Shown here one piece after another: positions 1 to 51,481 of a DNA stretch of 51,481 bases. Positions within the stretch are counted from its first letter, which is position 1; each line of letters begins with the position of its first letter. Source of the stretch: a virus; the IMG/VR virus record IMGVR_UViG_3300031259_000021, positions 1 to 51,481 of that record. One strand, given 5' to 3'. A program made the translations under genes and the position numbers. The notes under the pieces are model-generated. The model searched no databases. It saw only the letters and a list, made by a program, of their open reading frames with translations, and was not told where the DNA came from.

Positions 1-1
1 G

Positions 2-103
2 CGGAAGTTCGAAACCTTGGAGCGCAAGACGAAGGGCTTGCCCGAGCCGGCCGCCGATCCGGAGCTCGAGGACGAGTGCCCCTATCCCCCGGAGGTGGCG
101 TGA
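2..103 (+). CDS. ParB-like phage protein, C-terminal fragment (variant 1)
   Basis: The reading frame enters from the left edge and stops at TGA 101-103, overlapping the helicase ATG. Its 33 residues, ending in CPYPPEVA, align with the end of the complete ParB-like protein at 42650-43726 (ending CPYPPVEV) with several substitutions. It is therefore the diverged allele of that gene, cut by the window edge. Only the acidic tail after the coiled coil is present, so no function can be read from this piece alone. Confidence 0.8.
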   Translation, partial: RKFETLERKTKGLPEPAADPELEDECPYPPEVA

Positions 104-1710
104 TGTTCGGAGGCGAATTCCCACCCCCCCGCGATTTCCAGGAGAAGACGCTGGAGGCCCTGCGCGAGGGCATCCGGCTGGGCCACCGCCGGCAGTGCGT
201 CATGGCGCCCACCGGCGGCGGCAAGACCTACATCGCCATGCGGCTGGTCAAGAAGACCACCGACAACGACCGGCGGGCCTTGTTCGCGGCCGATCGGATC
301 ACGCTTATCAACCAGACCTCGGAGACGGCGGAGCGCTACGGGCTTTGGAACCACGGCATCATCCAGGCCAACAACCCGCGCATGGACCTGTCCCGGCCCT
401 TTCAGATCGGCAGCCTCCAGACCATGCAGAGCCGCGGCTGGCCGCAGGACCTCGACCTGGTGATCGTGGACGAGTGCCACTCCCTGATGAAGACCTGGGT
501 GGACTATGCGACCCAGGATTACACCTCCTGCCCGCGCTGCAAGTCCGGGCTGATCGTGGACCCGGCCCGGCCCGAGTTCCCCCGCTGTGAGTCGGCGAGG
601 TGCGGCTGGCGCGCCCCCATCGTCGTCGGGCTCAGTGCCACCCCCTTCTCGAAGGGCCTGGGCAAGGTCTTCACGAACCTGGTCAACGCCGCCACCATGG
701 CCGAGTTGACCGAGCTGAGGATCCTCGTTCCCATGCGCCTGTTCTCCTGCCGGAAGCCGGACATGTCCGGGGCCGCCACGGTGGGCGGCGTCAACGGGGA
801 GTGGACCGCCGAGGCCGCCAGCGACCGGGAGATCGCCATCGTGGGCGACGTGGTCACCGAGTGGACCCGCCACGCCTTCGGCCTGAAGACCATCGTCTTC
901 GGCGCCACGATCGTGCACTGCGAGGAGCTGTGCAAGCAGTTCCGGGAGTGCGGCGTTCAGGCGGCCGTCTTCACCGCGAACACCACGGACGAGGAGCGGG
1001 CGGTGCTGCTGGAGGAATACCGGCGCCACGACTCCAGCCTGCGCGTGCTGATCAGCGTGGAGGCCCTGGCCAAGGGCTTCGATGTGCCCGACGTGGAGTG
1101 CGTGTGCGACTGCCGGCCCTTGCGCCGGTCCCTGTCCACCGCCATCCAGATGTGGGGCCGCGGCCTCCGCGCCTCCAAGGAGACTGGGAAGACCGAGTGC
1201 CTGCTGCTGGACTTCAGCGGCAACATCATCCGGTTCATGGCCGACTACGAGCGGATCTTCTTCGAGGGCCTGGACAAGCTGGATGATGGGGAGAAGCTCG
1301 ACAAGGAGGTCCGGAAGGACGAGGAGGAGTCCCACGAGCCCAAGGCCTGCCCGAAGTGCGGGTACACCCCGTTCGTGAAGAAGTGCATGCACTGCGGGCA
1401 CGAGGTCAAACCCGTGTGCCTGGTGGAGAGCCTGCCGGGCCATATGGAGGAGGTCATCCTCTGCGGCAAGAAGAAGCTGGCCAACGACAAGATGGACCTG
1501 TGGACCCAGGTGGCCACCTACGCCCGGCAGCGGGCCAAGCCCGGGGGCAATCCGGCGGGCAGGGCCGCCCACCTGTTCAAGGACATCACCGGGGATTGGC
1601 CGCCGCGCGGCTGCAAGTTTGAGACCACGCCCTTCGTGGAGCCCACCCGGAACACCCTCGACAAGATCCGGTCCCTGTCCATCGCCTTCGCGCACAGGAG
1701 GGCGTCGTGA
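103..1710 (+). CDS. Superfamily II DEAD/DEAH-type helicase, variant 1 with internal zinc ribbon
   Basis: 535 residues from ATG 103, chosen because it overlaps the upstream stop (TGATG), has GGAGG just ahead and matches the start of the second allele at 43728. An in-frame ATG at 76 would add 9 residues. Motifs in order: Walker A APTGGGKT (35-42), DECH (123-126), SAT (178-180), motif VI QMWGRGLR (349-356). A zinc ribbon (C143, C146, C162, C167) lies between DECH and SAT and is absent from the other allele. A second ribbon is C-terminal (C416, C419, C428, C431). ATP-dependent DNA unwinding at replication is the likely role, in an overlapping operon with the primase. Confidence 0.9.
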   Translation: MFGGEFPPPRDFQEKTLEALREGIRLGHRRQCVMAPTGGGKTYIAMRLVKKTTDNDRRALFAADRITLINQTSETAERYGLWNHGIIQANNPRMDLSRPFQIGSLQTMQSRGWPQDLDLVIVDECHSLMKTWVDYATQDYTSCPRCKSGLIVDPARPEFPRCESARCGWRAPIVVGLSATPFSKGLGKVFTNLVNAATMAELTELRILVPMRLFSCRKPDMSGAATVGGVNGEWTAEAASDREIAIVGDVVTEWTRHAFGLKTIVFGATIVHCEELCKQFRECGVQAAVFTANTTDEERAVLLEEYRRHDSSLRVLISVEALAKGFDVPDVECVCDCRPLRRSLSTAIQMWGRGLRASKETGKTECLLLDFSGNIIRFMADYERIFFEGLDKLDDGEKLDKEVRKDEEESHEPKACPKCGYTPFVKKCMHCGHEVKPVCLVESLPGHMEEVILCGKKKLANDKMDLWTQVATYARQRAKPGGNPAGRAAHLFKDITGDWPPRGCKFETTPFVEPTRNTLDKIRSLSIAFAHRRAS

Positions 1711-2642
1711 TCCCCCTCGAAAAGACGACAGCCGCAGCCCAGGGCCGCTGGCGGGACATCCTGCTGCACTTCGGCGTGGAGGCCCGATACCTCGAGGACC
1801 GGCACGGGCCCTGCCCGCTCTGCAGGGATGGTGAGGACAGGTTCCGCTGGGACAACACCGAAGGCAACGGCGGGTACTACTGCTCGGCCTGCGGGCCCGG
1901 CTCCGGCATGCACCTGCTCATGGTTCTGAAGGGCTGGGATTTCCCCCGGGCGGCCCGGGAGGTGGACGCCTTCCTGCCGAACGCCAAGGCGGAGCAGGTC
2001 CGGGCCGTGCGCAGCGAGGAGTCCAAGCGGGACTACATGCGGCGGATGTACACCGAGTCCCGCCCGGTGACGCCCGGGGACCCCGTGGGCCTCTACCTGG
2101 CCCGGCGGTGCGGCGACGTGGCGCAGCTGCTCGACGACATCCGGTATCACCCGGGTCTGAAGCACAGCATCGACGGCCAGGTCCACCCGGCCATGCTCGC
2201 CTTCATGGGCTGGGACCCGGTGAAGCGGAAGTTCTCCGGGATCCACCGGACCTACCTCACCACCGACGGCCGAAAGGCCGCGGTCGATCCTGTCCGGATG
2301 GAGTACGGCCCGTCCGGACCCGTGCGCCTCGGGCCGCCCGGCCCGGTCATGGGCATTGCCGAGGGCATCGAGACGGCCCTGTGCGCCCACGCGCTGTTCG
2401 GCCTGCCGGTCTGGTCCGGCATCTGCGCGAACGGGCTGAAGGCCTGGATGCCTCCGGAGGGTGTGCACCAGGTCGTCATCTTCGGCGACAACGACCCCAA
2501 CTTCGTCGGGCCGGCCGCCGCGTTCGAGAAGGCCCGGGCCTTGGCCGCCAAGGGCTACGAGGTGCAGGTCCAGATCCCCCCCATCGTGGGGCAGGACTGG
2601 GCGGATGTGTGGGCGGCAACACCGCGCACGGAGGTGGCCTGA
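1707..2642 (+). CDS. Phage primase: zinc-binding N-terminus plus TOPRIM domain, variant 1
   Basis: 311 residues from GTG 1707, which overlaps the helicase stop (GTGA); the second allele has ATG at the equivalent place. An N-terminal zinc finger (C36, C39, C59, C62) resembles DnaG/P4-type primases. The TOPRIM part shows GIAEGIETA (about 217-225) and FGDND (259-263), the acidic residues that bind metal. It probably makes primers with the neighbouring helicase. Residues 1-105 are nearly the same as in the second copy at 45245, after which the two sequences diverge sharply, so the gene is a mosaic. Confidence 0.88.
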   Translation: MIPLEKTTAAAQGRWRDILLHFGVEARYLEDRHGPCPLCRDGEDRFRWDNTEGNGGYYCSACGPGSGMHLLMVLKGWDFPRAAREVDAFLPNAKAEQVRAVRSEESKRDYMRRMYTESRPVTPGDPVGLYLARRCGDVAQLLDDIRYHPGLKHSIDGQVHPAMLAFMGWDPVKRKFSGIHRTYLTTDGRKAAVDPVRMEYGPSGPVRLGPPGPVMGIAEGIETALCAHALFGLPVWSGICANGLKAWMPPEGVHQVVIFGDNDPNFVGPAAAFEKARALAAKGYEVQVQIPPIVGQDWADVWAATPRTEVA

Positions 2643-3022
2643 TGTCAGGCGGGTATTCCAAACTCTTTTCGGGCATCCTCACCAGCTCCATCTGGTGCGA
2701 GCCGGACCACGTCCTCCGCGTCTGGATCGCCATGCTGGCCCACTGCGACGCGGACGGCTACGTCCCGGGGTCGGTCCCGGGGTTCGCGTCCATGGCCCGC
2801 GTGGGCCTCCCGGAGATGCGCGAGGCTATCGCCAAGCTGGGAGCTCCCGACCCCGACAGCCGCAACCAGGACAACGAGGGCCGGCGCATCGAGACCGTGG
2901 AGGGCGGGTGGCAGATCCTCAACTATCCGATCTACCGGAACATGTGCCAGGACAAGCCCGGATCTAAGGCCAAGGCGATGCGGAAATCGAGGGCCAAAAA
3001 CAAGGGCGCTGACCCTGGGTAA
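2642..3022 (+). CDS. Replication-associated winged-helix-like phage protein (copy 1)
   Basis: 126 residues; the ATG overlaps the primase stop (TGATG). The opening YSKLFSGILTSSIW, the DADGYVPGS stretch and GGWQILNYPIYR match a common phage family found beside primase/helicase genes, whose N-terminal fold I take to be a winged helix like replisome organisers. The tail is lysine/arginine rich (KAKAMRKSRAKNK), suiting DNA contact. The stop codon lies inside the first GGTAAC repeat, so the protein may bind that iteron cluster, which is inference. The duplicate at 46210-46590 is the same. Confidence 0.7.
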   Translation: MSGGYSKLFSGILTSSIWCEPDHVLRVWIAMLAHCDADGYVPGSVPGFASMARVGLPEMREAIAKLGAPDPDSRNQDNEGRRIETVEGGWQILNYPIYRNMCQDKPGSKAKAMRKSRAKNKGADPG

Positions 3023-3082
3023 CACGTTGCAAAACCGGTAACGCGTTACCTCTCGTGGTAACGCCAGGTAACACCGAGTAAC
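3018..3082 (+). repeat. GGTAACRC iteron cluster, candidate replication origin or operator (copy 1)
   Basis: Hexamers GGTAAC start at 3018, 3037, 3057 and 3067, with AGTAAC at 3077, all followed by RC. The one at 3037 is half of a perfect 14-bp palindrome, GGTAACGCGTTACC (3037-3050). Start-to-start spacing is 19, 20, 10 and 10 bp, so all lie near one face of the helix. A pyrimidine-rich tract (about 3083-3120) follows. Position straight after helicase, primase and replication protein suggests an origin; a regulator binding site is the alternative. Confidence 0.6.
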
Positions 3083-3190
3083 GCCTGCCTCTGCTTCTGC
3101 TTCTGCCTTTGTTTCTTTTCCTGGGCCACCAGAAAAACAGGAACACGTACAGCATCCCCACCCCCCTGCACCCCCGCGAAAGGCCACCCC

Positions 3191-3544
3191 ATGAACACCA
3201 CCTCCCCCACGCTGGCCCAGGAATCCCTCACGATCATCCACCACCAGCCCACGAGGTGCTTCTTCCTCCTGAGCACCCAGCCGATCGGCTACGGCGCGCA
3301 GCGCCTGGTGCAGCAGGAGACGATCATCCCCTTCGGCTCTTTCTCTTCCCGCCCGGATCCCATCCGCCGGGCCTGGCTGTTCGTGGAGGCGAACCGCGCG
3401 ATGCACCCGCGCCCCGAACCCCCCGCGCCCCCGCCCACCCGGCCCCAGGTACTGCGGAGTGCCCTGACCCGGTGCATCGGCTGGCTGGTCCCCCGGACCC
3501 CCGCCTCTGCGCGCGAGAACGTGTCTCATCGGGTGCCCCGGTGA
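3191..3544 (+). CDS. Hypothetical protein (copy 1)
   Basis: 117 residues, starting at ATG 3191 and ending in a GTGA overlap with the NinB gene. It is proline and arginine rich in its second half and has no motif I recognise. The gene order (replication, this, ninB) and the coupled stop/start support expression, but the sequence is not a convincing folded domain. No membrane segment or signal peptide is visible. Confidence 0.5.
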   Translation: MNTTSPTLAQESLTIIHHQPTRCFFLLSTQPIGYGAQRLVQQETIIPFGSFSSRPDPIRRAWLFVEANRAMHPRPEPPAPPPTRPQVLRSALTRCIGWLVPRTPASARENVSHRVPR

Positions 3545-3969
3545 AGCCCGAAGTGTTCGTCCTCCGGGATGACGACGACGCCGCCTCCCTCTACGCCTTC
3601 CTGAAGCTCAACCGGCGGCAGCAGGCTACCCTCGGCAAGCCGCTCTCTGTTGTCGTCTCCCTCGAGAAGACCAAGCGCAGCATCGCCGCCAACGCCTACT
3701 ACTGGGGCGTGGTCCTGAAGCAGATCGCGGAGCAGGTGTGGGTCGAGGGCACCCGCCAATACGCTCCCAAGGTCTGGCATGAGGAGTTCAAGGACCGGTT
3801 CGCGCCACGGATCGATCACCCCCTCGGCGGCAGCTACCCCATGAGCACCACGGACATGGACGACGAGCAGTTCCAGACCTTCGTCCACGAGGTGGAGGTC
3901 TTCGCGGCCCAGGAGCTGCAGGTGCGGTTCGTGGACAGCCGGGCGGTGGCGCCAGGGTGGGCGGCCTGA
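3541..3969 (+). CDS. ninB: NinB-like recombination protein (copy 1)
   Basis: 142 residues from GTG 3541, coupled to the previous stop. The pattern KRSIAANAYYWGVVLKQIAE, then HEEFKDRF, then STTDMDDEQFQTFVHEVEVFAAQELQVRF split around the middle, is that of lambda NinB (PF05772), an ssDNA-binding recombination mediator working with RecA-independent pathways. The longer in-frame ORF back to 3109 has no ribosome site and runs through the pyrimidine tract, so I reject it. Followed by terminase with a TGATG overlap. Confidence 0.85.
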   Translation: MKPEVFVLRDDDDAASLYAFLKLNRRQQATLGKPLSVVVSLEKTKRSIAANAYYWGVVLKQIAEQVWVEGTRQYAPKVWHEEFKDRFAPRIDHPLGGSYPMSTTDMDDEQFQTFVHEVEVFAAQELQVRFVDSRAVAPGWAA

Positions 3970-4508
3970 TGGGGAGGAAGTCGAAGCTCACTGAGGACCA
4001 GAAGGCCGACGTCCAGCGAAGGATGGCCGCCGGGGAATCCTGCCGCGCTCTCGCCCGGGAATTCGGGATGGCGGAGTCGAGCCTGCGAGCTTACTTTTCT
4101 GCGCGCGTGGCAAAAATCCAAACCACTGCAAAAAGGCTAGCTACGGTTGAGGATGAAGTTGCTGCGCTGCCTGTATCCGCGCAATTGACGGTGCGCGACC
4201 TCGCCGCGAACATGCGCACCACCGCCGCGAACCTGGCCGCCGTCACTGCCCTGAACACCCGGACCGCCCACCGCCTGGCAAAGCTGGCCGACAAGACCAT
4301 GGATCGGCTGGAGGATCCCGAGGTCAAGGCGGAGCGCAGGGAGGTGGAGCTGCTCAATCTCGCCACCTACGGCTCCCTCTCGCACAACCTCAGCCGGGTG
4401 GGCGTGTCCCTGGTCACCGCTGGCCACCCGCTGAAGCCAGACGAAGAGACCGGGCCGAACCTGGACGGCGCCATGGATGACCTGCGCCGCCGCTTGGGGA
4501 TGGCATGA
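3969..4508 (+). CDS. Terminase small subunit (copy 1)
   Basis: 179 residues; ATG overlaps the ninB stop and the stop overlaps the TerL start (ATGA). The N-terminal 45 residues form a helix-turn-helix (DVQRRMAAGESCRALAREFG, then MAESSLRAYF) of the kind used by small terminases to recognise the packaging site. A helical, oligomerisation-type middle follows. Assignment rests on this HTH plus the position directly before TerL. Confidence 0.8.
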   Translation: MGRKSKLTEDQKADVQRRMAAGESCRALAREFGMAESSLRAYFSARVAKIQTTAKRLATVEDEVAALPVSAQLTVRDLAANMRTTAANLAAVTALNTRTAHRLAKLADKTMDRLEDPEVKAERREVELLNLATYGSLSHNLSRVGVSLVTAGHPLKPDEETGPNLDGAMDDLRRRLGMA

Positions 4509-5830
4509 CGTCGATGGCCGAAGCGTTCCTGCAGCTGCCTGCCGCCGAGCAGGAGGCATACCTCGCGCGCATGGGCCCGGCCCTGCGCTACCGGTGGGAC
4601 TTCTGGTCGCGCCCTGAGCAGCTGGCCCCGGCCGGCGACTGGGTCTGGTGGCTGATCAAGGCGGGCCGTGGCTGGGGCAAGACCCGCACCGGCGCCGAAT
4701 GGGTGCGCGGCGAGGTTGAGGCCGGCCGGCGTGGGCGGTTCGCCCTGGTTGCCCGCACCGCGGCCGATGCCCGCGACGTGATGGTCGAAGGCGAGTCCGG
4801 GCTGCTGGCTATCTGCCCGCCCTGGCAAAGGCCCAATTACGAGCCCAGCAAGCGACGCATTACCTGGCCGAATGGGGCGCTGGCGACCGTGTACAGCGCC
4901 GACGAGCCGGACCTGCTGCGCGGCCCCCAGCACGACGGCGCCTGGGTGGATGAGCTGGCCTCCTGGCGCTTCCCCGACGCTTGGGACCAGCTGCAGTTCG
5001 GCCTGCGCCTGGGCGACCACCCGCGCGGGGTGATCACCACCACGCCTCGGCCCACGAAGCTGATCCGGGAGATTGCGGCCGCGAAGACCACGACCATCAC
5101 GAACGGCCGGAGCCTGGACAACAAGGCCAACCTGGCGCCCGAGTTCTTCACCTTCATCGTGAACAAGTACGCCGGGACCCGCCTGGGCCGCCAGGAGCTG
5201 GAGGGCGAGATCCTGGAGGACAACCCGGGCGCCCTGTGGCACCGGGGCAACTTCGACACCAACCGGGTCACCAAGATGCCCGAGCTGCGCCGCATCGTGG
5301 TGGCCGCCGACCCGGCCGTCACCTCGAACGCGGACAGCGACGAGACCGGCATCATCGTGGCCGGCCTGGGCGCCGAGAACCCGCCGCACTTCTACGTGTT
5401 GGATGACCTGAGCCTGTCGGCCTCGCCCGACGGCTGGGCCCGGGTGCTGGTGATGGCCTATCTGCGCCAGAAGGCGGACCGCATCATCGGCGAGGTGAAC
5501 AACGGCGGCGACCTCATCGAGACGATCATCCGCCATGTGGAGATCGACGGCAAGAAGGCGGGCCTGAACGCCAGCTACAAGGCCGTGCACGCCTCCCGGG
5601 GCAAGGCCATCCGCGCCGAGCCCATCTCCGCCCTGTACGAGCAGAACCGGGTGCACCACGTGGGCGCCTTCCCGGTGTTGGAGGACCAGCTTTGCGACTG
5701 GGACCCCGCCACCAGCACCGACAGCCCCGACCGCCTCGACGCCCTGGTCTGGGCCCTGACCGAACTGTCCGGCGACTCAACCGGGCCCATCAAGATCAAC
5801 GCTGGCCTGCTGGGAAGGATGCGCCGATGA
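4505..5830 (+). CDS. terL: Terminase large subunit (copy 1)
   Basis: 441 residues. ATPase half: Walker A GRGWGKT (54-60), Walker B AWVDE (146-150), coupling motif ITTTPRP (177-183). RNase H-like nuclease half: AADP with D269, GEVNNGGD (329-336) and D412 in DRLDALVWAL. This is the packaging motor that cuts concatemers and pumps DNA into the prohead. The packaging mode (cos or headful) cannot be decided from motifs here. ATGA overlaps link it to both neighbours. Confidence 0.95.
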   Translation: MTSMAEAFLQLPAAEQEAYLARMGPALRYRWDFWSRPEQLAPAGDWVWWLIKAGRGWGKTRTGAEWVRGEVEAGRRGRFALVARTAADARDVMVEGESGLLAICPPWQRPNYEPSKRRITWPNGALATVYSADEPDLLRGPQHDGAWVDELASWRFPDAWDQLQFGLRLGDHPRGVITTTPRPTKLIREIAAAKTTTITNGRSLDNKANLAPEFFTFIVNKYAGTRLGRQELEGEILEDNPGALWHRGNFDTNRVTKMPELRRIVVAADPAVTSNADSDETGIIVAGLGAENPPHFYVLDDLSLSASPDGWARVLVMAYLRQKADRIIGEVNNGGDLIETIIRHVEIDGKKAGLNASYKAVHASRGKAIRAEPISALYEQNRVHHVGAFPVLEDQLCDWDPATSTDSPDRLDALVWALTELSGDSTGPIKINAGLLGRMRR

Positions 5831-6018
5831 AGAACCTGCTGCAGACCTGGGAGATGGAGCCCGGCCCGGGCGGCGTGCCGGTGGTGCCCGCCGCGGTAGA
5901 CCACGACCGCCGCCTGCTGCCCCTCCTGGACGCCTATGGCAACCACATTCCCGACAAACGGCCGCGGGCCGGGTTCGGGGCTCACCTTTACGACCACGAA
6001 GGAAGGATGCGCCGATGA
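5827..6018 (+). CDS. Hypothetical small protein (copy 1)
   Basis: 63 residues, starting at ATG 5827 in an ATGA overlap with TerL and ending in an overlap with the next start; GGAAGG precedes. Sequence is proline rich with one DAYGNHIPDKRPR stretch and no transmembrane segment. I do not recognise it; chained start/stop codons argue that it is translated with the terminase operon. Confidence 0.6.
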   Translation: MKNLLQTWEMEPGPGGVPVVPAAVDHDRRLLPLLDAYGNHIPDKRPRAGFGAHLYDHEGRMRR

Positions 6019-6416
6019 CCAGATTCCAGCACGTTCCCCATCCCCACATCGAAGCACGGAAGGACCAGGCGCCGCCCCCACTGCTCCCCCGCCACCGCCT
6101 TGATCGGATCAACGACACCCTGGCCGTGCGCATCACCAACGCGGTGGGCTCCATGTGGTGCGCCTACGCCTTCGGCCTCCTGGCCCTGGTCAGCCTGCCT
6201 GACGCCATCAAGGGCGGCACCGCGGCGCTCATCGCCTGGATCGCCCAGACGTTCCTGCAGCTGGTGCTTCTGTCCATCATCCTGGTGGGCCAGAAGGTGG
6301 CCGGCGCCGCCTCCGACGCCCAGGCCGCCGCCACCTACCGGGATACCGAGGCCATCCTGCACGAGCTGCTGGAGTTGCAGCGCCACCTGCACGCCCAGGA
6401 CGGGGAGGGCGAATGA
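6015..6416 (+). CDS. DUF1003-like two-span membrane protein (copy 1)
   Basis: 133 residues. Two hydrophobic spans (about 48-66 and 71-95) follow RINDTLAVRITNAVGSMW; the second carries WIAQTFLQLVLLSIILVGQ, reminiscent of small inner-membrane proteins of the DUF1003 type. A helical tail follows. It sits just upstream of the lysis genes, so a holin-related or superinfection role is possible, but nothing in the sequence decides this. Confidence 0.6.
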   Translation: MTRFQHVPHPHIEARKDQAPPPLLPRHRLDRINDTLAVRITNAVGSMWCAYAFGLLALVSLPDAIKGGTAALIAWIAQTFLQLVLLSIILVGQKVAGAASDAQAAATYRDTEAILHELLELQRHLHAQDGEGE

Positions 6417-6601
6417 CCGACAAGAACTGGATCAGCACCGGCAAGGCCAACAAGATCTTCAACCAGGGCATCGATGACCGCACCTTCCGCGACAACTTCC
6501 GCGACTGCGTGCAGAACCACCTCACCCCGGGCGGACAGTTCCGCTGGTTCCGGCCCGAGGTCGAGCAGCTGCGCGACGCGCCCAAGGACAAGGCGAGCTG
6601 A
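6413..6601 (+). CDS. Small MerR/excisionase-like helix-turn-helix protein (copy 1)
   Basis: 62 residues, ATGA-coupled to the previous gene. The pattern WISTGKANKIFNQGIDDRTF, then TPGGQFRWF and EVEQLR, follows the MerR-type plan of an N-terminal helix-turn-helix and a short wing (PGG-x-R-W/F). A DNA-binding role is inferred. It lies inside the morphogenesis operon rather than near att, so calling it the excisionase would be unsafe; the gene at 33165-33389 is the better Xis candidate. Confidence 0.55.
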   Translation: MTDKNWISTGKANKIFNQGIDDRTFRDNFRDCVQNHLTPGGQFRWFRPEVEQLRDAPKDKAS

Positions 6602-6606
6602 AACAC

Positions 6607-6638
6607 GGAAAAGGCGGAAAACCAGGAAAACACGGAAG
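6607..6638 (+). repeat. Four GGAAAA repeats with exact 9-bp period (copy 1)
   Basis: GGAAAA starts at 6607, 6616 and 6625 and GGAAG at 6634, separated by three variable bases each, in the only non-coding gap of the terminase-lysis operon (6602-6694). No terminator is seen. It could act in transcription or translation of the lysis genes, or be a drifted copy of a dispersed host repeat. Confidence 0.6.
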
Positions 6639-6694
6639 TAACATCCTGGATGCCTTCATGCGCGGGCGTGAGTCTTGGGTCATCCGAGGTTCAG

Positions 6695-7219
6695 ATGGCC
6701 GAGTTCATGCGCGCGTTGCCCTACGTGCTCGACAATGAGGGAGCCAATCTGCCTCACGGCGGAAAGTGCGACATCCCCGGCGATTCCGGCGGCCGCACGA
6801 ACTGTGGCGTCAGCACCCCAGCCCTTCTGGATTTCAACCGCCGGCATCCCGAGCTGGGGTTCCCCGATGACCCTTGGGCGCTGACGCCCGACCAGATCGC
6901 CACGTTCTACCATATGGACTTCTGGGGCTACGACGGCATCGCCGCCCAGCCCATTGCCACGAAGCTCATGGACATGGGCGTGAACATGGGCCGCGGCACG
7001 GCTGTGGAACTGGCGCAGAAAATCCTGGGCGTAACCGTTGACGGTGGATGGGGCCCTGCCTCTCAGGCGGCCGCCAACGCCCAGGATCCAGACGCGTTGC
7101 TTGACCACCTGGCCCAGGCCTCCACCGACCACTACAACGCCATCGTCGCCCGCAAGCCGGCGGACGCGAAGTTCCTGCCTGACTGGCTCCGGCGCGCCGC
7201 CAGGGTGCCGAATGCCTGA
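6695..7219 (+). CDS. Endolysin, glycoside hydrolase 108 family (copy 1)
   Basis: 174 residues from ATG 6695 (GAGG 6 bases upstream); an in-frame ATG at 6650 would add 15 residues that do not fit the family. The start MAEFMRALPYVLDNEGAN places the likely catalytic Glu at residue 15, followed by DSGGRTNCGVS as in GH108 muramidases. The C-terminal half resembles the PG_binding_3 domain. It would cleave peptidoglycan at lysis. No signal peptide or SAR anchor is visible, so export depends on a holin. Confidence 0.85.
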   Translation: MAEFMRALPYVLDNEGANLPHGGKCDIPGDSGGRTNCGVSTPALLDFNRRHPELGFPDDPWALTPDQIATFYHMDFWGYDGIAAQPIATKLMDMGVNMGRGTAVELAQKILGVTVDGGWGPASQAAANAQDPDALLDHLAQASTDHYNAIVARKPADAKFLPDWLRRAARVPNA

Positions 7220-7544
7220 CGCATGTGCGACCCCGGAGACCCTTACGACGAGCGCCCCTACGACTGGCCGTACTGGCCTGTTCCGGGATCTGGTCAGGCG
7301 GGACCGGCCGGAGAGCCCCGAAGCGTTCGTGCTGATGGGCACGACCGGCTTCCTGGGCTCTGGATTCCTGATGATGGCCTTTGCGGCCGCTCGTCGGATC
7401 TGGATCAAGGGTGACCTGGGCGCCGGAGCCATGAGCGCAATTACCGCCACAGCCGCCTCGCTGGCACTGCTGATCGCCTACGTCAAGGGCCGGCGCCGGC
7501 CGGACGACGTTTCCCCTTCCACCCCATTCCAGGAGCCCCAGTGA
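7212..7544 (+). CDS. Putative holin (copy 1)
   Basis: 110 residues from ATG 7212, overlapping the endolysin end by 8 bases. Two hydrophobic spans (about 40-60 and 72-92) are separated by a short RRIWIKGD turn, and a charged RRRPDD tail follows, the usual plan of two-span holins. The position directly behind the endolysin is the main support; no family motif is recognised. Confidence 0.65.
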   Translation: MPDACATPETLTTSAPTTGRTGLFRDLVRRDRPESPEAFVLMGTTGFLGSGFLMMAFAAARRIWIKGDLGAGAMSAITATAASLALLIAYVKGRRRPDDVSPSTPFQEPQ

Positions 7545-7777
7545 AAACTCTTGAGCAGTACCTCCTCGACGCGGCCGACACCACCACGACCATGCACATG
7601 CTGGTCATGAAGCCCCGGGCCACTTCCACGGCGCCGGACGGCACGGTGACGCAGGCGCCGGTTTGTTTCTACATCCACCCCTCGGGCGTCGACGGCGAGA
7701 CCCTGGACTTCGCGGTGGACGGGAACACCCTGTCCCAGGATCCCAGCGTGACCTACGCCGAGGAACCGGCCCAGTGA
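7541..7777 (+). CDS. Hypothetical small protein (copy 1)
   Basis: 78 residues from GTG 7541 (GTGA overlap with the holin stop) to a GTGA overlap with the next gene; GGAG lies upstream. Acidic, with no transmembrane segment. A hydrophilic core with DGTVTQAPVCFYIHPSGVDGETLDF suggests a small beta domain. Function unknown; the coupled codons put it in the lysis cassette. Confidence 0.6.
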   Translation: MKTLEQYLLDAADTTTTMHMLVMKPRATSTAPDGTVTQAPVCFYIHPSGVDGETLDFAVDGNTLSQDPSVTYAEEPAQ

Positions 7778-8481
7778 CCGCCAAGGGCTACCTCATCGCC
7801 GCCGTCCTGCTGCTCGCGGGCGGCGCCGGCCTGGGCTGGATGGCCCGCGGCTGGGGTAGCAAGAGCCAGCCCGCCGACCTGGCCCAGGCGGCCCAGCAGG
7901 ACCAGACCGGGGCGAATGCCTACGACGCGGGGGTGCAGCATGGCCAGGAAGCGAAGACCACGGCCCCGGCGGTCGCGAAGGACGAAGTTGCAGTTGCTGA
8001 CAAGGGCGCAAAGCTGGCCCAACTGCAGGCTGAGGTCGCATACCTTCGGAAACTGCAGCCCGGTGCTGTTCGCCCTTCCGGCGCTCCCGGTGCCCCGGCT
8101 GCTGGTGCTCTGCCGCTGCCTGTGGGAACGACTCTGGATGCGGCCAAGGACGAGCTGATCGATGCCGAGGACGCCGACCGCGGGGCCCTGAACCAGGACC
8201 TGGCCGACACCAAGACCCAGCTCGGCCAGACCCAGGCGGCGGCCGCCTCGTTCCAGCTGTCCGCCGACAGCTACAGGGCCGAGACCGTCACCCTGCGCAG
8301 CGCCATCGTCCCGGCCCGGCCCACGGCAGCCGGCATCATCTACGGCACCAGCCAGACCATCGGCGCATTCATCGAACGGGACTTCGGACCCATCCGCGCC
8401 GGCGTGGACGTGGTCCGCCGTGTGCTGCCCGCCGGCCCCGCAACCGTCGACGCCACCGCCCGCGTGGGCTGGTGCTTCTGA
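7774..8481 (+). CDS. Spanin-like membrane-anchored coiled-coil protein
   Basis: 235 residues from GTG 7774. One N-terminal transmembrane span (about 5-22) is followed by a long periplasmic part with Ala/Gln-rich coiled coil (about 30-95 and 130-175). This is the topology of an inner-membrane spanin (Rz), and the location behind endolysin and holin fits. No separate small outer-membrane lipoprotein (Rz1) was found embedded, so the assignment stays tentative. A truncated duplicate starts at 51342. Confidence 0.5.
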   Translation: MTAKGYLIAAVLLLAGGAGLGWMARGWGSKSQPADLAQAAQQDQTGANAYDAGVQHGQEAKTTAPAVAKDEVAVADKGAKLAQLQAEVAYLRKLQPGAVRPSGAPGAPAAGALPLPVGTTLDAAKDELIDAEDADRGALNQDLADTKTQLGQTQAAAASFQLSADSYRAETVTLRSAIVPARPTAAGIIYGTSQTIGAFIERDFGPIRAGVDVVRRVLPAGPATVDATARVGWCF

Positions 8482-8491
8482 GGATACATCC

Positions 8492-8926
8492 ATGCCCGAG
8501 ATCATCACCTCCCACCTGACCCACATCTACTGGGCCCTCTTCTGCCTCCTGGTGGCCGTGCTGGTCCACTTCTGGCCAACCATCAAGACCTGGTGGGCCG
8601 CCCGAGCTGCTGCCGCTGCCGCCGAAGAGAAGCGCATCAAGGCGGCGCTGGAGCTGGCGGCCGGGGACGTGGAATCTGTCTACAGCCGCATCAAGGGCGA
8701 CCTGCAGGCCTACGTTGCCGGGACCGAGGCCAAGATCAAGGCGCTCGAGGCCAAGATCGATGCCCAGGTGAAGGCCGACGAGGCGAAGGTGCAAACTGCT
8801 GCCGCTCCTCTGGCCCAGGCGCCTGCATCCGGGCCTACGCCAGCATCCGACCCGGGTCCTGATCCCATCGCCAGCCCCGAAGCCGCGCAGGTCCATGGCT
8901 GGGCTCCTCCCGTGGCCCAGGCATAA
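8492..8926 (+). CDS. Single-span membrane protein with coiled coil
   Basis: 144 residues from ATG 8492 (GAGGA about 8 bases upstream). One transmembrane span (about 12-28) with WWAARAAAAAAEEKR after it, then a helical segment with repeated KIKALEAKI-like pattern and a proline-rich tail. It resembles phage membrane proteins of unknown function near lysis genes; it could be a second spanin or holin partner. Confidence 0.55.
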   Translation: MPEIITSHLTHIYWALFCLLVAVLVHFWPTIKTWWAARAAAAAAEEKRIKAALELAAGDVESVYSRIKGDLQAYVAGTEAKIKALEAKIDAQVKADEAKVQTAAAPLAQAPASGPTPASDPGPDPIASPEAAQVHGWAPPVAQA

Positions 8927-8928
8927 GG

Positions 8929-9273
8929 ATGTCGCCCATCGCTTTCGCCCTCTCAATTCTGACCCTGGCCGTCACGTCGGTTCTGATCATCTGGCAAACC
9001 CTGCGGGCTGACCGGCGGGAGCGGAAGCGAGAGCGGGAGCAGTCCGAGCTGGACCGCGAGAAAGAGCAGAAGAGACAGCTCCAGCAGATGGAGCAAATGA
9101 TTCAGACCATGGTGGTGGAGAAGATCGAGGCCGCTTTCAGCGAGATCGAAAAGCTTCAGCACTCCATGGGCGATGTCAAGGAATCCCACGCCCACATGAA
9201 GGGTTTCCTCCAGGGCCGCGGGATCCTCGTCCCCGATCTGGCTGCTGACGACTTGAAGGGGACCCGGGCTTGA
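8929..9273 (+). CDS. Single-span membrane protein with charged coiled coil
   Basis: 114 residues. An N-terminal span (about 4-22) is followed by a very charged helix (RADRRERKREREQSELDREK) and a second helix to residue 95. The stop overlaps the TTG start of the portal gene (TTGA). Topology again suits an antiholin or spanin-like partner; no family recognised. It is the last membrane gene of the block inserted between terminase and portal. Confidence 0.6.
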   Translation: MSPIAFALSILTLAVTSVLIIWQTLRADRRERKREREQSELDREKEQKRQLQQMEQMIQTMVVEKIEAAFSEIEKLQHSMGDVKESHAHMKGFLQGRGILVPDLAADDLKGTRA

Positions 9274-10715
9274 CCATTGACGCCGGCTTCCTCGCGCGAA
9301 TGAAGGCCATGCAGGTCGACCGACCGGCGGCGCCCTGGCGCCTGCCTGACCTGCCGCCCGGCGTGGTCCCTGAGAAGGCGCGGCTGGCCATGGACGCCAC
9401 CGCGGAACCGATGTTTGCCTACCTCAACCGGGCCTTCGCCGGCCTGGGGTTCCTAGGCTATCCGTTCCTCGGGGAGCTGATGCAGCGGGCGGAATACCGG
9501 AACGTCTTCCAGCGCGTGTCCTTCGAGATGACGCGCAAATGGATCCAGCTGAAGAGCGCCAGCAGCCAGAGCAAGACCGAGGAAATGAAGATCATCGAGC
9601 AGCGCCTGAAGGAATTCAAGGTCCGGAGCTGGTTCCGCCTGGCAGCCAACCACGACGGGGCCTTCGGCCGCGGGCAGCTCTACATCAAGATGAAGGGCGC
9701 CCGGGCCACAAAACGCGAGCTGGCCTCGCCCCTGCTGGAGAGCCGATACAAGATCCCCCTCCACAGCTTCCAGGGCCTCAAGATCGTTGAGCCCATCGTC
9801 ACGTTCCCATTCGAATACAACAGCTCGGACCCGCTGGCGGATAGCTACTACGCGCCGCGGTCCTGGTACGTGATGGGCCAGCAGGTCCATGACAGCCGGA
9901 TGCTGACCTTCATTTCCCAGCCGCTTCCGGACCTGCTGAAGCCGGCCTACAACTTCGGTGGCATGTCCATGTCGCAGCTGTGCATGGAGACCATCGAGAA
10001 CTGGCTCAGCACCAGGCAGAACGTCAACCGGATGATCCAGGGCTACAGCACCAGCGGCATCCGCACGAAGATGGGCGACGCGCTCACCGGCGGCGACGGC
10101 GAAGACCTGATGAACCGGGCCGACCTGTTCGTCGCCGGCCGGGACAACCTGGGCTGCCTCATCCTGGACAAGGATACCGAGGAGTTCTTCCAGTACAACG
10201 CGCCGATCAGCGGCCTCGACAAGCTCCAGGCCCAGTCGCTGGAGCACATCTCGGCTGTCTCCCAGCTGCCGCTGATCATCCTCACCGGCATCTCCCCCTC
10301 CGGGCTGAACGCCAGCAGCGAGGGCGAGATTCGGGTGTTCTACGACCTGATCCACGACCGCCAGGAGAGCATCTTCCGCGAGCCGCTGGAGAAGATCATC
10401 CGCATTATCCAGCTCTCCGAATTCGGCTGCATCGACCCCGACGTCACCTTCGACTTCGAGCCGCTCTGGCAGGCCGACGTGGAGAAGCTCGCCCGGATGC
10501 GCAAGAGCGACGCGGATGCCGGTGTGGAACTGATCGCCGCCGGGGTCATCTCCGCGAAGGAGCACCGCGAGAAGATGGCCAAGGATCCGGATTCCGGCTA
10601 TGAGGGCCTGGATGTGGACGCCGAGCTTCCCGAGCCCGATCCCAACCTGGTCATGGGCAAGGATCCCCTCCTCGCCAAGACCGAGGGCCTTGAGAAGCCC
10701 ATGGGTGCCGTATGA
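9270..10715 (+). CDS. Phage portal protein (DUF1073 type, PF06381)
   Basis: 481 residues from TTG 9270, which overlaps the previous stop; the next start, ATG 9300, would remove 10 residues. The body (LYIKMKGARATKREL, YYAPRSWYVMGQQVHDSRML, ISAVSQLPLIILTGISPSG) matches the DUF1073 portals of myophages. It forms the dodecameric vertex for DNA entry and tail joining. Pfam now names part of this family after the anti-CBASS protein Acb1, but I see no added nuclease domain here. Confidence 0.9.
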   Translation: MTIDAGFLARMKAMQVDRPAAPWRLPDLPPGVVPEKARLAMDATAEPMFAYLNRAFAGLGFLGYPFLGELMQRAEYRNVFQRVSFEMTRKWIQLKSASSQSKTEEMKIIEQRLKEFKVRSWFRLAANHDGAFGRGQLYIKMKGARATKRELASPLLESRYKIPLHSFQGLKIVEPIVTFPFEYNSSDPLADSYYAPRSWYVMGQQVHDSRMLTFISQPLPDLLKPAYNFGGMSMSQLCMETIENWLSTRQNVNRMIQGYSTSGIRTKMGDALTGGDGEDLMNRADLFVAGRDNLGCLILDKDTEEFFQYNAPISGLDKLQAQSLEHISAVSQLPLIILTGISPSGLNASSEGEIRVFYDLIHDRQESIFREPLEKIIRIIQLSEFGCIDPDVTFDFEPLWQADVEKLARMRKSDADAGVELIAAGVISAKEHREKMAKDPDSGYEGLDVDAELPEPDPNLVMGKDPLLAKTEGLEKPMGAV

Positions 10716-11551
10716 AGCTGCGCGCCCCGGGCCCGAAGCCCATCCGCGTCGCTGCCGTCCGCCCCAACGAGGGCGTGAAGGCCGACTACCGCAAGCGCCT
10801 GCTGGCCCTGATCGACGCCATGCACAAGGACGTGCTGCGCGCCGTCACCCGGTCCTACAAGGCGAACCCGCCCCATGCGCTCCTGGCCAAGGATGCCAGC
10901 CCCGCGGCCGCCGAGCGCGCGGTCATGAAGGCCCTGCACCGGAAGTGGGGCAAGACCTTCGCCGATGCCGCCGACAAGATCGCCGCCCACTTCGCCGACG
11001 AGGTGCTGAAGCACAACGACTTCGCCCTGAAGCGCACCCTGCGCGACGCGGGCTTCAGCGTCAAGTTCCAGACGACCCGGCCCATGAACGACGCCTTCCA
11101 GTCCGTCCGGCACGCGAACGTTCAGCTCATCAAGTCGATTCCCCAGCAGCACCTGAACGACGTCGAGGGCATGGTCCAGCGGTCCGTCCAGCACGGCCAC
11201 GACATGGGCCAGCTGTCCAAGGACCTCCAGGCCCGCTACGAGGTCACCAAGCGCCGCGCAGCCCTGATCGCCCGGGACCAGAACAACAAGGCCACGGCCA
11301 TCATGAACAAAGTGCGCAAGCTTGACCTGGGCATCAAGCGGTCTCGCTGGATCCACACCGCGGCCAGCAAGCACCCCCGGGACTCCCACGAGGACATGAA
11401 CGCCACCCTGTTCGACACGGCAGAGGGCTGCTACGACAAGGAATACGGCGACTTCGTGCAGCCCGGCCAGCTGATCAACTGCGGCTGCATCGCCGAGGGG
11501 ATCATCCCGGGCATGGACGATGACCAGGAGGGCGACGATGAAGCCGCTTGA
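10712..11551 (+). CDS. Minor head protein, phage Mu F-like
   Basis: 279 residues, ATG overlapping the portal stop. The C-terminal part has RDQNNKATAIMNKVR, then WIHTAASKHPRDSHEDMN, then a cysteine pair (INCGCIAEGI) as in the MuF domain (PF04233). The N-terminal half is helical and basic. MuF proteins sit inside or at the portal of the procapsid. The gene order portal, MuF, DUF2213, capsid is the usual one for this phage type. Confidence 0.88.
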   Translation: MKLRAPGPKPIRVAAVRPNEGVKADYRKRLLALIDAMHKDVLRAVTRSYKANPPHALLAKDASPAAAERAVMKALHRKWGKTFADAADKIAAHFADEVLKHNDFALKRTLRDAGFSVKFQTTRPMNDAFQSVRHANVQLIKSIPQQHLNDVEGMVQRSVQHGHDMGQLSKDLQARYEVTKRRAALIARDQNNKATAIMNKVRKLDLGIKRSRWIHTAASKHPRDSHEDMNATLFDTAEGCYDKEYGDFVQPGQLINCGCIAEGIIPGMDDDQEGDDEAA

Positions 11552-12989
11552 GCGCATCATTCTGGCCCTGGACAAGTCCATGCGGCGCATCGATGAGAAC
11601 GGCTTCCTCCACGTGGCCGTTTCGAACATCAGCAAAGCCATGGTCTGCCCATACAACGGCAGCGAGATCGCGGACATTGCCCAGGAAGCCGGCGTGGTCG
11701 TGGACCCGAACAAGGTCTACTTCCTGTTGCGCGATCCCGAGGAACTGGCCGCGGGCGCCGGCACCTTCAACGGGATCCCCATCACCTACGTCCACGAGCC
11801 ACTGAGCTCCGAGGACCTGGCCACCGATCCGGAGAAAAAGGAAATCGTGGTCGGCGCCACCGGCACCGATGCCATTTTCGTCAAGCCCTACCTGCAGAAC
11901 AGCCTCGTCGTATGGGACGCCGCGGCCATCCAGCGAATCCAGACCCGGGAGCAGGTCGAACTGTCCTGCGCCTACCGCTGGGTGCTCGACATGACCCCGG
12001 GGACCTACGAAGGAGTCGCCTATGACGGCGTGATGCGCAAGCTGCGCGGAAACCATGTGGCGCTGGTGGACGAGGGCCGGGCTGGTCCCGACGTGCTCGT
12101 CGCCGATGCCAAACCCAAAACCCACAAGGAGCAATCCACCATGAAGAAAAAGCTCTCCCCCAGGGCGGTCGCCGTGCGAGGTGCCCTTCTGGGCCGTATC
12201 CCGCTCAGCCTTGCCGCCGACCAGGCGCTGAAGATCTCGGATCTCACCCCGCTGGTCGCCACCCTCACCGCGAAGAACTTCAAGGCGTCGAAGGCCAAGC
12301 TGGCCGAGGACATCAAAAAGACCTTCGCCCCCCGCCTGGCCCAGGATGCGGACCTCGACGACATCCTGTCCCTCCTGGACAACCTGGAAGACGGCGCCGA
12401 GGAGGAAGGCGTCGAAGATGCCGCCAAGCCCCCGGCTCCGCCCGCCCCGATCGCCAAGGACGACGACATGACCGGCGACGGCAACGAGGCCGGCCAGGAA
12501 CTGCTCGCCCTCCTGCAGGCCCAGAACCTCCCTGACGAGGTGATGGCCCAGGCGGCCGCCCTGCTCGACAAGATCAGCCCCGCCGCCCCTGCGGTCGATG
12601 GCCTTCCCCCCAAGAAAGGAGCCGCAGTGCCCAACCCCAACGACACCAAGGCGCTCACCGTCGGCAAGCCGGCCATGGACGCCGCCATCCAGGTCGCCGC
12701 CGACGAGACCATCGCCCGCATGCAGGCCGTGCGCGAGGCCGAGGACGCGGTGGAACCCATCATCGGCCGTGTTCGCGGCCAGAACACCGCCGAGGGCGTT
12801 TACAAGCTGGCGCTGGATCACATGAAGGTCGATCTCACCGGCCTTCCCCCCGTCGCCTACGGCCCCCTCTTCCAGCGCCTCGCCCAGAACATGAGCGATG
12901 AGCCCGTCGACGCCGGCTTCGTGGCCCAGGACTCCAAAGCCCTGGACGCCTACGCCAAGCGTTTCAACCCTGACCGGATCCGGAGGTAA
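11538..12989 (+). CDS. DUF2213 prohead protease/scaffold fusion protein
   Basis: 483 residues from ATG 11538, with AGGAGG about 7 bases upstream inside the end of the MuF gene. Residues 1-185 match DUF2213 (PF09979), with ITYVHEPL and a GNHVALVDEGRAG motif resembling prohead proteases. The rest is acidic, helical and proline-spaced like a scaffold. A strong internal ribosome site before Met202 suggests a second product (see the nested entry). It would shape and mature the procapsid built from the gene at 14180. Confidence 0.82.
   Translation: MKPLERIILALDKSMRRIDENGFLHVAVSNISKAMVCPYNGSEIADIAQEAGVVVDPNKVYFLLRDPEELAAGAGTFNGIPITYVHEPLSSEDLATDPEKKEIVVGATGTDAIFVKPYLQNSLVVWDAAAIQRIQTREQVELSCAYRWVLDMTPGTYEGVAYDGVMRKLRGNHVALVDEGRAGPDVLVADAKPKTHKEQSTMKKKLSPRAVAVRGALLGRIPLSLAADQALKISDLTPLVATLTAKNFKASKAKLAEDIKKTFAPRLAQDADLDDILSLLDNLEDGAEEEGVEDAAKPPAPPAPIAKDDDMTGDGNEAGQELLALLQAQNLPDEVMAQAAALLDKISPAAPAVDGLPPKKGAAVPNPNDTKALTVGKPAMDAAIQVAADETIARMQAVREAEDAVEPIIGRVRGQNTAEGVYKLALDHMKVDLTGLPPVAYGPLFQRLAQNMSDEPVDAGFVAQDSKALDAYAKRFNPDRIRR
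12141..12989 (+). CDS. Nested in-frame scaffold protein (internal start)
   Basis: 282 residues in the same frame as the DUF2213 gene. AAGGAG (12126-12131) lies 9 bases before ATG 12141 (MKKKLSPRAVAVRG), as strong as the main ribosome sites in the operon and located exactly at the border between protease-like and scaffold-like parts. Lambda C/Nu3 and similar pairs use this plan to make extra free scaffold. The separate product is predicted, not shown. Confidence 0.55.
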   Translation: MKKKLSPRAVAVRGALLGRIPLSLAADQALKISDLTPLVATLTAKNFKASKAKLAEDIKKTFAPRLAQDADLDDILSLLDNLEDGAEEEGVEDAAKPPAPPAPIAKDDDMTGDGNEAGQELLALLQAQNLPDEVMAQAAALLDKISPAAPAVDGLPPKKGAAVPNPNDTKALTVGKPAMDAAIQVAADETIARMQAVREAEDAVEPIIGRVRGQNTAEGVYKLALDHMKVDLTGLPPVAYGPLFQRLAQNMSDEPVDAGFVAQDSKALDAYAKRFNPDRIRR

Positions 12990-12992
12990 GCC

Positions 12993-14177
12993 ATGGGTTT
13001 ACAGACTTCCGTCAATACCTATTCCCCCATCGGCACCGAAGGTGCCAAGGCTTCCAGCAACCCCATCGCCGCGGTCATCGCCGCCAATGGTGCCCTGGTC
13101 GCGGATCCGGTGAACGGCCTGAACGTCGGCCGGTTCGCCTGGGTCAGCGCCCTCGCCACCATCCTGACCAACTACGCCCCCGGTGGGATTCCGACCGTCC
13201 CTGACGGCTTCATCATGCTGGAGATGCAGGCGAACAACGCCAACCTGCTGGCGCCGAACGGGATCAACATCCAGCCCGGCACCCAGGTCGCCGCATACAA
13301 CCGGGGCGATTTCTGCGCCCGCTGCGGCTTCGCCAATGCGGTGCGCGGGAACAAGGTGTTCGCCAACCTGTTCAGCGGCGCCGTGATCCCGGGCGTCGCC
13401 GGGAGCTTCCCGACCTACCCGGGCGGCGCTTCCACCACCCTTACCGGCTGGATCTCCGCGGCCAGCCCGGCCGTCCTGACCGTCACCGCGGTCACCGGCA
13501 CCCCGCTTGGCGTCGGCGCGCTGATCACCGGCCCCGGCGTCCCGATCAACACCCGTATCGCCAGCTTCGGCACCGGCACCGGCGGCACCGGCACCTACAA
13601 CCTGTCCACCCCGAACGTCGTGCCGAGCTTCACCGCGCAGGCTTCGCTCTCCACCACGGTCATGACGGTGGTCAGCGCGAACGGCCCCATCCTGGTCGGC
13701 CAGAGCGTCACCGGAACCGGCATTCCCACCGGCACCACTATCTCCTCCTTCGGGACCGGGACTGGCGGCGCGGGCACCTACAACCTCTCGGCCTCCTGCA
13801 CCACCGAGACCACCGAGACCGTCACCATCGGCGGCGTGGTTTCCACGACCCTGACCGTCACCCCGGCCGACGGCATCGGCGGCGCGGTCTGCACCGGCAC
13901 CACCGCCACCAACGTCCTGACTGTCACGGCGATGACCAGCGGCGTCCTGGTCCCTGGCCAGCTGCTCACCGACTCCACCGCCGGCCTCGCTCCAGGGACC
14001 TACATCGTCAACCAGCTCAGCGGCACCGTTGGCGGGATCGGCACCTACACCCTCTCCACCACCCCCGGAACCCTCGGCAGCGGAACCATCAGTGCTTCCG
14101 CCTGGATCGAGACGCCTTATTTCTTCCAGACCCCGGCCAACGTGGGTGAGCTGGCCATCATCGGCACGAGGAATTAA
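12993..14177 (+). CDS. Capsid cement/decoration-like structural protein with beta repeats
   Basis: 394 residues, 3 bases after the scaffold gene and 2 before the capsid gene, where similar phages encode a gp24-like cement protein. Residues 1-140 and the last 25 (WIETPYFFQTPANVGELAIIG) look like the core. The middle (about 145-365) holds three Thr/Gly-rich units of about 50-60 residues with the ending GTGG-x-GTYNLS or close variants. Related units occur in the sheath and J-like proteins. Likely exposed on the capsid surface. Confidence 0.7.
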   Translation: MGLQTSVNTYSPIGTEGAKASSNPIAAVIAANGALVADPVNGLNVGRFAWVSALATILTNYAPGGIPTVPDGFIMLEMQANNANLLAPNGINIQPGTQVAAYNRGDFCARCGFANAVRGNKVFANLFSGAVIPGVAGSFPTYPGGASTTLTGWISAASPAVLTVTAVTGTPLGVGALITGPGVPINTRIASFGTGTGGTGTYNLSTPNVVPSFTAQASLSTTVMTVVSANGPILVGQSVTGTGIPTGTTISSFGTGTGGAGTYNLSASCTTETTETVTIGGVVSTTLTVTPADGIGGAVCTGTTATNVLTVTAMTSGVLVPGQLLTDSTAGLAPGTYIVNQLSGTVGGIGTYTLSTTPGTLGSGTISASAWIETPYFFQTPANVGELAIIGTRN

Positions 14178-14179
14178 CC

Positions 14180-15298
14180 ATGAGCTTCCGACCCATCCGT
14201 TTCAACCCCAACCGCGACATGCTGTTTGACCGGCTGCAGGAGGACTTCGGCATCGTCCTGCCGGATGCCATCGCCGAGCAGCGCCCCGAGTGGGGCCGGC
14301 GCCTGGACGTCGCCATGGACGCCGCCCGGCGCGAATTCGGCATCGACGTGCGCGGCCGGTTCGGCTTTGACGCCGCCCAGCCCCTGGCCATCACCTCCAG
14401 CAACGCCGGCATCCCCCAGTTCCTCACGACGGTCATCGACCCCAAGATGATCGAGGTCTACACGGCCCCGCTGAACGCCACCAAGATCGCCCGGGAAGAG
14501 CTCAAGGGCGACTGGACGAAGATGATCTGGGAATTCCCGGTCGTGGAGTCCACCGGCAACGTCGTTTCCTATGACGACTACAGCACCGGCGGCGAGGCCA
14601 ACTTCCAGGTCAACTGGGTTCCCCGGCAGGCCTACCTCTACCAGACCCAGACCGAATGGGGCGAGCTGGAGCTTGAGCGCGCCGCCCTGGCCAAGATCGA
14701 CGCGGCCAACCGGAAGAACCTGGCCTCCGCGAAGGTCATGGCTGAATTCCAGAACAACATGTATTTCCTCGGGTTCTCCGGCATCCAGAACTACGGGCTG
14801 CTCAACGACCCGAACCTGCCGGCCGCCGTCGCTCCCCTGGCTGAGTCGGTCGGCTCCAGCATCGTCTATTCCTGGAGCGCCAAGGACGCCCTGGGCGTCT
14901 ACTCCGACATCCAGTATCTGGTGCAGCTGCTGATCCAGGCCACCGCCGGCATGGTGACGATGGAAAGCAAGATGAAGCTGGCCATGAGCCCGGCGGCCCA
15001 GGTCAACCTCACCAAGACCACCCAGTACAACGTGTCGGTCATCGACATGGTCAAGAAGAACTATCCCGGGCTGGAGGTGGTGACCGCCGTGCAGTACGCG
15101 ACCGCCTCCGGGAACCTGGTCCAGCTCATCGCCGACGAACTCAACGGCGAAGATGTGGTGGCCCTCGCCTTCAACCTGAAGCTGCGCGCCCACGCTGTGG
15201 TTCGTGACTCTTCGTCCTTCAAACAGAAAAAGAGCGGCGGCGGCTGGGGTGCCATCTGGTATCAGCCCACCGGCGTTCAGCAGATGCTCGGAGTTTAA
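14180..15298 (+). CDS. Major capsid protein (DUF2184 type)
   Basis: 372 residues, the standard length for DUF2184 (PF09950) capsids. Features include an N-terminal helical arm, GIPQFLTTVIDPKMIEVYTAPLNATKI, the stretch around WEFPVVESTGNVVSYDDY, and a C-terminal YQPTGVQQMLGV. It builds the HK97-fold icosahedral shell. The gene directly follows the cement-like gene and precedes the connector genes. Confidence 0.93.
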   Translation: MSFRPIRFNPNRDMLFDRLQEDFGIVLPDAIAEQRPEWGRRLDVAMDAARREFGIDVRGRFGFDAAQPLAITSSNAGIPQFLTTVIDPKMIEVYTAPLNATKIAREELKGDWTKMIWEFPVVESTGNVVSYDDYSTGGEANFQVNWVPRQAYLYQTQTEWGELELERAALAKIDAANRKNLASAKVMAEFQNNMYFLGFSGIQNYGLLNDPNLPAAVAPLAESVGSSIVYSWSAKDALGVYSDIQYLVQLLIQATAGMVTMESKMKLAMSPAAQVNLTKTTQYNVSVIDMVKKNYPGLEVVTAVQYATASGNLVQLIADELNGEDVVALAFNLKLRAHAVVRDSSSFKQKKSGGGWGAIWYQPTGVQQMLGV

Positions 15299-15301
15299 AC
15301 C

Positions 15302-15697
15302 ATGGCCGAAACCGTCATCGTCTATTGCAAGATCGCAAACGGGTATCACCTCACGGTGAAAGCCGCTGATGGAGTCGACCATACCATCCGCATCAACGGG
15401 CCCGTCAACAAGCAGCCCAGCGACGTCCCCGTCGTCTTCGGCCACGGAGCCACCCGGATCCCCAAGGATTTCTGGGAGCAGTGGGTGAAGGAGCACGAGA
15501 ACCTCGAACCGGTCAAAAAAGAGCACATCTTCTCGGCCGACAAGCCGGCCTCGGGCAAAGACATGGCCCGGGAGCGGAAGAACAACCACACCGGTCTGGA
15601 GGGGCTTGATCCCAAGAAGCCCGGCCACGGCCTGACGCCTGCCGACGAGATGAAGAAGGTGCTCGACAAGCTGCCGTCCCAGGAAGGCCTGGTATAG
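15302..15697 (+). CDS. Hypothetical head-associated protein
   Basis: 131 residues between capsid and connector genes. The first half has beta character (VIVYCKIANGYHLTVKAADG and IRINGPVN), the second half is charged and probably flexible. The position after the capsid gene suggests a head decoration or completion role; I recognise no family. Confidence 0.6.
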   Translation: MAETVIVYCKIANGYHLTVKAADGVDHTIRINGPVNKQPSDVPVVFGHGATRIPKDFWEQWVKEHENLEPVKKEHIFSADKPASGKDMARERKNNHTGLEGLDPKKPGHGLTPADEMKKVLDKLPSQEGLV

Positions 15698-15700
15698 CCC

Positions 15701-16129
15701 ATGGGATTCATCGCGTCCTTCGACCCCGTCTACTGGCCCGCACGCTACCCGGAATTCGCGGGCATCACGACGACCACCGCCCCCGGGTATTTCCTGGAGG
15801 CCGGGCTCTACCTGAACAACACCGGGTCCAGCCCGGTCCAGGACGCGCCGACCCAAAGCCTGCTCATGCACATGCTCACCGCCCACATCGCCGAACTCTA
15901 CGATGCCACCAGCCAGCGCGGTTCCCAGGCGCTGGTTGGGCGCATCACCGACGCCAGCGAGGGCACCGTCAAGGTCGCCGCCTCCATGGACGACAGCGAC
16001 CGGGACGCCTGGCTGAACCAGACCAAATACGGTGCGAGCTTCTTGCGCGCCACCCGCAAGTATCGCCGGTTCAGCTACCGGGCCCCGTGCCCGAAGGCGC
16101 CGATCTACTACCCAACGAGCGGGAACTGA
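15701..16129 (+). CDS. Head-tail connector, DUF4054 type
   Basis: 142 residues with the family start FDPVYWPARYPEFA, the helix QSLLMHMLTAHIAELY and the middle GRITDASEGTVKVAASM, then WLNQTKYGASF, all typical of DUF4054 (PF13262). These small adaptor proteins bind the portal and close the head. Followed directly by the gp10-like neck gene. Confidence 0.85.
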   Translation: MGFIASFDPVYWPARYPEFAGITTTTAPGYFLEAGLYLNNTGSSPVQDAPTQSLLMHMLTAHIAELYDATSQRGSQALVGRITDASEGTVKVAASMDDSDRDAWLNQTKYGASFLRATRKYRRFSYRAPCPKAPIYYPTSGN

Positions 16130-16130
16130 T

Positions 16131-16643
16131 ATGGAATTCACCGGCGGGGAAGCGTTCAAGGCCAAGCTCCAGGAGATGATGGCGGCGGCGGGGGAGAACA
16201 TCACCCTTCGCATCGGCTTCCTGGAAGGGTCCACCTATCCCGACGGCACCCCCGTCGCCCAGGTGGCCGCCCTGAACGAGTACGGCCATGCCACCCCCGT
16301 GGGCAAGCGCGGCATGGGCCCCGCGGCCCGCACCGTCGCCCGCTCCTTCTTCAGCCAGATGCTCGCCGAGAAGTCGCCGGACTGGTCGCGCCGGCTGGCC
16401 AATCTTCATAAGTTCAACCATGGCGACATGGGCAAGGTCATGAAGTCCCTGGGTGAGTCCATCGCCTTCGATCTCCAGAAGGCCATCGTCGACTTCAACG
16501 ATCCGCCCGACAAGCAGATCACCATCGACCGCAAGGGCTTCAAGGGCGGCGCCGATGCCACCCTGCAGGACACCAAGGTCATGCTCCGCGAAGTGGCCTA
16601 TGAAGTGGACGGGGAGCGATTCCCGGGGCCGGTGCAGTCATGA
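16131..16643 (+). CDS. HK97 gp10-like neck/tail completion protein
   Basis: 170 residues from ATG 16131, immediately after the connector stop. The pattern TLRIGFLEGSTYPDGTPVAQ, ALNEYGHATP and MGPAARTVARSFF is that of gp10-like/virion morphogenesis proteins, which act at the head-tail joint. An in-frame extension upstream lies inside the previous gene and is not needed. The stop overlaps the next ATG. Confidence 0.7.
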   Translation: MEFTGGEAFKAKLQEMMAAAGENITLRIGFLEGSTYPDGTPVAQVAALNEYGHATPVGKRGMGPAARTVARSFFSQMLAEKSPDWSRRLANLHKFNHGDMGKVMKSLGESIAFDLQKAIVDFNDPPDKQITIDRKGFKGGADATLQDTKVMLREVAYEVDGERFPGPVQS

Positions 16644-17008
16644 ACCTCCACGGCCTCGCTTCCAGCTGCACTGGCGCCGTCAATCCCGACGTCGAGGCAA
16701 CCATCAAGACCAGCACCGGCAGCACGCCCAATCCCGACGGCACCCTGACCCCCACCTACGCTACCGCCACCGGCCTGGTCAACATCCAGGCCCTCGCCGC
16801 CAAGGACATCCAGCACCTCAACGGCCTCAACTACCAGGGCGTCGAGAAGAAGGCCTACTGCTACGGCGCCGTCAATGGCATCGTGCGGGCTTCCAACAAG
16901 GGCGGCGATCTGCTGACCCTTCTGGACGGCACGATCTGGCTGGTGGGCCCCGTCTTCGAATCCTGGCCCGACTGGTCCGCCGTCGGCCTTACCCAGCAGG
17001 TCTCCTGA
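16640..17008 (+). CDS. Head-closure or collar candidate, unknown family
   Basis: 122 residues, ATG overlapping the previous stop and stop overlapping the next ATG. Sequence has beta strands (KTSTGSTPNPDGTLTPTYAT, LNGLNYQGVEKKAYCYG) and ends LVGPVFESWPDWSAVGL. A gene of this size and pattern commonly lies here in DUF3383-sheath phages, and a stopper/closure role is inferred from position. Confidence 0.6.
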   Translation: MNLHGLASSCTGAVNPDVEATIKTSTGSTPNPDGTLTPTYATATGLVNIQALAAKDIQHLNGLNYQGVEKKAYCYGAVNGIVRASNKGGDLLTLLDGTIWLVGPVFESWPDWSAVGLTQQVS

Positions 17009-17526
17009 TGACCTACACCCCCTCCATCACCACATCCCAGGTCTTCACCGGCCTGAAGGCGTGGCTCATGGATGCCCTGGGACTTGGGTCGGCCTCTGTG
17101 GTCCAGGAGCTGCAGAACCGCGCGGCCGCTCCGAAAGCTGGGTTCGTCAACATGCTCCACAAGATGCAGAAGCGGCTGGGTGCGAACACGGTCGACTACA
17201 GCGGGCCCGACGAGACGGTCACCACCACCAAGCCCACGGACTTCCAGATCCAGGTGGACAGCTATGGGACCGCCGCTGGCGACTGGGCCACGGTGATCGC
17301 CGGTATGTGGAACTCCCCGCTCGCCATCGCCTTCCTCGCGCCCTATGGCCTCGTCCCGCTCTGGGCCGACGACCCCGTTGAGCTGTCCATCGTCAACGGT
17401 GAGGCGCAGTACGAGGAGCGCTGGGTGACCGTGCTCCACATGCAGTTCAACCCCGCCCTCACAGCGGCCCAGACGTTCCTGACCAAGCCCAGCATCACCA
17501 TCCTCGACATCCTCACCAAGCCCTAG
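17008..17526 (+). CDS. Neck/tail terminator-like protein (gp12-like, LIC_12616 type)
   Basis: 172 residues from ATG 17008 in a TGATG overlap. The core (NMLHKMQKRLGANTVDYSG, DFQIQVDSYGTAAGDWATVI, WVTVLHMQFNP) resembles the phage neck terminator gp12-like group seen just before the sheath gene. Tail terminators cap the tube and join it to the head. Family call is from memory of gene order and motif. Confidence 0.65.
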   Translation: MTYTPSITTSQVFTGLKAWLMDALGLGSASVVQELQNRAAAPKAGFVNMLHKMQKRLGANTVDYSGPDETVTTTKPTDFQIQVDSYGTAAGDWATVIAGMWNSPLAIAFLAPYGLVPLWADDPVELSIVNGEAQYEERWVTVLHMQFNPALTAAQTFLTKPSITILDILTKP

Positions 17527-17536
17527 GAGGCCGCCC

Positions 17537-19237
17537 TTGTCCATTCCTGTCAAACAGCTCATCAGCGTGACGCCCAGCGTGGTCTCCGGCGGCGGCGTCG
17601 CCGAGACCCTCAACGGCGTCCTCCTCAGCCAGAATCCCTCCCTGCCGGTGGGCACCCCCCTGTCGTTCCCCAACCTGGCCGCAGTGCTGGCGTTCTTCGG
17701 GAACTACAGCTGCAACTTCACCGGCACCTGCGCCGGCAACACCCTCACCGTGACTCAGACCATTTCCGGGGCCCTCGCGGTGGGCCAGCAGATCCAAGGC
17801 GCCCAGGCCGTCGGCGTGCCCCCCGGGAGCACCATCACCGCGCTGGGAACCTACAGCAGCGTCACCGGTATCGGCACCGTGACCATTTCCGGCCCGGGTT
17901 TCACGCAGGCGACCAGCTCCCCGATGACCAGCAACTGCCTGGAATACCAGATGGCCCAGGTCTACTTCGCCGGCTTCACCATCGGCACCCAGACCCCCCA
18001 GGCCCTGATTTTCTACCGCTACGCCACCGCCGCCTGCTCCGCGTTCCTGACCGGGGCCGCCATGGGGTTGACCCTGGCCCAGGTGCAGGCAATCGTGACC
18101 GGATCCCTCACCGTCACGGTGGACGGCACGGTCAAGACTGCGGCGGCCGTGAACCTCAGCACGGCCACCAGCCTCAGCAACGCGGCCGCCCTGCTCACCA
18201 CCGCCCTGAGCCTCACCGGGGGCGCCGCGGTCACCTACAACAGCCTGTTCGGCGCGTTCGTGATCACCTCCGGGACCACCGGAGCGACCTCGACCATGAC
18301 CTACGCCACCGGCACCCTGGCCGCGACGCTCGGCCTGGCCTCGGGCAACGCGGGCACCCTCTCGCAGGGCTCCGCCGCCATGACCCCCGCGGCCGCCATG
18401 ACCGCCCTGGTCGCGCAGACCGCGAACTGGGCCGGCTTCAGCCATTGCTTCGAACCAATCGACACGGATAAGCAGGCCTTCGCTACCTGGACGGCCGGCT
18501 ACCCCACCCAGTTCTATTATGTGCCCTATTCCACGGACGCCACCGCCCGCGGCACTTCCGGCAGCTATGTCGGATTCGGCTACTGGCTGAAGCAGAATGC
18601 CGTCCAGGGAACCTGCTGCTTCCTTACCCCGTTCGAGTCAGCCTTCGAGCTGAGCCTTTCCGCCTCGACGAACTACGGCGTGAGCAACGGCCGGATCGAC
18701 CACCAGTTCAAGACCCCGAACGCGGTCCTCACCCCCAGCGTCACGGATGCCGTCACCGCGGCCAACGTCGTGGCCAACGGCCTCAACTACGTCGGGACCT
18801 ACGCCACCGCCGCCACCCAGTGGAACATCCTCTACCCGGGCCAGATCTCCGGTCCGTTCGCCCAGATCGGCTGCTATGTGGATGCCATCTGGCTCAACGC
18901 CAACATTCAGCTGGCCGAGATGAACATGTTCACCGGCGCGAACAGCATGCCCAACGACCCCACCGGCTACGCGCTGATCAAGGCGGCCTGCAAGTCCCTG
19001 TTCGCCCAGGCCCTTAAGGCCGGGGTGATCCAGACCGGCGTGGCCCTCACCAGCACGCAGCAGGCCCTGGTCAATACCCAGGCTGGCCAGAACATCGCCG
19101 GGACCCTGTCCACCGTCGGCTGGTTCTTCCAGGTCAACCCGGCGCCGTCGCCGTCGTCCACTCCGCCCTGCCTGTTCTGGTACACGGGCGCGTTCGGCCT
19201 GACCACCCTCAACGTCGCCTCGATCTTCATCCTGTAA
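17537..19237 (+). CDS. Contractile tail sheath protein (DUF3383 type)
   Basis: 566 residues from TTG 17537, with AGGAGG (17525-17530) 6 bases upstream; no ATG or GTG fits as well. N- and C-terminal parts (TLNGVLLSQNPSLPVGT, FSHCFEPIDTDKQAFATW, SNGRIDHQFKTPNAV, WNILYPGQISGPFAQIGCY) match DUF3383 (PF11863) sheaths. Residues of about 60-135 form an insert with the same Thr/Gly-rich beta plan seen in the cement protein (NTLTVTQTISGALAVGQQI). The sheath shows that the virion is a myovirus. Confidence 0.9.
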   Translation: MSIPVKQLISVTPSVVSGGGVAETLNGVLLSQNPSLPVGTPLSFPNLAAVLAFFGNYSCNFTGTCAGNTLTVTQTISGALAVGQQIQGAQAVGVPPGSTITALGTYSSVTGIGTVTISGPGFTQATSSPMTSNCLEYQMAQVYFAGFTIGTQTPQALIFYRYATAACSAFLTGAAMGLTLAQVQAIVTGSLTVTVDGTVKTAAAVNLSTATSLSNAAALLTTALSLTGGAAVTYNSLFGAFVITSGTTGATSTMTYATGTLAATLGLASGNAGTLSQGSAAMTPAAAMTALVAQTANWAGFSHCFEPIDTDKQAFATWTAGYPTQFYYVPYSTDATARGTSGSYVGFGYWLKQNAVQGTCCFLTPFESAFELSLSASTNYGVSNGRIDHQFKTPNAVLTPSVTDAVTAANVVANGLNYVGTYATAATQWNILYPGQISGPFAQIGCYVDAIWLNANIQLAEMNMFTGANSMPNDPTGYALIKAACKSLFAQALKAGVIQTGVALTSTQQALVNTQAGQNIAGTLSTVGWFFQVNPAPSPSSTPPCLFWYTGAFGLTTLNVASIFIL

Positions 19238-19246
19238 GGAGCCCCC

Positions 19247-19684
19247 GTGACCCGTTCCATCACTTCGCTTGACGCGGTAATCATCCTCACCATCCCGGGG
19301 GTCTATCCCAGCGGGGTCCAGCTCCAGGGCTGGAAGACCGACGACATCTTCGACGTGGCCTCCTACAAGCCCAACATCACCCGGATGGGCGTCGACGGCG
19401 TCCTCAGCGCCGGCAAGCAGTACGCCCCCCGGGTGACGAAGATCCACCTGGAGGCCAGCTCCGAAAGCCAGCAGGTTTTCGACGAATGGATCAACGCGGA
19501 GAACACGCCGCCGGTGGATACGATCCCCGCCTCCATGACCGTGATGTTCCCGGCGAACGGCCAGGAATACAGCTGCTACCAAGGGATCCTGACCGACTAC
19601 AAGGACGCCCCCGACGGCAAGAAGGTCCTGGATCCGCTCACCTACGAGATCACCTGGGAACTGATCCAGAAGACGGCGCTGTAA
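19247..19684 (+). CDS. Tail tube protein (DUF3277 type)
   Basis: 145 residues from GTG 19247 with AAGGAG ahead. The length and sequence (GWKTDDIFDVASYKPNITRMGVDG split, KIHLEASSESQQVFDEW, GQEYSCYQGILTDY) match DUF3277 (PF11681), the tube subunit that stacks inside the sheath. Directly follows the sheath gene, as usual. Confidence 0.87.
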   Translation: MTRSITSLDAVIILTIPGVYPSGVQLQGWKTDDIFDVASYKPNITRMGVDGVLSAGKQYAPRVTKIHLEASSESQQVFDEWINAENTPPVDTIPASMTVMFPANGQEYSCYQGILTDYKDAPDGKKVLDPLTYEITWELIQKTAL

Positions 19685-19687
19685 GCC

Positions 19688-20188
19688 ATGCTGAAACCCG
19701 AACCCTTCACCATCGATTCCACCGGGCCCGACAAGGGCAAGGTCTTCCTGCTGACCAAAATGGACGCTTTCCGCGCCGAGAAGTGGGCGATCCGCGCGTT
19801 CCTCGCGCTCATCGAGGGCGGCGTGCAGATCCCACCGGAGCTGGCCGCCGGCGGGATGACGGCGCTGGTGTCCGAGGAGGCCATGTCGGCCATCTTCGGC
19901 GCCCTGCTGGGCGGCCTGGGCAAGCTCGACTGGACCAAGGTCGAGCCGCTCCTGGACGAGATGCTGGAGTGCATCCGGTTCATGCCTGACTCGGTGGGCA
20001 ACCCCGACTTTTCCCGCCCGCTCAACAAGGCGGCCGGGGACATCGAGGAGGTTCCCACCCTGCTCAAGCTCCGGGGCGCCGTGTTGAAGCTCCACACGGC
20101 TTTTTCTCAGGCCGTCAAGCCCTCCAGCTCGAAAGCTTCGACGGCCTCGATGGTTGCGCCAATTACGCGAATGTCCCGCCGCGCATAG
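19688..20188 (+). CDS. Tail assembly chaperone, short product
   Basis: 166 residues in frame 0. It lies between tube and tape measure genes, where lambda gpG-like chaperones occur. Helical, with a conserved-looking core FRAEKWAIRAFLALIEGG and LECIRFMPD. After residue 139 the frame-0 tail (Ser/Ala rich, ending MSRRA) looks like non-selected sequence, whereas the -1 frame remains open to the tape measure start. This is the hallmark of a G/GT frameshift pair. Confidence 0.75.
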   Translation: MLKPEPFTIDSTGPDKGKVFLLTKMDAFRAEKWAIRAFLALIEGGVQIPPELAAGGMTALVSEEAMSAIFGALLGGLGKLDWTKVEPLLDEMLECIRFMPDSVGNPDFSRPLNKAAGDIEEVPTLLKLRGAVLKLHTAFSQAVKPSSSKASTASMVAPITRMSRRA

Positions 20189-20328
20189 GCGTCGTCGTCA
20201 GCCGCAAGCTGGCGACCCTTCACGAGCTCCAAACGATCTACTGCCTCGAGGACCTTTACGACATGTTGGAAATCATCGCCGTGGACAACCACAACGACAT
20301 GCTGGCCTCCAAGCGAGGGGCTGAATAA
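19688..20328 (+). CDS. Tail assembly chaperone, predicted -1 frameshift product (G-T type)
   Basis: At the run TTTTT (20101-20105) a -1 slip after the UUU codon 20102-20104 would continue at TTC 20104 and read 74 more codons to TAA 20326-20328, which overlaps the tape measure ATG. The extension contains KLATLHELQTIYCLEDLYDM and VDNHNDMLASKRGAE, strongly protein-like. The fusion would be 213 residues and would recruit tube subunits to the tape measure protein. The frame change is predicted; an ordinary sequencing error at the T-run is the alternative. Confidence 0.65.
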
Positions 20329-22271
20329 TGGCCACCGTTCTGGACGCCTTCCTGGTCACCCTGGGGCTCGATAACCGCGAGTTCAAGAAGGGCTCCGAAG
20401 AGGCGGAGAAGGTTTATGGAGAGCTGGTCAAGAAGGCGGCGGCCGCGGCGAAAGAGATTGTGGCGGCCGCCCAGGGCAAGACCAAGGGAGAGATCGAAGC
20501 GGCCAGGGCCTCCGCCCGGGACCTGGTCGCAGCGGCCAAGGGGAAGTCCCAGGCTGAGGTTGCCTCCGCGCGCGAATCCGCGAAGGAGATCGTGGCCGCG
20601 GCCAAGGGCAAGTCTCAGGAGGAAGTCGAGGCCGCCAAGATGGCCGCGCGGGAGATCGTCTCGGCAGCTCAGGGCAGGGGGAAGGCGGAGATCGCCGCCG
20701 CCACCGCGGCCGCCGGCCAGCTGGTCGCCACGGCCCAGGAGAAGGCGAAGGGTGAACTTGCCATCGCCAACACCGCCGCCAAGGATCGACAGGCCGTGGA
20801 AGTGAAGGCCGCCAAGGCGATCAAGGACAACCTGGTCAAGGAGACCCAGGAGGCCAACGAAAAAATCAAGAAGCAGACCGAGAAGGGGAAGGAATTCTTC
20901 AAGGAGGTAGGCGTCGCGGCCATGGAGTTCTTCGGGATCATGGCCGCGGCTGCCGGGATGGTCGAGTTCGTGAAGTCCACCCTGGAAGCCGAGGTCGGGG
21001 CCGGCCGCCTGGCCAAGACCCTGAACGTCGACGTCGAGGAGCTGGAGGCGCTGCAGGGCGCCGTCAAGCGGGTGGGTGGGACCAGCGAAGGCCTCGACGC
21101 CAGCCTGAAGGGCCTGAACAGCCGCCTGGAGATGATCGCGATTCACGGCCCGCGCTCCAAGATGGCCCTCACGGTCTTCGCCGGGCTGGGGATATCCGCC
21201 GTTTCCCTCAAGGGGAAGGATGCGATCGGCGTGCTGGGCCTGCTCTCCGAGAAGATGGCGGGCATGAGCGAGGCAAAGGCCCAGGGCCTGGGTGAACGCC
21301 TGGGGCTCGACGAAGGCACGATCCGGCTGCTGACCAAGGGCAAGGAGGGCATGGCGGCCCTGGTCGAGCATCAGAAGAAGCTCGGCGTGGCCTCCAAGGA
21401 GCAGGGCGAGCAGGCGGAAAAGCTGGAGCAGGACATGCTCGACTTCAAAGACAGCGCCTCGGCCGTGGGCCGGGAGCTGCTCTCCGCGCTGATTCCCGTC
21501 CTCTCCGGCCTGGGCAAGGGCCTGGCCAGCATCTCCGCCTGGATGGCAGAGCATGCCGAAGTGGTCAAAGCCGGGATCCTCGGCATCGCCACGGCTTTCC
21601 TGGTGGTCAACGCGAACGCGATCCTGATGGGCATCAACGCTGCCATCGCCTGGTTCATGGCCACCTGGCCATTGGCCCTGCTCGTGGCTGGGATTGCCCT
21701 GGTGGCAGGGGGCCTGTATCTCCTGGTGGGGCACTTCAAGGAGGTAGGCCACTGGGCCAACGAGACCGCCTTGAACATCGTCTTCCACCTCCTGAAGGCC
21801 TTCTTCACGGTCGAGCACGCGGCCGCCAAGATGTGGAAGGGCGTGAAACAGTCGGCCATGGCGCCCCTGGAATGGATCTGGAGCAAGCTCAAGGCCATCA
21901 TCGACATCGCCAAGCAGGAGGGCAACTTCTTCAGCGCAATCCTCCACGGAGACGTGAAGGGAGCGGTTGGCGCGGTGAAGGCGGCCGTCGGGGATGTGGC
22001 ATCTGTGGCTGGGCTCACCCCTGCCACCGCCGGCGGGCCCAGCTTGGGCACCGTGCCGGCCCGGGCCGCCGCCCCGGTCACTGCCGGCATGGCCCTGCGC
22101 CCGTCCTCCGTCTCCAACAACCACACCACGCACAGCACCAGCCGGCAGACCACCGTCACAATCGGCACCGTCACTACCCAGGCGAAGGACGCCCAGGGCC
22201 TGGCCAACGAGCTGCCGGGCGCCATCCAGTCGCACTCCTCGCTTGTCGACCAAGCGGACGGGGGGTTCTAA
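20328..22271 (+). CDS. Tail tape measure protein
   Basis: 647 residues; ATG overlaps the end of the frameshift extension. N-terminal coiled coil with five 22-residue repeats (39-148), then helical regions (SEKMAGMSEAKAQGLGERLG), hydrophobic spans at about 410-470 and a Thr/Ser-rich tail. By the usual rule of about 0.15 nm per residue the tail would be near 97 nm. It sets tail length and may form a channel during DNA entry. Confidence 0.9.
   Translation: MATVLDAFLVTLGLDNREFKKGSEEAEKVYGELVKKAAAAAKEIVAAAQGKTKGEIEAARASARDLVAAAKGKSQAEVASARESAKEIVAAAKGKSQEEVEAAKMAAREIVSAAQGRGKAEIAAATAAAGQLVATAQEKAKGELAIANTAAKDRQAVEVKAAKAIKDNLVKETQEANEKIKKQTEKGKEFFKEVGVAAMEFFGIMAAAAGMVEFVKSTLEAEVGAGRLAKTLNVDVEELEALQGAVKRVGGTSEGLDASLKGLNSRLEMIAIHGPRSKMALTVFAGLGISAVSLKGKDAIGVLGLLSEKMAGMSEAKAQGLGERLGLDEGTIRLLTKGKEGMAALVEHQKKLGVASKEQGEQAEKLEQDMLDFKDSASAVGRELLSALIPVLSGLGKGLASISAWMAEHAEVVKAGILGIATAFLVVNANAILMGINAAIAWFMATWPLALLVAGIALVAGGLYLLVGHFKEVGHWANETALNIVFHLLKAFFTVEHAAAKMWKGVKQSAMAPLEWIWSKLKAIIDIAKQEGNFFSAILHGDVKGAVGAVKAAVGDVASVAGLTPATAGGPSLGTVPARAAAPVTAGMALRPSSVSNNHTTHSTSRQTTVTIGTVTTQAKDAQGLANELPGAIQSHSSLVDQADGGF
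20442..20771 (+). repeat. Five 66-bp coding repeats in the tape measure gene
   Basis: Residues 39-60, 61-82, 83-104, 105-126 and 127-148 are five copies of a 22-residue unit with the plan xSA+EIVAAAxGKxxxEVxxAx. The DNA is similar but not identical, so they are old duplications. Twenty-two residues equal two undecads, which suits a long regular helix. Confidence 0.85.
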
Positions 22272-22808
22272 GTGGCAAACGGCTGGGGCATCTACGACCT
22301 GAGCGGGAACCTGGTGTTCGACGTGGACAGCGTCCTGGACCTGAAACAATCGGCCAAGGCGAAGGCCTCCTCGTTCCCCGTGGAAGAGGGGACCTTCGCC
22401 AGCTACAACAAGGTGCTGGATCCGTTCACCACCAAGGTCCGGCTGGCGGTGAACGGCCCGGACCGGGTGGCAGCATTCCAGGCAGCCCTGGATGTGGAGC
22501 TGGACTCCACCAACCTCTACAACGTAGTCACCCCCACGAAGACCTACCTCAATGTGACCCTGGAGAGCTACGACCATGACCAGACCGCCGAGAACGGCGG
22601 GGTGAGCGGCCTCGTGGTCGACCTGGCCCTGCTCCAGATCCGCGAGGTGACGCCCACCTACACCACCGTCACCGTGCCGAAGCCCAAAAACCCGACCAGC
22701 GCCTCCAACCAGACGAACGGGAAGGGGCAGGCCCAGGCACCTGCGAAGCCGCCTTCCCATCAGTGGTCGACGGTGATGGCCGAAGCTGACACGGCCGCGG
22801 GGGAATGA
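22272..22808 (+). CDS. Baseplate protein, Dit-like
   Basis: 178 residues from GTG 22272, directly after the tape measure stop. The sequence VFDVDSVLDLKQSAKAKASS, FASYNKVLDPFTTKVRLAV and TLYNVVTPTKTYLNVTLESY-like stretch match the Dit-like baseplate proteins of DUF3383 phages. The C-terminal 40 residues are Pro/Gln rich and flexible. It probably forms the ring joining tube and baseplate. Confidence 0.78.
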   Translation: MANGWGIYDLSGNLVFDVDSVLDLKQSAKAKASSFPVEEGTFASYNKVLDPFTTKVRLAVNGPDRVAAFQAALDVELDSTNLYNVVTPTKTYLNVTLESYDHDQTAENGGVSGLVVDLALLQIREVTPTYTTVTVPKPKNPTSASNQTNGKGQAQAPAKPPSHQWSTVMAEADTAAGE

Positions 22809-23113
22809 TGGCAAACCTATACTGCGACCTCGCCATCAACGGAGTGACCCTCTGGACGGGTGTGGTCTGCCTCAACTGCCGGCTGATCGACACGTACCCC
22901 TACCTCGGGTTCATCGGGCACCTGGCGTTCGACGATGGCCTGGGCTCCACAGATCCGCTCTACACCGGCCTCGGGCCCGGGGGCCGCTACTCGCTCCTCT
23001 ACTTCCAGGCCAGCCAGCCCGTGCTCCAGGTTCCCCTCCAGGCGGTCCCAGCCCAGCAGCTCGACGTCACGTTGGGCGGGCAGAACTGCACCATCTCCCT
23101 CTATCAGAAGTGA
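22805..23113 (+). CDS. Baseplate plug-type protein
   Basis: 102 residues starting at ATG 22805 (ATGATG gives a second choice at 22808), coupled to the previous stop. Contents (LYCDLAINGVTLWTGVVCLN, QVPLQAVPAQQLDVTLGGQN) match the short beta proteins called phage baseplate plug in Pam3-like myophages. It would plug the tube tip in the free baseplate. Confidence 0.7.
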   Translation: MMANLYCDLAINGVTLWTGVVCLNCRLIDTYPYLGFIGHLAFDDGLGSTDPLYTGLGPGGRYSLLYFQASQPVLQVPLQAVPAQQLDVTLGGQNCTISLYQK

Positions 23114-23117
23114 ACCC

Positions 23118-23990
23118 ATGACCCAAGGCTCCAGCTTCACCTCCAAGGTTCTGCAGGCCAACCTCACGTTGACCAGCGGGACCTTCGACGGCACCCACAA
23201 CACGGCGCAGCTCTCAGGCCTGCGCATGTCGGCTGAGATCGATAAAGGCGGACACCCATCGAAGAACAAGTTGAAGCTGAAAATCTTCGGGATGAGCCAG
23301 AACGACATGGCCAAGCTCACGACCTTGCCCGCGAAATCCGGGAAGGCCCTGGCGGTGCACAAGTCGAAGCTGCAGCTGCTGGCCGGGGACGAGTATGGTC
23401 TGGCCACGGCATTCACCGGGGAGATCACCGGGGCCTGGATCGACTACCAGAGCGCGCCCGACATGGATTTCAACATCGAGGCGATCGCCGGCTACTACCC
23501 GGCGATCGCGCCGGTGGCGCCGAAGAGCTACCAGGGCGGCGTGCCGGTGGCCCAACTCATGGAGACGCTCGCTTCCCAGATGGGCTATGCCTTCGAGAAC
23601 GCCGGCGTCACGGCCCAGCTGCACAACCCGTATCTGCCGGGGACCGCGATGCAGCAGGCGGCCGCCATCGCCGCTGCGGCGAATATCGAGTTCGGCGTGG
23701 ACGACGACACCCTGTTCATCGCCCCCCGCGGCACGGCCCGGGTCGGCAACGCCCCGCTGATCTCCGCCGCCACCGGCCTCAAGGGCTATCCGATATTTGA
23801 TAAGGAAGGACTCAAACTTGTATCCCTCTACAACCCGGGCATCAAGCTGGGCGGCCTGATCAGCGTCCAGTCCTCGATCGCCGTCGTCTGCGGCACCTGG
23901 CGGGTGCACGGGCTGAAGCATCATCTTGCCTGCCTGACCCCGGGCGGGCCCTGGGATTCCAAGGTGTCGGCCACCTGGGTGGGGAACTGA
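23118..23990 (+). CDS. Baseplate hub protein (gp27/gpD-like)
   Basis: 290 residues from ATG 23118; the longer in-frame ORF from 22935 is a shadow of the plug gene. Sequence features: KLKLKIFGMSQNDMAKLTTL, FTGEITGAWIDYQSAPDMDF and VAQLMETLASQMGY, LYNPGIKLGG, the usual beta-barrel pattern of hub proteins. The hub sits under the tube and carries the spike encoded next. Confidence 0.8.
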   Translation: MTQGSSFTSKVLQANLTLTSGTFDGTHNTAQLSGLRMSAEIDKGGHPSKNKLKLKIFGMSQNDMAKLTTLPAKSGKALAVHKSKLQLLAGDEYGLATAFTGEITGAWIDYQSAPDMDFNIEAIAGYYPAIAPVAPKSYQGGVPVAQLMETLASQMGYAFENAGVTAQLHNPYLPGTAMQQAAAIAAAANIEFGVDDDTLFIAPRGTARVGNAPLISAATGLKGYPIFDKEGLKLVSLYNPGIKLGGLISVQSSIAVVCGTWRVHGLKHHLACLTPGGPWDSKVSATWVGN

Positions 23991-23992
23991 CC

Positions 23993-24772
23993 ATGGCCGA
24001 TCAACCCGTCTATCCCCAGAAGGATCCCAGCAGCGGGAACAGCGATTTCAACCAGATCTCGTTCCTGGTCCAGATGGCCCTGGCCAAGCTGAGCGTCGCC
24101 ACCCTGGTGGAGGTGGTCGCGGTCCACCCCGGCGCCGGCCTCTTGGTCGGGTTCGTGGATGTGATGCCCATGGTCAACCAGGTGGACGGCGCCGGCCAGG
24201 CGCAGCCCCACACCACCATCTTCGGCGTGCCCTATTTCCGGGTTCAGGGCGGGGCCAACGCGGTGATCTGCGAGCCGCAGGTCAATGACATTGGCTTCGC
24301 CCTGTTCGCGGACCGGGACCTGTCCAGCGTCAAGGCCACCGGCGCCGCGGCGAACCCCGGATCCGACCGGCGCTTCGACATGGCCGACGCGCTCTACTTC
24401 GGCGGCTGGAACATGGCCGTGCAGCCGACCGCCTACGTCCAGGTGACCCAGAGCGCGATCAACCTGGTGCTGCCTGGCGGAACGAACATCGAGCTGACCC
24501 CGGGCCTCTGCACGGTCAATGCCACCGCCACCAAACTCAACGGCACCCTGGAGGTCTCCGGGAACGCCACCTTCGATCAGAACGCCATCGTGACCCAGAA
24601 CCTCACCTACGGCGGCGGGCTCAGCGGCACGGGCGCGGCGGGCGGCGGCGGGGCAACCATTTCCGGTCCCGTCACGGCCACCGGCGAAGTCCAGGGTAAC
24701 GGCAAGAAGCTCAGCACCCACACCCATTCCGGCGTCACCACTGGCGTCGGGAATACCGGAGTGCCCAACTGA
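23993..24772 (+). CDS. Membrane-puncturing spike (Gp138/gpV-like)
   Basis: 259 residues. The N-terminal OB-like part has VEVVAVHPGAGLLVGFVDV and IFGVPYFRVQGGANAVI, as in phi92 gp138. The middle is a repetitive beta-helix (INLVLPGGTNIELTPG, LEVSGNATFDQNAIVTQNLT). The end, STHTHSGVTTGVGNTGVPN, holds the His-x-His apex that binds an iron atom in gpV-type spikes. It pierces the outer membrane, so the host is likely Gram-negative. Confidence 0.88.
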   Translation: MADQPVYPQKDPSSGNSDFNQISFLVQMALAKLSVATLVEVVAVHPGAGLLVGFVDVMPMVNQVDGAGQAQPHTTIFGVPYFRVQGGANAVICEPQVNDIGFALFADRDLSSVKATGAAANPGSDRRFDMADALYFGGWNMAVQPTAYVQVTQSAINLVLPGGTNIELTPGLCTVNATATKLNGTLEVSGNATFDQNAIVTQNLTYGGGLSGTGAAGGGGATISGPVTATGEVQGNGKKLSTHTHSGVTTGVGNTGVPN

Positions 24773-25122
24773 TGAACACGCTCCAGCTCAACCTCGCCAC
24801 CTGGGACCTCGAGCTCGACAGCAACGGCAACCTGGCCGTCGCCACCGGGCCCCAGGCCATCGCTCAGGACGTGGCCTCGGCCATCTCCACCTTCCTCGGC
24901 GAGGTCTACTACGACGTCACCCAGGGCCTGCCCTGGCAGTCCGAGGTGTTCGGCCAGCAGTTCTCCCCGTCCCTGGTCGGCGCCCTCATGGAACAGGCGG
25001 CGCTCACCGTCCCCGGCGTGGTTTCCGCGAAGGCATCAGGTCTGACCTTCTCGGCCGGCAAGGTCACCGGAACCATCAATTTCATCGACACAACCGGCGC
25101 GAGCCTTGGCGTCACCTTCTAG
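24772..25122 (+). CDS. Baseplate wedge protein, gp25/W-like
   Basis: 116 residues in a TGATG overlap with the spike. The pattern ATGPQAIAQDVASAISTFLGE, YYDVTQGLPW and LTVPGVVSAKASGL is that of gp25-like wedge proteins (GPW_gp25), which nucleate sheath assembly at the baseplate. Confidence 0.83.
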   Translation: MNTLQLNLATWDLELDSNGNLAVATGPQAIAQDVASAISTFLGEVYYDVTQGLPWQSEVFGQQFSPSLVGALMEQAALTVPGVVSAKASGLTFSAGKVTGTINFIDTTGASLGVTF

Positions 25123-25131
25123 GAGCCCGCG

Positions 25132-26589
25132 ATGACCAACGTCCCACAGCCCACCCTTGGTCCCACCGGCTACGTGATCCCCTCCGAGGCCGCGATCCTG
25201 GCCGGCGTGATCCTGGACATGCAGGCCGCGTTCGGCTCCGGCTTGAATCTGTCGCTGAACAACCCCTCCAGCCTGACCACGCCCATGGGGCAGATCGCCA
25301 GCAGCCTTAGCGCGGTCATCGCCGACTGCTACGCCCAGTTCCTCGCGCTGGCCTCTCAGTTCGATCCGCAGTACGCCCAGGGGCGCAACCAGGATGCCGT
25401 CGGGAACATCTATTTTATGACCAGGATCTCAGCCCAGGGCACCCAGGTCTCCGGGAACTGCAACGGCCTGGCTGGCACGGCGATCCCGGCCGGGGTGCCG
25501 GTGGCGACGGACGGCGCCGGGAACCTCTATACCTGCCCTGGCGGCACCATCGGCGCCAGCGGGTCTCTCCCCATGGTCTTCAGCAACCAGGCGGTGGGCC
25601 CCGTGGCGTTCACCGGCCCGCTCACCATCTACCAGACCACGCCCGGGTGGGATCAGATCACCGGGGCGACCCAGACGCAGCTGGGCAACCTGGTGGAGAA
25701 TGCGCAGGCTTTCGAGGCCCGGCGCTCGGGTTCCGTGGCGGTCAATGGCTCCGGCTTCGCCGCCGCGGTGAAGGCCGCGGTGTTGGCCTCTGGTCAGGCC
25801 CTGGTGCCTCCCCAGCAGCCGACCAGCGTCTACGTCTACGACAACCCGACCTCGGCCGCGGTGGTCACCGGAGGTCTCACGCTGCCCATGAACAGCCTCT
25901 ACGTGGCGGTAGCGGGCGGGAACCCCGCGGCCATCGCCGCGGCCATCCTGACAAAGAAGGGCCCGGGCTGCAACTACGCCCCCAGCGCCATCTTCAATGC
26001 GACCGTGGCCGGCACCGCCCTGTCCGTCAACTCCCTGACCTCCGGCGTCATCGCCATCGGCCAGACCCTGATCACCAGCGCGGGCCAGCCCTACCTCAAC
26101 TCGGCCGGGGGACAGATCACCATCGCCTCGGGCAGCGGCACCGCCTGGACGCTGAGCGCTGCCCCGGGCAGTGGCAATTTCTCCGGCACCACGGTCTGGA
26201 CGGCCACGACCGTCACCACCCCCGATTCGAGCTACGCCCCGCCCCAGCCGATCTACAACGTGAGCTTCACTTTGGCGGTCGTCACCCCAGTCAACATCCA
26301 GGTCACCTTGGCGGCGATCTCCAACCCGCCCAGTAACGCGCTCGCGCTGCTGCAGGCCTCCACCGGCCTGGCCCAGGCCTTCACCGGCGCCGACGGCGGG
26401 GCCCCGGTGGCGCAGATCGGCGCGACCGTCTATGGGAGCAGGTTCTACAGCACCATCGCCGGGATCCTGCCCGCAGGGGTCACCATCCTCAGCGTGCAGG
26501 TCAGCACCGGCAGCAGCTGGGCGAACAGCCAGGCCATGAACATCAACCAGGTGCCCGCCCTCGGGACCGTCAGCCTGGTGCTCGCATGA
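25132..26589 (+). CDS. Baseplate J-like protein with inserted beta domain
   Basis: 485 residues. The N-terminal part (GYVIPSEAAILAGVILDMQAAFG, TPMGQIASSLSAVIADCYAQ split, FEARRSGSVAVNGSG) and the C-terminal TILSVQVSTG region match gpJ/gp6-like wedge proteins (PF04865). About residues 285-370 contain an insert (SLTSGVIAIGQTLITSAGQP, ITIASGSGTAWTLS) of the same style as the cement and sheath inserts. The stop overlaps the DUF2612 start. Confidence 0.87.
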   Translation: MTNVPQPTLGPTGYVIPSEAAILAGVILDMQAAFGSGLNLSLNNPSSLTTPMGQIASSLSAVIADCYAQFLALASQFDPQYAQGRNQDAVGNIYFMTRISAQGTQVSGNCNGLAGTAIPAGVPVATDGAGNLYTCPGGTIGASGSLPMVFSNQAVGPVAFTGPLTIYQTTPGWDQITGATQTQLGNLVENAQAFEARRSGSVAVNGSGFAAAVKAAVLASGQALVPPQQPTSVYVYDNPTSAAVVTGGLTLPMNSLYVAVAGGNPAAIAAAILTKKGPGCNYAPSAIFNATVAGTALSVNSLTSGVIAIGQTLITSAGQPYLNSAGGQITIASGSGTAWTLSAAPGSGNFSGTTVWTATTVTTPDSSYAPPQPIYNVSFTLAVVTPVNIQVTLAAISNPPSNALALLQASTGLAQAFTGADGGAPVAQIGATVYGSRFYSTIAGILPAGVTILSVQVSTGSSWANSQAMNINQVPALGTVSLVLA

Positions 26590-27251
26590 TCAACCTCGAG
26601 CAGACCATCCAGGCCCAGTACGCCAACAGCCCGATCCTGCTGCAGCTGATCAACAACATGAACAGCTACATCGATCCCTCGGCGAACCTGACCAATTTCT
26701 ACAACCAGGTGCAGAACGTGCTGACGGCCCAGGGCTATGGCCTGGACGTGTGGGGCCGCATCGTGGGAGTGAGCCGCACGGTCCCGATCCCCGTTAGTGC
26801 CAGCAGCTTTAATTTCCGGGAGTCTGGGATCGGAACCCCATTCGGCCCGGGCGGATCTGCCCCATTCTACGACGGCTCCAAGGGGACCACACTCTACCGG
26901 CTCTCAGATGCCGCCTTCCTCACTCTCATCCTCACCAAGGCCCTGGCCAATATCTCCTTCTGCTCCGCCCCGGCGCTGAATCAGATGCTGCAGAACCTCT
27001 TCGGCAAAGGTGCGGCATTCTGCAGCGACCTCGGGAACATGACCATGCAGATCACGTTCAACAACCTGAGCAGGCTGGACTACTACATCCTGATCAACTC
27101 CAAAGTCTTGCCCCGTCCAACCGGAGTGCTGGCCTACCTCTACAACGGGTATGTCCCAGGGAAAACCTTCATGTTCCGCGAATCAGGCGCAGGGACCCCC
27201 TTCGGCTATGGGGTCCTGTTCTCCGGCCAATACAGCCCTCTCTCTTTTTAA
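26586..27251 (+). CDS. Baseplate wedge protein, DUF2612 (gpI-like)
   Basis: 221 residues. QYANSPILLQLINNMNSYID, YGLDVWGRIVGVSRT and LSDAAFLTLILTKALANIS are the usual DUF2612 (PF11041) blocks. The motif FRESG-x-GTPFG occurs twice (about 77-87 and 198-209), flanking the core. These proteins tie tail fibres to the baseplate, in keeping with the fibre gene that follows. Confidence 0.83.
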   Translation: MINLEQTIQAQYANSPILLQLINNMNSYIDPSANLTNFYNQVQNVLTAQGYGLDVWGRIVGVSRTVPIPVSASSFNFRESGIGTPFGPGGSAPFYDGSKGTTLYRLSDAAFLTLILTKALANISFCSAPALNQMLQNLFGKGAAFCSDLGNMTMQITFNNLSRLDYYILINSKVLPRPTGVLAYLYNGYVPGKTFMFRESGAGTPFGYGVLFSGQYSPLSF

Positions 27252-27263
27252 GGAGCCAAGACG

Positions 27264-28439
27264 ATGTCCTCGTCCCTCGTCCTGCCAATCCTCCTCGCCT
27301 CAGCCTGGGCCAGCGGCAACCTCCCCACCAAGGGGCTGGTTAATCCACTCGGAACCATCACCAGCGGCGTGCTCTCGTCCTCGGCCTCGCTTTCGCCCGG
27401 AGCCAGCCTGGCCGACGGCTACCCGATTATCACGACGACCAACCCCCTCGCCGGCGGGGTGGCGCCGGCCGGAGCCGATCTCAACGGGATTTTGAACTAC
27501 ATCACGTCCTTCCAGGCCTGGGTCAACGCCGGCGGGGCCTTCTCCTTCAACAGCACCCTGGCCGCGGCGATCGGCGGTTATCCCCTCGGTGCCACACTGC
27601 AGCTCAACAGTGGCCTGGGTGAGGTCGTCAGCACGGTCAACGGCAACACCCAGGACCCGAACGTCAGCATGACCGGATGGGCACCCTACGGTGGGGCGTT
27701 CACGGTGGGGCAGATTCTGGTGGGCAGCGGGACCGGAACGGTCAGCAGTGTAGGGTTGACCTACACGGCCACGGCTGGTCTGGGTGTGACTACAACCAGC
27801 GTGGCCACGTCTGGAAATATCATTGGCGTCAGTTCCGCTTTAACGTTGACACCTGCATCCGCGTCCTCTGCTGCGGCCATTGGCGCTCAGTTCCTCGCCA
27901 CCACAAGCGGTGGAATCAGCCCCAGCGTCACGCAGTACGGATTGATCGGAGGCGTCACCAACTCTTGCACGGCAGGAACCTTACCACTGGCATGCGGAGT
28001 CAATGCCTATGCGGTTCAGTCCGGTGCTGGCACCACAACGCAGATGAACGGGTTGTTGGTCAACATAACCAAGAACGCCGGGGTTGTGTCAACTGCATGC
28101 GGGATCTATATAAACCCTGTTACGGCTGGTTCCGTGGGCAATTACGCCATCTACACCGGCGCTGGCATCGTCAACATCGGCGACACGACCGCTTCCACTC
28201 TCGCAACTAACGGCGCGCTGGTTGTAGCGGGTGGCGTCGGTTGCGGTCATCTGACCACAAGCGGAAATATCAATGTCGCAGGGACGGGCGGACACACCGT
28301 CAATTTCGCCAATTTTTCCAGTAATGGCAGCACCGCCACAGCGCTCGGAAGTGTTGGACCGGCTGGTTCATCAACTGTAGTGGGTGGTTGGATCAACATC
28401 TCTGTCAATGGCACCGTCCACTACGTTCCTTACTGGTGA
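27264..28439 (+). CDS. Tail fibre / receptor-binding protein
   Basis: 391 residues, ATG with AAGGAG ahead. The start LPILLASAWASGNLPTKGLV and the NPLAGGVAPAGADLNGILNYI stretch are typical of fibre N-termini that bind the baseplate. Residues from about 150 on are Thr/Gly/Ser-rich beta repeats and end GGWINISVNGTVHYVPYW, a common fibre tip. DNA from about 27720 to 28440 is visibly lower in GC than the surrounding genes, suggesting exchange of the tip. Confidence 0.8.
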   Translation: MSSSLVLPILLASAWASGNLPTKGLVNPLGTITSGVLSSSASLSPGASLADGYPIITTTNPLAGGVAPAGADLNGILNYITSFQAWVNAGGAFSFNSTLAAAIGGYPLGATLQLNSGLGEVVSTVNGNTQDPNVSMTGWAPYGGAFTVGQILVGSGTGTVSSVGLTYTATAGLGVTTTSVATSGNIIGVSSALTLTPASASSAAAIGAQFLATTSGGISPSVTQYGLIGGVTNSCTAGTLPLACGVNAYAVQSGAGTTTQMNGLLVNITKNAGVVSTACGIYINPVTAGSVGNYAIYTGAGIVNIGDTTASTLATNGALVVAGGVGCGHLTTSGNINVAGTGGHTVNFANFSSNGSTATALGSVGPAGSSTVVGGWINISVNGTVHYVPYW

Positions 28440-28500
28440 TCCCCGGATGACCGCAGCCAACGTCTATAAATTTCTCAGCAACCGCCCAAGGAGGCACCTC

Positions 28501-28833
28501 ATGAAACTCCCCTTCGCCACCACCCTCACCGACCTGTCCGGCACCGCCATCACCACCCAGGCCGCGACCGACACCACTCCCGCGAAGTTCCTGACCTTCA
28601 AGGATGCGCTGATCGCGGCTTTCAGCGCCAACCACGCCGATGACGAGCGGCTCTCTAATACCGACCGCTACGCGATGGGCAAGCTCGGCTTCGCCATCGG
28701 CAAGGAGGCAGACCTCACCGTCGAGGACGTGGCAAAGATCAAGGAGCGCGCCGGCAAAGTGCTCACCCCCGGCATCGTTTTCCAGGTCTACGACCTGATC
28801 GAGGAAGCCGCCAAGGGCGAGGTGACCGCGTGA
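28501..28833 (+). CDS. Hypothetical protein downstream of tail fibre
   Basis: 110 residues from ATG 28501, preceded by AAGGAGG (28488-28494); an in-frame ATG at 28447 has no ribosome site. Helical C-terminal half (NTDRYAMGKLGFAIGKEADL). The location behind the fibre suggests a fibre chaperone or minor tail protein, without motif support. The stop overlaps the next GTG. Confidence 0.65.
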   Translation: MKLPFATTLTDLSGTAITTQAATDTTPAKFLTFKDALIAAFSANHADDERLSNTDRYAMGKLGFAIGKEADLTVEDVAKIKERAGKVLTPGIVFQVYDLIEEAAKGEVTA

Positions 28834-29132
28834 GCATCACCACCGCCGTCACCCAGACCATCGTCAGCACCAAGCGCCGCACCTGGCGCGTGAATATCGA
28901 GACCGCCAACGGCCAGACGCCGGTCATCAGCGGCTACCGGGAGGTCATCAGCCTGGATGCCAGCGGGAACCAGGTGGGCCTGTCGGAGCAGTCCTTGTCC
29001 CCCTTGGTCATGGCGCTCGATGCCGCCGCCATCGCCGCGCTGCCCGCCAAGTATCAGCCGCTCCCGGGGCTGATCAGCGCCTTCTTCGATGACTTGGAGT
29101 CTGGGGCCCTGGCCGCCGCGGTTGACAAATGA
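28830..29132 (+). CDS. Hypothetical protein downstream of tail fibre
   Basis: 100 residues from GTG 28830 (GTGA overlap) to an ATGA overlap with the next gene. WRVNIETANGQTPVISGYRE suggests a small beta domain, followed by helices. Not recognised. Translational coupling on both sides puts it in the late operon. Confidence 0.6.
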   Translation: MSITTAVTQTIVSTKRRTWRVNIETANGQTPVISGYREVISLDASGNQVGLSEQSLSPLVMALDAAAIAALPAKYQPLPGLISAFFDDLESGALAAAVDK

Positions 29133-29701
29133 GCAGCCGCTGGAACATCCTTTGGGCTGCCCCCTGGGGCCTGGCCTCCTGGCTGGCCGTGGAGCTGGTC
29201 ATCTTCGCCCCGGTATTTCTGGTCGGGCTCCTGCTCCTGCCGGCCCTGCTGCTGGTGGCGCCCGTCGTCCAGCGGGAGTCCACCATCGATGCCGGCGTGC
29301 AGGTGGAGGCCTTCGCCTGGGGATGGGCGAACACGCTCTGGGGCAACCTGGAGGACGGCCTCTCCCCGACCTGGTGGACGATCCAGTGTGGGGCGGCCGC
29401 GCCCACCTGGAAGACCCGGATGACCTGGTATCTCAGGAACCCGGTCTGCAACATGCGGTTCTGGCCGGTGGTCAGCACGTTGCCCAAGACCTCCGTGTGC
29501 TGGATCGGCACCGACCAGGTCCCGGCCGACGGCACCCCCGGGTGCTTCCTCTGTTGGGAAGGCGCCTACGTCGGGTTCCGCTGGCAGTGCCGCAGCTGGG
29601 GCGTGTGGGCGGGGTGGAAGGTCAACCCTGCGGACCGAAACGGCTGCACCGACTACAGAAAGTTCGGCCTCGGGACGGCCGGGCAGATCATCCGGTTCTG
29701 A
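29129..29701 (+). CDS. Phage membrane protein, Trp/Cys-rich (DUF7338-like)
   Basis: 190 residues. An N-terminal hydrophobic region (about 7-47, probably two spans) is followed by a Trp-rich soluble part with NPVCNMRFWPVVSTLP and FRWQCRSWGVWAGWKVNP. I recall similar proteins of unknown role (DUF7338) in tailed phages. It is the last gene before the late terminator; a role in lysis control or exclusion is possible but unsupported. Confidence 0.6.
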   Translation: MSSRWNILWAAPWGLASWLAVELVIFAPVFLVGLLLLPALLLVAPVVQRESTIDAGVQVEAFAWGWANTLWGNLEDGLSPTWWTIQCGAAAPTWKTRMTWYLRNPVCNMRFWPVVSTLPKTSVCWIGTDQVPADGTPGCFLCWEGAYVGFRWQCRSWGVWAGWKVNPADRNGCTDYRKFGLGTAGQIIRF

Positions 29702-29720
29702 GAAATTAAAGGAAAAGACC

Positions 29721-29749
29721 GGCCCCGGGCTCACTCAACCCCTGGGGCC
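29721..29749. terminator. Strong hairpin terminator at the end of the late operon
   Basis: GGCCCCGGG (29721-29729) pairs with CCCTGGGGCC (29740-29749) with one mismatch, followed by TTTCT on the + strand and by TCTTTTCC on the - strand. It can therefore end both the rightward late operon and the leftward ribbon-helix-helix gene. Confidence 0.8.
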
Positions 29750-29932
29750 TTTCTGCGCCTCCAGCCATGCCGCAACCGCCTCCCGCACTGCGGCATGAAC
29801 CGTTATTCCTCGGGCGGCGGCCGCCAGCTCCAGTTCCTGGTCCATCGCCAGCGGTATCCGGATCCCCCGGCGGCGAGATGGGGCAGGCGGTTCCCCCTTT
29901 CGAGGGCGACCTGGTTCGTTGCGAATCGGCAT
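29735..29932 (-). CDS. Small ribbon-helix-helix-type DNA-binding protein
   Basis: 65 residues from ATG at 29932 (a GTG at 29965 has no ribosome site). After a basic Arg/Pro-rich arm the pattern GIRIPLAMDQELELAAAARG, ITVHAAVREAVAAWLEAQ follows the beta-helix-helix plan of Arc/CopG proteins. The gene runs opposite to its neighbours, ends inside the terminator, and faces two inverted repeats (29973-30019), which it may bind. It could regulate the short gene at 30068 or the nearby att/int functions. Confidence 0.55.
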   Translation of the reverse strand: MPIRNEPGRPRKGEPPAPSRRRGIRIPLAMDQELELAAAARGITVHAAVREAVAAWLEAQKGPRG

Positions 29933-29972
29933 ATTCCAGGAAACCCAAGGGTGGGGGTTTGTCACAAGTTCA

Positions 29973-29993
29973 ATAAATTGGGGCCCAATTTAT
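29973..29993. promoter_or_regulatory. Perfect inverted repeat, candidate operator
   Basis: Arms ATAAATTGGG and CCCAATTTAT are exact complements around a single G. The site sits between the leftward RHH gene and the rightward gene at 30068 in an AT-rich stretch of otherwise GC-rich DNA, with no coding function on either strand. Operator use is inferred. Confidence 0.65.
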
Positions 29994-30019
29994 ATCGGAC
30001 ACTGGCTGTCGGTCCGATA
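29993..30019. promoter_or_regulatory. Second inverted repeat, candidate operator
   Basis: TATCGGAC (29993-30000) and GTCCGATA (30012-30019) are exact complements separated by 11 bases, directly abutting the first palindrome. Centre-to-centre distance to it is about 23 bp, roughly two helix turns. Confidence 0.55.
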
Positions 30020-30067
30020 GATTGGGAGTGCGATACCATTTACAAAAGCGAAAAAAAGGAGAAGTTG

Positions 30068-30265
30068 GTGCTCGATAAACCTCAAATCCTTGAGCTGATC
30101 GGCCGTTCCGAACGCGCCGCGATCCTGTCCTTGGCGGCCCACGGTCTCCTGCTGCAGAAGGGCGAGGTCGATCTGGCCCGGGTCGTCTGGTGCTTCCACC
30201 TGGCTGCCGTCAAGAACGCCACGACCATGGGCAAGGCGGCTGGGGTGGAAGTGACTTGTGATTGA
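30068..30265 (+). CDS. Hypothetical small helical protein next to att
   Basis: 65 residues from GTG 30068 with AAGGAG (30056-30061) 6 bases upstream. The longer in-frame ORF from 29795 runs through operators and terminator and is rejected. The sequence PQILELIGRSERAAILSLAA, GEVDLARVVWCFHLAAVKNA is helical with no known motif. Its own upstream region with two dyads suggests separate, regulated expression, perhaps in the lysogen. Confidence 0.55.
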   Translation: MLDKPQILELIGRSERAAILSLAAHGLLLQKGEVDLARVVWCFHLAAVKNATTMGKAAGVEVTCD

Positions 30266-30313
30266 AAATCCCCTTGGGTTCACCCTCGTTCGGGTCTGTT
30301 CCGGGAACGGGTT

Positions 30314-30332
30314 TTGAGCCGATGTTGAGCCG
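30314..30332 (+). repeat. Integrase arm-type site pair, left side of attP
   Basis: TTGAGCCG at 30314-30321 and 30325-30332, in the same orientation, 11 bp apart. The same pair with the same spacing occurs on the other side of the tRNA fragment at 30565-30583. This is the arrangement expected for arm-binding sites of a lambda-type integrase. Confidence 0.65.
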
Positions 30333-30372
30333 GCGGCTATTTTTGGTGCCTACCGATGCCGATAAATAACAA

Positions 30373-30402
30373 GAGGCCCCTATGTAGGGCCTCGTGTTTT
30401 TT
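30373..30402. terminator. Hairpin terminator beside the tRNA fragment
   Basis: GAGGCCC (30373-30379) pairs exactly with GGGCCTC (30387-30393) around a 7-base loop; TTTTTT follows at 30397-30402 on the + strand. On the - strand it lies just past the tRNA CCA end, so it may originally be the terminator of the host tRNA-Val carried along in the attachment region. Confidence 0.75.
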
Positions 30403-30446
30403 GGTTGGCGCGAGTGGAATCGAACCACCGACCCCTACCGTGTCAA
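30402..30446 (-). other. attP core: 3' part of tRNA-Val(GAC)
   Basis: Read on the - strand, it has anticodon loop TTGACAC (anticodon GAC at 30442-30444), stem GGTAG, variable loop GGGTC, T arm GGTGG-TTCGATT-CCACT, acceptor strand CGCGCCA, discriminator A and encoded CCA. Bases before the anticodon loop do not pair with GGTAG, so the 5' half is missing. A phage that carries this piece can insert into the host gene and rebuild it. The integrase gene starts 150 bp away. Confidence 0.82.
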
Positions 30447-30564
30447 TGCGCAGGAGCCTTTCAGATCGCACAATACCGCACTCAACCGAAAACGTTAAGC
30501 CCTGGCTTTTCAGTGGTGGCACCTTGTCCTGTTCGGTTGCGAGTAGGCTTGTTCAGGTGGCCTT

Positions 30565-30583
30565 TTGAGCCGCTGTTGAGCCG
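30565..30583 (+). repeat. Integrase arm-type site pair, right side of attP
   Basis: TTGAGCCG at 30565-30572 and 30576-30583, same orientation and 11-bp step as the left pair; the extended context TTTTGAGCCG-x-TGTTGAGCCGG is shared. The pair ends 11 bp before the integrase ATG, so bound integrase could also repress its own gene. Confidence 0.65.
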
Positions 30584-30594
30584 GAGAATTCGCC

Positions 30595-31953
30595 ATGGCA
30601 AGGACGAAACGCAGCCAGGACCTGGACACGCGGACGAAGCGCCTGGCGCTGCCCATCGGGAAAAGGTTTACCGAGACCCTGGCCGAAGGGTGCTACATCC
30701 TCTATAAGCGGCCGGCGAACGGGGCCTCCGGGAACTGGATCGCCCGGCGCTACGACCTGGAGACCAAGAAGTTCCGGCAGGAGGTGGTGGGCGTGGCCGA
30801 TGACCTCCTGGACAGCGACGAGATCAGGATCCTCACCTTCGCTCAGGCCCAGAAGCGCGCAGAGGCCCGGTTCGAAGCCTGGAGCCGGGAGGCGGTGCTG
30901 GTCGCTGGTGGCGAGGTCCCGCACAAGGGGACCTTCACGGTGGGCGATGCCTGGGCCGAGTACATCGCGGACGCGGAGCTGCGAGGCGTGCACGGAATCC
31001 GAATCATGAAGCAGACCGCCGAGGCCCACATCATCCCGACCCTGGGCCAGGTGGACGTGGCCAAGCTCACCCCGAAGAAGGTCCGGGACTGGCACCAGGC
31101 GCTGGCGGCCCTGGCCCGGCGGAAGACCGGCGCGAAGCGGAAACCCGGGGCAGACGTCGAGCACCTGGCGGATCCGGAGACCGAGGACGAGAAGCGGGCC
31201 CGGAAGGACAGCGCGAACCGGATCCTGAGCAACCTGAAGGCCGCCCTCAACTTCGCCGCCAAGTCCCGCGGCATCGGCCGGGCCACAGACTGGCGCCAGG
31301 TGAAGCCCTTCCAGAACGTCACCCAGCCCCGTGTCAGGTTCCTGACGGTGGATGAGCAGCAGCGCCTGGTCAACGCCTGCCCGCCGGAGCTGCGCGCCCT
31401 GGTCAAGGGGGCCCTGTACACCGGGGCCCGCTACGGCGAGCTGACCCAGGTCCGCGTCGGGGACCTGAACCCGCAGGGCAGCCTCCACATTCTGTTCGGC
31501 AAGGCCAACCGGGGCGGCTACAAGCCTCGGCACGTGGTGCTGACCAAGGAGGGGCTGGAGTGGTTTGTCAGCCACACCGCCGGGCGGAAGGCGACCGAGC
31601 TGATGTTCCAGCACACCGCCACCCGGGCCGGCCGGGCCGAGGCCCTGAAGGACTGGGACGGCTGGGTGGCCTACGATCAGGCGAAGGTCATGGAGGCGGC
31701 CTGCGTGAAGGCGGAGATCACCGCGGTGACCTTCCACGAGCTGCGCCACACGTACGCCTCGGCCCTGGTCAACAAGGGCGTTCCCTTGGCCTACGTCGCC
31801 GAGCAGCTGGGGCACTCGAACACCCGCATGGTGGAGAAGCACTACGGCCATCTATGCCCGAGCGCCAAGGCGGATTCGATCCGGCTCCTGGCGCCCGTGC
31901 TGGGATTCGATGGTGACCTGGTCGTGCAACCCCTGGATATCAAGAAGGGGTGA
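30595..31953 (+). CDS. int: Tyrosine-family integrase
   Basis: 452 residues. An arm-binding N-terminal part and a SAM-like core-binding region (about 112-225) precede the catalytic domain: R279 in TGARYGEL, a Lys at 303 or 310, H381-x-x-R384 in HELRHTYAS, H407 in GHSNTRM and the nucleophile Y417. All key residues are present. It recombines attP with attB in tRNA-Val. It lies next to attP; the likely excisionase is 1.2 kb further on the other strand. Confidence 0.93.
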   Translation: MARTKRSQDLDTRTKRLALPIGKRFTETLAEGCYILYKRPANGASGNWIARRYDLETKKFRQEVVGVADDLLDSDEIRILTFAQAQKRAEARFEAWSREAVLVAGGEVPHKGTFTVGDAWAEYIADAELRGVHGIRIMKQTAEAHIIPTLGQVDVAKLTPKKVRDWHQALAALARRKTGAKRKPGADVEHLADPETEDEKRARKDSANRILSNLKAALNFAAKSRGIGRATDWRQVKPFQNVTQPRVRFLTVDEQQRLVNACPPELRALVKGALYTGARYGELTQVRVGDLNPQGSLHILFGKANRGGYKPRHVVLTKEGLEWFVSHTAGRKATELMFQHTATRAGRAEALKDWDGWVAYDQAKVMEAACVKAEITAVTFHELRHTYASALVNKGVPLAYVAEQLGHSNTRMVEKHYGHLCPSAKADSIRLLAPVLGFDGDLVVQPLDIKKG

Positions 31954-31962
31954 TCCTCGGTT

Positions 31963-33048
31963 TTACTGCAACTGAAGCCAATAGTAATAGATAAAGAAGT
32001 TCCCAGAGCTATCGGCGGGATAACTGGACTTGAACACTACATTCCCGCTGCCGATCACAATGGGGTATTCCATCGTGTATTGAGGAGTGGCGGATAGCAT
32101 TAGGAAATCCGTCGTGGTCGGATTGTAGGTCATGCTGATCTGCTGCGATGCGCCAGCCGCAATGGTGTATGTGTTCAGCGTGCCAATGAAGTTGGAATAT
32201 GTGTATTGATTCCCGAAGTCGCTAATGGTGAGAGGCACGTTTCCCTTGTTAACCACCGTGTAGACCGCCTTGGTGGGGTCGATTGCCAGGCTGCCGGTGA
32301 AGCTCGTATTGACCTGGTACCACCCACTCAGCGGGAATTCATTCAGGTCAGACCCGACAGGGGGGAGCGCAGCATAAAATGGGTTAGACAACAGCACTGG
32401 CGCGGCTTGCGTTGCCGACTGCACCATCAAATCGACCCCCGCGTAATCCTCGAGGGTGAACTGTGCGACCTGGACGTTGAGATCGATTTCGCACGTGGCC
32501 GAAATCGTGGCCCCGGTCGTGTCAGTGCCGCTCGCCGTGAGGTGGAAGACCAGCGCACCAGCGGGCAGAAGCGGGGAGGTGCCGTGGCCGTTCTGCCCGA
32601 CGCCGTGGATCACCTGAACCTCGGTGAGCGGCACGATGGAGCCCGTTCCCTGGAGGGGCAGGACCGCAATCGTTCCCGGCGTGACGATGACCGCTGGGTT
32701 ATCCGCCGTCACCACGACGTTGTTCACGATGGCGGTGCCTGTGTTTTCGATCTGGAACAAGTAGGTCGCCGACGATGGGATGTTGCCGAAATTGAACACC
32801 GTGGCGGCGGGCGTGGTCACATCAGCCCGTTCCAGCATGGTCATTACCTTTGCCGTCGCGGGGGTTGCGTGAACCGCCGTGAAGGCTATGGCGCCAGAAA
32901 CGGTGGGCGTCGGGGTCGGTGTCGGAGTGGGCGTCGGGGTTGGGGTCGGCGTGATGATCCCACCCGGAGCAGCCGTGCTACCACCTCCGCTACCGCAGCC
33001 GACGGCAAGCGCCAACACAAAGACGCAAAGAAAACTTGGGATTCTCAT
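31963..33048 (-). CDS. Secreted lipoprotein with Pro-Thr linker (possible lysogenic-conversion gene)
   Basis: 361 residues from ATG at 33048 (AAGGAGG 8 bases upstream). A signal peptide ends in the lipobox LAVGC (Cys18), followed by GSGGGS and seven or more Pro-Thr pairs, then beta-rich domains (YLFQIENTGTAIVNNVVVTA; VVNKGNVPLTISDFGNQYTY) resembling Ig-like folds. Exported and membrane-anchored, it would face the periplasm or surface of the lysogen. It is a single leftward gene between int and xis with lower GC, typical of a moron. No close family recognised. Confidence 0.75.
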   Translation of the reverse strand: MRIPSFLCVFVLALAVGCGSGGGSTAAPGGIITPTPTPTPTPTPTPTPTVSGAIAFTAVHATPATAKVMTMLERADVTTPAATVFNFGNIPSSATYLFQIENTGTAIVNNVVVTADNPAVIVTPGTIAVLPLQGTGSIVPLTEVQVIHGVGQNGHGTSPLLPAGALVFHLTASGTDTTGATISATCEIDLNVQVAQFTLEDYAGVDLMVQSATQAAPVLLSNPFYAALPPVGSDLNEFPLSGWYQVNTSFTGSLAIDPTKAVYTVVNKGNVPLTISDFGNQYTYSNFIGTLNTYTIAAGASQQISMTYNPTTTDFLMLSATPQYTMEYPIVIGSGNVVFKSSYPADSSGNFFIYYYWLQLQ

Positions 33049-33164
33049 GATAAGTCCCTCCTTGGGACGGTGTAAATGTGGATGGGGAAAGGGTAGCACT
33101 ACTGGGGCGACATTTATTGACGCTCAATCTACCCTCGGAAGCGCGGGGCGAAACCGCAGGAGTC

Positions 33165-33389
33165 TTAAGCAGCGTTTGAATCGAGGTAGGCCTGGATCTC
33201 CGTACGCGGGATGATCCGGCGCTTCCCTTCCTTGATTGACTTGAGCTTGCCGTCGCGGATCAGGGCATAGATGGCAGTGCGGGCGAGGCCGGTCACCAGC
33301 GCGGCATCCTCGGGGGAGTAGGACAGGGGCTCAAGCAGAAGACGGTCCGGCTCGGGCGGGGGAGGAGGAAGGGCGGCGCGGCGTTTCAT
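33165..33389 (-). CDS. Excisionase-like helix-turn-helix protein
   Basis: 74 residues from ATG at 33389, in an ATGA overlap with the upstream gene; the longer ORF to 33443 lies in that gene. The core YSPEDAALVTGLARTAIYAL, IRDGKLKSIKEGKRRIIPRT, EIQAYL is the HTH_17/MerR-like plan of phage excisionases. As the last gene of the leftward early operon, closest to int, it fits Xis. It would bend attP DNA for excision. Confidence 0.8.
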   Translation of the reverse strand: MKRRAALPPPPPEPDRLLLEPLSYSPEDAALVTGLARTAIYALIRDGKLKSIKEGKRRIIPRTEIQAYLDSNAA

Positions 33390-34399
33390 GCTACGTCCTC
33401 CCCCAGCACCGCTGGGTCGCCCTCTTCCAGCAACCGGACGCACATCGCCATGGTCTGAATGATCTCGACGTGCACGGCCGCCAGGGTGGCCCCGGGCTTG
33501 CGGTTGTGCAGGTCCAGCGCGGCCTTGACCACCTCGCCGGCCTCCTCCATCAGCGCGAGGGTGCGGTGCTCGGATGTCGGGAACTTCGCCCTGGCCCGGG
33601 CCAGTTCGGCTTGCACCTGGCGCAACCAGGGCGGAAGCATGGCGTCGGCGTCTGCCATGAGCCGCCGCAGATCGTCGGTCAGGTCCACCTTCACGTTCAC
33701 GAGGAAGCGGTCCCGCTGGTCAAGGTCGGCGGCGGTGAGCCCCCCGCAGGGAGCCTGGGGCAGCAGCGCGCGCAGGTCCTCGGCGGTGGGTTCAACGTAG
33801 GGGCCCGGGCCGGCCTTCTCAAACAGGGGTTCCGCGTCCACCACCGACTGCAGGGTCTGGGCGCGTTCGGCGTTCTCCTCCTCCACCAGCGCGGCCAGGG
33901 TCGGCATCGGCGCCGGCTCCGCGAACGGGTTGATCGGCAGGGCCGGGAACTCGGGCTCGCCCAGGTCGTGCTTCTTGGCGATCTCCCGGGCCTTGTGGCG
34001 CAGGTTGTTCACTCGCTGGTAGAGCGTGCGGAAGGTGGGGCGGTCGAAGGCGTTGGCGGCGCGCGCCGTCGCGTCCTTGATTTCGGCCAGGACGTCCTGC
34101 AGGGTCTGTTTGGGGTCGTTCACGGGGATCTCCACGGTGAGAGGTTTGGGTTGGGGGAAGGGGCAGTCCTTGGCGGCAGTGGCGCGCTGGCCCTGGAGGA
34201 GTTCCAGGTCGAAGGTGAGCAGCTCGTGTTCCTGGGCCCAGGCGGTGAGAGAGGGAATGTCGGTGTTGGCGGGGCGGCTGGCCTTGTGCTTGTCGATGAG
34301 GACCAGCTGGTGGGCGATGGCCCGGGCGAGTTCTGAGGGCGAGAGCGCCTTGACGACGTCGGTCTTCTCTCCTGGGCTGGGGTAGCGGACGGCGGTCAT
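33386..34399 (-). CDS. Phage protein with C-terminal MazG-like domain
   Basis: 337 residues. The last 80 residues read RARAKFPTSEHRTLALMEEA, GEVVKAALDL, EIIQTMAMCVRLLEEGD: an EExxE motif (285-289) and helical partner as in all-alpha NTP pyrophosphatases of the MazG group, which hydrolyse (d)NTPs or ppGpp. Residues 1-250 are helical with Pro-rich linkers and have no family I know. It is in an overlapping early operon, so the role would be nucleotide-pool or alarmone control during infection. Confidence 0.72.
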   Translation of the reverse strand: MTAVRYPSPGEKTDVVKALSPSELARAIAHQLVLIDKHKASRPANTDIPSLTAWAQEHELLTFDLELLQGQRATAAKDCPFPQPKPLTVEIPVNDPKQTLQDVLAEIKDATARAANAFDRPTFRTLYQRVNNLRHKAREIAKKHDLGEPEFPALPINPFAEPAPMPTLAALVEEENAERAQTLQSVVDAEPLFEKAGPGPYVEPTAEDLRALLPQAPCGGLTAADLDQRDRFLVNVKVDLTDDLRRLMADADAMLPPWLRQVQAELARARAKFPTSEHRTLALMEEAGEVVKAALDLHNRKPGATLAAVHVEIIQTMAMCVRLLEEGDPAVLGEDVA

Positions 34400-35166
34400 T
34401 TGGCCTCCAGGAAGTCAGGGAAGAGAGGGACGCCGCCGGCCACGATGTGGCCCCGGGCGTTGCGGATCCAGACGGGGGTGGTGAAGCGAGGGCGGAGGAC
34501 CTTGGCGCGCTCCCTGGGGACCTTATGCGCGGCCTTGGGCTTCACGGGCGGGACAGGTCGGTCAATCAGGAGATCCGGGTGCTCCTGGAGCATCCTGGCC
34601 ACGGCGAAGGCCTTCCTGGTGGGCAGGCAGTACGTCCCGCGGCCATCGGGCCCATGCACCACCACTGCCACGCCCTCGCCGTTGTAGGCGCCCAAGAAGT
34701 AGGGCTCCTGCTCGGCGTCCACCCTCCGCACCAGCTCGACCACTTCGCGCCGGACGGCCGGGTTTGTCATGGGGCCGGTGGTGGCCGCGAGCCACTCTTC
34801 GGCGACGTCTCCCGCGGGGGTGTTGCGCAGGGCCTGGGCAGCGTCCCAGAAACACTGGGCTCGGTGGCCCACCATGAAGCGCCAGTGCTGTTTCGGCGCA
34901 AAACCCGCAGTGTCGAGGGCCGCTTCCATGTTCTCCAGATAGACGGAGAGATCCTCCATCCACTCGGCGGCCAGGTCGAACTGCTCCTGAGCCAGGAGCT
35001 GCACTGCGCCAGAGAGCAGCATGTTCTCGTCGATGGCATTGGGAAGGAACCGCTCGCTGACCTGGTGGAAGGCCTCGCGCGCCTCCGAGCCGTAGCCCAC
35101 CTCGAAGGGGATCCGGTCCTTCTTGGGCCCGGTGTCCACAGAGTCAGGGAAGTGGTAGGTCACCAT
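34396..35166 (-). CDS. Hypothetical early protein
   Basis: 256 residues, overlapping both neighbours by a few bases. A helical part (LLSGAVQLLAQEQFDLAAEW, MEDLSVYLENMEAALDTAG) is followed by a beta-like stretch PYFLGAYNGEGVAVVVHGPD and a basic Pro/Lys linker, ending in WIRNARGHIVAGGVPLFP. Not recognised. Expressed with the recombination genes. Confidence 0.65.
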   Translation of the reverse strand: MVTYHFPDSVDTGPKKDRIPFEVGYGSEAREAFHQVSERFLPNAIDENMLLSGAVQLLAQEQFDLAAEWMEDLSVYLENMEAALDTAGFAPKQHWRFMVGHRAQCFWDAAQALRNTPAGDVAEEWLAATTGPMTNPAVRREVVELVRRVDAEQEPYFLGAYNGEGVAVVVHGPDGRGTYCLPTRKAFAVARMLQEHPDLLIDRPVPPVKPKAAHKVPRERAKVLRPRFTTPVWIRNARGHIVAGGVPLFPDFLEAK

Positions 35167-35534
35167 TCGTCACCCCCGAAAAGGGACTGCTGGACCCCGA
35201 CGAGGCACAGGGCTGGACCAGGGGCGGGCCCGGCCTGAACCGGCTCGAGGGCGGCGACCGCCAGCAGGGGCTCACCGTCCGGACCGAACGGGAGCGGTTT
35301 GGAGGCCTCTTCCTGGCTCAGGCCGGCCTGGAGCCCGGCGATGAAGTCACCCAGCACCTTGCGCCCGTCGATGCGGTCCAGGGCGTTCAGGAGCTGCTCG
35401 TACGTCCGCGCGCCTTGCTCCACCCGCCGGTCTCCCTTGATGGCCACATGGACCCAGCGCGCCTCCGCATCCGACCAGGTTTGCTGGCCGCACCAGCCGC
35501 CGCGATATTGGAAGGGCAGGGTCTTGGCGCTCAT
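35160..35534 (-). CDS. Hypothetical early protein
   Basis: 124 residues from ATG at 35534; the upstream part of the ORF overlaps the next gene and is unlikely to be used. FQYRGGWCGQQTWSDAEARW and RTYEQLLNALDRIDGRKVLG are the recognisable-looking parts, without a family name. Overlaps the following gene by 7 bases. Confidence 0.6.
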   Translation of the reverse strand: MSAKTLPFQYRGGWCGQQTWSDAEARWVHVAIKGDRRVEQGARTYEQLLNALDRIDGRKVLGDFIAGLQAGLSQEEASKPLPFGPDGEPLLAVAALEPVQAGPAPGPALCLVGVQQSLFGGDEW

Positions 35535-35722
35535 GCTGGCCGCCCGACCTTCGCCCAGGCGTTGGCCTCTTCGGCCGCAAGAGCCTGACACTCCAGGTTC
35601 GCAGACCAGGCCGCCTCGACGGTCTCCTGGTTGGCCCACCGGGGGAGGGTGGAGCGCACCCGGCGCAGGGCGGCGCGCAGCTGCACTGTGAGGAGCACGG
35701 CATGGTCGAGAGGATCACGCAT
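35531..35722 (-). CDS. Hypothetical small early protein
   Basis: 63 residues, helical and basic at the start (LLTVQLRAALRRVRSTLPRW), overlapping neighbours at both ends by 4-8 bases. No motif recognised; overlap coupling and GC-ending codons support translation. Confidence 0.55.
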   Translation of the reverse strand: MRDPLDHAVLLTVQLRAALRRVRSTLPRWANQETVEAAWSANLECQALAAEEANAWAKVGRPA

Positions 35723-36059
35723 GGATCACCTGTTCGCCGGAGAGGTCGGCCAGATACCAGACCTGCATCCCGATGGCCATGGCGGTCTCCGCCTCCTCCC
35801 GGGAGCCCTTGGACTGCTCCCACCCCGGCAGCAGCACCAGGCAGTCCTGACTCGGGTCCATGGAATGGAGGATGGCCCGGCAACGGTCCATGGCCGTCTC
35901 CCAGTCCACCCGGTGGGAGCCGGAGACGTGCGGGACGATGCAGTGGTAGCCGCGCTTGGTCAAGGTGCAGGCGGCCACCAGGGCGGCCATGACGTTCTGC
36001 AGTTCGCGGGTGCGGGTGTCGGCGCTGTACGAGCCGGCCACGTAAACCTGACGGATCAT
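35715..36059 (-). CDS. DUF4406-like protein (nucleoside deoxyribosyltransferase-like fold)
   Basis: 114 residues from ATG at 36059. VYVAGSYSADTRTRELQNVM, then DWETAMDRCRAIL, then CLVLLPGWEQSKGSREEAET matches the DUF4406/DUF1937 pattern related to nucleoside 2-deoxyribosyltransferases, with the E of SREEAE as a possible catalytic Glu. A role in nucleotide salvage or base modification of phage or host pools is inferred. Overlaps the next gene by 4 bases. Confidence 0.7.
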   Translation of the reverse strand: MIRQVYVAGSYSADTRTRELQNVMAALVAACTLTKRGYHCIVPHVSGSHRVDWETAMDRCRAILHSMDPSQDCLVLLPGWEQSKGSREEAETAMAIGMQVWYLADLSGEQVIHA

Positions 36060-36250
36060 GCCTTCTCCTTGCAGTAGCGGTGGAATTCCTGGAAGCCCCG
36101 GGTGAAGTAGGGCAGGGCGTCGATGGGGCAGGGGGTGGGGAGCGGATCCCGGCGGCCGCAGCGCGTGCAGAGGATGTCCACGCCCGGGCCGGGCCGGTCC
36201 GGGGCTGTGGCGATGACCCACTTGACGTCTTTTCGAATGACCTGGCTCAA
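36056..36250 (-). CDS. Small zinc-ribbon-like protein
   Basis: 64 residues from TTG at 36250 in a TTGA overlap with the upstream gene, with GAGGTG ahead. Contains CTRCG and CP further on, a half zinc ribbon, and ends PYFTRGFQEFHRYCKEK. A Cys/His cluster for metal binding is possible. Start choice is tentative since no ATG exists in the frame without overlapping far into the next gene. Confidence 0.5.
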   Translation of the reverse strand: MSQVIRKDVKWVIATAPDRPGPGVDILCTRCGRRDPLPTPCPIDALPYFTRGFQEFHRYCKEKA

Positions 36251-36498
36251 GCGCTCACCTCGAAAGGGACGGGAGACTCGAAGCCTTGCGCTTCCACGAA
36301 CCGCTTGGCATCGGGCAGATTGAGGAACGGGCCGGCCGGCGCCGGTCCCACCCGGGGCGTCCCGGGCGGTGTGTAGCGGTACTCGGCGTGGTAGGCCCAC
36401 CACCACCCGTCCGGGAACAAGCCGACCTTGTGGCCGTCGCGATGCCGGGAGGTGTGCACCTGGCCCAGGGTGTCGAGCTTGTCGGTCCAGGGGCTCAT
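36247..36498 (-). CDS. Hypothetical early protein
   Basis: 83 residues from ATG at 36498, overlapping neighbours by 4 bases at each end. A Trp/Tyr-rich beta stretch (VGLFPDGWWWAYHAEYRYTP) precedes FLNLPDAKRFVEAQGF. No family recognised. Confidence 0.6.
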   Translation of the reverse strand: MSPWTDKLDTLGQVHTSRHRDGHKVGLFPDGWWWAYHAEYRYTPPGTPRVGPAPAGPFLNLPDAKRFVEAQGFESPVPFEVSA

Positions 36499-36827
36499 GC
36501 GATGCGCCTCATGGTCCCGGAGTCCAGCAGCCAGAGCATGGTGTTGTAGACGGCCTCGAGGAACATGCGCTCCCGCTCGGCCCGGGGAAGGAGGGGCCCG
36601 CCCTCGGGCCGCCCGTCCACCTGGTGGTGGCAGAGCGGGCATAGGTAAGCGGGGATGTCGTGGGCCTTGTGCCCGGTGCCGTGGCCGTGCGCAATCCGGT
36701 TGGAGTGGCAGGCCACGATGGTTCCCGGTTCCTGGCGCTGCAGGCAGCACATGCAGTAGGGCGCGAACTGGGCGGCGTCCAGGATCCGGGGGTTCCGGTA
36801 GGTCATCGGCTTCGGGCAGGGGCGCAT
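36495..36827 (-). CDS. YbcO/DUF1364-like HNH-type nuclease
   Basis: 110 residues. Metal-site cysteines and histidines (C25, C28; C40-H41; C63, C66-H67-H68) surround CHSNRIAHGHGTGHKAHDIP and LCPLCHHQVDG, the plan of YbcO-type (PF07102) His-Me finger nucleases found in lambdoid recombination regions. It probably processes recombination intermediates. The stop overlaps the next gene and the start abuts the coiled-coil gene. Confidence 0.72.
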   Translation of the reverse strand: MRPCPKPMTYRNPRILDAAQFAPYCMCCLQRQEPGTIVACHSNRIAHGHGTGHKAHDIPAYLCPLCHHQVDGRPEGGPLLPRAERERMFLEAVYNTMLWLLDSGTMRRIA

Positions 36828-37954
36828 TAGTAGCTGATCGCCACGTGGGCAATGGTTTTCATCGTGAGGGCGATGACAACTGCGCGGGCCTGGGCGTGGT
36901 CCAAGCCGGCATTGGTCATGAGGTCCTCCATTGCCTCGGTGTGGATCTTGAGGCGGTGCTGCTTGTTCCGCTCCCGCTCGGCGATGGCGTCGGCCGCCGC
37001 CTGGTCCGCCTCGCGCTGGCGGCGCTCTGCCGCCTGGGTGGCCTCGACACGGGCCTGCTCCTCCCGCTCATCGGCTTCCTTCTTGGCCTGGGCCTCCCGG
37101 GCGTCGGCGGCGCGCTTGGCATCGATGGCAGCGGCCGCGGCGTCCTCGCGTTCCCGGGTGGCTCGCTGCTCGGCCTGGCGCGCGCGCTCCTCGGCCTCCT
37201 CCTTGTCCTTTACGGCCTTCTCGGCGGCCAGCTTGGCCTCCAGCTCGCGGCGCAGGGAAGCCTCCTTCTCGGCCTCGGCCCGCTCCTGGGCCTCCCGGGT
37301 GGCCTTCTCGGCAGCCTCCCGGGCGATCCGGGCTTCGTTGTCCAGCTGGGCCTGCCTGGCGGCGCGGGTGGCCTCTTCGATGTCGCGGGTCCGGGCCCTG
37401 TCGAGAAGCAGGGCGAACTCGTGGGCCAGCTCGATCTCCTTGGCCAGGGCCACGGCTGCTTCCTCAGCCTGGCGTTCGGCCTCGAGGCGCGCCTGCTCCG
37501 CCTCGTAGTCGTCCACCGGCTTGCGGGTCTCGTCGGCCAGGTCGTCGAGGAAATCGCGCATGACCTTCCGGTTGGCGTCCACCAGGCCGATCTCCTTCTT
37601 CTTGTCGGCGACCAGGTCCTTGCCGAGGGCGTCCAGGTAGGTCTTCGCCTTGGTGACCCGGAACGCACGGGAGACGATCTCCTTGCGGCCCTTGAAGGTG
37701 GTCACGTCCGAGACGCAGGAGCGCACGTCGGCGGCGATCTTCGCCAAGATGGGGTCCAGCTGCGCCTGGTCGGTGAACACGCTCTGGACGGTCGCCGGGT
37801 CGAGCTTGACGAGCTCCATGGGTTCGACGGTGCCTTCCAGGGGGGCGAGCTCGAGGGCGCTGCTGCCGTCGATGGAGGGGGCCTGCGCGGGCTTGGCCTT
37901 GCGGGCGAGGGGTTTGACGGGGGCGGGGGCACCGCCGATTTCGAGGTCTTCCAT
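36827..37954 (-). CDS. Long coiled-coil protein in the recombination operon
   Basis: 375 residues. After a Pro/Ala-rich N-terminus comes a globular part (SDVTTFKGRKEIVSRAFRVT, KTYLDALGKDLVADKKKEIG) and then about 200 residues of Glu/Ala/Arg-rich coiled coil (150-330). Such proteins recur beside RecE/RecT-type genes in phages; a scaffold or nuclease-inhibitor role is plausible but unproven. AGGTGA precedes the ATG. Confidence 0.6.
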   Translation of the reverse strand: MEDLEIGGAPAPVKPLARKAKPAQAPSIDGSSALELAPLEGTVEPMELVKLDPATVQSVFTDQAQLDPILAKIAADVRSCVSDVTTFKGRKEIVSRAFRVTKAKTYLDALGKDLVADKKKEIGLVDANRKVMRDFLDDLADETRKPVDDYEAEQARLEAERQAEEAAVALAKEIELAHEFALLLDRARTRDIEEATRAARQAQLDNEARIAREAAEKATREAQERAEAEKEASLRRELEAKLAAEKAVKDKEEAEERARQAEQRATREREDAAAAAIDAKRAADAREAQAKKEADEREEQARVEATQAAERRQREADQAAADAIAERERNKQHRLKIHTEAMEDLMTNAGLDHAQARAVVIALTMKTIAHVAISY

Positions 37955-37961
37955 GGGTCAC

Positions 37962-38531
37962 CTATGCGTCGTGGGGCGGTTCGGGGAATTCGTCGGGGTC
38001 GAAGTCGGGGGCGTCGGGTGGTGGCGGTTGCGGTGGCGCAGCTGCGGCCGGCGGCGGGGTGGGCTGGGCCTGTGGTGCGGCCGCGCCCGGGGCTGGCCGG
38101 CTCTCGACCTTGTGCATCACCATGTCGAAGGCCTTCTTCTTGGGGTGCTTGATCTGGACCGTCATGTCGGCGGCGATCTCCGGCGAGCCCCAGATCCGAA
38201 GGCACGGCTGGCCGAACATCTTCCCGGGCGTCTCCACCTTGCCTTCGAAGAGGGTGATCCGCTTGCCGATCCAGTCGGCCAGCATGTTGCCGAACATCGC
38301 CTTGATGCACATGGCGTTCGTCTTGCAGCAGACGAGCTGCATGTCCTTGCCGACGAAGGTGAAGATGGCCTTCAGTTCCGTGCCCTTCTCGCCTTCGAGC
38401 TTCTCGTGCTCGATCTTGGCGATGGTGACGGTGACCTGGTGCCCGTCCAGGGTGCCGGCCTTGAGGAAGCGCCCGGGGTAGAGCTGGTCGAAGTTCTTGG
38501 GCTGGGGGAGGGGTGCTGCAGGTGCGGCCAT
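37962..38531 (-). CDS. Probable OB-fold ssDNA-binding/annealing partner protein
   Basis: 189 residues. FDQLYPGRFLKAGTLDGHQV, KAIFTFVGKDMQLVCCKTNA, MFGNMLADWIGKRITLFEGK and RIWGSP form a pattern I know from phage proteins encoded next to PD-(D/E)XK exonucleases. The tail is Pro/Ala-rich and ends in acidic residues, like SSB tails that recruit partners. No RecT/Beta/Erf motif is present elsewhere in the operon, so this may be the ssDNA partner of the exonuclease at 38544. Confidence 0.6.
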   Translation of the reverse strand: MAAPAAPLPQPKNFDQLYPGRFLKAGTLDGHQVTVTIAKIEHEKLEGEKGTELKAIFTFVGKDMQLVCCKTNAMCIKAMFGNMLADWIGKRITLFEGKVETPGKMFGQPCLRIWGSPEIAADMTVQIKHPKKKAFDMVMHKVESRPAPGAAAPQAQPTPPPAAAAPPQPPPPDAPDFDPDEFPEPPHDA

Positions 38532-38543
38532 GGATGCTCCTTG

Positions 38544-39416
38544 TTATGCAATGAGGCCGAGATCGGAGAGGTCGTTGTCTTCGCTGTTGCTGCCGCCGGC
38601 CCAGCCGGGGAGGTCCAGGTCCATCTCTTCCGTGGCCCGGGCCGGCCACACGTCCGTGGCCTCGCACTCCTGCAGGGTCGCCAGGACGCGCTGGTAGTCG
38701 TCGTGGCCGCGGGTGAGGAAGTCCTCGGTCGCCACGTACACGGCCGGCTCGTAGGGCGCCTTGGACTCGACGGCGAGGGCCACGAACCCGGGGAATTCGT
38801 CGGTGAGGGTGTGGAAGCCGTCGCAGTAGAGGCCGAACTGCAGGTGGTAGCCGAGCCCAAAGGCGTCGCTGGTGAATTTGCGCCGGCTGCTGTTTCGGGT
38901 GGTCTTGAGGTCGCACAGCCAGAACTGGCCGTCCAGGTAGGTGAGCCAGTCAATCCGGCCGTGCATCTTGCGCCCAGTGATGGGGTCCACCCACTGCATG
39001 GTGACTTCGGCTAGGCCGTGCTCCAGGAAGCGGGCCGCGGGGGCGTGGCCGCAGATGGCGGAACGCATGCCCTTCACGTCCTCGAACTCGGAGCGGCTCA
39101 GAATGACCTTGCCGGCGTTGGCTTCCTCGAAGGCGTCCCAGGCTTTGCCGCGCTTGGCCCCGGTCTCCCACAGCACGTAGTCGGTCTTCATCCGGTGCGG
39201 CTCCAGGACGGCGGTGTGGGTCGCTGTGCCCATCATCATGGCCGGCGTGCTGGAGTGGTCCGGGTGGTCCAGTGCCCACTTGTAGTTCAGGGGCGACTGC
39301 ATGGCCTTCTTCAGCTTCGAGGCGCTGTCGCCCTCCAACTGCAGGTACTGGTCGAAGGGCATCCCACAGGTGAAACCGGGCACCTTGTTGGCGGCGATGG
39401 TGGCGAGGTCGATCAT
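38544..39416 (-). CDS. RecE-like PD-(D/E)XK exonuclease
   Basis: 290 residues. H67 in GTATHTAVLEP, then GRIDWLTYLDGQFWLCDLKT with D156 and D169-x-K171, and Q193 in GYHLQFGLYC give the catalytic core of the RecE/PDDEXK (DUF3799) group. It would resect dsDNA ends to make ssDNA for annealing. The stop lies just upstream of the OB-like gene, and the start overlaps the small zinc protein by 4 bases. Confidence 0.85.
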   Translation of the reverse strand: MIDLATIAANKVPGFTCGMPFDQYLQLEGDSASKLKKAMQSPLNYKWALDHPDHSSTPAMMMGTATHTAVLEPHRMKTDYVLWETGAKRGKAWDAFEEANAGKVILSRSEFEDVKGMRSAICGHAPAARFLEHGLAEVTMQWVDPITGRKMHGRIDWLTYLDGQFWLCDLKTTRNSSRRKFTSDAFGLGYHLQFGLYCDGFHTLTDEFPGFVALAVESKAPYEPAVYVATEDFLTRGHDDYQRVLATLQECEATDVWPARATEEMDLDLPGWAGGSNSEDNDLSDLGLIA

Positions 39417-39622
39417 GAGGCGTGCTCCGTGGAGAAGAGGGGCTGGAGGCCCAGGGCTTCGGGGGTGGGCTCGGTGTCCCGGGCGGCGTCGGCCATGCAG
39501 TCGACGCAGACGCCCTCGTCGAACTCCATCTCGAGGGTGAGGGGCTCACCGCAGGCGCAGAACCTTGTCACGCGCGGGGCCGGAGGCAGGAAGGCGGGGA
39601 AGGGAAGGGCGGCGGAAATCAT
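39413..39622 (-). CDS. Small Cys-rich protein
   Basis: 69 residues from ATG at 39622. CAC near residue 22 and CVDC near 39 could bind one zinc ion. The start overlaps the stop of the 25-residue gene (ATGA), and its own end overlaps the exonuclease start. Role unknown; perhaps a regulator of the following exonuclease. Confidence 0.55.
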   Translation of the reverse strand: MISAALPFPAFLPPAPRVTRFCACGEPLTLEMEFDEGVCVDCMADAARDTEPTPEALGLQPLFSTEHAS

Positions 39623-39696
39623 GCGGCCACCTTCAGGGGAGCGATGGGCTCGGGATCGCGGGGCTTGCGCGGCGCAGGGTTGAAGGGGATGATCAT
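39619..39696 (-). CDS. 25-residue micro-gene
   Basis: ATG at 39696 is preceded by AAGGAGG with 5 bases spacing, and the stop overlaps the next ATG. The product MIIPFNPAPRKPRDPEPIAP plus five residues is basic and Pro-rich. The strong ribosome site suggests it is translated, if only as a leader that couples the downstream genes. Confidence 0.5.
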   Translation of the reverse strand: MIIPFNPAPRKPRDPEPIAPLKVAA

Positions 39697-39723
39697 GGAA
39701 ACCTCCTTGCACGAGGTGCGATT

Positions 39724-39754
39724 GAGGCCCGGGCGGTTGGAACGTCCGGGCCTC
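39724..39754 (-). promoter_or_regulatory. Stable hairpin within the leftward early operon
   Basis: GAGGCCCGG (39724-39732) and CCGGGCCTC (39746-39754) are exact complements with a 13-base loop. There is no T-run on either side, so it is not a clear intrinsic terminator. It lies between the pentapeptide gene and the rest of the operon and may be an attenuator, RNase processing site or antitermination target. Confidence 0.5.
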
Positions 39755-39764
39755 TGTTGTTGGG

Positions 39765-40439
39765 CTAGGCGATGGCAGCCGCGGTGACGGCCTCCAGGAA
39801 GCCATCCGGGATGCAGACGTAGTAGGTGAGGCTGGGGAAGTCGACGCGGTTCCAGCCGCCCGAGCTGTCCTTGACCGTGCCGGCCTCCTCGGGGATCCAG
39901 GGCGAGACCTTGCTGCCCGCGGCCGTCATCTTGACCTGGTCGCCGCCCTTGAAGGCCGGCTGCTCCTCTACGGCCGGAGGGGCCGGCGGCTGGGCCGCCC
40001 GGACCTGCTTGGCCATCTCGATCACGCCCAGGTAGCCGCCCAGGTGCACCGGGTTGCCCGTGTGGGTGCGGCGCACGGCCGCCTCGAACTCCTCCAACGT
40101 CCCGTTGAAGCACCCGCAGACGATGCGGTCCTCCTGGAGGTAGATCTGGGTGTAGCCGCACCGGGAGCCGATGGGCCCGACGCTCAGGAAGGGCTTGTAG
40201 TTCTTCGCGCCGTCGAGGTTCGCGCCGTAGAGGTTCGCGCCGTAGAGGTTCGCGCCGTCGAGGTTCGCGCCGTAGAGGTTCGCGCAACGGAGGTTCGCGC
40301 CGTACCCGAACTTGACATCCCGCAGGTCACAGGATGAGAAATCAATCCGGGCGCCCTCCTCATGGTCAGAGTCCAGCCAGAGCTTGCCCTGGGCCAGGAC
40401 TTGGTCCGCTTCTTCCTGGGTGTAGCGCTTCATTGCCAT
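39765..40439 (-). CDS. Pentapeptide-repeat protein, first gene of the leftward early operon
   Basis: 224 residues from ATG at 40439 (a second ATG lies 6 bases on). After an N-terminal DFSSCDLRDVKFGYGANLRC the A(N/D)LxG repeat runs about 8 times to residue 79, then a separate domain follows with a Cys-rich stretch (IVCGCFNGTLEEFEAAVRRT) and a beta-like end (YYVCIPDGFLEA). The repeat is too short for a gyrase-mimic rod as long as MfpA/Qnr. Being first under the early promoter, an anti-host role is possible. Confidence 0.75.
   Translation of the reverse strand: MAMKRYTQEEADQVLAQGKLWLDSDHEEGARIDFSSCDLRDVKFGYGANLRCANLYGANLDGANLYGANLYGANLDGAKNYKPFLSVGPIGSRCGYTQIYLQEDRIVCGCFNGTLEEFEAAVRRTHTGNPVHLGGYLGVIEMAKQVRAAQPPAPPAVEEQPAFKGGDQVKMTAAGSKVSPWIPEEAGTVKDSSGGWNRVDFPSLTYYVCIPDGFLEAVTAAAIA
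40204..40308. repeat. 15-bp tandem repeats encoding pentapeptides
   Basis: Seven near-identical units of GTTCGCGCCGTAGAG (variants CCGTCGAG and CAACGGAG), in phase with codons of the - strand pentapeptide gene. The near-identity of the DNA suggests recent expansion by slippage. Confidence 0.85.
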
Positions 40440-40557
40440 TGATGTCCCTTTCGTTGAGGGGTTTGGGCATGCCGAAGGCACGGCTCCTGTGAGCTGGGCT
40501 TGGGCGGTTGGGGTGGACTCGGGTTCCGTTCAGGTTGGTTAGGGATCCAACATCCAA

Positions 40558-40586
40558 AGTATGGACATCATGTCCATATTTGTCCA
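40558..40586 (-). promoter_or_regulatory. Leftward early promoter with embedded repressor operator
   Basis: On the - strand: -35 TGGACA (40581-40586), 17-bp spacer, -10 CATACT (40558-40563). The 19-bp perfect palindrome TATGGACATCATGTCCATA (40560-40578, + strand reading) lies between the boxes and covers most of the -10. A second half site TGTCCAT is at 40581-40587. Transcription would begin near 40551 and reach the pentapeptide gene about 110 bases later. Confidence 0.7.
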
Positions 40587-40621
40587 TGGTCTTTTTTTCA
40601 GAAATTTCGTCCGAACGCCAA

Positions 40622-40644
40622 AAAGCCCCGCAAGGCAGGGCTTT
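40622..40644 (-). terminator. Terminator of the repressor gene
   Basis: AAAGCCC (40622-40628) pairs with GGGCTTT (40638-40644). In the leftward direction the hairpin is followed by TTTTT, 18 bases beyond the repressor stop codon. It would keep repressor transcripts from entering the early operon. Confidence 0.75.
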
Positions 40645-40662
40645 CCACTATCTTAATTGCGG

Positions 40663-41061
40663 TTACCGCTGGGTCAGCATCCCTTGGACCACCGCTTTCC
40701 ATGTGTTCATGGCGATTTCGCGCTGGGCAGGGCTCAACCGCTGCATGTCAGCGGCCACCGTCCGGAGGTCCACCCGGGTCTCCTCGGTTGTTCCCGCGAA
40801 TTCCTGGGGGTTGAGCCCATCAGGCACCACGTCTGGGTAATCCCAGAAGTCGGCCATCTTGTATTGGCCCTTGGTAAGGGTCACCAGGTTCCGGAGCTTG
40901 TCCTCGCCCGGGCGCCTGGTCTTGTCGGCCATGTACTTATCGAGAGATTGCGGTGATAGTTCCATGGCCAAGGCAACGCCTGCTCGGGACATGCCGAATT
41001 CTTCCCGGCACCAAGTGACGGCATCTCGAAAATTGTCCCAGTGTGCCCAAATCTTGGCCAT
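40663..41061 (-). CDS. CI-like phage repressor
   Basis: 132 residues from ATG at 41061. The N-terminal domain NFRDAVTWCREEFGMSRAGV, ALAMELSPQSLDKYMADKTR has a helix-turn-helix, and the C-terminal part (VDLRTVAADMQRLSPAQREI) is a short helical dimerisation-like region; no LexA-type Ser/Lys protease domain is present. A longer start at 41133 would make the coding region cover both operators and is less likely. The ribosome site at 41061 is poor (GAGGGA too close), so weak or leaderless translation is possible. Confidence 0.72.
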   Translation of the reverse strand: MAKIWAHWDNFRDAVTWCREEFGMSRAGVALAMELSPQSLDKYMADKTRRPGEDKLRNLVTLTKGQYKMADFWDYPDVVPDGLNPQEFAGTTEETRVDLRTVAADMQRLSPAQREIAMNTWKAVVQGMLTQR

Positions 41062-41078
41062 TCCCTCATGGTCCGCAC

Positions 41079-41097
41079 CTGGGACAAAAAGTCCATG
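41079..41097. promoter_or_regulatory. Imperfect repressor operator upstream of the repressor start
   Basis: GGACA-AAA-AGTCCAT (41082-41096) matches the 19-bp operator plan with one change in the right arm core. It lies about 20 bp upstream of the preferred repressor ATG, a natural place for autoregulation. Confidence 0.5.
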
Positions 41098-41107
41098 CGG
41101 ACACCTA

Positions 41108-41136
41108 TTGCGAAATAGGGACAATGTGTCCATACT
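41108..41136 (+). promoter_or_regulatory. Rightward early promoter with embedded operator
   Basis: -35 TTGCGA (41108-41113), 17-bp spacer, -10 CATACT (41131-41136). The operator TAGGGACAATGTGTCCATA (41116-41134) differs from the leftward operator in one arm base and sits in the same place relative to the boxes. The expected start point is at about 41143, the A of the cro ATG. Confidence 0.7.
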
Positions 41137-41142
41137 TCCTGT

Positions 41143-41403
41143 ATGGTCTCCCCCTGGAACAATCTCCCCCTTTCCCTCGCCGAAATCGCCCGAAGGTGCC
41201 ACATCTCTGATTCCCTCCTTCGCAAGGTGAAGTCTGGCAAGCGTCCGGCCACTGAGGACCTGGCCGTGAAGATCCACCACGTCACTGGAGGCGCTCTGCC
41301 CTGCTGGGTCCTCCGCCCTGACCGATGGCGGGAAGGGCAGGTTCCGCCGCTGCCTCTTGACCTCGATGTTCATCTTCCAGTCCCCTCAGCGCCTGCGGCA
41401 TGA
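41143..41403 (+). CDS. Cro/YdaS-like repressor
   Basis: 86 residues. LSLAEIARRCHISDSLLRKV, KSGKRPATEDLAVKIHHVTG is a helix-turn-helix, and GGALPCWVLRPDRW is the signature ending of YdaS/Cro-like proteins. No Shine-Dalgarno lies ahead, and the promoter puts the transcript start at the ATG, so the mRNA is probably leaderless. It is divergent from the repressor and should compete for the same operators. Confidence 0.8.
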   Translation: MVSPWNNLPLSLAEIARRCHISDSLLRKVKSGKRPATEDLAVKIHHVTGGALPCWVLRPDRWREGQVPPLPLDLDVHLPVPSAPAA

Positions 41404-41558
41404 GGCCAGCGATCGAACGGCACCATGTTGCCCACCCTGCTGCCGCGCTCACTCCTGAGCTTGAGCACCAGGCGCAGCTGCGCCGCCTCCGGGTTGTTTT
41501 GCTCCCAGAGGCAGCGGTGCGCCTGTACGCGTTTTTCAGGCAAGCCTGGATCTTCCAT
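41370..41558 (-). CDS. Candidate antisense small protein behind cro
   Basis: 62 residues from ATG at 41558 with GGAGG 4-5 bases upstream. Third codon positions are strongly G/C on this strand (GCG CAC CGC TGC CTC TGG GAG), while the competing + strand ORF 41400-41588 has poor third positions and no ribosome site. The product contains PEKRVQAHRCLWEQNNPEAA and RLVLKLRSERGSRVGNMVPF. It overlaps the cro 3' end and lies where lambda has the PRE transcript. No family recognised. Confidence 0.5.
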   Translation of the reverse strand: MEDPGLPEKRVQAHRCLWEQNNPEAAQLRLVLKLRSERGSRVGNMVPFDRWPHAAGAEGTGR

Positions 41559-41587
41559 CTACCCTCCATTTTCCAAGTGAGACTTTG

Positions 41588-41854
41588 ATGGTTCAAGGGA
41601 AAGATAGGCCAAATGAACTAATTGTTGATCCATATTCAGTAAACGTACGAAAAATTCTAAACCGCCTCATCGCCGTGCACGACGCGAAGCAGGAGTGGCT
41701 GGCCGAGGTGTGCGGATGCACTACGCAGGCTATGGGCCAGTACCGCAGCGGGAAGCGCCCCCTCCCGATCCACATCGCCGCCCGGGTCGACCTGGCCTTC
41801 GAGTGCCACGAAATGCACGACGAGATGGGGCGCATGGAAGGGAGGGCTTCATGA
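41588..41854 (+). CDS. CII-like / XRE-type regulator
   Basis: 88 residues from ATG 41588 (TTG 41585 would add one residue). VRKILNRLIAVHDAKQEWLA, EVCGCTTQAMGQYRSGKRPL is a helix-turn-helix with a following helical region (HIAARVDLAFECHEMHDEMG). Being the next regulator after cro it fits the place of CII, which would favour lysogeny by activating repressor and int; function is inferred from order. Confidence 0.65.
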   Translation: MVQGKDRPNELIVDPYSVNVRKILNRLIAVHDAKQEWLAEVCGCTTQAMGQYRSGKRPLPIHIAARVDLAFECHEMHDEMGRMEGRAS

Positions 41855-41907
41855 CCGCCGAAATCATTTCCTGGGCCGTCTGCATCGCCGCCATGGCCGT
41901 GCTCTGA
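41851..41907 (+). CDS. 18-residue hydrophobic micro-protein
   Basis: MTAEIISWAVCIAAMAVL, from ATG 41851 overlapping the previous stop (ATGA), with GGAGG 5 bases upstream. The product is a single short membrane helix. It may be a real membrane peptide like phage Kil-type proteins or simply a coupling leader. Confidence 0.45.
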   Translation: MTAEIISWAVCIAAMAVL

Positions 41908-41929
41908 CCCATCTTCTTCCCAAACGAAA

Positions 41930-41950
41930 AGCCCCGCGGTCAACGGGGCT
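41930..41950. terminator. Hairpin between the regulators and the HNH gene
   Basis: AGCCCCG (41930-41936) pairs exactly with CGGGGCT (41944-41950). The run of T is on the leftward side (TTTTCGTTT), so it ends leftward transcripts best; rightward it could be a weak tR1-like site needing antitermination. Confidence 0.55.
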
Positions 41951-41979
41951 GAACTTCAACCGCTTCACAGGAGCGATCC

Positions 41980-42297
41980 ATGAATAATATCAACGAAAGT
42001 GACGCCGCCGTCAAGGCTCGACTGGAGGCGCACACCTACTTCGAGCCCACCACCGGGTGCTGGATCTATACCGGGTGCTGGGACAAGGACGGCTACGGGA
42101 AGGTCCACTTCCGGGGCGAGACGATCCGTGTGCACCAGGCCTCGTTCAGCCTGTTCCGCGGCCGGCTCCGGCGGGGCAAGGAAATCGACCACACGTGCAA
42201 CATCCGCGCGTGCTGGAACCCCGATCACCTCGAGGACGTGAGCAGGGCCTGCAACTGCCGGCGGATCTTCAGCCGGCGGAAAGCGATGGCCGCATGA
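41980..42297 (+). CDS. HNH endonuclease
   Basis: 105 residues, ATG with AGGAG 7 bases upstream. GCWIYTGCWDKDGYGKVHFR, EIDHTCNIRACWNPDHLEDV and NCRR form the usual phage HNH plan, with D70-H71, N80 and H83 as likely catalytic/metal residues and Cys pairs for zinc. It may be a free-standing homing nuclease or a replication/packaging helper. Overlaps RusA by 4 bases. Confidence 0.82.
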   Translation: MNNINESDAAVKARLEAHTYFEPTTGCWIYTGCWDKDGYGKVHFRGETIRVHQASFSLFRGRLRRGKEIDHTCNIRACWNPDHLEDVSRACNCRRIFSRRKAMAA

Positions 42298-42653
42298 TCT
42301 GGACCATCAAAATCTCCGCCGCCACCCCCAGCGGCAACACGACCCTGCGCAAGCACTGGGCCGCCCGGGGCCGGCAGCAGTTCGACATGTATTTCCTCCT
42401 GGCCGCGGGCCTCAACAAGGTGGCACCCATCCCGGCCGCCACCGGCAAGCGCCGCCTGACCATCGAGCGCCACGGGAAACGGCTGCTCGACGCCGACAAC
42501 CTGGCCGCCGGCTGCAAGGCCCTTATCGACGTCGTCAAGTTCCGGAAGCTGATCCTCGACGACAACCCGGCGGTCTGCGAGCTGGTGTTCCGGCAGGCGC
42601 CCGCCTCCATCCTCGCCCCCTTCACCCTCGTAACCCTGGAAGACATCGCATGA
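42294..42653 (+). CDS. RusA-like Holliday junction resolvase
   Basis: 119 residues from ATG 42294; the upstream ORF part is a shadow of the HNH gene. KRLLDADNLAAGCKALIDVV and LILDDNPAV carry the acidic residues of RusA (D66, D68, D79, D89/D90) in PF05866. It cuts recombination junctions before packaging. Overlapping starts link it to HNH and ParB-like genes. Confidence 0.82.
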   Translation: MIWTIKISAATPSGNTTLRKHWAARGRQQFDMYFLLAAGLNKVAPIPAATGKRRLTIERHGKRLLDADNLAAGCKALIDVVKFRKLILDDNPAVCELVFRQAPASILAPFTLVTLEDIA

Positions 42654-43726
42654 GCAACGTTCGCAGCATTCTCCTTCGTCACATCCGCCTGGACGGCGGC
42701 ACCCAGGCCCGGGTCAAGGTCGACCAGGCCGCCATCGACGAATACGCCGAAGCCATGGAGGCCGGCGCCAGCTTTCCGGCCGTGGTTGTGTTCGAGGACC
42801 ACACCAGCAATCTCCTCTGGCTGGGCGATGGCTTCCACCGTGTGGCCGCCGCCGAGGCCGCCGGCAAGAAGAACATCAAGGCCGAGATCAGGGAAGGCGG
42901 CCTCCGGGAGGCGCGGCTGTTCGCCATCGGTGCCAACGTCACCCACGGCGTGCGCCGGTCGAACGCCGACAAGCGCATGGCCGTCTCCCTGCTTCTTGAT
43001 GACCCCGAGTGGGGCGCCTGGAGCAATCGTGAAATCGCAAGGGTCGCTGGCGTAAGTGAGTTTCTTGTCAGAGATATGAAGGATGAGAGAGTGCGATTAA
43101 ATCGCACCCAGGAGGGCACTGGGGTGCCAACCGTTGGCACCCCGACCAAGGAAAAACCGGCACCTGGGCCAGCCAAAGCCGACAGCACCACCTGGTCCGA
43201 GATGGAGGCTGGCGCCACCGAGCAGGTGTGCGGCGTCTCCGAATCGACCAGGTCATTCCCCTATGTCGATGAAGCCCAGCTCCACCCGGCCGTGCCGCCC
43301 GCCGCCCCCATCAAGGCCGACCCGCTGCCGCCCGGGCCTGACGATCGGGACAGCCGGATCGTGCAGCTCGAGCACCTGGTCGAGGTGAAGGACGCGGAGA
43401 TCGCCGAGCTGACCCGAAAGCTCGAGGAAGCCGGCGCCCAGGTCCAGGAGCTGGCCGAGGAGCTGGCCGCCGCACAGCGGGTGCTGGATGGTGAGGATCT
43501 GTTGAAATCCTTCCAGACCGAGGTCACCCGGGCCCAGGCCCTGGCGCGCACCACCGAGGAGCGGTTCCGGGGCATGCAGAACCAGAACAAGGCGCTGTCC
43601 AAGTCGGCCACCTCCTGGAAGCGGAAATTCGAGGCCCTGGAGCGGAAAACCAAGGGCACACCCGAGCCGGTCGCGGATCCCGAGATCGAATTCGACGAAT
43701 GCCCCTATCCCCCCGTCGAGGTGTGA
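42650..43726 (+). CDS. ParB/sulfiredoxin-domain protein with coiled coil
   Basis: 358 residues. The N-terminal ParB-like nuclease domain has TQARVKVDQAAIDEYAEAME and GDGFHRVAAAEAAGKKNIKA (about 55-75), followed by a helix-turn-helix (WSNREIARVAGVSEFLVRDM), a low-complexity linker and a coiled coil (about 236-340). Such phage proteins may act in replication control or host DNA modification. The stop is one base before the helicase ATG. The left-edge fragment at 2-103 is another allele's tail. Confidence 0.8.
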   Translation: MSNVRSILLRHIRLDGGTQARVKVDQAAIDEYAEAMEAGASFPAVVVFEDHTSNLLWLGDGFHRVAAAEAAGKKNIKAEIREGGLREARLFAIGANVTHGVRRSNADKRMAVSLLLDDPEWGAWSNREIARVAGVSEFLVRDMKDERVRLNRTQEGTGVPTVGTPTKEKPAPGPAKADSTTWSEMEAGATEQVCGVSESTRSFPYVDEAQLHPAVPPAAPIKADPLPPGPDDRDSRIVQLEHLVEVKDAEIAELTRKLEEAGAQVQELAEELAAAQRVLDGEDLLKSFQTEVTRAQALARTTEERFRGMQNQNKALSKSATSWKRKFEALERKTKGTPEPVADPEIEFDECPYPPVEV

Positions 43727-43727
43727 G

Positions 43728-45248
43728 ATGGACTTCGGAGGAGAATTCCCACCACCCCGTGATTTCCAGGAGAAGACCCTCGAATCCTTGAGACAAGGGA
43801 TCCGCGAGGGCCACCGCCGGCAATGTGCCATGGCGCCCACCGGCGGAGGCAAGACCTACATCGCCATGCGTGTCATTGAGCGGGCCCTCGCCAAAAGCCG
43901 GCGCGCCCTGTTCATCGCCGACCGGATCACCCTCATCAACCAGACCTCGGAGACGGCCGAGCGGTACGGCCTCTGGAACCACGGCATCATCCAGGCCAGC
44001 AACCCCCGGATGGACCTGGCCCGTCCGTTTCAGATCGCCAGCCTTCAGACCCTGGCGGCCCGCGGCTGGCCCAAGGACATCGACGTGATCGTGGTCGACG
44101 AGTGCCACACCCAGTACAAAACCTGGGTCGACTACGTCACCAGCGACGAATGCACGGCGCAGGTGATCGGCCTCAGCGCCACACCGTTCTCCAAAGGCCT
44201 GGGCAAGGTCTTCACGCGCCTGGTCAACGCCGCCACCATGCACGAGCTGACCGAGCTGGGGATCCTGGTGCCCATGCGCCTGTTCTCCTGCCGGAAGCCG
44301 GATATGTCCGGGGCGGCGACGGTGGGCGGGGTCGCCAACGGGGAGTGGACGGCCGAGGCCGCCAGCGAGCGGGAGATCGCCATCGTCGGCGACGTCGTCA
44401 CCGAGTGGACCCGCCACGCCTTCAACCTGAAGACCATCGTCTTCGGCGCCACCATCGTGCACTGCGAGGAGCTGTGCAAGCAGTTCCTCGCGTGCGGGGT
44501 CCAGGCCGCGGTCTTCACGGCCAACACCACCGAGGAGGAGCGGGCGGTGCTGCTGGAGGAATACCGGCGCCACGATTCCAGCCTACGCGTCCTGATCAGC
44601 GTCGAGGCCCTGGCCAAGGGCTTCGATGTGCCCGACGTCGAATGCGTCTGCGACTGCCGGCCGCTCAGGAAAAGCCTCTCCACTGCCATCCAAATGTGGG
44701 GCAGGGGCCTCCGCTCCTCCAAGGAGACCGGGAAGACCGAGTGCCTGCTGCTGGACTTCTCCGGCAACATCATCCGGTTCATGGCCGACTACGAGCGGAT
44801 CTTCTTCGAGGGCCTGGACAAGCTGGACGACGGGGAAAAGCTCGACAAGGAGGTTCGCAAGGACGAGGAGCACGAGCCCAGGCCCTGCCCGGCCTGCGGC
44901 TACACCCCCTTCGCTAAGAAGTGCATGCGCTGCGGCCACGAGGTCAAGCCGGTGTGCCTGGTGGAGCACCTGCCCGGGCACATGGAGGAGGTCATCCTCT
45001 GCGGCAAGAAGAAGCTGGCCAACGACAAGATGGACCTGTGGACCCAGGTCGCCACCTACGCCCGCCAGAGGGCCAAGCCCGGCGGCAACCCGGCCGGCAG
45101 GGCCGCCCACCTGTTCAAGGACATCACCGGCGAGTGGCCGCCCCGCGGCTGCAAGTTCGAGACCACGCCCGAGGTACAGCCCACCCGGAACACCATGGAC
45201 AAGATCCGCTCCCTGAGCATCGCCTTCGCGCACAGGAGGGCGTCATGA
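43728..45248 (+). CDS. Superfamily II helicase, variant 2 without internal zinc ribbon
   Basis: 506 residues. Walker A APTGGGKT (36-43), DECH (124-127), SAT (150-152) and QMWGRGLR near 318-325 are all present, as is the C-terminal ribbon CPACG/CMRCG. Compared with the allele at 103 it lacks about 29 residues with four cysteines between DECH and SAT, but the rest is close. This allele completes the 43,568-bp unit. Confidence 0.9.
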   Translation: MDFGGEFPPPRDFQEKTLESLRQGIREGHRRQCAMAPTGGGKTYIAMRVIERALAKSRRALFIADRITLINQTSETAERYGLWNHGIIQASNPRMDLARPFQIASLQTLAARGWPKDIDVIVVDECHTQYKTWVDYVTSDECTAQVIGLSATPFSKGLGKVFTRLVNAATMHELTELGILVPMRLFSCRKPDMSGAATVGGVANGEWTAEAASEREIAIVGDVVTEWTRHAFNLKTIVFGATIVHCEELCKQFLACGVQAAVFTANTTEEERAVLLEEYRRHDSSLRVLISVEALAKGFDVPDVECVCDCRPLRKSLSTAIQMWGRGLRSSKETGKTECLLLDFSGNIIRFMADYERIFFEGLDKLDDGEKLDKEVRKDEEHEPRPCPACGYTPFAKKCMRCGHEVKPVCLVEHLPGHMEEVILCGKKKLANDKMDLWTQVATYARQRAKPGGNPAGRAAHLFKDITGEWPPRGCKFETTPEVQPTRNTMDKIRSLSIAFAHRRAS

Positions 45249-46210
45249 TCCCCCTCGAAAAGACAACGGCCGCGGCCCAGGGCCGGTGGCGGGACATCCT
45301 GCTGCACTTCGGCGTGGAGGCCCGATACCTCGAGGACCGGCACGGGCCCTGCCCGCTCTGCAGGGACGGGGAGGACCGCTTCCGCTGGGACAACACCGAC
45401 GGCAACGGCGGGTACTACTGCTCTGCCTGCGGGCCCGGCTCGGGCATGCACATGCTCATGGTCCTGAAGGGCTGGGACTTCCCCCGGGCGGCCAAGGAGG
45501 TGGACGCCTTCTTGCCGAACGCCAAGGTGGAGCAGGCCCGGGCCGTGCGCAGCGAAAAGTCAAAGGAGGACGCCATTCTCCAAGTCTGGAACACGTCGCG
45601 CCGCTTGGCCCTTGGAGATCCCGTGTGGACCTACCTGGAGTCCAGGTGCGGACCTCTCGACCCACCACCCAGGAACATCCGGTTCCACCCCTCCCTGCGC
45701 CACAGCGTGGATGGAGGGAACCATCCAGTGATGGTCGCCAGGTCCTTCTTTGCCGACGGAACGCCGGGCGGATTGCATCGAACGTTCCTCACCCCAGATG
45801 GAAGGAAAGCACAGGTAGACCCCGTTCGGCAGGCCCTGGGCAAGCTGCGGCGCGAAGCGGATGGGCCTGGGGCTGCAATTCCGTTGACCCTCAAGGCCGA
45901 TCGCCTGGGGATCGCTGAAGGCATCGAGACGGCGATCTGCGCCGGCATTCTGCACGACATGCCGGTTTGGGCCGCCATAAGCGCTAACGGGCTGAGGGCC
46001 TGGGTCCCTCCGGAGGGTGTTCGATCCGTGGTGGTCTTCGGGGACAACGACGCAAACCGTGTCGGCCAGAAGGCCGCCTGGGCATGTGCGTCCCATATGG
46101 CCGACTTGGGCCTGGACGTAGAGGTGTGCATCCCTCCCATCCCTGGGCAGGACTGGCAAGACGTATGGGCCGTGCAGCACGCGCAGCCCAAGCTGCAGGG
46201 GGTGGCCTGA
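45245..46210 (+). CDS. Phage primase, variant 2 with diverged TOPRIM half
   Basis: 321 residues from ATG 45245 in an ATGA overlap. Zinc finger CPLC/CSAC as in variant 1 and TOPRIM motifs RLGIAEGIETA and VFGDND. Residues 1-105 are about nine-tenths alike between alleles; after that they share mainly motif residues, and the DNA from about 45557 uses more A/T-ending codons. The second half was probably acquired by recombination. Confidence 0.88.
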   Translation: MIPLEKTTAAAQGRWRDILLHFGVEARYLEDRHGPCPLCRDGEDRFRWDNTDGNGGYYCSACGPGSGMHMLMVLKGWDFPRAAKEVDAFLPNAKVEQARAVRSEKSKEDAILQVWNTSRRLALGDPVWTYLESRCGPLDPPPRNIRFHPSLRHSVDGGNHPVMVARSFFADGTPGGLHRTFLTPDGRKAQVDPVRQALGKLRREADGPGAAIPLTLKADRLGIAEGIETAICAGILHDMPVWAAISANGLRAWVPPEGVRSVVVFGDNDANRVGQKAAWACASHMADLGLDVEVCIPPIPGQDWQDVWAVQHAQPKLQGVA

Positions 46211-46590
46211 TGTCAGGCGGGTATTCCAAACTCTTTTCGGGCATCCTCACCAGCTCCATCTGGTGCGAGCCGGACCACGTCCTCCGCGTCTGGATCGCCA
46301 TGCTGGCCCACTGCGACGCGGACGGCTACGTCCCGGGGTCGGTCCCGGGGTTCGCGTCCATGGCCCGCGTGGGCCTCCCGGAGATGCGCGAGGCTATCGC
46401 CAAGCTGGGAGCTCCCGACCCCGACAGCCGCAACCAGGACAACGAGGGCCGGCGCATCGAGACCGTGGAGGGCGGGTGGCAGATCCTCAACTATCCGATC
46501 TACCGGAACATGTGCCAGGACAAGCCCGGATCTAAGGCCAAGGCGATGCGGAAATCGAGGGCCAAAAACAAGGGCGCTGACCCTGGGTAA
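46210..46590 (+). CDS. Replication-associated winged-helix-like protein (copy 2)
   Basis: 126 residues, same as 2642-3022, here downstream of the variant 2 primase with a TGATG overlap. Thus the same replication protein works with two different primase alleles if both units are real. Confidence 0.7.
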   Translation: MSGGYSKLFSGILTSSIWCEPDHVLRVWIAMLAHCDADGYVPGSVPGFASMARVGLPEMREAIAKLGAPDPDSRNQDNEGRRIETVEGGWQILNYPIYRNMCQDKPGSKAKAMRKSRAKNKGADPG

Positions 46591-46650
46591 CACGTTGCAA
46601 AACCGGTAACGCGTTACCTCTCGTGGTAACGCCAGGTAACACCGAGTAAC
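46586..46650 (+). repeat. GGTAACRC iteron cluster (copy 2)
   Basis: Same five sites as at 3018-3082: starts at 46586, 46605 (palindrome 46605-46618), 46625, 46635 and 46645. Unchanged although the genes upstream differ. Confidence 0.6.
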
Positions 46651-46758
46651 GCCTGCCTCTGCTTCTGCTTCTGCCTTTGTTTCTTTTCCTGGGCCACCAG
46701 AAAAACAGGAACACGTACAGCATCCCCACCCCCCTGCACCCCCGCGAAAGGCCACCCC

Positions 46759-47112
46759 ATGAACACCACCTCCCCCACGCTGGCCCAGGAATCCCTCACG
46801 ATCATCCACCACCAGCCCACGAGGTGCTTCTTCCTCCTGAGCACCCAGCCGATCGGCTACGGCGCGCAGCGCCTGGTGCAGCAGGAGACGATCATCCCCT
46901 TCGGCTCTTTCTCTTCCCGCCCGGATCCCATCCGCCGGGCCTGGCTGTTCGTGGAGGCGAACCGCGCGATGCACCCGCGCCCCGAACCCCCCGCGCCCCC
47001 GCCCACCCGGCCCCAGGTACTGCGGAGTGCCCTGACCCGGTGCATCGGCTGGCTGGTCCCCCGGACCCCCGCCTCTGCGCGCGAGAACGTGTCTCATCGG
47101 GTGCCCCGGTGA
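46759..47112 (+). CDS. Hypothetical protein (copy 2)
   Basis: 117 residues, the same as 3191-3544, with the GTGA overlap into ninB. Confidence 0.5.
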   Translation: MNTTSPTLAQESLTIIHHQPTRCFFLLSTQPIGYGAQRLVQQETIIPFGSFSSRPDPIRRAWLFVEANRAMHPRPEPPAPPPTRPQVLRSALTRCIGWLVPRTPASARENVSHRVPR

Positions 47113-47537
47113 AGCCCGAAGTGTTCGTCCTCCGGGATGACGACGACGCCGCCTCCCTCTACGCCTTCCTGAAGCTCAACCGGCGGCAGCAGGCTACCCT
47201 CGGCAAGCCGCTCTCTGTTGTCGTCTCCCTCGAGAAGACCAAGCGCAGCATCGCCGCCAACGCCTACTACTGGGGCGTGGTCCTGAAGCAGATCGCGGAG
47301 CAGGTGTGGGTCGAGGGCACCCGCCAATACGCTCCCAAGGTCTGGCATGAGGAGTTCAAGGACCGGTTCGCGCCACGGATCGATCACCCCCTCGGCGGCA
47401 GCTACCCCATGAGCACCACGGACATGGACGACGAGCAGTTCCAGACCTTCGTCCACGAGGTGGAGGTCTTCGCGGCCCAGGAGCTGCAGGTGCGGTTCGT
47501 GGACAGCCGGGCGGTGGCGCCAGGGTGGGCGGCCTGA
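47109..47537 (+). CDS. ninB: NinB-like recombination protein (copy 2)
   Basis: 142 residues, the same as 3541-3969, GTG start. Confidence 0.85.
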   Translation: MKPEVFVLRDDDDAASLYAFLKLNRRQQATLGKPLSVVVSLEKTKRSIAANAYYWGVVLKQIAEQVWVEGTRQYAPKVWHEEFKDRFAPRIDHPLGGSYPMSTTDMDDEQFQTFVHEVEVFAAQELQVRFVDSRAVAPGWAA

Positions 47538-48076
47538 TGGGGAGGAAGTCGAAGCTCACTGAGGACCAGAAGGCCGACGTCCAGCGAAGGATGGCCGCCG
47601 GGGAATCCTGCCGCGCTCTCGCCCGGGAATTCGGGATGGCGGAGTCGAGCCTGCGAGCTTACTTTTCTGCGCGCGTGGCAAAAATCCAAACCACTGCAAA
47701 AAGGCTAGCTACGGTTGAGGATGAAGTTGCTGCGCTGCCTGTATCCGCGCAATTGACGGTGCGCGACCTCGCCGCGAACATGCGCACCACCGCCGCGAAC
47801 CTGGCCGCCGTCACTGCCCTGAACACCCGGACCGCCCACCGCCTGGCAAAGCTGGCCGACAAGACCATGGATCGGCTGGAGGATCCCGAGGTCAAGGCGG
47901 AGCGCAGGGAGGTGGAGCTGCTCAATCTCGCCACCTACGGCTCCCTCTCGCACAACCTCAGCCGGGTGGGCGTGTCCCTGGTCACCGCTGGCCACCCGCT
48001 GAAGCCAGACGAAGAGACCGGGCCGAACCTGGACGGCGCCATGGATGACCTGCGCCGCCGCTTGGGGATGGCATGA
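47537..48076 (+). CDS. Terminase small subunit (copy 2)
   Basis: 179 residues, the same as 3969-4508, with the N-terminal helix-turn-helix. Confidence 0.8.
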   Translation: MGRKSKLTEDQKADVQRRMAAGESCRALAREFGMAESSLRAYFSARVAKIQTTAKRLATVEDEVAALPVSAQLTVRDLAANMRTTAANLAAVTALNTRTAHRLAKLADKTMDRLEDPEVKAERREVELLNLATYGSLSHNLSRVGVSLVTAGHPLKPDEETGPNLDGAMDDLRRRLGMA

Positions 48077-49398
48077 CGTCGATGGCCGAAGCGTTCCTGC
48101 AGCTGCCTGCCGCCGAGCAGGAGGCATACCTCGCGCGCATGGGCCCGGCCCTGCGCTACCGGTGGGACTTCTGGTCGCGCCCTGAGCAGCTGGCCCCGGC
48201 CGGCGACTGGGTCTGGTGGCTGATCAAGGCGGGCCGTGGCTGGGGCAAGACCCGCACCGGCGCCGAATGGGTGCGCGGCGAGGTTGAGGCCGGCCGGCGT
48301 GGGCGGTTCGCCCTGGTTGCCCGCACCGCGGCCGATGCCCGCGACGTGATGGTCGAAGGCGAGTCCGGGCTGCTGGCTATCTGCCCGCCCTGGCAAAGGC
48401 CCAATTACGAGCCCAGCAAGCGACGCATTACCTGGCCGAATGGGGCGCTGGCGACCGTGTACAGCGCCGACGAGCCGGACCTGCTGCGCGGCCCCCAGCA
48501 CGACGGCGCCTGGGTGGATGAGCTGGCCTCCTGGCGCTTCCCCGACGCTTGGGACCAGCTGCAGTTCGGCCTGCGCCTGGGCGACCACCCGCGCGGGGTG
48601 ATCACCACCACGCCTCGGCCCACGAAGCTGATCCGGGAGATTGCGGCCGCGAAGACCACGACCATCACGAACGGCCGGAGCCTGGACAACAAGGCCAACC
48701 TGGCGCCCGAGTTCTTCACCTTCATCGTGAACAAGTACGCCGGGACCCGCCTGGGCCGCCAGGAGCTGGAGGGCGAGATCCTGGAGGACAACCCGGGCGC
48801 CCTGTGGCACCGGGGCAACTTCGACACCAACCGGGTCACCAAGATGCCCGAGCTGCGCCGCATCGTGGTGGCCGCCGACCCGGCCGTCACCTCGAACGCG
48901 GACAGCGACGAGACCGGCATCATCGTGGCCGGCCTGGGCGCCGAGAACCCGCCGCACTTCTACGTGTTGGATGACCTGAGCCTGTCGGCCTCGCCCGACG
49001 GCTGGGCCCGGGTGCTGGTGATGGCCTATCTGCGCCAGAAGGCGGACCGCATCATCGGCGAGGTGAACAACGGCGGCGACCTCATCGAGACGATCATCCG
49101 CCATGTGGAGATCGACGGCAAGAAGGCGGGCCTGAACGCCAGCTACAAGGCCGTGCACGCCTCCCGGGGCAAGGCCATCCGCGCCGAGCCCATCTCCGCC
49201 CTGTACGAGCAGAACCGGGTGCACCACGTGGGCGCCTTCCCGGTGTTGGAGGACCAGCTTTGCGACTGGGACCCCGCCACCAGCACCGACAGCCCCGACC
49301 GCCTCGACGCCCTGGTCTGGGCCCTGACCGAACTGTCCGGCGACTCAACCGGGCCCATCAAGATCAACGCTGGCCTGCTGGGAAGGATGCGCCGATGA
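48073..49398 (+). CDS. terL: Terminase large subunit (copy 2)
   Basis: 441 residues, the same as 4505-5830, with intact Walker A, Walker B and nuclease acidic residues. If both copies are in one chromosome, both are functional-looking. Confidence 0.95.
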   Translation: MTSMAEAFLQLPAAEQEAYLARMGPALRYRWDFWSRPEQLAPAGDWVWWLIKAGRGWGKTRTGAEWVRGEVEAGRRGRFALVARTAADARDVMVEGESGLLAICPPWQRPNYEPSKRRITWPNGALATVYSADEPDLLRGPQHDGAWVDELASWRFPDAWDQLQFGLRLGDHPRGVITTTPRPTKLIREIAAAKTTTITNGRSLDNKANLAPEFFTFIVNKYAGTRLGRQELEGEILEDNPGALWHRGNFDTNRVTKMPELRRIVVAADPAVTSNADSDETGIIVAGLGAENPPHFYVLDDLSLSASPDGWARVLVMAYLRQKADRIIGEVNNGGDLIETIIRHVEIDGKKAGLNASYKAVHASRGKAIRAEPISALYEQNRVHHVGAFPVLEDQLCDWDPATSTDSPDRLDALVWALTELSGDSTGPIKINAGLLGRMRR

Positions 49399-49586
49399 AG
49401 AACCTGCTGCAGACCTGGGAGATGGAGCCCGGCCCGGGCGGCGTGCCGGTGGTGCCCGCCGCGGTAGACCACGACCGCCGCCTGCTGCCCCTCCTGGACG
49501 CCTATGGCAACCACATTCCCGACAAACGGCCGCGGGCCGGGTTCGGGGCTCACCTTTACGACCACGAAGGAAGGATGCGCCGATGA
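49395..49586 (+). CDS. Hypothetical small protein (copy 2)
   Basis: 63 residues, the same as 5827-6018. Confidence 0.6.
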   Translation: MKNLLQTWEMEPGPGGVPVVPAAVDHDRRLLPLLDAYGNHIPDKRPRAGFGAHLYDHEGRMRR

Positions 49587-49984
49587 CCAGATTCCAGCAC
49601 GTTCCCCATCCCCACATCGAAGCACGGAAGGACCAGGCGCCGCCCCCACTGCTCCCCCGCCACCGCCTTGATCGGATCAACGACACCCTGGCCGTGCGCA
49701 TCACCAACGCGGTGGGCTCCATGTGGTGCGCCTACGCCTTCGGCCTCCTGGCCCTGGTCAGCCTGCCTGACGCCATCAAGGGCGGCACCGCGGCGCTCAT
49801 CGCCTGGATCGCCCAGACGTTCCTGCAGCTGGTGCTTCTGTCCATCATCCTGGTGGGCCAGAAGGTGGCCGGCGCCGCCTCCGACGCCCAGGCCGCCGCC
49901 ACCTACCGGGATACCGAGGCCATCCTGCACGAGCTGCTGGAGTTGCAGCGCCACCTGCACGCCCAGGACGGGGAGGGCGAATGA
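49583..49984 (+). CDS. DUF1003-like membrane protein (copy 2)
   Basis: 133 residues, the same as 6015-6416, with two membrane spans. Confidence 0.6.
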   Translation: MTRFQHVPHPHIEARKDQAPPPLLPRHRLDRINDTLAVRITNAVGSMWCAYAFGLLALVSLPDAIKGGTAALIAWIAQTFLQLVLLSIILVGQKVAGAASDAQAAATYRDTEAILHELLELQRHLHAQDGEGE

Positions 49985-50169
49985 CCGACAAGAACTGGAT
50001 CAGCACCGGCAAGGCCAACAAGATCTTCAACCAGGGCATCGATGACCGCACCTTCCGCGACAACTTCCGCGACTGCGTGCAGAACCACCTCACCCCGGGC
50101 GGACAGTTCCGCTGGTTCCGGCCCGAGGTCGAGCAGCTGCGCGACGCGCCCAAGGACAAGGCGAGCTGA
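49981..50169 (+). CDS. Small MerR/excisionase-like protein (copy 2)
   Basis: 62 residues, the same as 6413-6601. Confidence 0.55.
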   Translation: MTDKNWISTGKANKIFNQGIDDRTFRDNFRDCVQNHLTPGGQFRWFRPEVEQLRDAPKDKAS

Positions 50170-50174
50170 AACAC

Positions 50175-50206
50175 GGAAAAGGCGGAAAACCAGGAAAACA
50201 CGGAAG
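50175..50206 (+). repeat. 9-bp phased GGAAAA repeats (copy 2)
   Basis: Same four units as 6607-6638. Confidence 0.6.
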
Positions 50207-50262
50207 TAACATCCTGGATGCCTTCATGCGCGGGCGTGAGTCTTGGGTCATCCGAGGTTCAG

Positions 50263-50787
50263 ATGGCCGAGTTCATGCGCGCGTTGCCCTACGTGCTCGA
50301 CAATGAGGGAGCCAATCTGCCTCACGGCGGAAAGTGCGACATCCCCGGCGATTCCGGCGGCCGCACGAACTGTGGCGTCAGCACCCCAGCCCTTCTGGAT
50401 TTCAACCGCCGGCATCCCGAGCTGGGGTTCCCCGATGACCCTTGGGCGCTGACGCCCGACCAGATCGCCACGTTCTACCATATGGACTTCTGGGGCTACG
50501 ACGGCATCGCCGCCCAGCCCATTGCCACGAAGCTCATGGACATGGGCGTGAACATGGGCCGCGGCACGGCTGTGGAACTGGCGCAGAAAATCCTGGGCGT
50601 AACCGTTGACGGTGGATGGGGCCCTGCCTCTCAGGCGGCCGCCAACGCCCAGGATCCAGACGCGTTGCTTGACCACCTGGCCCAGGCCTCCACCGACCAC
50701 TACAACGCCATCGTCGCCCGCAAGCCGGCGGACGCGAAGTTCCTGCCTGACTGGCTCCGGCGCGCCGCCAGGGTGCCGAATGCCTGA
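50263..50787 (+). CDS. GH108 endolysin (copy 2)
   Basis: 174 residues, the same as 6695-7219; alternative start at 50218. Confidence 0.85.
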   Translation: MAEFMRALPYVLDNEGANLPHGGKCDIPGDSGGRTNCGVSTPALLDFNRRHPELGFPDDPWALTPDQIATFYHMDFWGYDGIAAQPIATKLMDMGVNMGRGTAVELAQKILGVTVDGGWGPASQAAANAQDPDALLDHLAQASTDHYNAIVARKPADAKFLPDWLRRAARVPNA

Positions 50788-51112
50788 CGCATGTGCGACC
50801 CCGGAGACCCTTACGACGAGCGCCCCTACGACTGGCCGTACTGGCCTGTTCCGGGATCTGGTCAGGCGGGACCGGCCGGAGAGCCCCGAAGCGTTCGTGC
50901 TGATGGGCACGACCGGCTTCCTGGGCTCTGGATTCCTGATGATGGCCTTTGCGGCCGCTCGTCGGATCTGGATCAAGGGTGACCTGGGCGCCGGAGCCAT
51001 GAGCGCAATTACCGCCACAGCCGCCTCGCTGGCACTGCTGATCGCCTACGTCAAGGGCCGGCGCCGGCCGGACGACGTTTCCCCTTCCACCCCATTCCAG
51101 GAGCCCCAGTGA
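50780..51112 (+). CDS. Putative holin (copy 2)
   Basis: 110 residues, the same as 7212-7544, two spans. Confidence 0.65.
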   Translation: MPDACATPETLTTSAPTTGRTGLFRDLVRRDRPESPEAFVLMGTTGFLGSGFLMMAFAAARRIWIKGDLGAGAMSAITATAASLALLIAYVKGRRRPDDVSPSTPFQEPQ

Positions 51113-51345
51113 AAACTCTTGAGCAGTACCTCCTCGACGCGGCCGACACCACCACGACCATGCACATGCTGGTCATGAAGCCCCGGGCCACTTCCACGGC
51201 GCCGGACGGCACGGTGACGCAGGCGCCGGTTTGTTTCTACATCCACCCCTCGGGCGTCGACGGCGAGACCCTGGACTTCGCGGTGGACGGGAACACCCTG
51301 TCCCAGGATCCCAGCGTGACCTACGCCGAGGAACCGGCCCAGTGA
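51109..51345 (+). CDS. Hypothetical small protein (copy 2)
   Basis: 78 residues, the same as 7541-7777. Confidence 0.6.
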   Translation: MKTLEQYLLDAADTTTTMHMLVMKPRATSTAPDGTVTQAPVCFYIHPSGVDGETLDFAVDGNTLSQDPSVTYAEEPAQ

Positions 51346-51481
51346 CCGCCAAGGGCTACCTCATCGCCGCCGTCCTGCTGCTCGCGGGCGGCGCCGGCCT
51401 GGGCTGGATGGCCCGCGGCTGGGGTAGCAAGAGCCAGCCCGCCGACCTGGCCCAGGCGGCCCAGCAGGACCAGACCGGGGC
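51342..51481 (+). CDS. Spanin-like protein, 5' fragment (copy 2)
   Basis: The first 46 codons of the gene at 7774-8481, including the membrane span, are cut off by the window end. GTG start in a GTGA overlap. Confidence 0.5.
   Translation, partial: MTAKGYLIAAVLLLAGGAGLGWMARGWGSKSQPADLAQAAQQDQTG

Follow-up and report, generated by a model that had tools for sequence, protein, structure and literature searches.

Lambdoid origins of the O type include those of the Stx phages, and the C-terminal domain of a lambdoid initiator recruits a helicase or a helicase loader. In the lambda O gene, four iterons are annotated at nt 348–433. These are 18–19 bp imperfect inverted repeats and are accompanied by an A+T-rich tract (PMC7466680). 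Salmonella phages L and P22 carry repeats within gene 18 that differ in each phage and were proposed by the authors to be the origin; in phage L, these are six 11-bp repeats, TGTCCAACGGA (PMC8022706). Origins built on intragenic iterons are thus a known kind, represented by lambda O, P22 18 and phage L 18.

The element described here lies in a viral DNA stretch of 51,481 nucleotides (IMG/VR record IMGVR_UViG_3300031259_000021), the whole of which is referred to as the window. In the array, + strand GTAAC sites start at 3019, 3038, 3058, 3068 and 3078, in steps of 19, 20, 10 and 10 bp. Iteron 1, GGTAACAC (3018–3025, + strand), encloses the TAA stop codon (3020–3022) of the ORF at 2642–3019 and, with GTTGC at 3026–3030, forms an imperfect palindrome, GTAAC-AC-GTTGC (3019–3030). 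Iteron 2 is joined to an inverted GTAAC copy at 3045–3049, producing the palindrome GGTAACGCGTTACC at 3037–3050 (no strand assigned). Iterons 3 (GGTAACGC, 3057–3064), 4 (GGTAACAC, 3067–3074) and 5 (AGTAACGC, 3077–3084) all lie on the + strand, and GGTAACRC is matched exactly at every site except the fifth. As the first site is also palindrome-like, the array opens with two paired sites, spaced by 19 bp, and continues with three single half-sites. A + strand pyrimidine tract then spans 3085–3120, comprising four hexamers (CTGCCT CTGCTT CTGCTT CTGCCT, 3085–3108) and looser pyrimidines to approximately 3120; relatives have a CAGA[A/T]G tract at this place, on either strand. The preliminary description of this DNA had reported five sites with these steps, a palindrome, an overlap of the first site with the replication-gene stop and a one-strand pyrimidine tract behind the sites. 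The five sites were recovered with identical steps and the other three features are present, the tract as (CTGCYT)n; the first paired site was absent from that description. The sequence GTAACGCGTTAC also occurs at loci L003, L036 (twice), L091, L104 (twice), L133 (twice) and L065.

Positions 2626–7913 of the record are identical to 46194–51481, an exact overlap of 5.3 kb between its ends that leaves a unit of ~43.6 kb. The array is therefore seen twice and counts as one locus; the second copies of the initiator-like gene and of the array with its tract lie at 46210–46590 and 46586–46688 (both + strand). Across the window, GTAAC is not enriched (21 found versus 19.2 expected in shuffles), and 12 of the 21 occurrences sit in the two copies of the 64-bp array. 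The nine others, in ~51 kb, correspond to an expectation of ~0.01 per 64 bp, versus the six found.

Upstream of the array, the + strand encodes an SF2 (DEAD/ResIII) helicase (variant A, 76–1710; phrog_16, 2e-73, and PF04851) and a Toprim primase (variant A, 1707–2642; phrog_510, 7e-71, PF13362 and PF08273). The versions of these genes preceding the two array copies differ (1–2625 versus 43569–46193; proteins 84% and 64% identical), and the switch between them falls ~15 bp before the initiator-like gene. Either the assembly joined two strain variants, or the helicase–primase module has been exchanged.

The resemblance to lambda is one of layout. In both, the repeats come immediately after the DNA-binding domain of the initiator, equally far from the start of its gene (nt 348–433 in lambda, about nt 377–442 in the window), a strand-asymmetric tract follows, and the initiator and replication genes surround the repeats. 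Unlike the lambda iterons, however, the window sites are 5–8 bp long and phased at 10 bp, some forming 12-bp palindromes, and the CTGCYT / CAGA[A/T]G hexamer tract contains G and C rather than being A+T-rich. Furthermore, the window gene ends at the array without a C-terminal domain, whereas full-length relatives retain the C-terminal part. As iterons of 18–20 bp, an A+T-rich tract and a C-terminal domain are all missing, the window element is not classed as a member of the lambda type, although it very probably works like a lambda-type origin. The phage L repeat resembles repeat classes seen among the relatives in its length and GTCC start; the window differs from phages L and P22 in its GTAAC core and intergenic position, and a hexamer tract is unreported for those two phages. 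Beside the array, no Rep_3/RepA-type initiator of iteron plasmids was detected with Pfam or NCBIfam. The element is best explained as a so far uncharacterised variant of the lambda-like iteron origin.

A similar design is found in E. coli phage vB_EcoS-689R5, Pseudomonas phage 5399 and Aeromonas phage pAEv1818, which have three to five GTCACG copies at ~10-bp steps, with an AGATAA/AGATAC tract behind them. In vB_EcoS-689R5, the gene concerned is annotated as replication protein O. As in the window family, array and tract occupy the linker of an initiator gene; unlike in the window, the array is coding and the N-terminal part belongs to an unrelated family. Cultured E. coli phages of the same design make the origin reading directly testable.

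The ORF that ends in the first iteron (2642–3022 with its stop, + strand) encodes a 126-residue winged-helix, phage initiator-like protein. The protein itself matched no curated family in Pfam, NCBIfam or PHROG. It is 58% identical to the 277-residue protein of L036 and 26–41% identical to other relatives, and the PHROG matches of the relatives are to replication initiation proteins, DnaD-like helicase loaders and O-like proteins. An AlphaFold2 model built from 63 sequences (pLDDT 83.6) has its elements in winged-helix order, and Foldseek matched this model to viral replication proteins and replisome organizers. The "putative replication protein" of the preliminary description gains a predicted winged-helix fold and, through its relatives, homology to annotated phage initiators. 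A profile search of PDB sequences found nothing, and tblastn of four family members against annotated phages gave nothing significant (a single match at E = 2); from these searches, the family seems to be almost missing from cultured phages.

Relatives were collected with a protein motif, PDPxSRTxDxEGRR, searched as a degenerate DNA pattern; the array was excluded from the bait in order to avoid circularity. This search returned 121 loci, 110 of them viral and 11 from genome stretches. At most loci, a 5–6 bp motif recurs at ~10-bp steps behind the winged-helix domain and is followed by a hexamer tract. The motif itself varies (GTAAC, GTCAAC, GTCCAC, GTCAC, GTCAGC, GTAAGC, GTTAGC, GTTGC and others). 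When 5-mer chains 130–250 bp behind the protein motif were compared with codon-shuffled versions of the same sequence at 94 non-redundant loci, the phased chains exceeded the shuffles at 60 loci at the 5% level and at 42 at the 1% level. Similarly, in 69 loci whose motif was picked by count and not by spacing, the spacings cluster at 9–11, 19–21 and 29–31 bp (R=0.72 at 10 bp, 0.02 at 3 bp), extending to the relatives the helical phasing first claimed for the window. A period-6 tract (score of at least 12) occupies the array position in 49 of 95 loci versus 3 of 1614 control windows; its consensus is CAGA[A/T]G, and 54 loci carry it on the strand of the gene, 23 on the opposite strand. The suggestion that related phages would share GGTAACRC arrays at this place is therefore borne out for architecture and position, but not for the sequence. 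The phased-chain method detected no clear array in approximately a quarter of the relatives, and a clade of five loci (L072, L088, L112, L115 and L116) encodes proteins of this family but has neither array nor hexamer tract.

In the window lineage, the gene ends at or before the array and the C-terminal domain is gone. The truncated genes all belong to one supported set of 14 rows, which they share with four full-length genes. A primase lies directly upstream in all truncated loci with enough sequence, and an SF2 helicase likewise where the contig extends that far, the exception in both cases being L170, which also has no array. By comparison, a primase of this type was found upstream of none of the 87 full-length loci with 1.3 kb of upstream sequence. 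A DnaB-like helicase gene comes right after the full-length gene in 23 of 96 loci, always within 1.5 kb, and other full-length genes directly precede a DnaC-like loader; no DnaB-like gene was found at the truncated loci. In the window, tblastn across the whole sequence detected no DnaB-like helicase, and no polymerase was found among the ORFs scanned. This distribution suggests that the C-terminal domain and the coding role of the array were lost when the helicase–primase module took over. Tentatively, and with the odds against it, the window lineage may follow the lambda scheme without a loader: an initiator reduced to its winged helix, acting on a noncoding phased array, would hand the opened tract directly to the phage SF2 helicase and primase, replacing the C-terminal domain and the DnaB/DnaC route of the full-length relatives.

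Taken together, the array is probably a lambda-like iteron origin used by the neighbouring initiator (probability roughly 0.78), and very probably the place where this virus starts to copy its genome. In the proposed mechanism, the winged-helix protein would bind GTAAC half-sites, both alone and paired as GTAAC-N2-GTTAC. The bound half-sites would lie on one face of the helix, allowing a nucleoprotein complex to form, and this complex would promote opening of the adjoining hexamer tract. The opened tract would then receive the phage's own SF2 helicase and primase or enzymes of the host. Binding by this protein, the role of the tract as an opening or loading site and the start of replication here are inferred. 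A replication neighbourhood supports the origin reading, with helicase and primase upstream in the window, and a DnaB-like helicase or DnaC-like loader following in relatives; the composition of the hexamer tract, which is not A+T-rich, speaks against it.

The identity of the binder is less firm. Repeat class tracks winged-helix identity weakly: pairs that are 80–90% identical share a class half the time, and the close sisters L070 and L125 differ at the same place (CTAAC versus GTAAC). Repeat specificity therefore seems either to evolve rapidly or to be determined outside the winged-helix domain, and given this loose coupling the 126-residue protein is only the putative binder. A comparison of winged-helix residues with repeat class did not clearly single out a residue that sets specificity; the highest-ranking columns are N-terminal and look phylogenetic. 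A real origin with a different phage or host protein as the binder of its repeats is accordingly an alternative to be weighed, since class switches occur among winged-helix proteins that are more than 80% identical and GTAAC arrays also occur in genes whose N-terminal parts are unrelated (L059, L062, L060 and DUF3489 proteins). It is nevertheless unlikely, as within the family the array always accompanies an initiator-type gene and lambda O provides a precedent for an initiator recognising sites in its own gene.

Winged-helix proteins are often regulators, and the best PDB folds for the model in Foldseek, all weak, are winged-helix transcription regulators. The intergenic array of the window could on this basis be an operator, at which the winged-helix protein or a phage repressor controls its own operon or the genes behind, with no origin involved. 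This is improbable, because most relatives have the array in the interior of the initiator gene rather than before a gene, it is accompanied by a hexamer tract and by helicase, primase or loader genes, and the relatives match replication initiation families. Less probable still is a packaging site, as in cos/pac, with the repeats bound by a small terminase subunit encoded nearby. An HTH protein (3957–4505) and a large terminase (4505–5830) do follow the array within ~1.5 kb, but among the other arrays of the truncated lineage only that of L091 has a related large terminase nearby, and none was detected within 5.5–11.7 kb downstream in L104, L111, L093 and L086, where divergent ones could escape detection. 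Moreover, initiator and array always occur together, and in most relatives the array is within the initiator gene.

Selection on the array acts on the DNA, as the motif spacing tracks the helical turn and not the codons. Most relatives translate the array as a linker between two domains (VTxxN, then AEAEAE or DTDTDT). In coding arrays, GTAAC uses both stop-free frames (VT or RN/GN/SN); in noncoding arrays, the TAA frame occurs as well. The motif is found on both strands. The valine codon GTA accounts for 27 of 51 valine codons in arrays versus 20 of 213 elsewhere (p=5e-11). Furthermore, repeats and tract are retained in eight truncated loci (the window, L003, L104, L111, L093, L086, L168 and L142), in which the gene stops before or inside the array and pairs of the GTAAC-GC-GTTAC type persist. 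That the repeats are a low-complexity linker (VTxxN, AEAEAE) selected as peptide, as their translation in most relatives might imply, can be dismissed given the near absence of a 3-bp spacing signal, the use of two frames and both strands, the GTA bias and the survival of untranslated arrays.

The array and its phasing, the conservation of its place and its selection as DNA are established by computation. Cumulative GC skew, proposed earlier as a further check, lends the site no support. The minimum of the cumulative curve lies at ~29–30 kb, away from the array, and the other extreme at ~40.5 kb. Predicted genes switch from the + to the - strand at ~33 kb, and the window skew appears to be dominated by gene direction, so the distant minimum is not taken to refute an origin.

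A literature search, in which subscription papers were mostly out of reach, found no paper with the GTAAC motif, and within the same scope no description of the short phased motif, the hexamer tract or the noncoding form. The architecture offers a rule that should locate origins in many uncultured phages, in which the part of the initiator gene after the winged-helix domain is scanned for 5–6 bp repeats phased at ~10 bp and for a CAGA[A/T]G tract. It also accounts for the unusual linkers (VTxxN...AEAEAE) in phage replication proteins, which would be DNA sites translated as part of the gene. The relatives form a natural series of fast-changing initiator–site pairs in which changes of initiator DNA specificity can be studied, and the window lineage is a case in which the coding constraint on the array has been lifted.

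A separate DNA pattern of four phased GTAAC sites, baited with the array itself, matched 61 stretches in viral contigs, many within replication-protein genes. DUF3489 proteins (L017, L022, L032 and L033), which to our knowledge are not known as initiators, have VTPCN/VTPSN linkers with phased GTAAC between two domains. Unrelated phages have noncoding, exact 10-bp GTAAC tandems (L030 ~7530, L028 ~9209, L054 ~1584, L053 ~9844 and L013 4165–4360), such as TTAGAGTAAC and TCGTAACAAA. No initiator gene was recognised beside those looked at, and the tandems were set aside as a different element; some directly precede a small zinc-ribbon-like ORF. At L068 and L106, an insert that by eye looks like a GIY-YIG-type domain occupies the array place in the linker of the initiator-like gene, and a hexamer-type tail follows it. 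The window also encodes an integrase (30595–31953), an exonuclease VIII-like protein (38544–39416) and a ParB-like protein (42650–43726), which mark it as a temperate phage that has recombination genes of its own.
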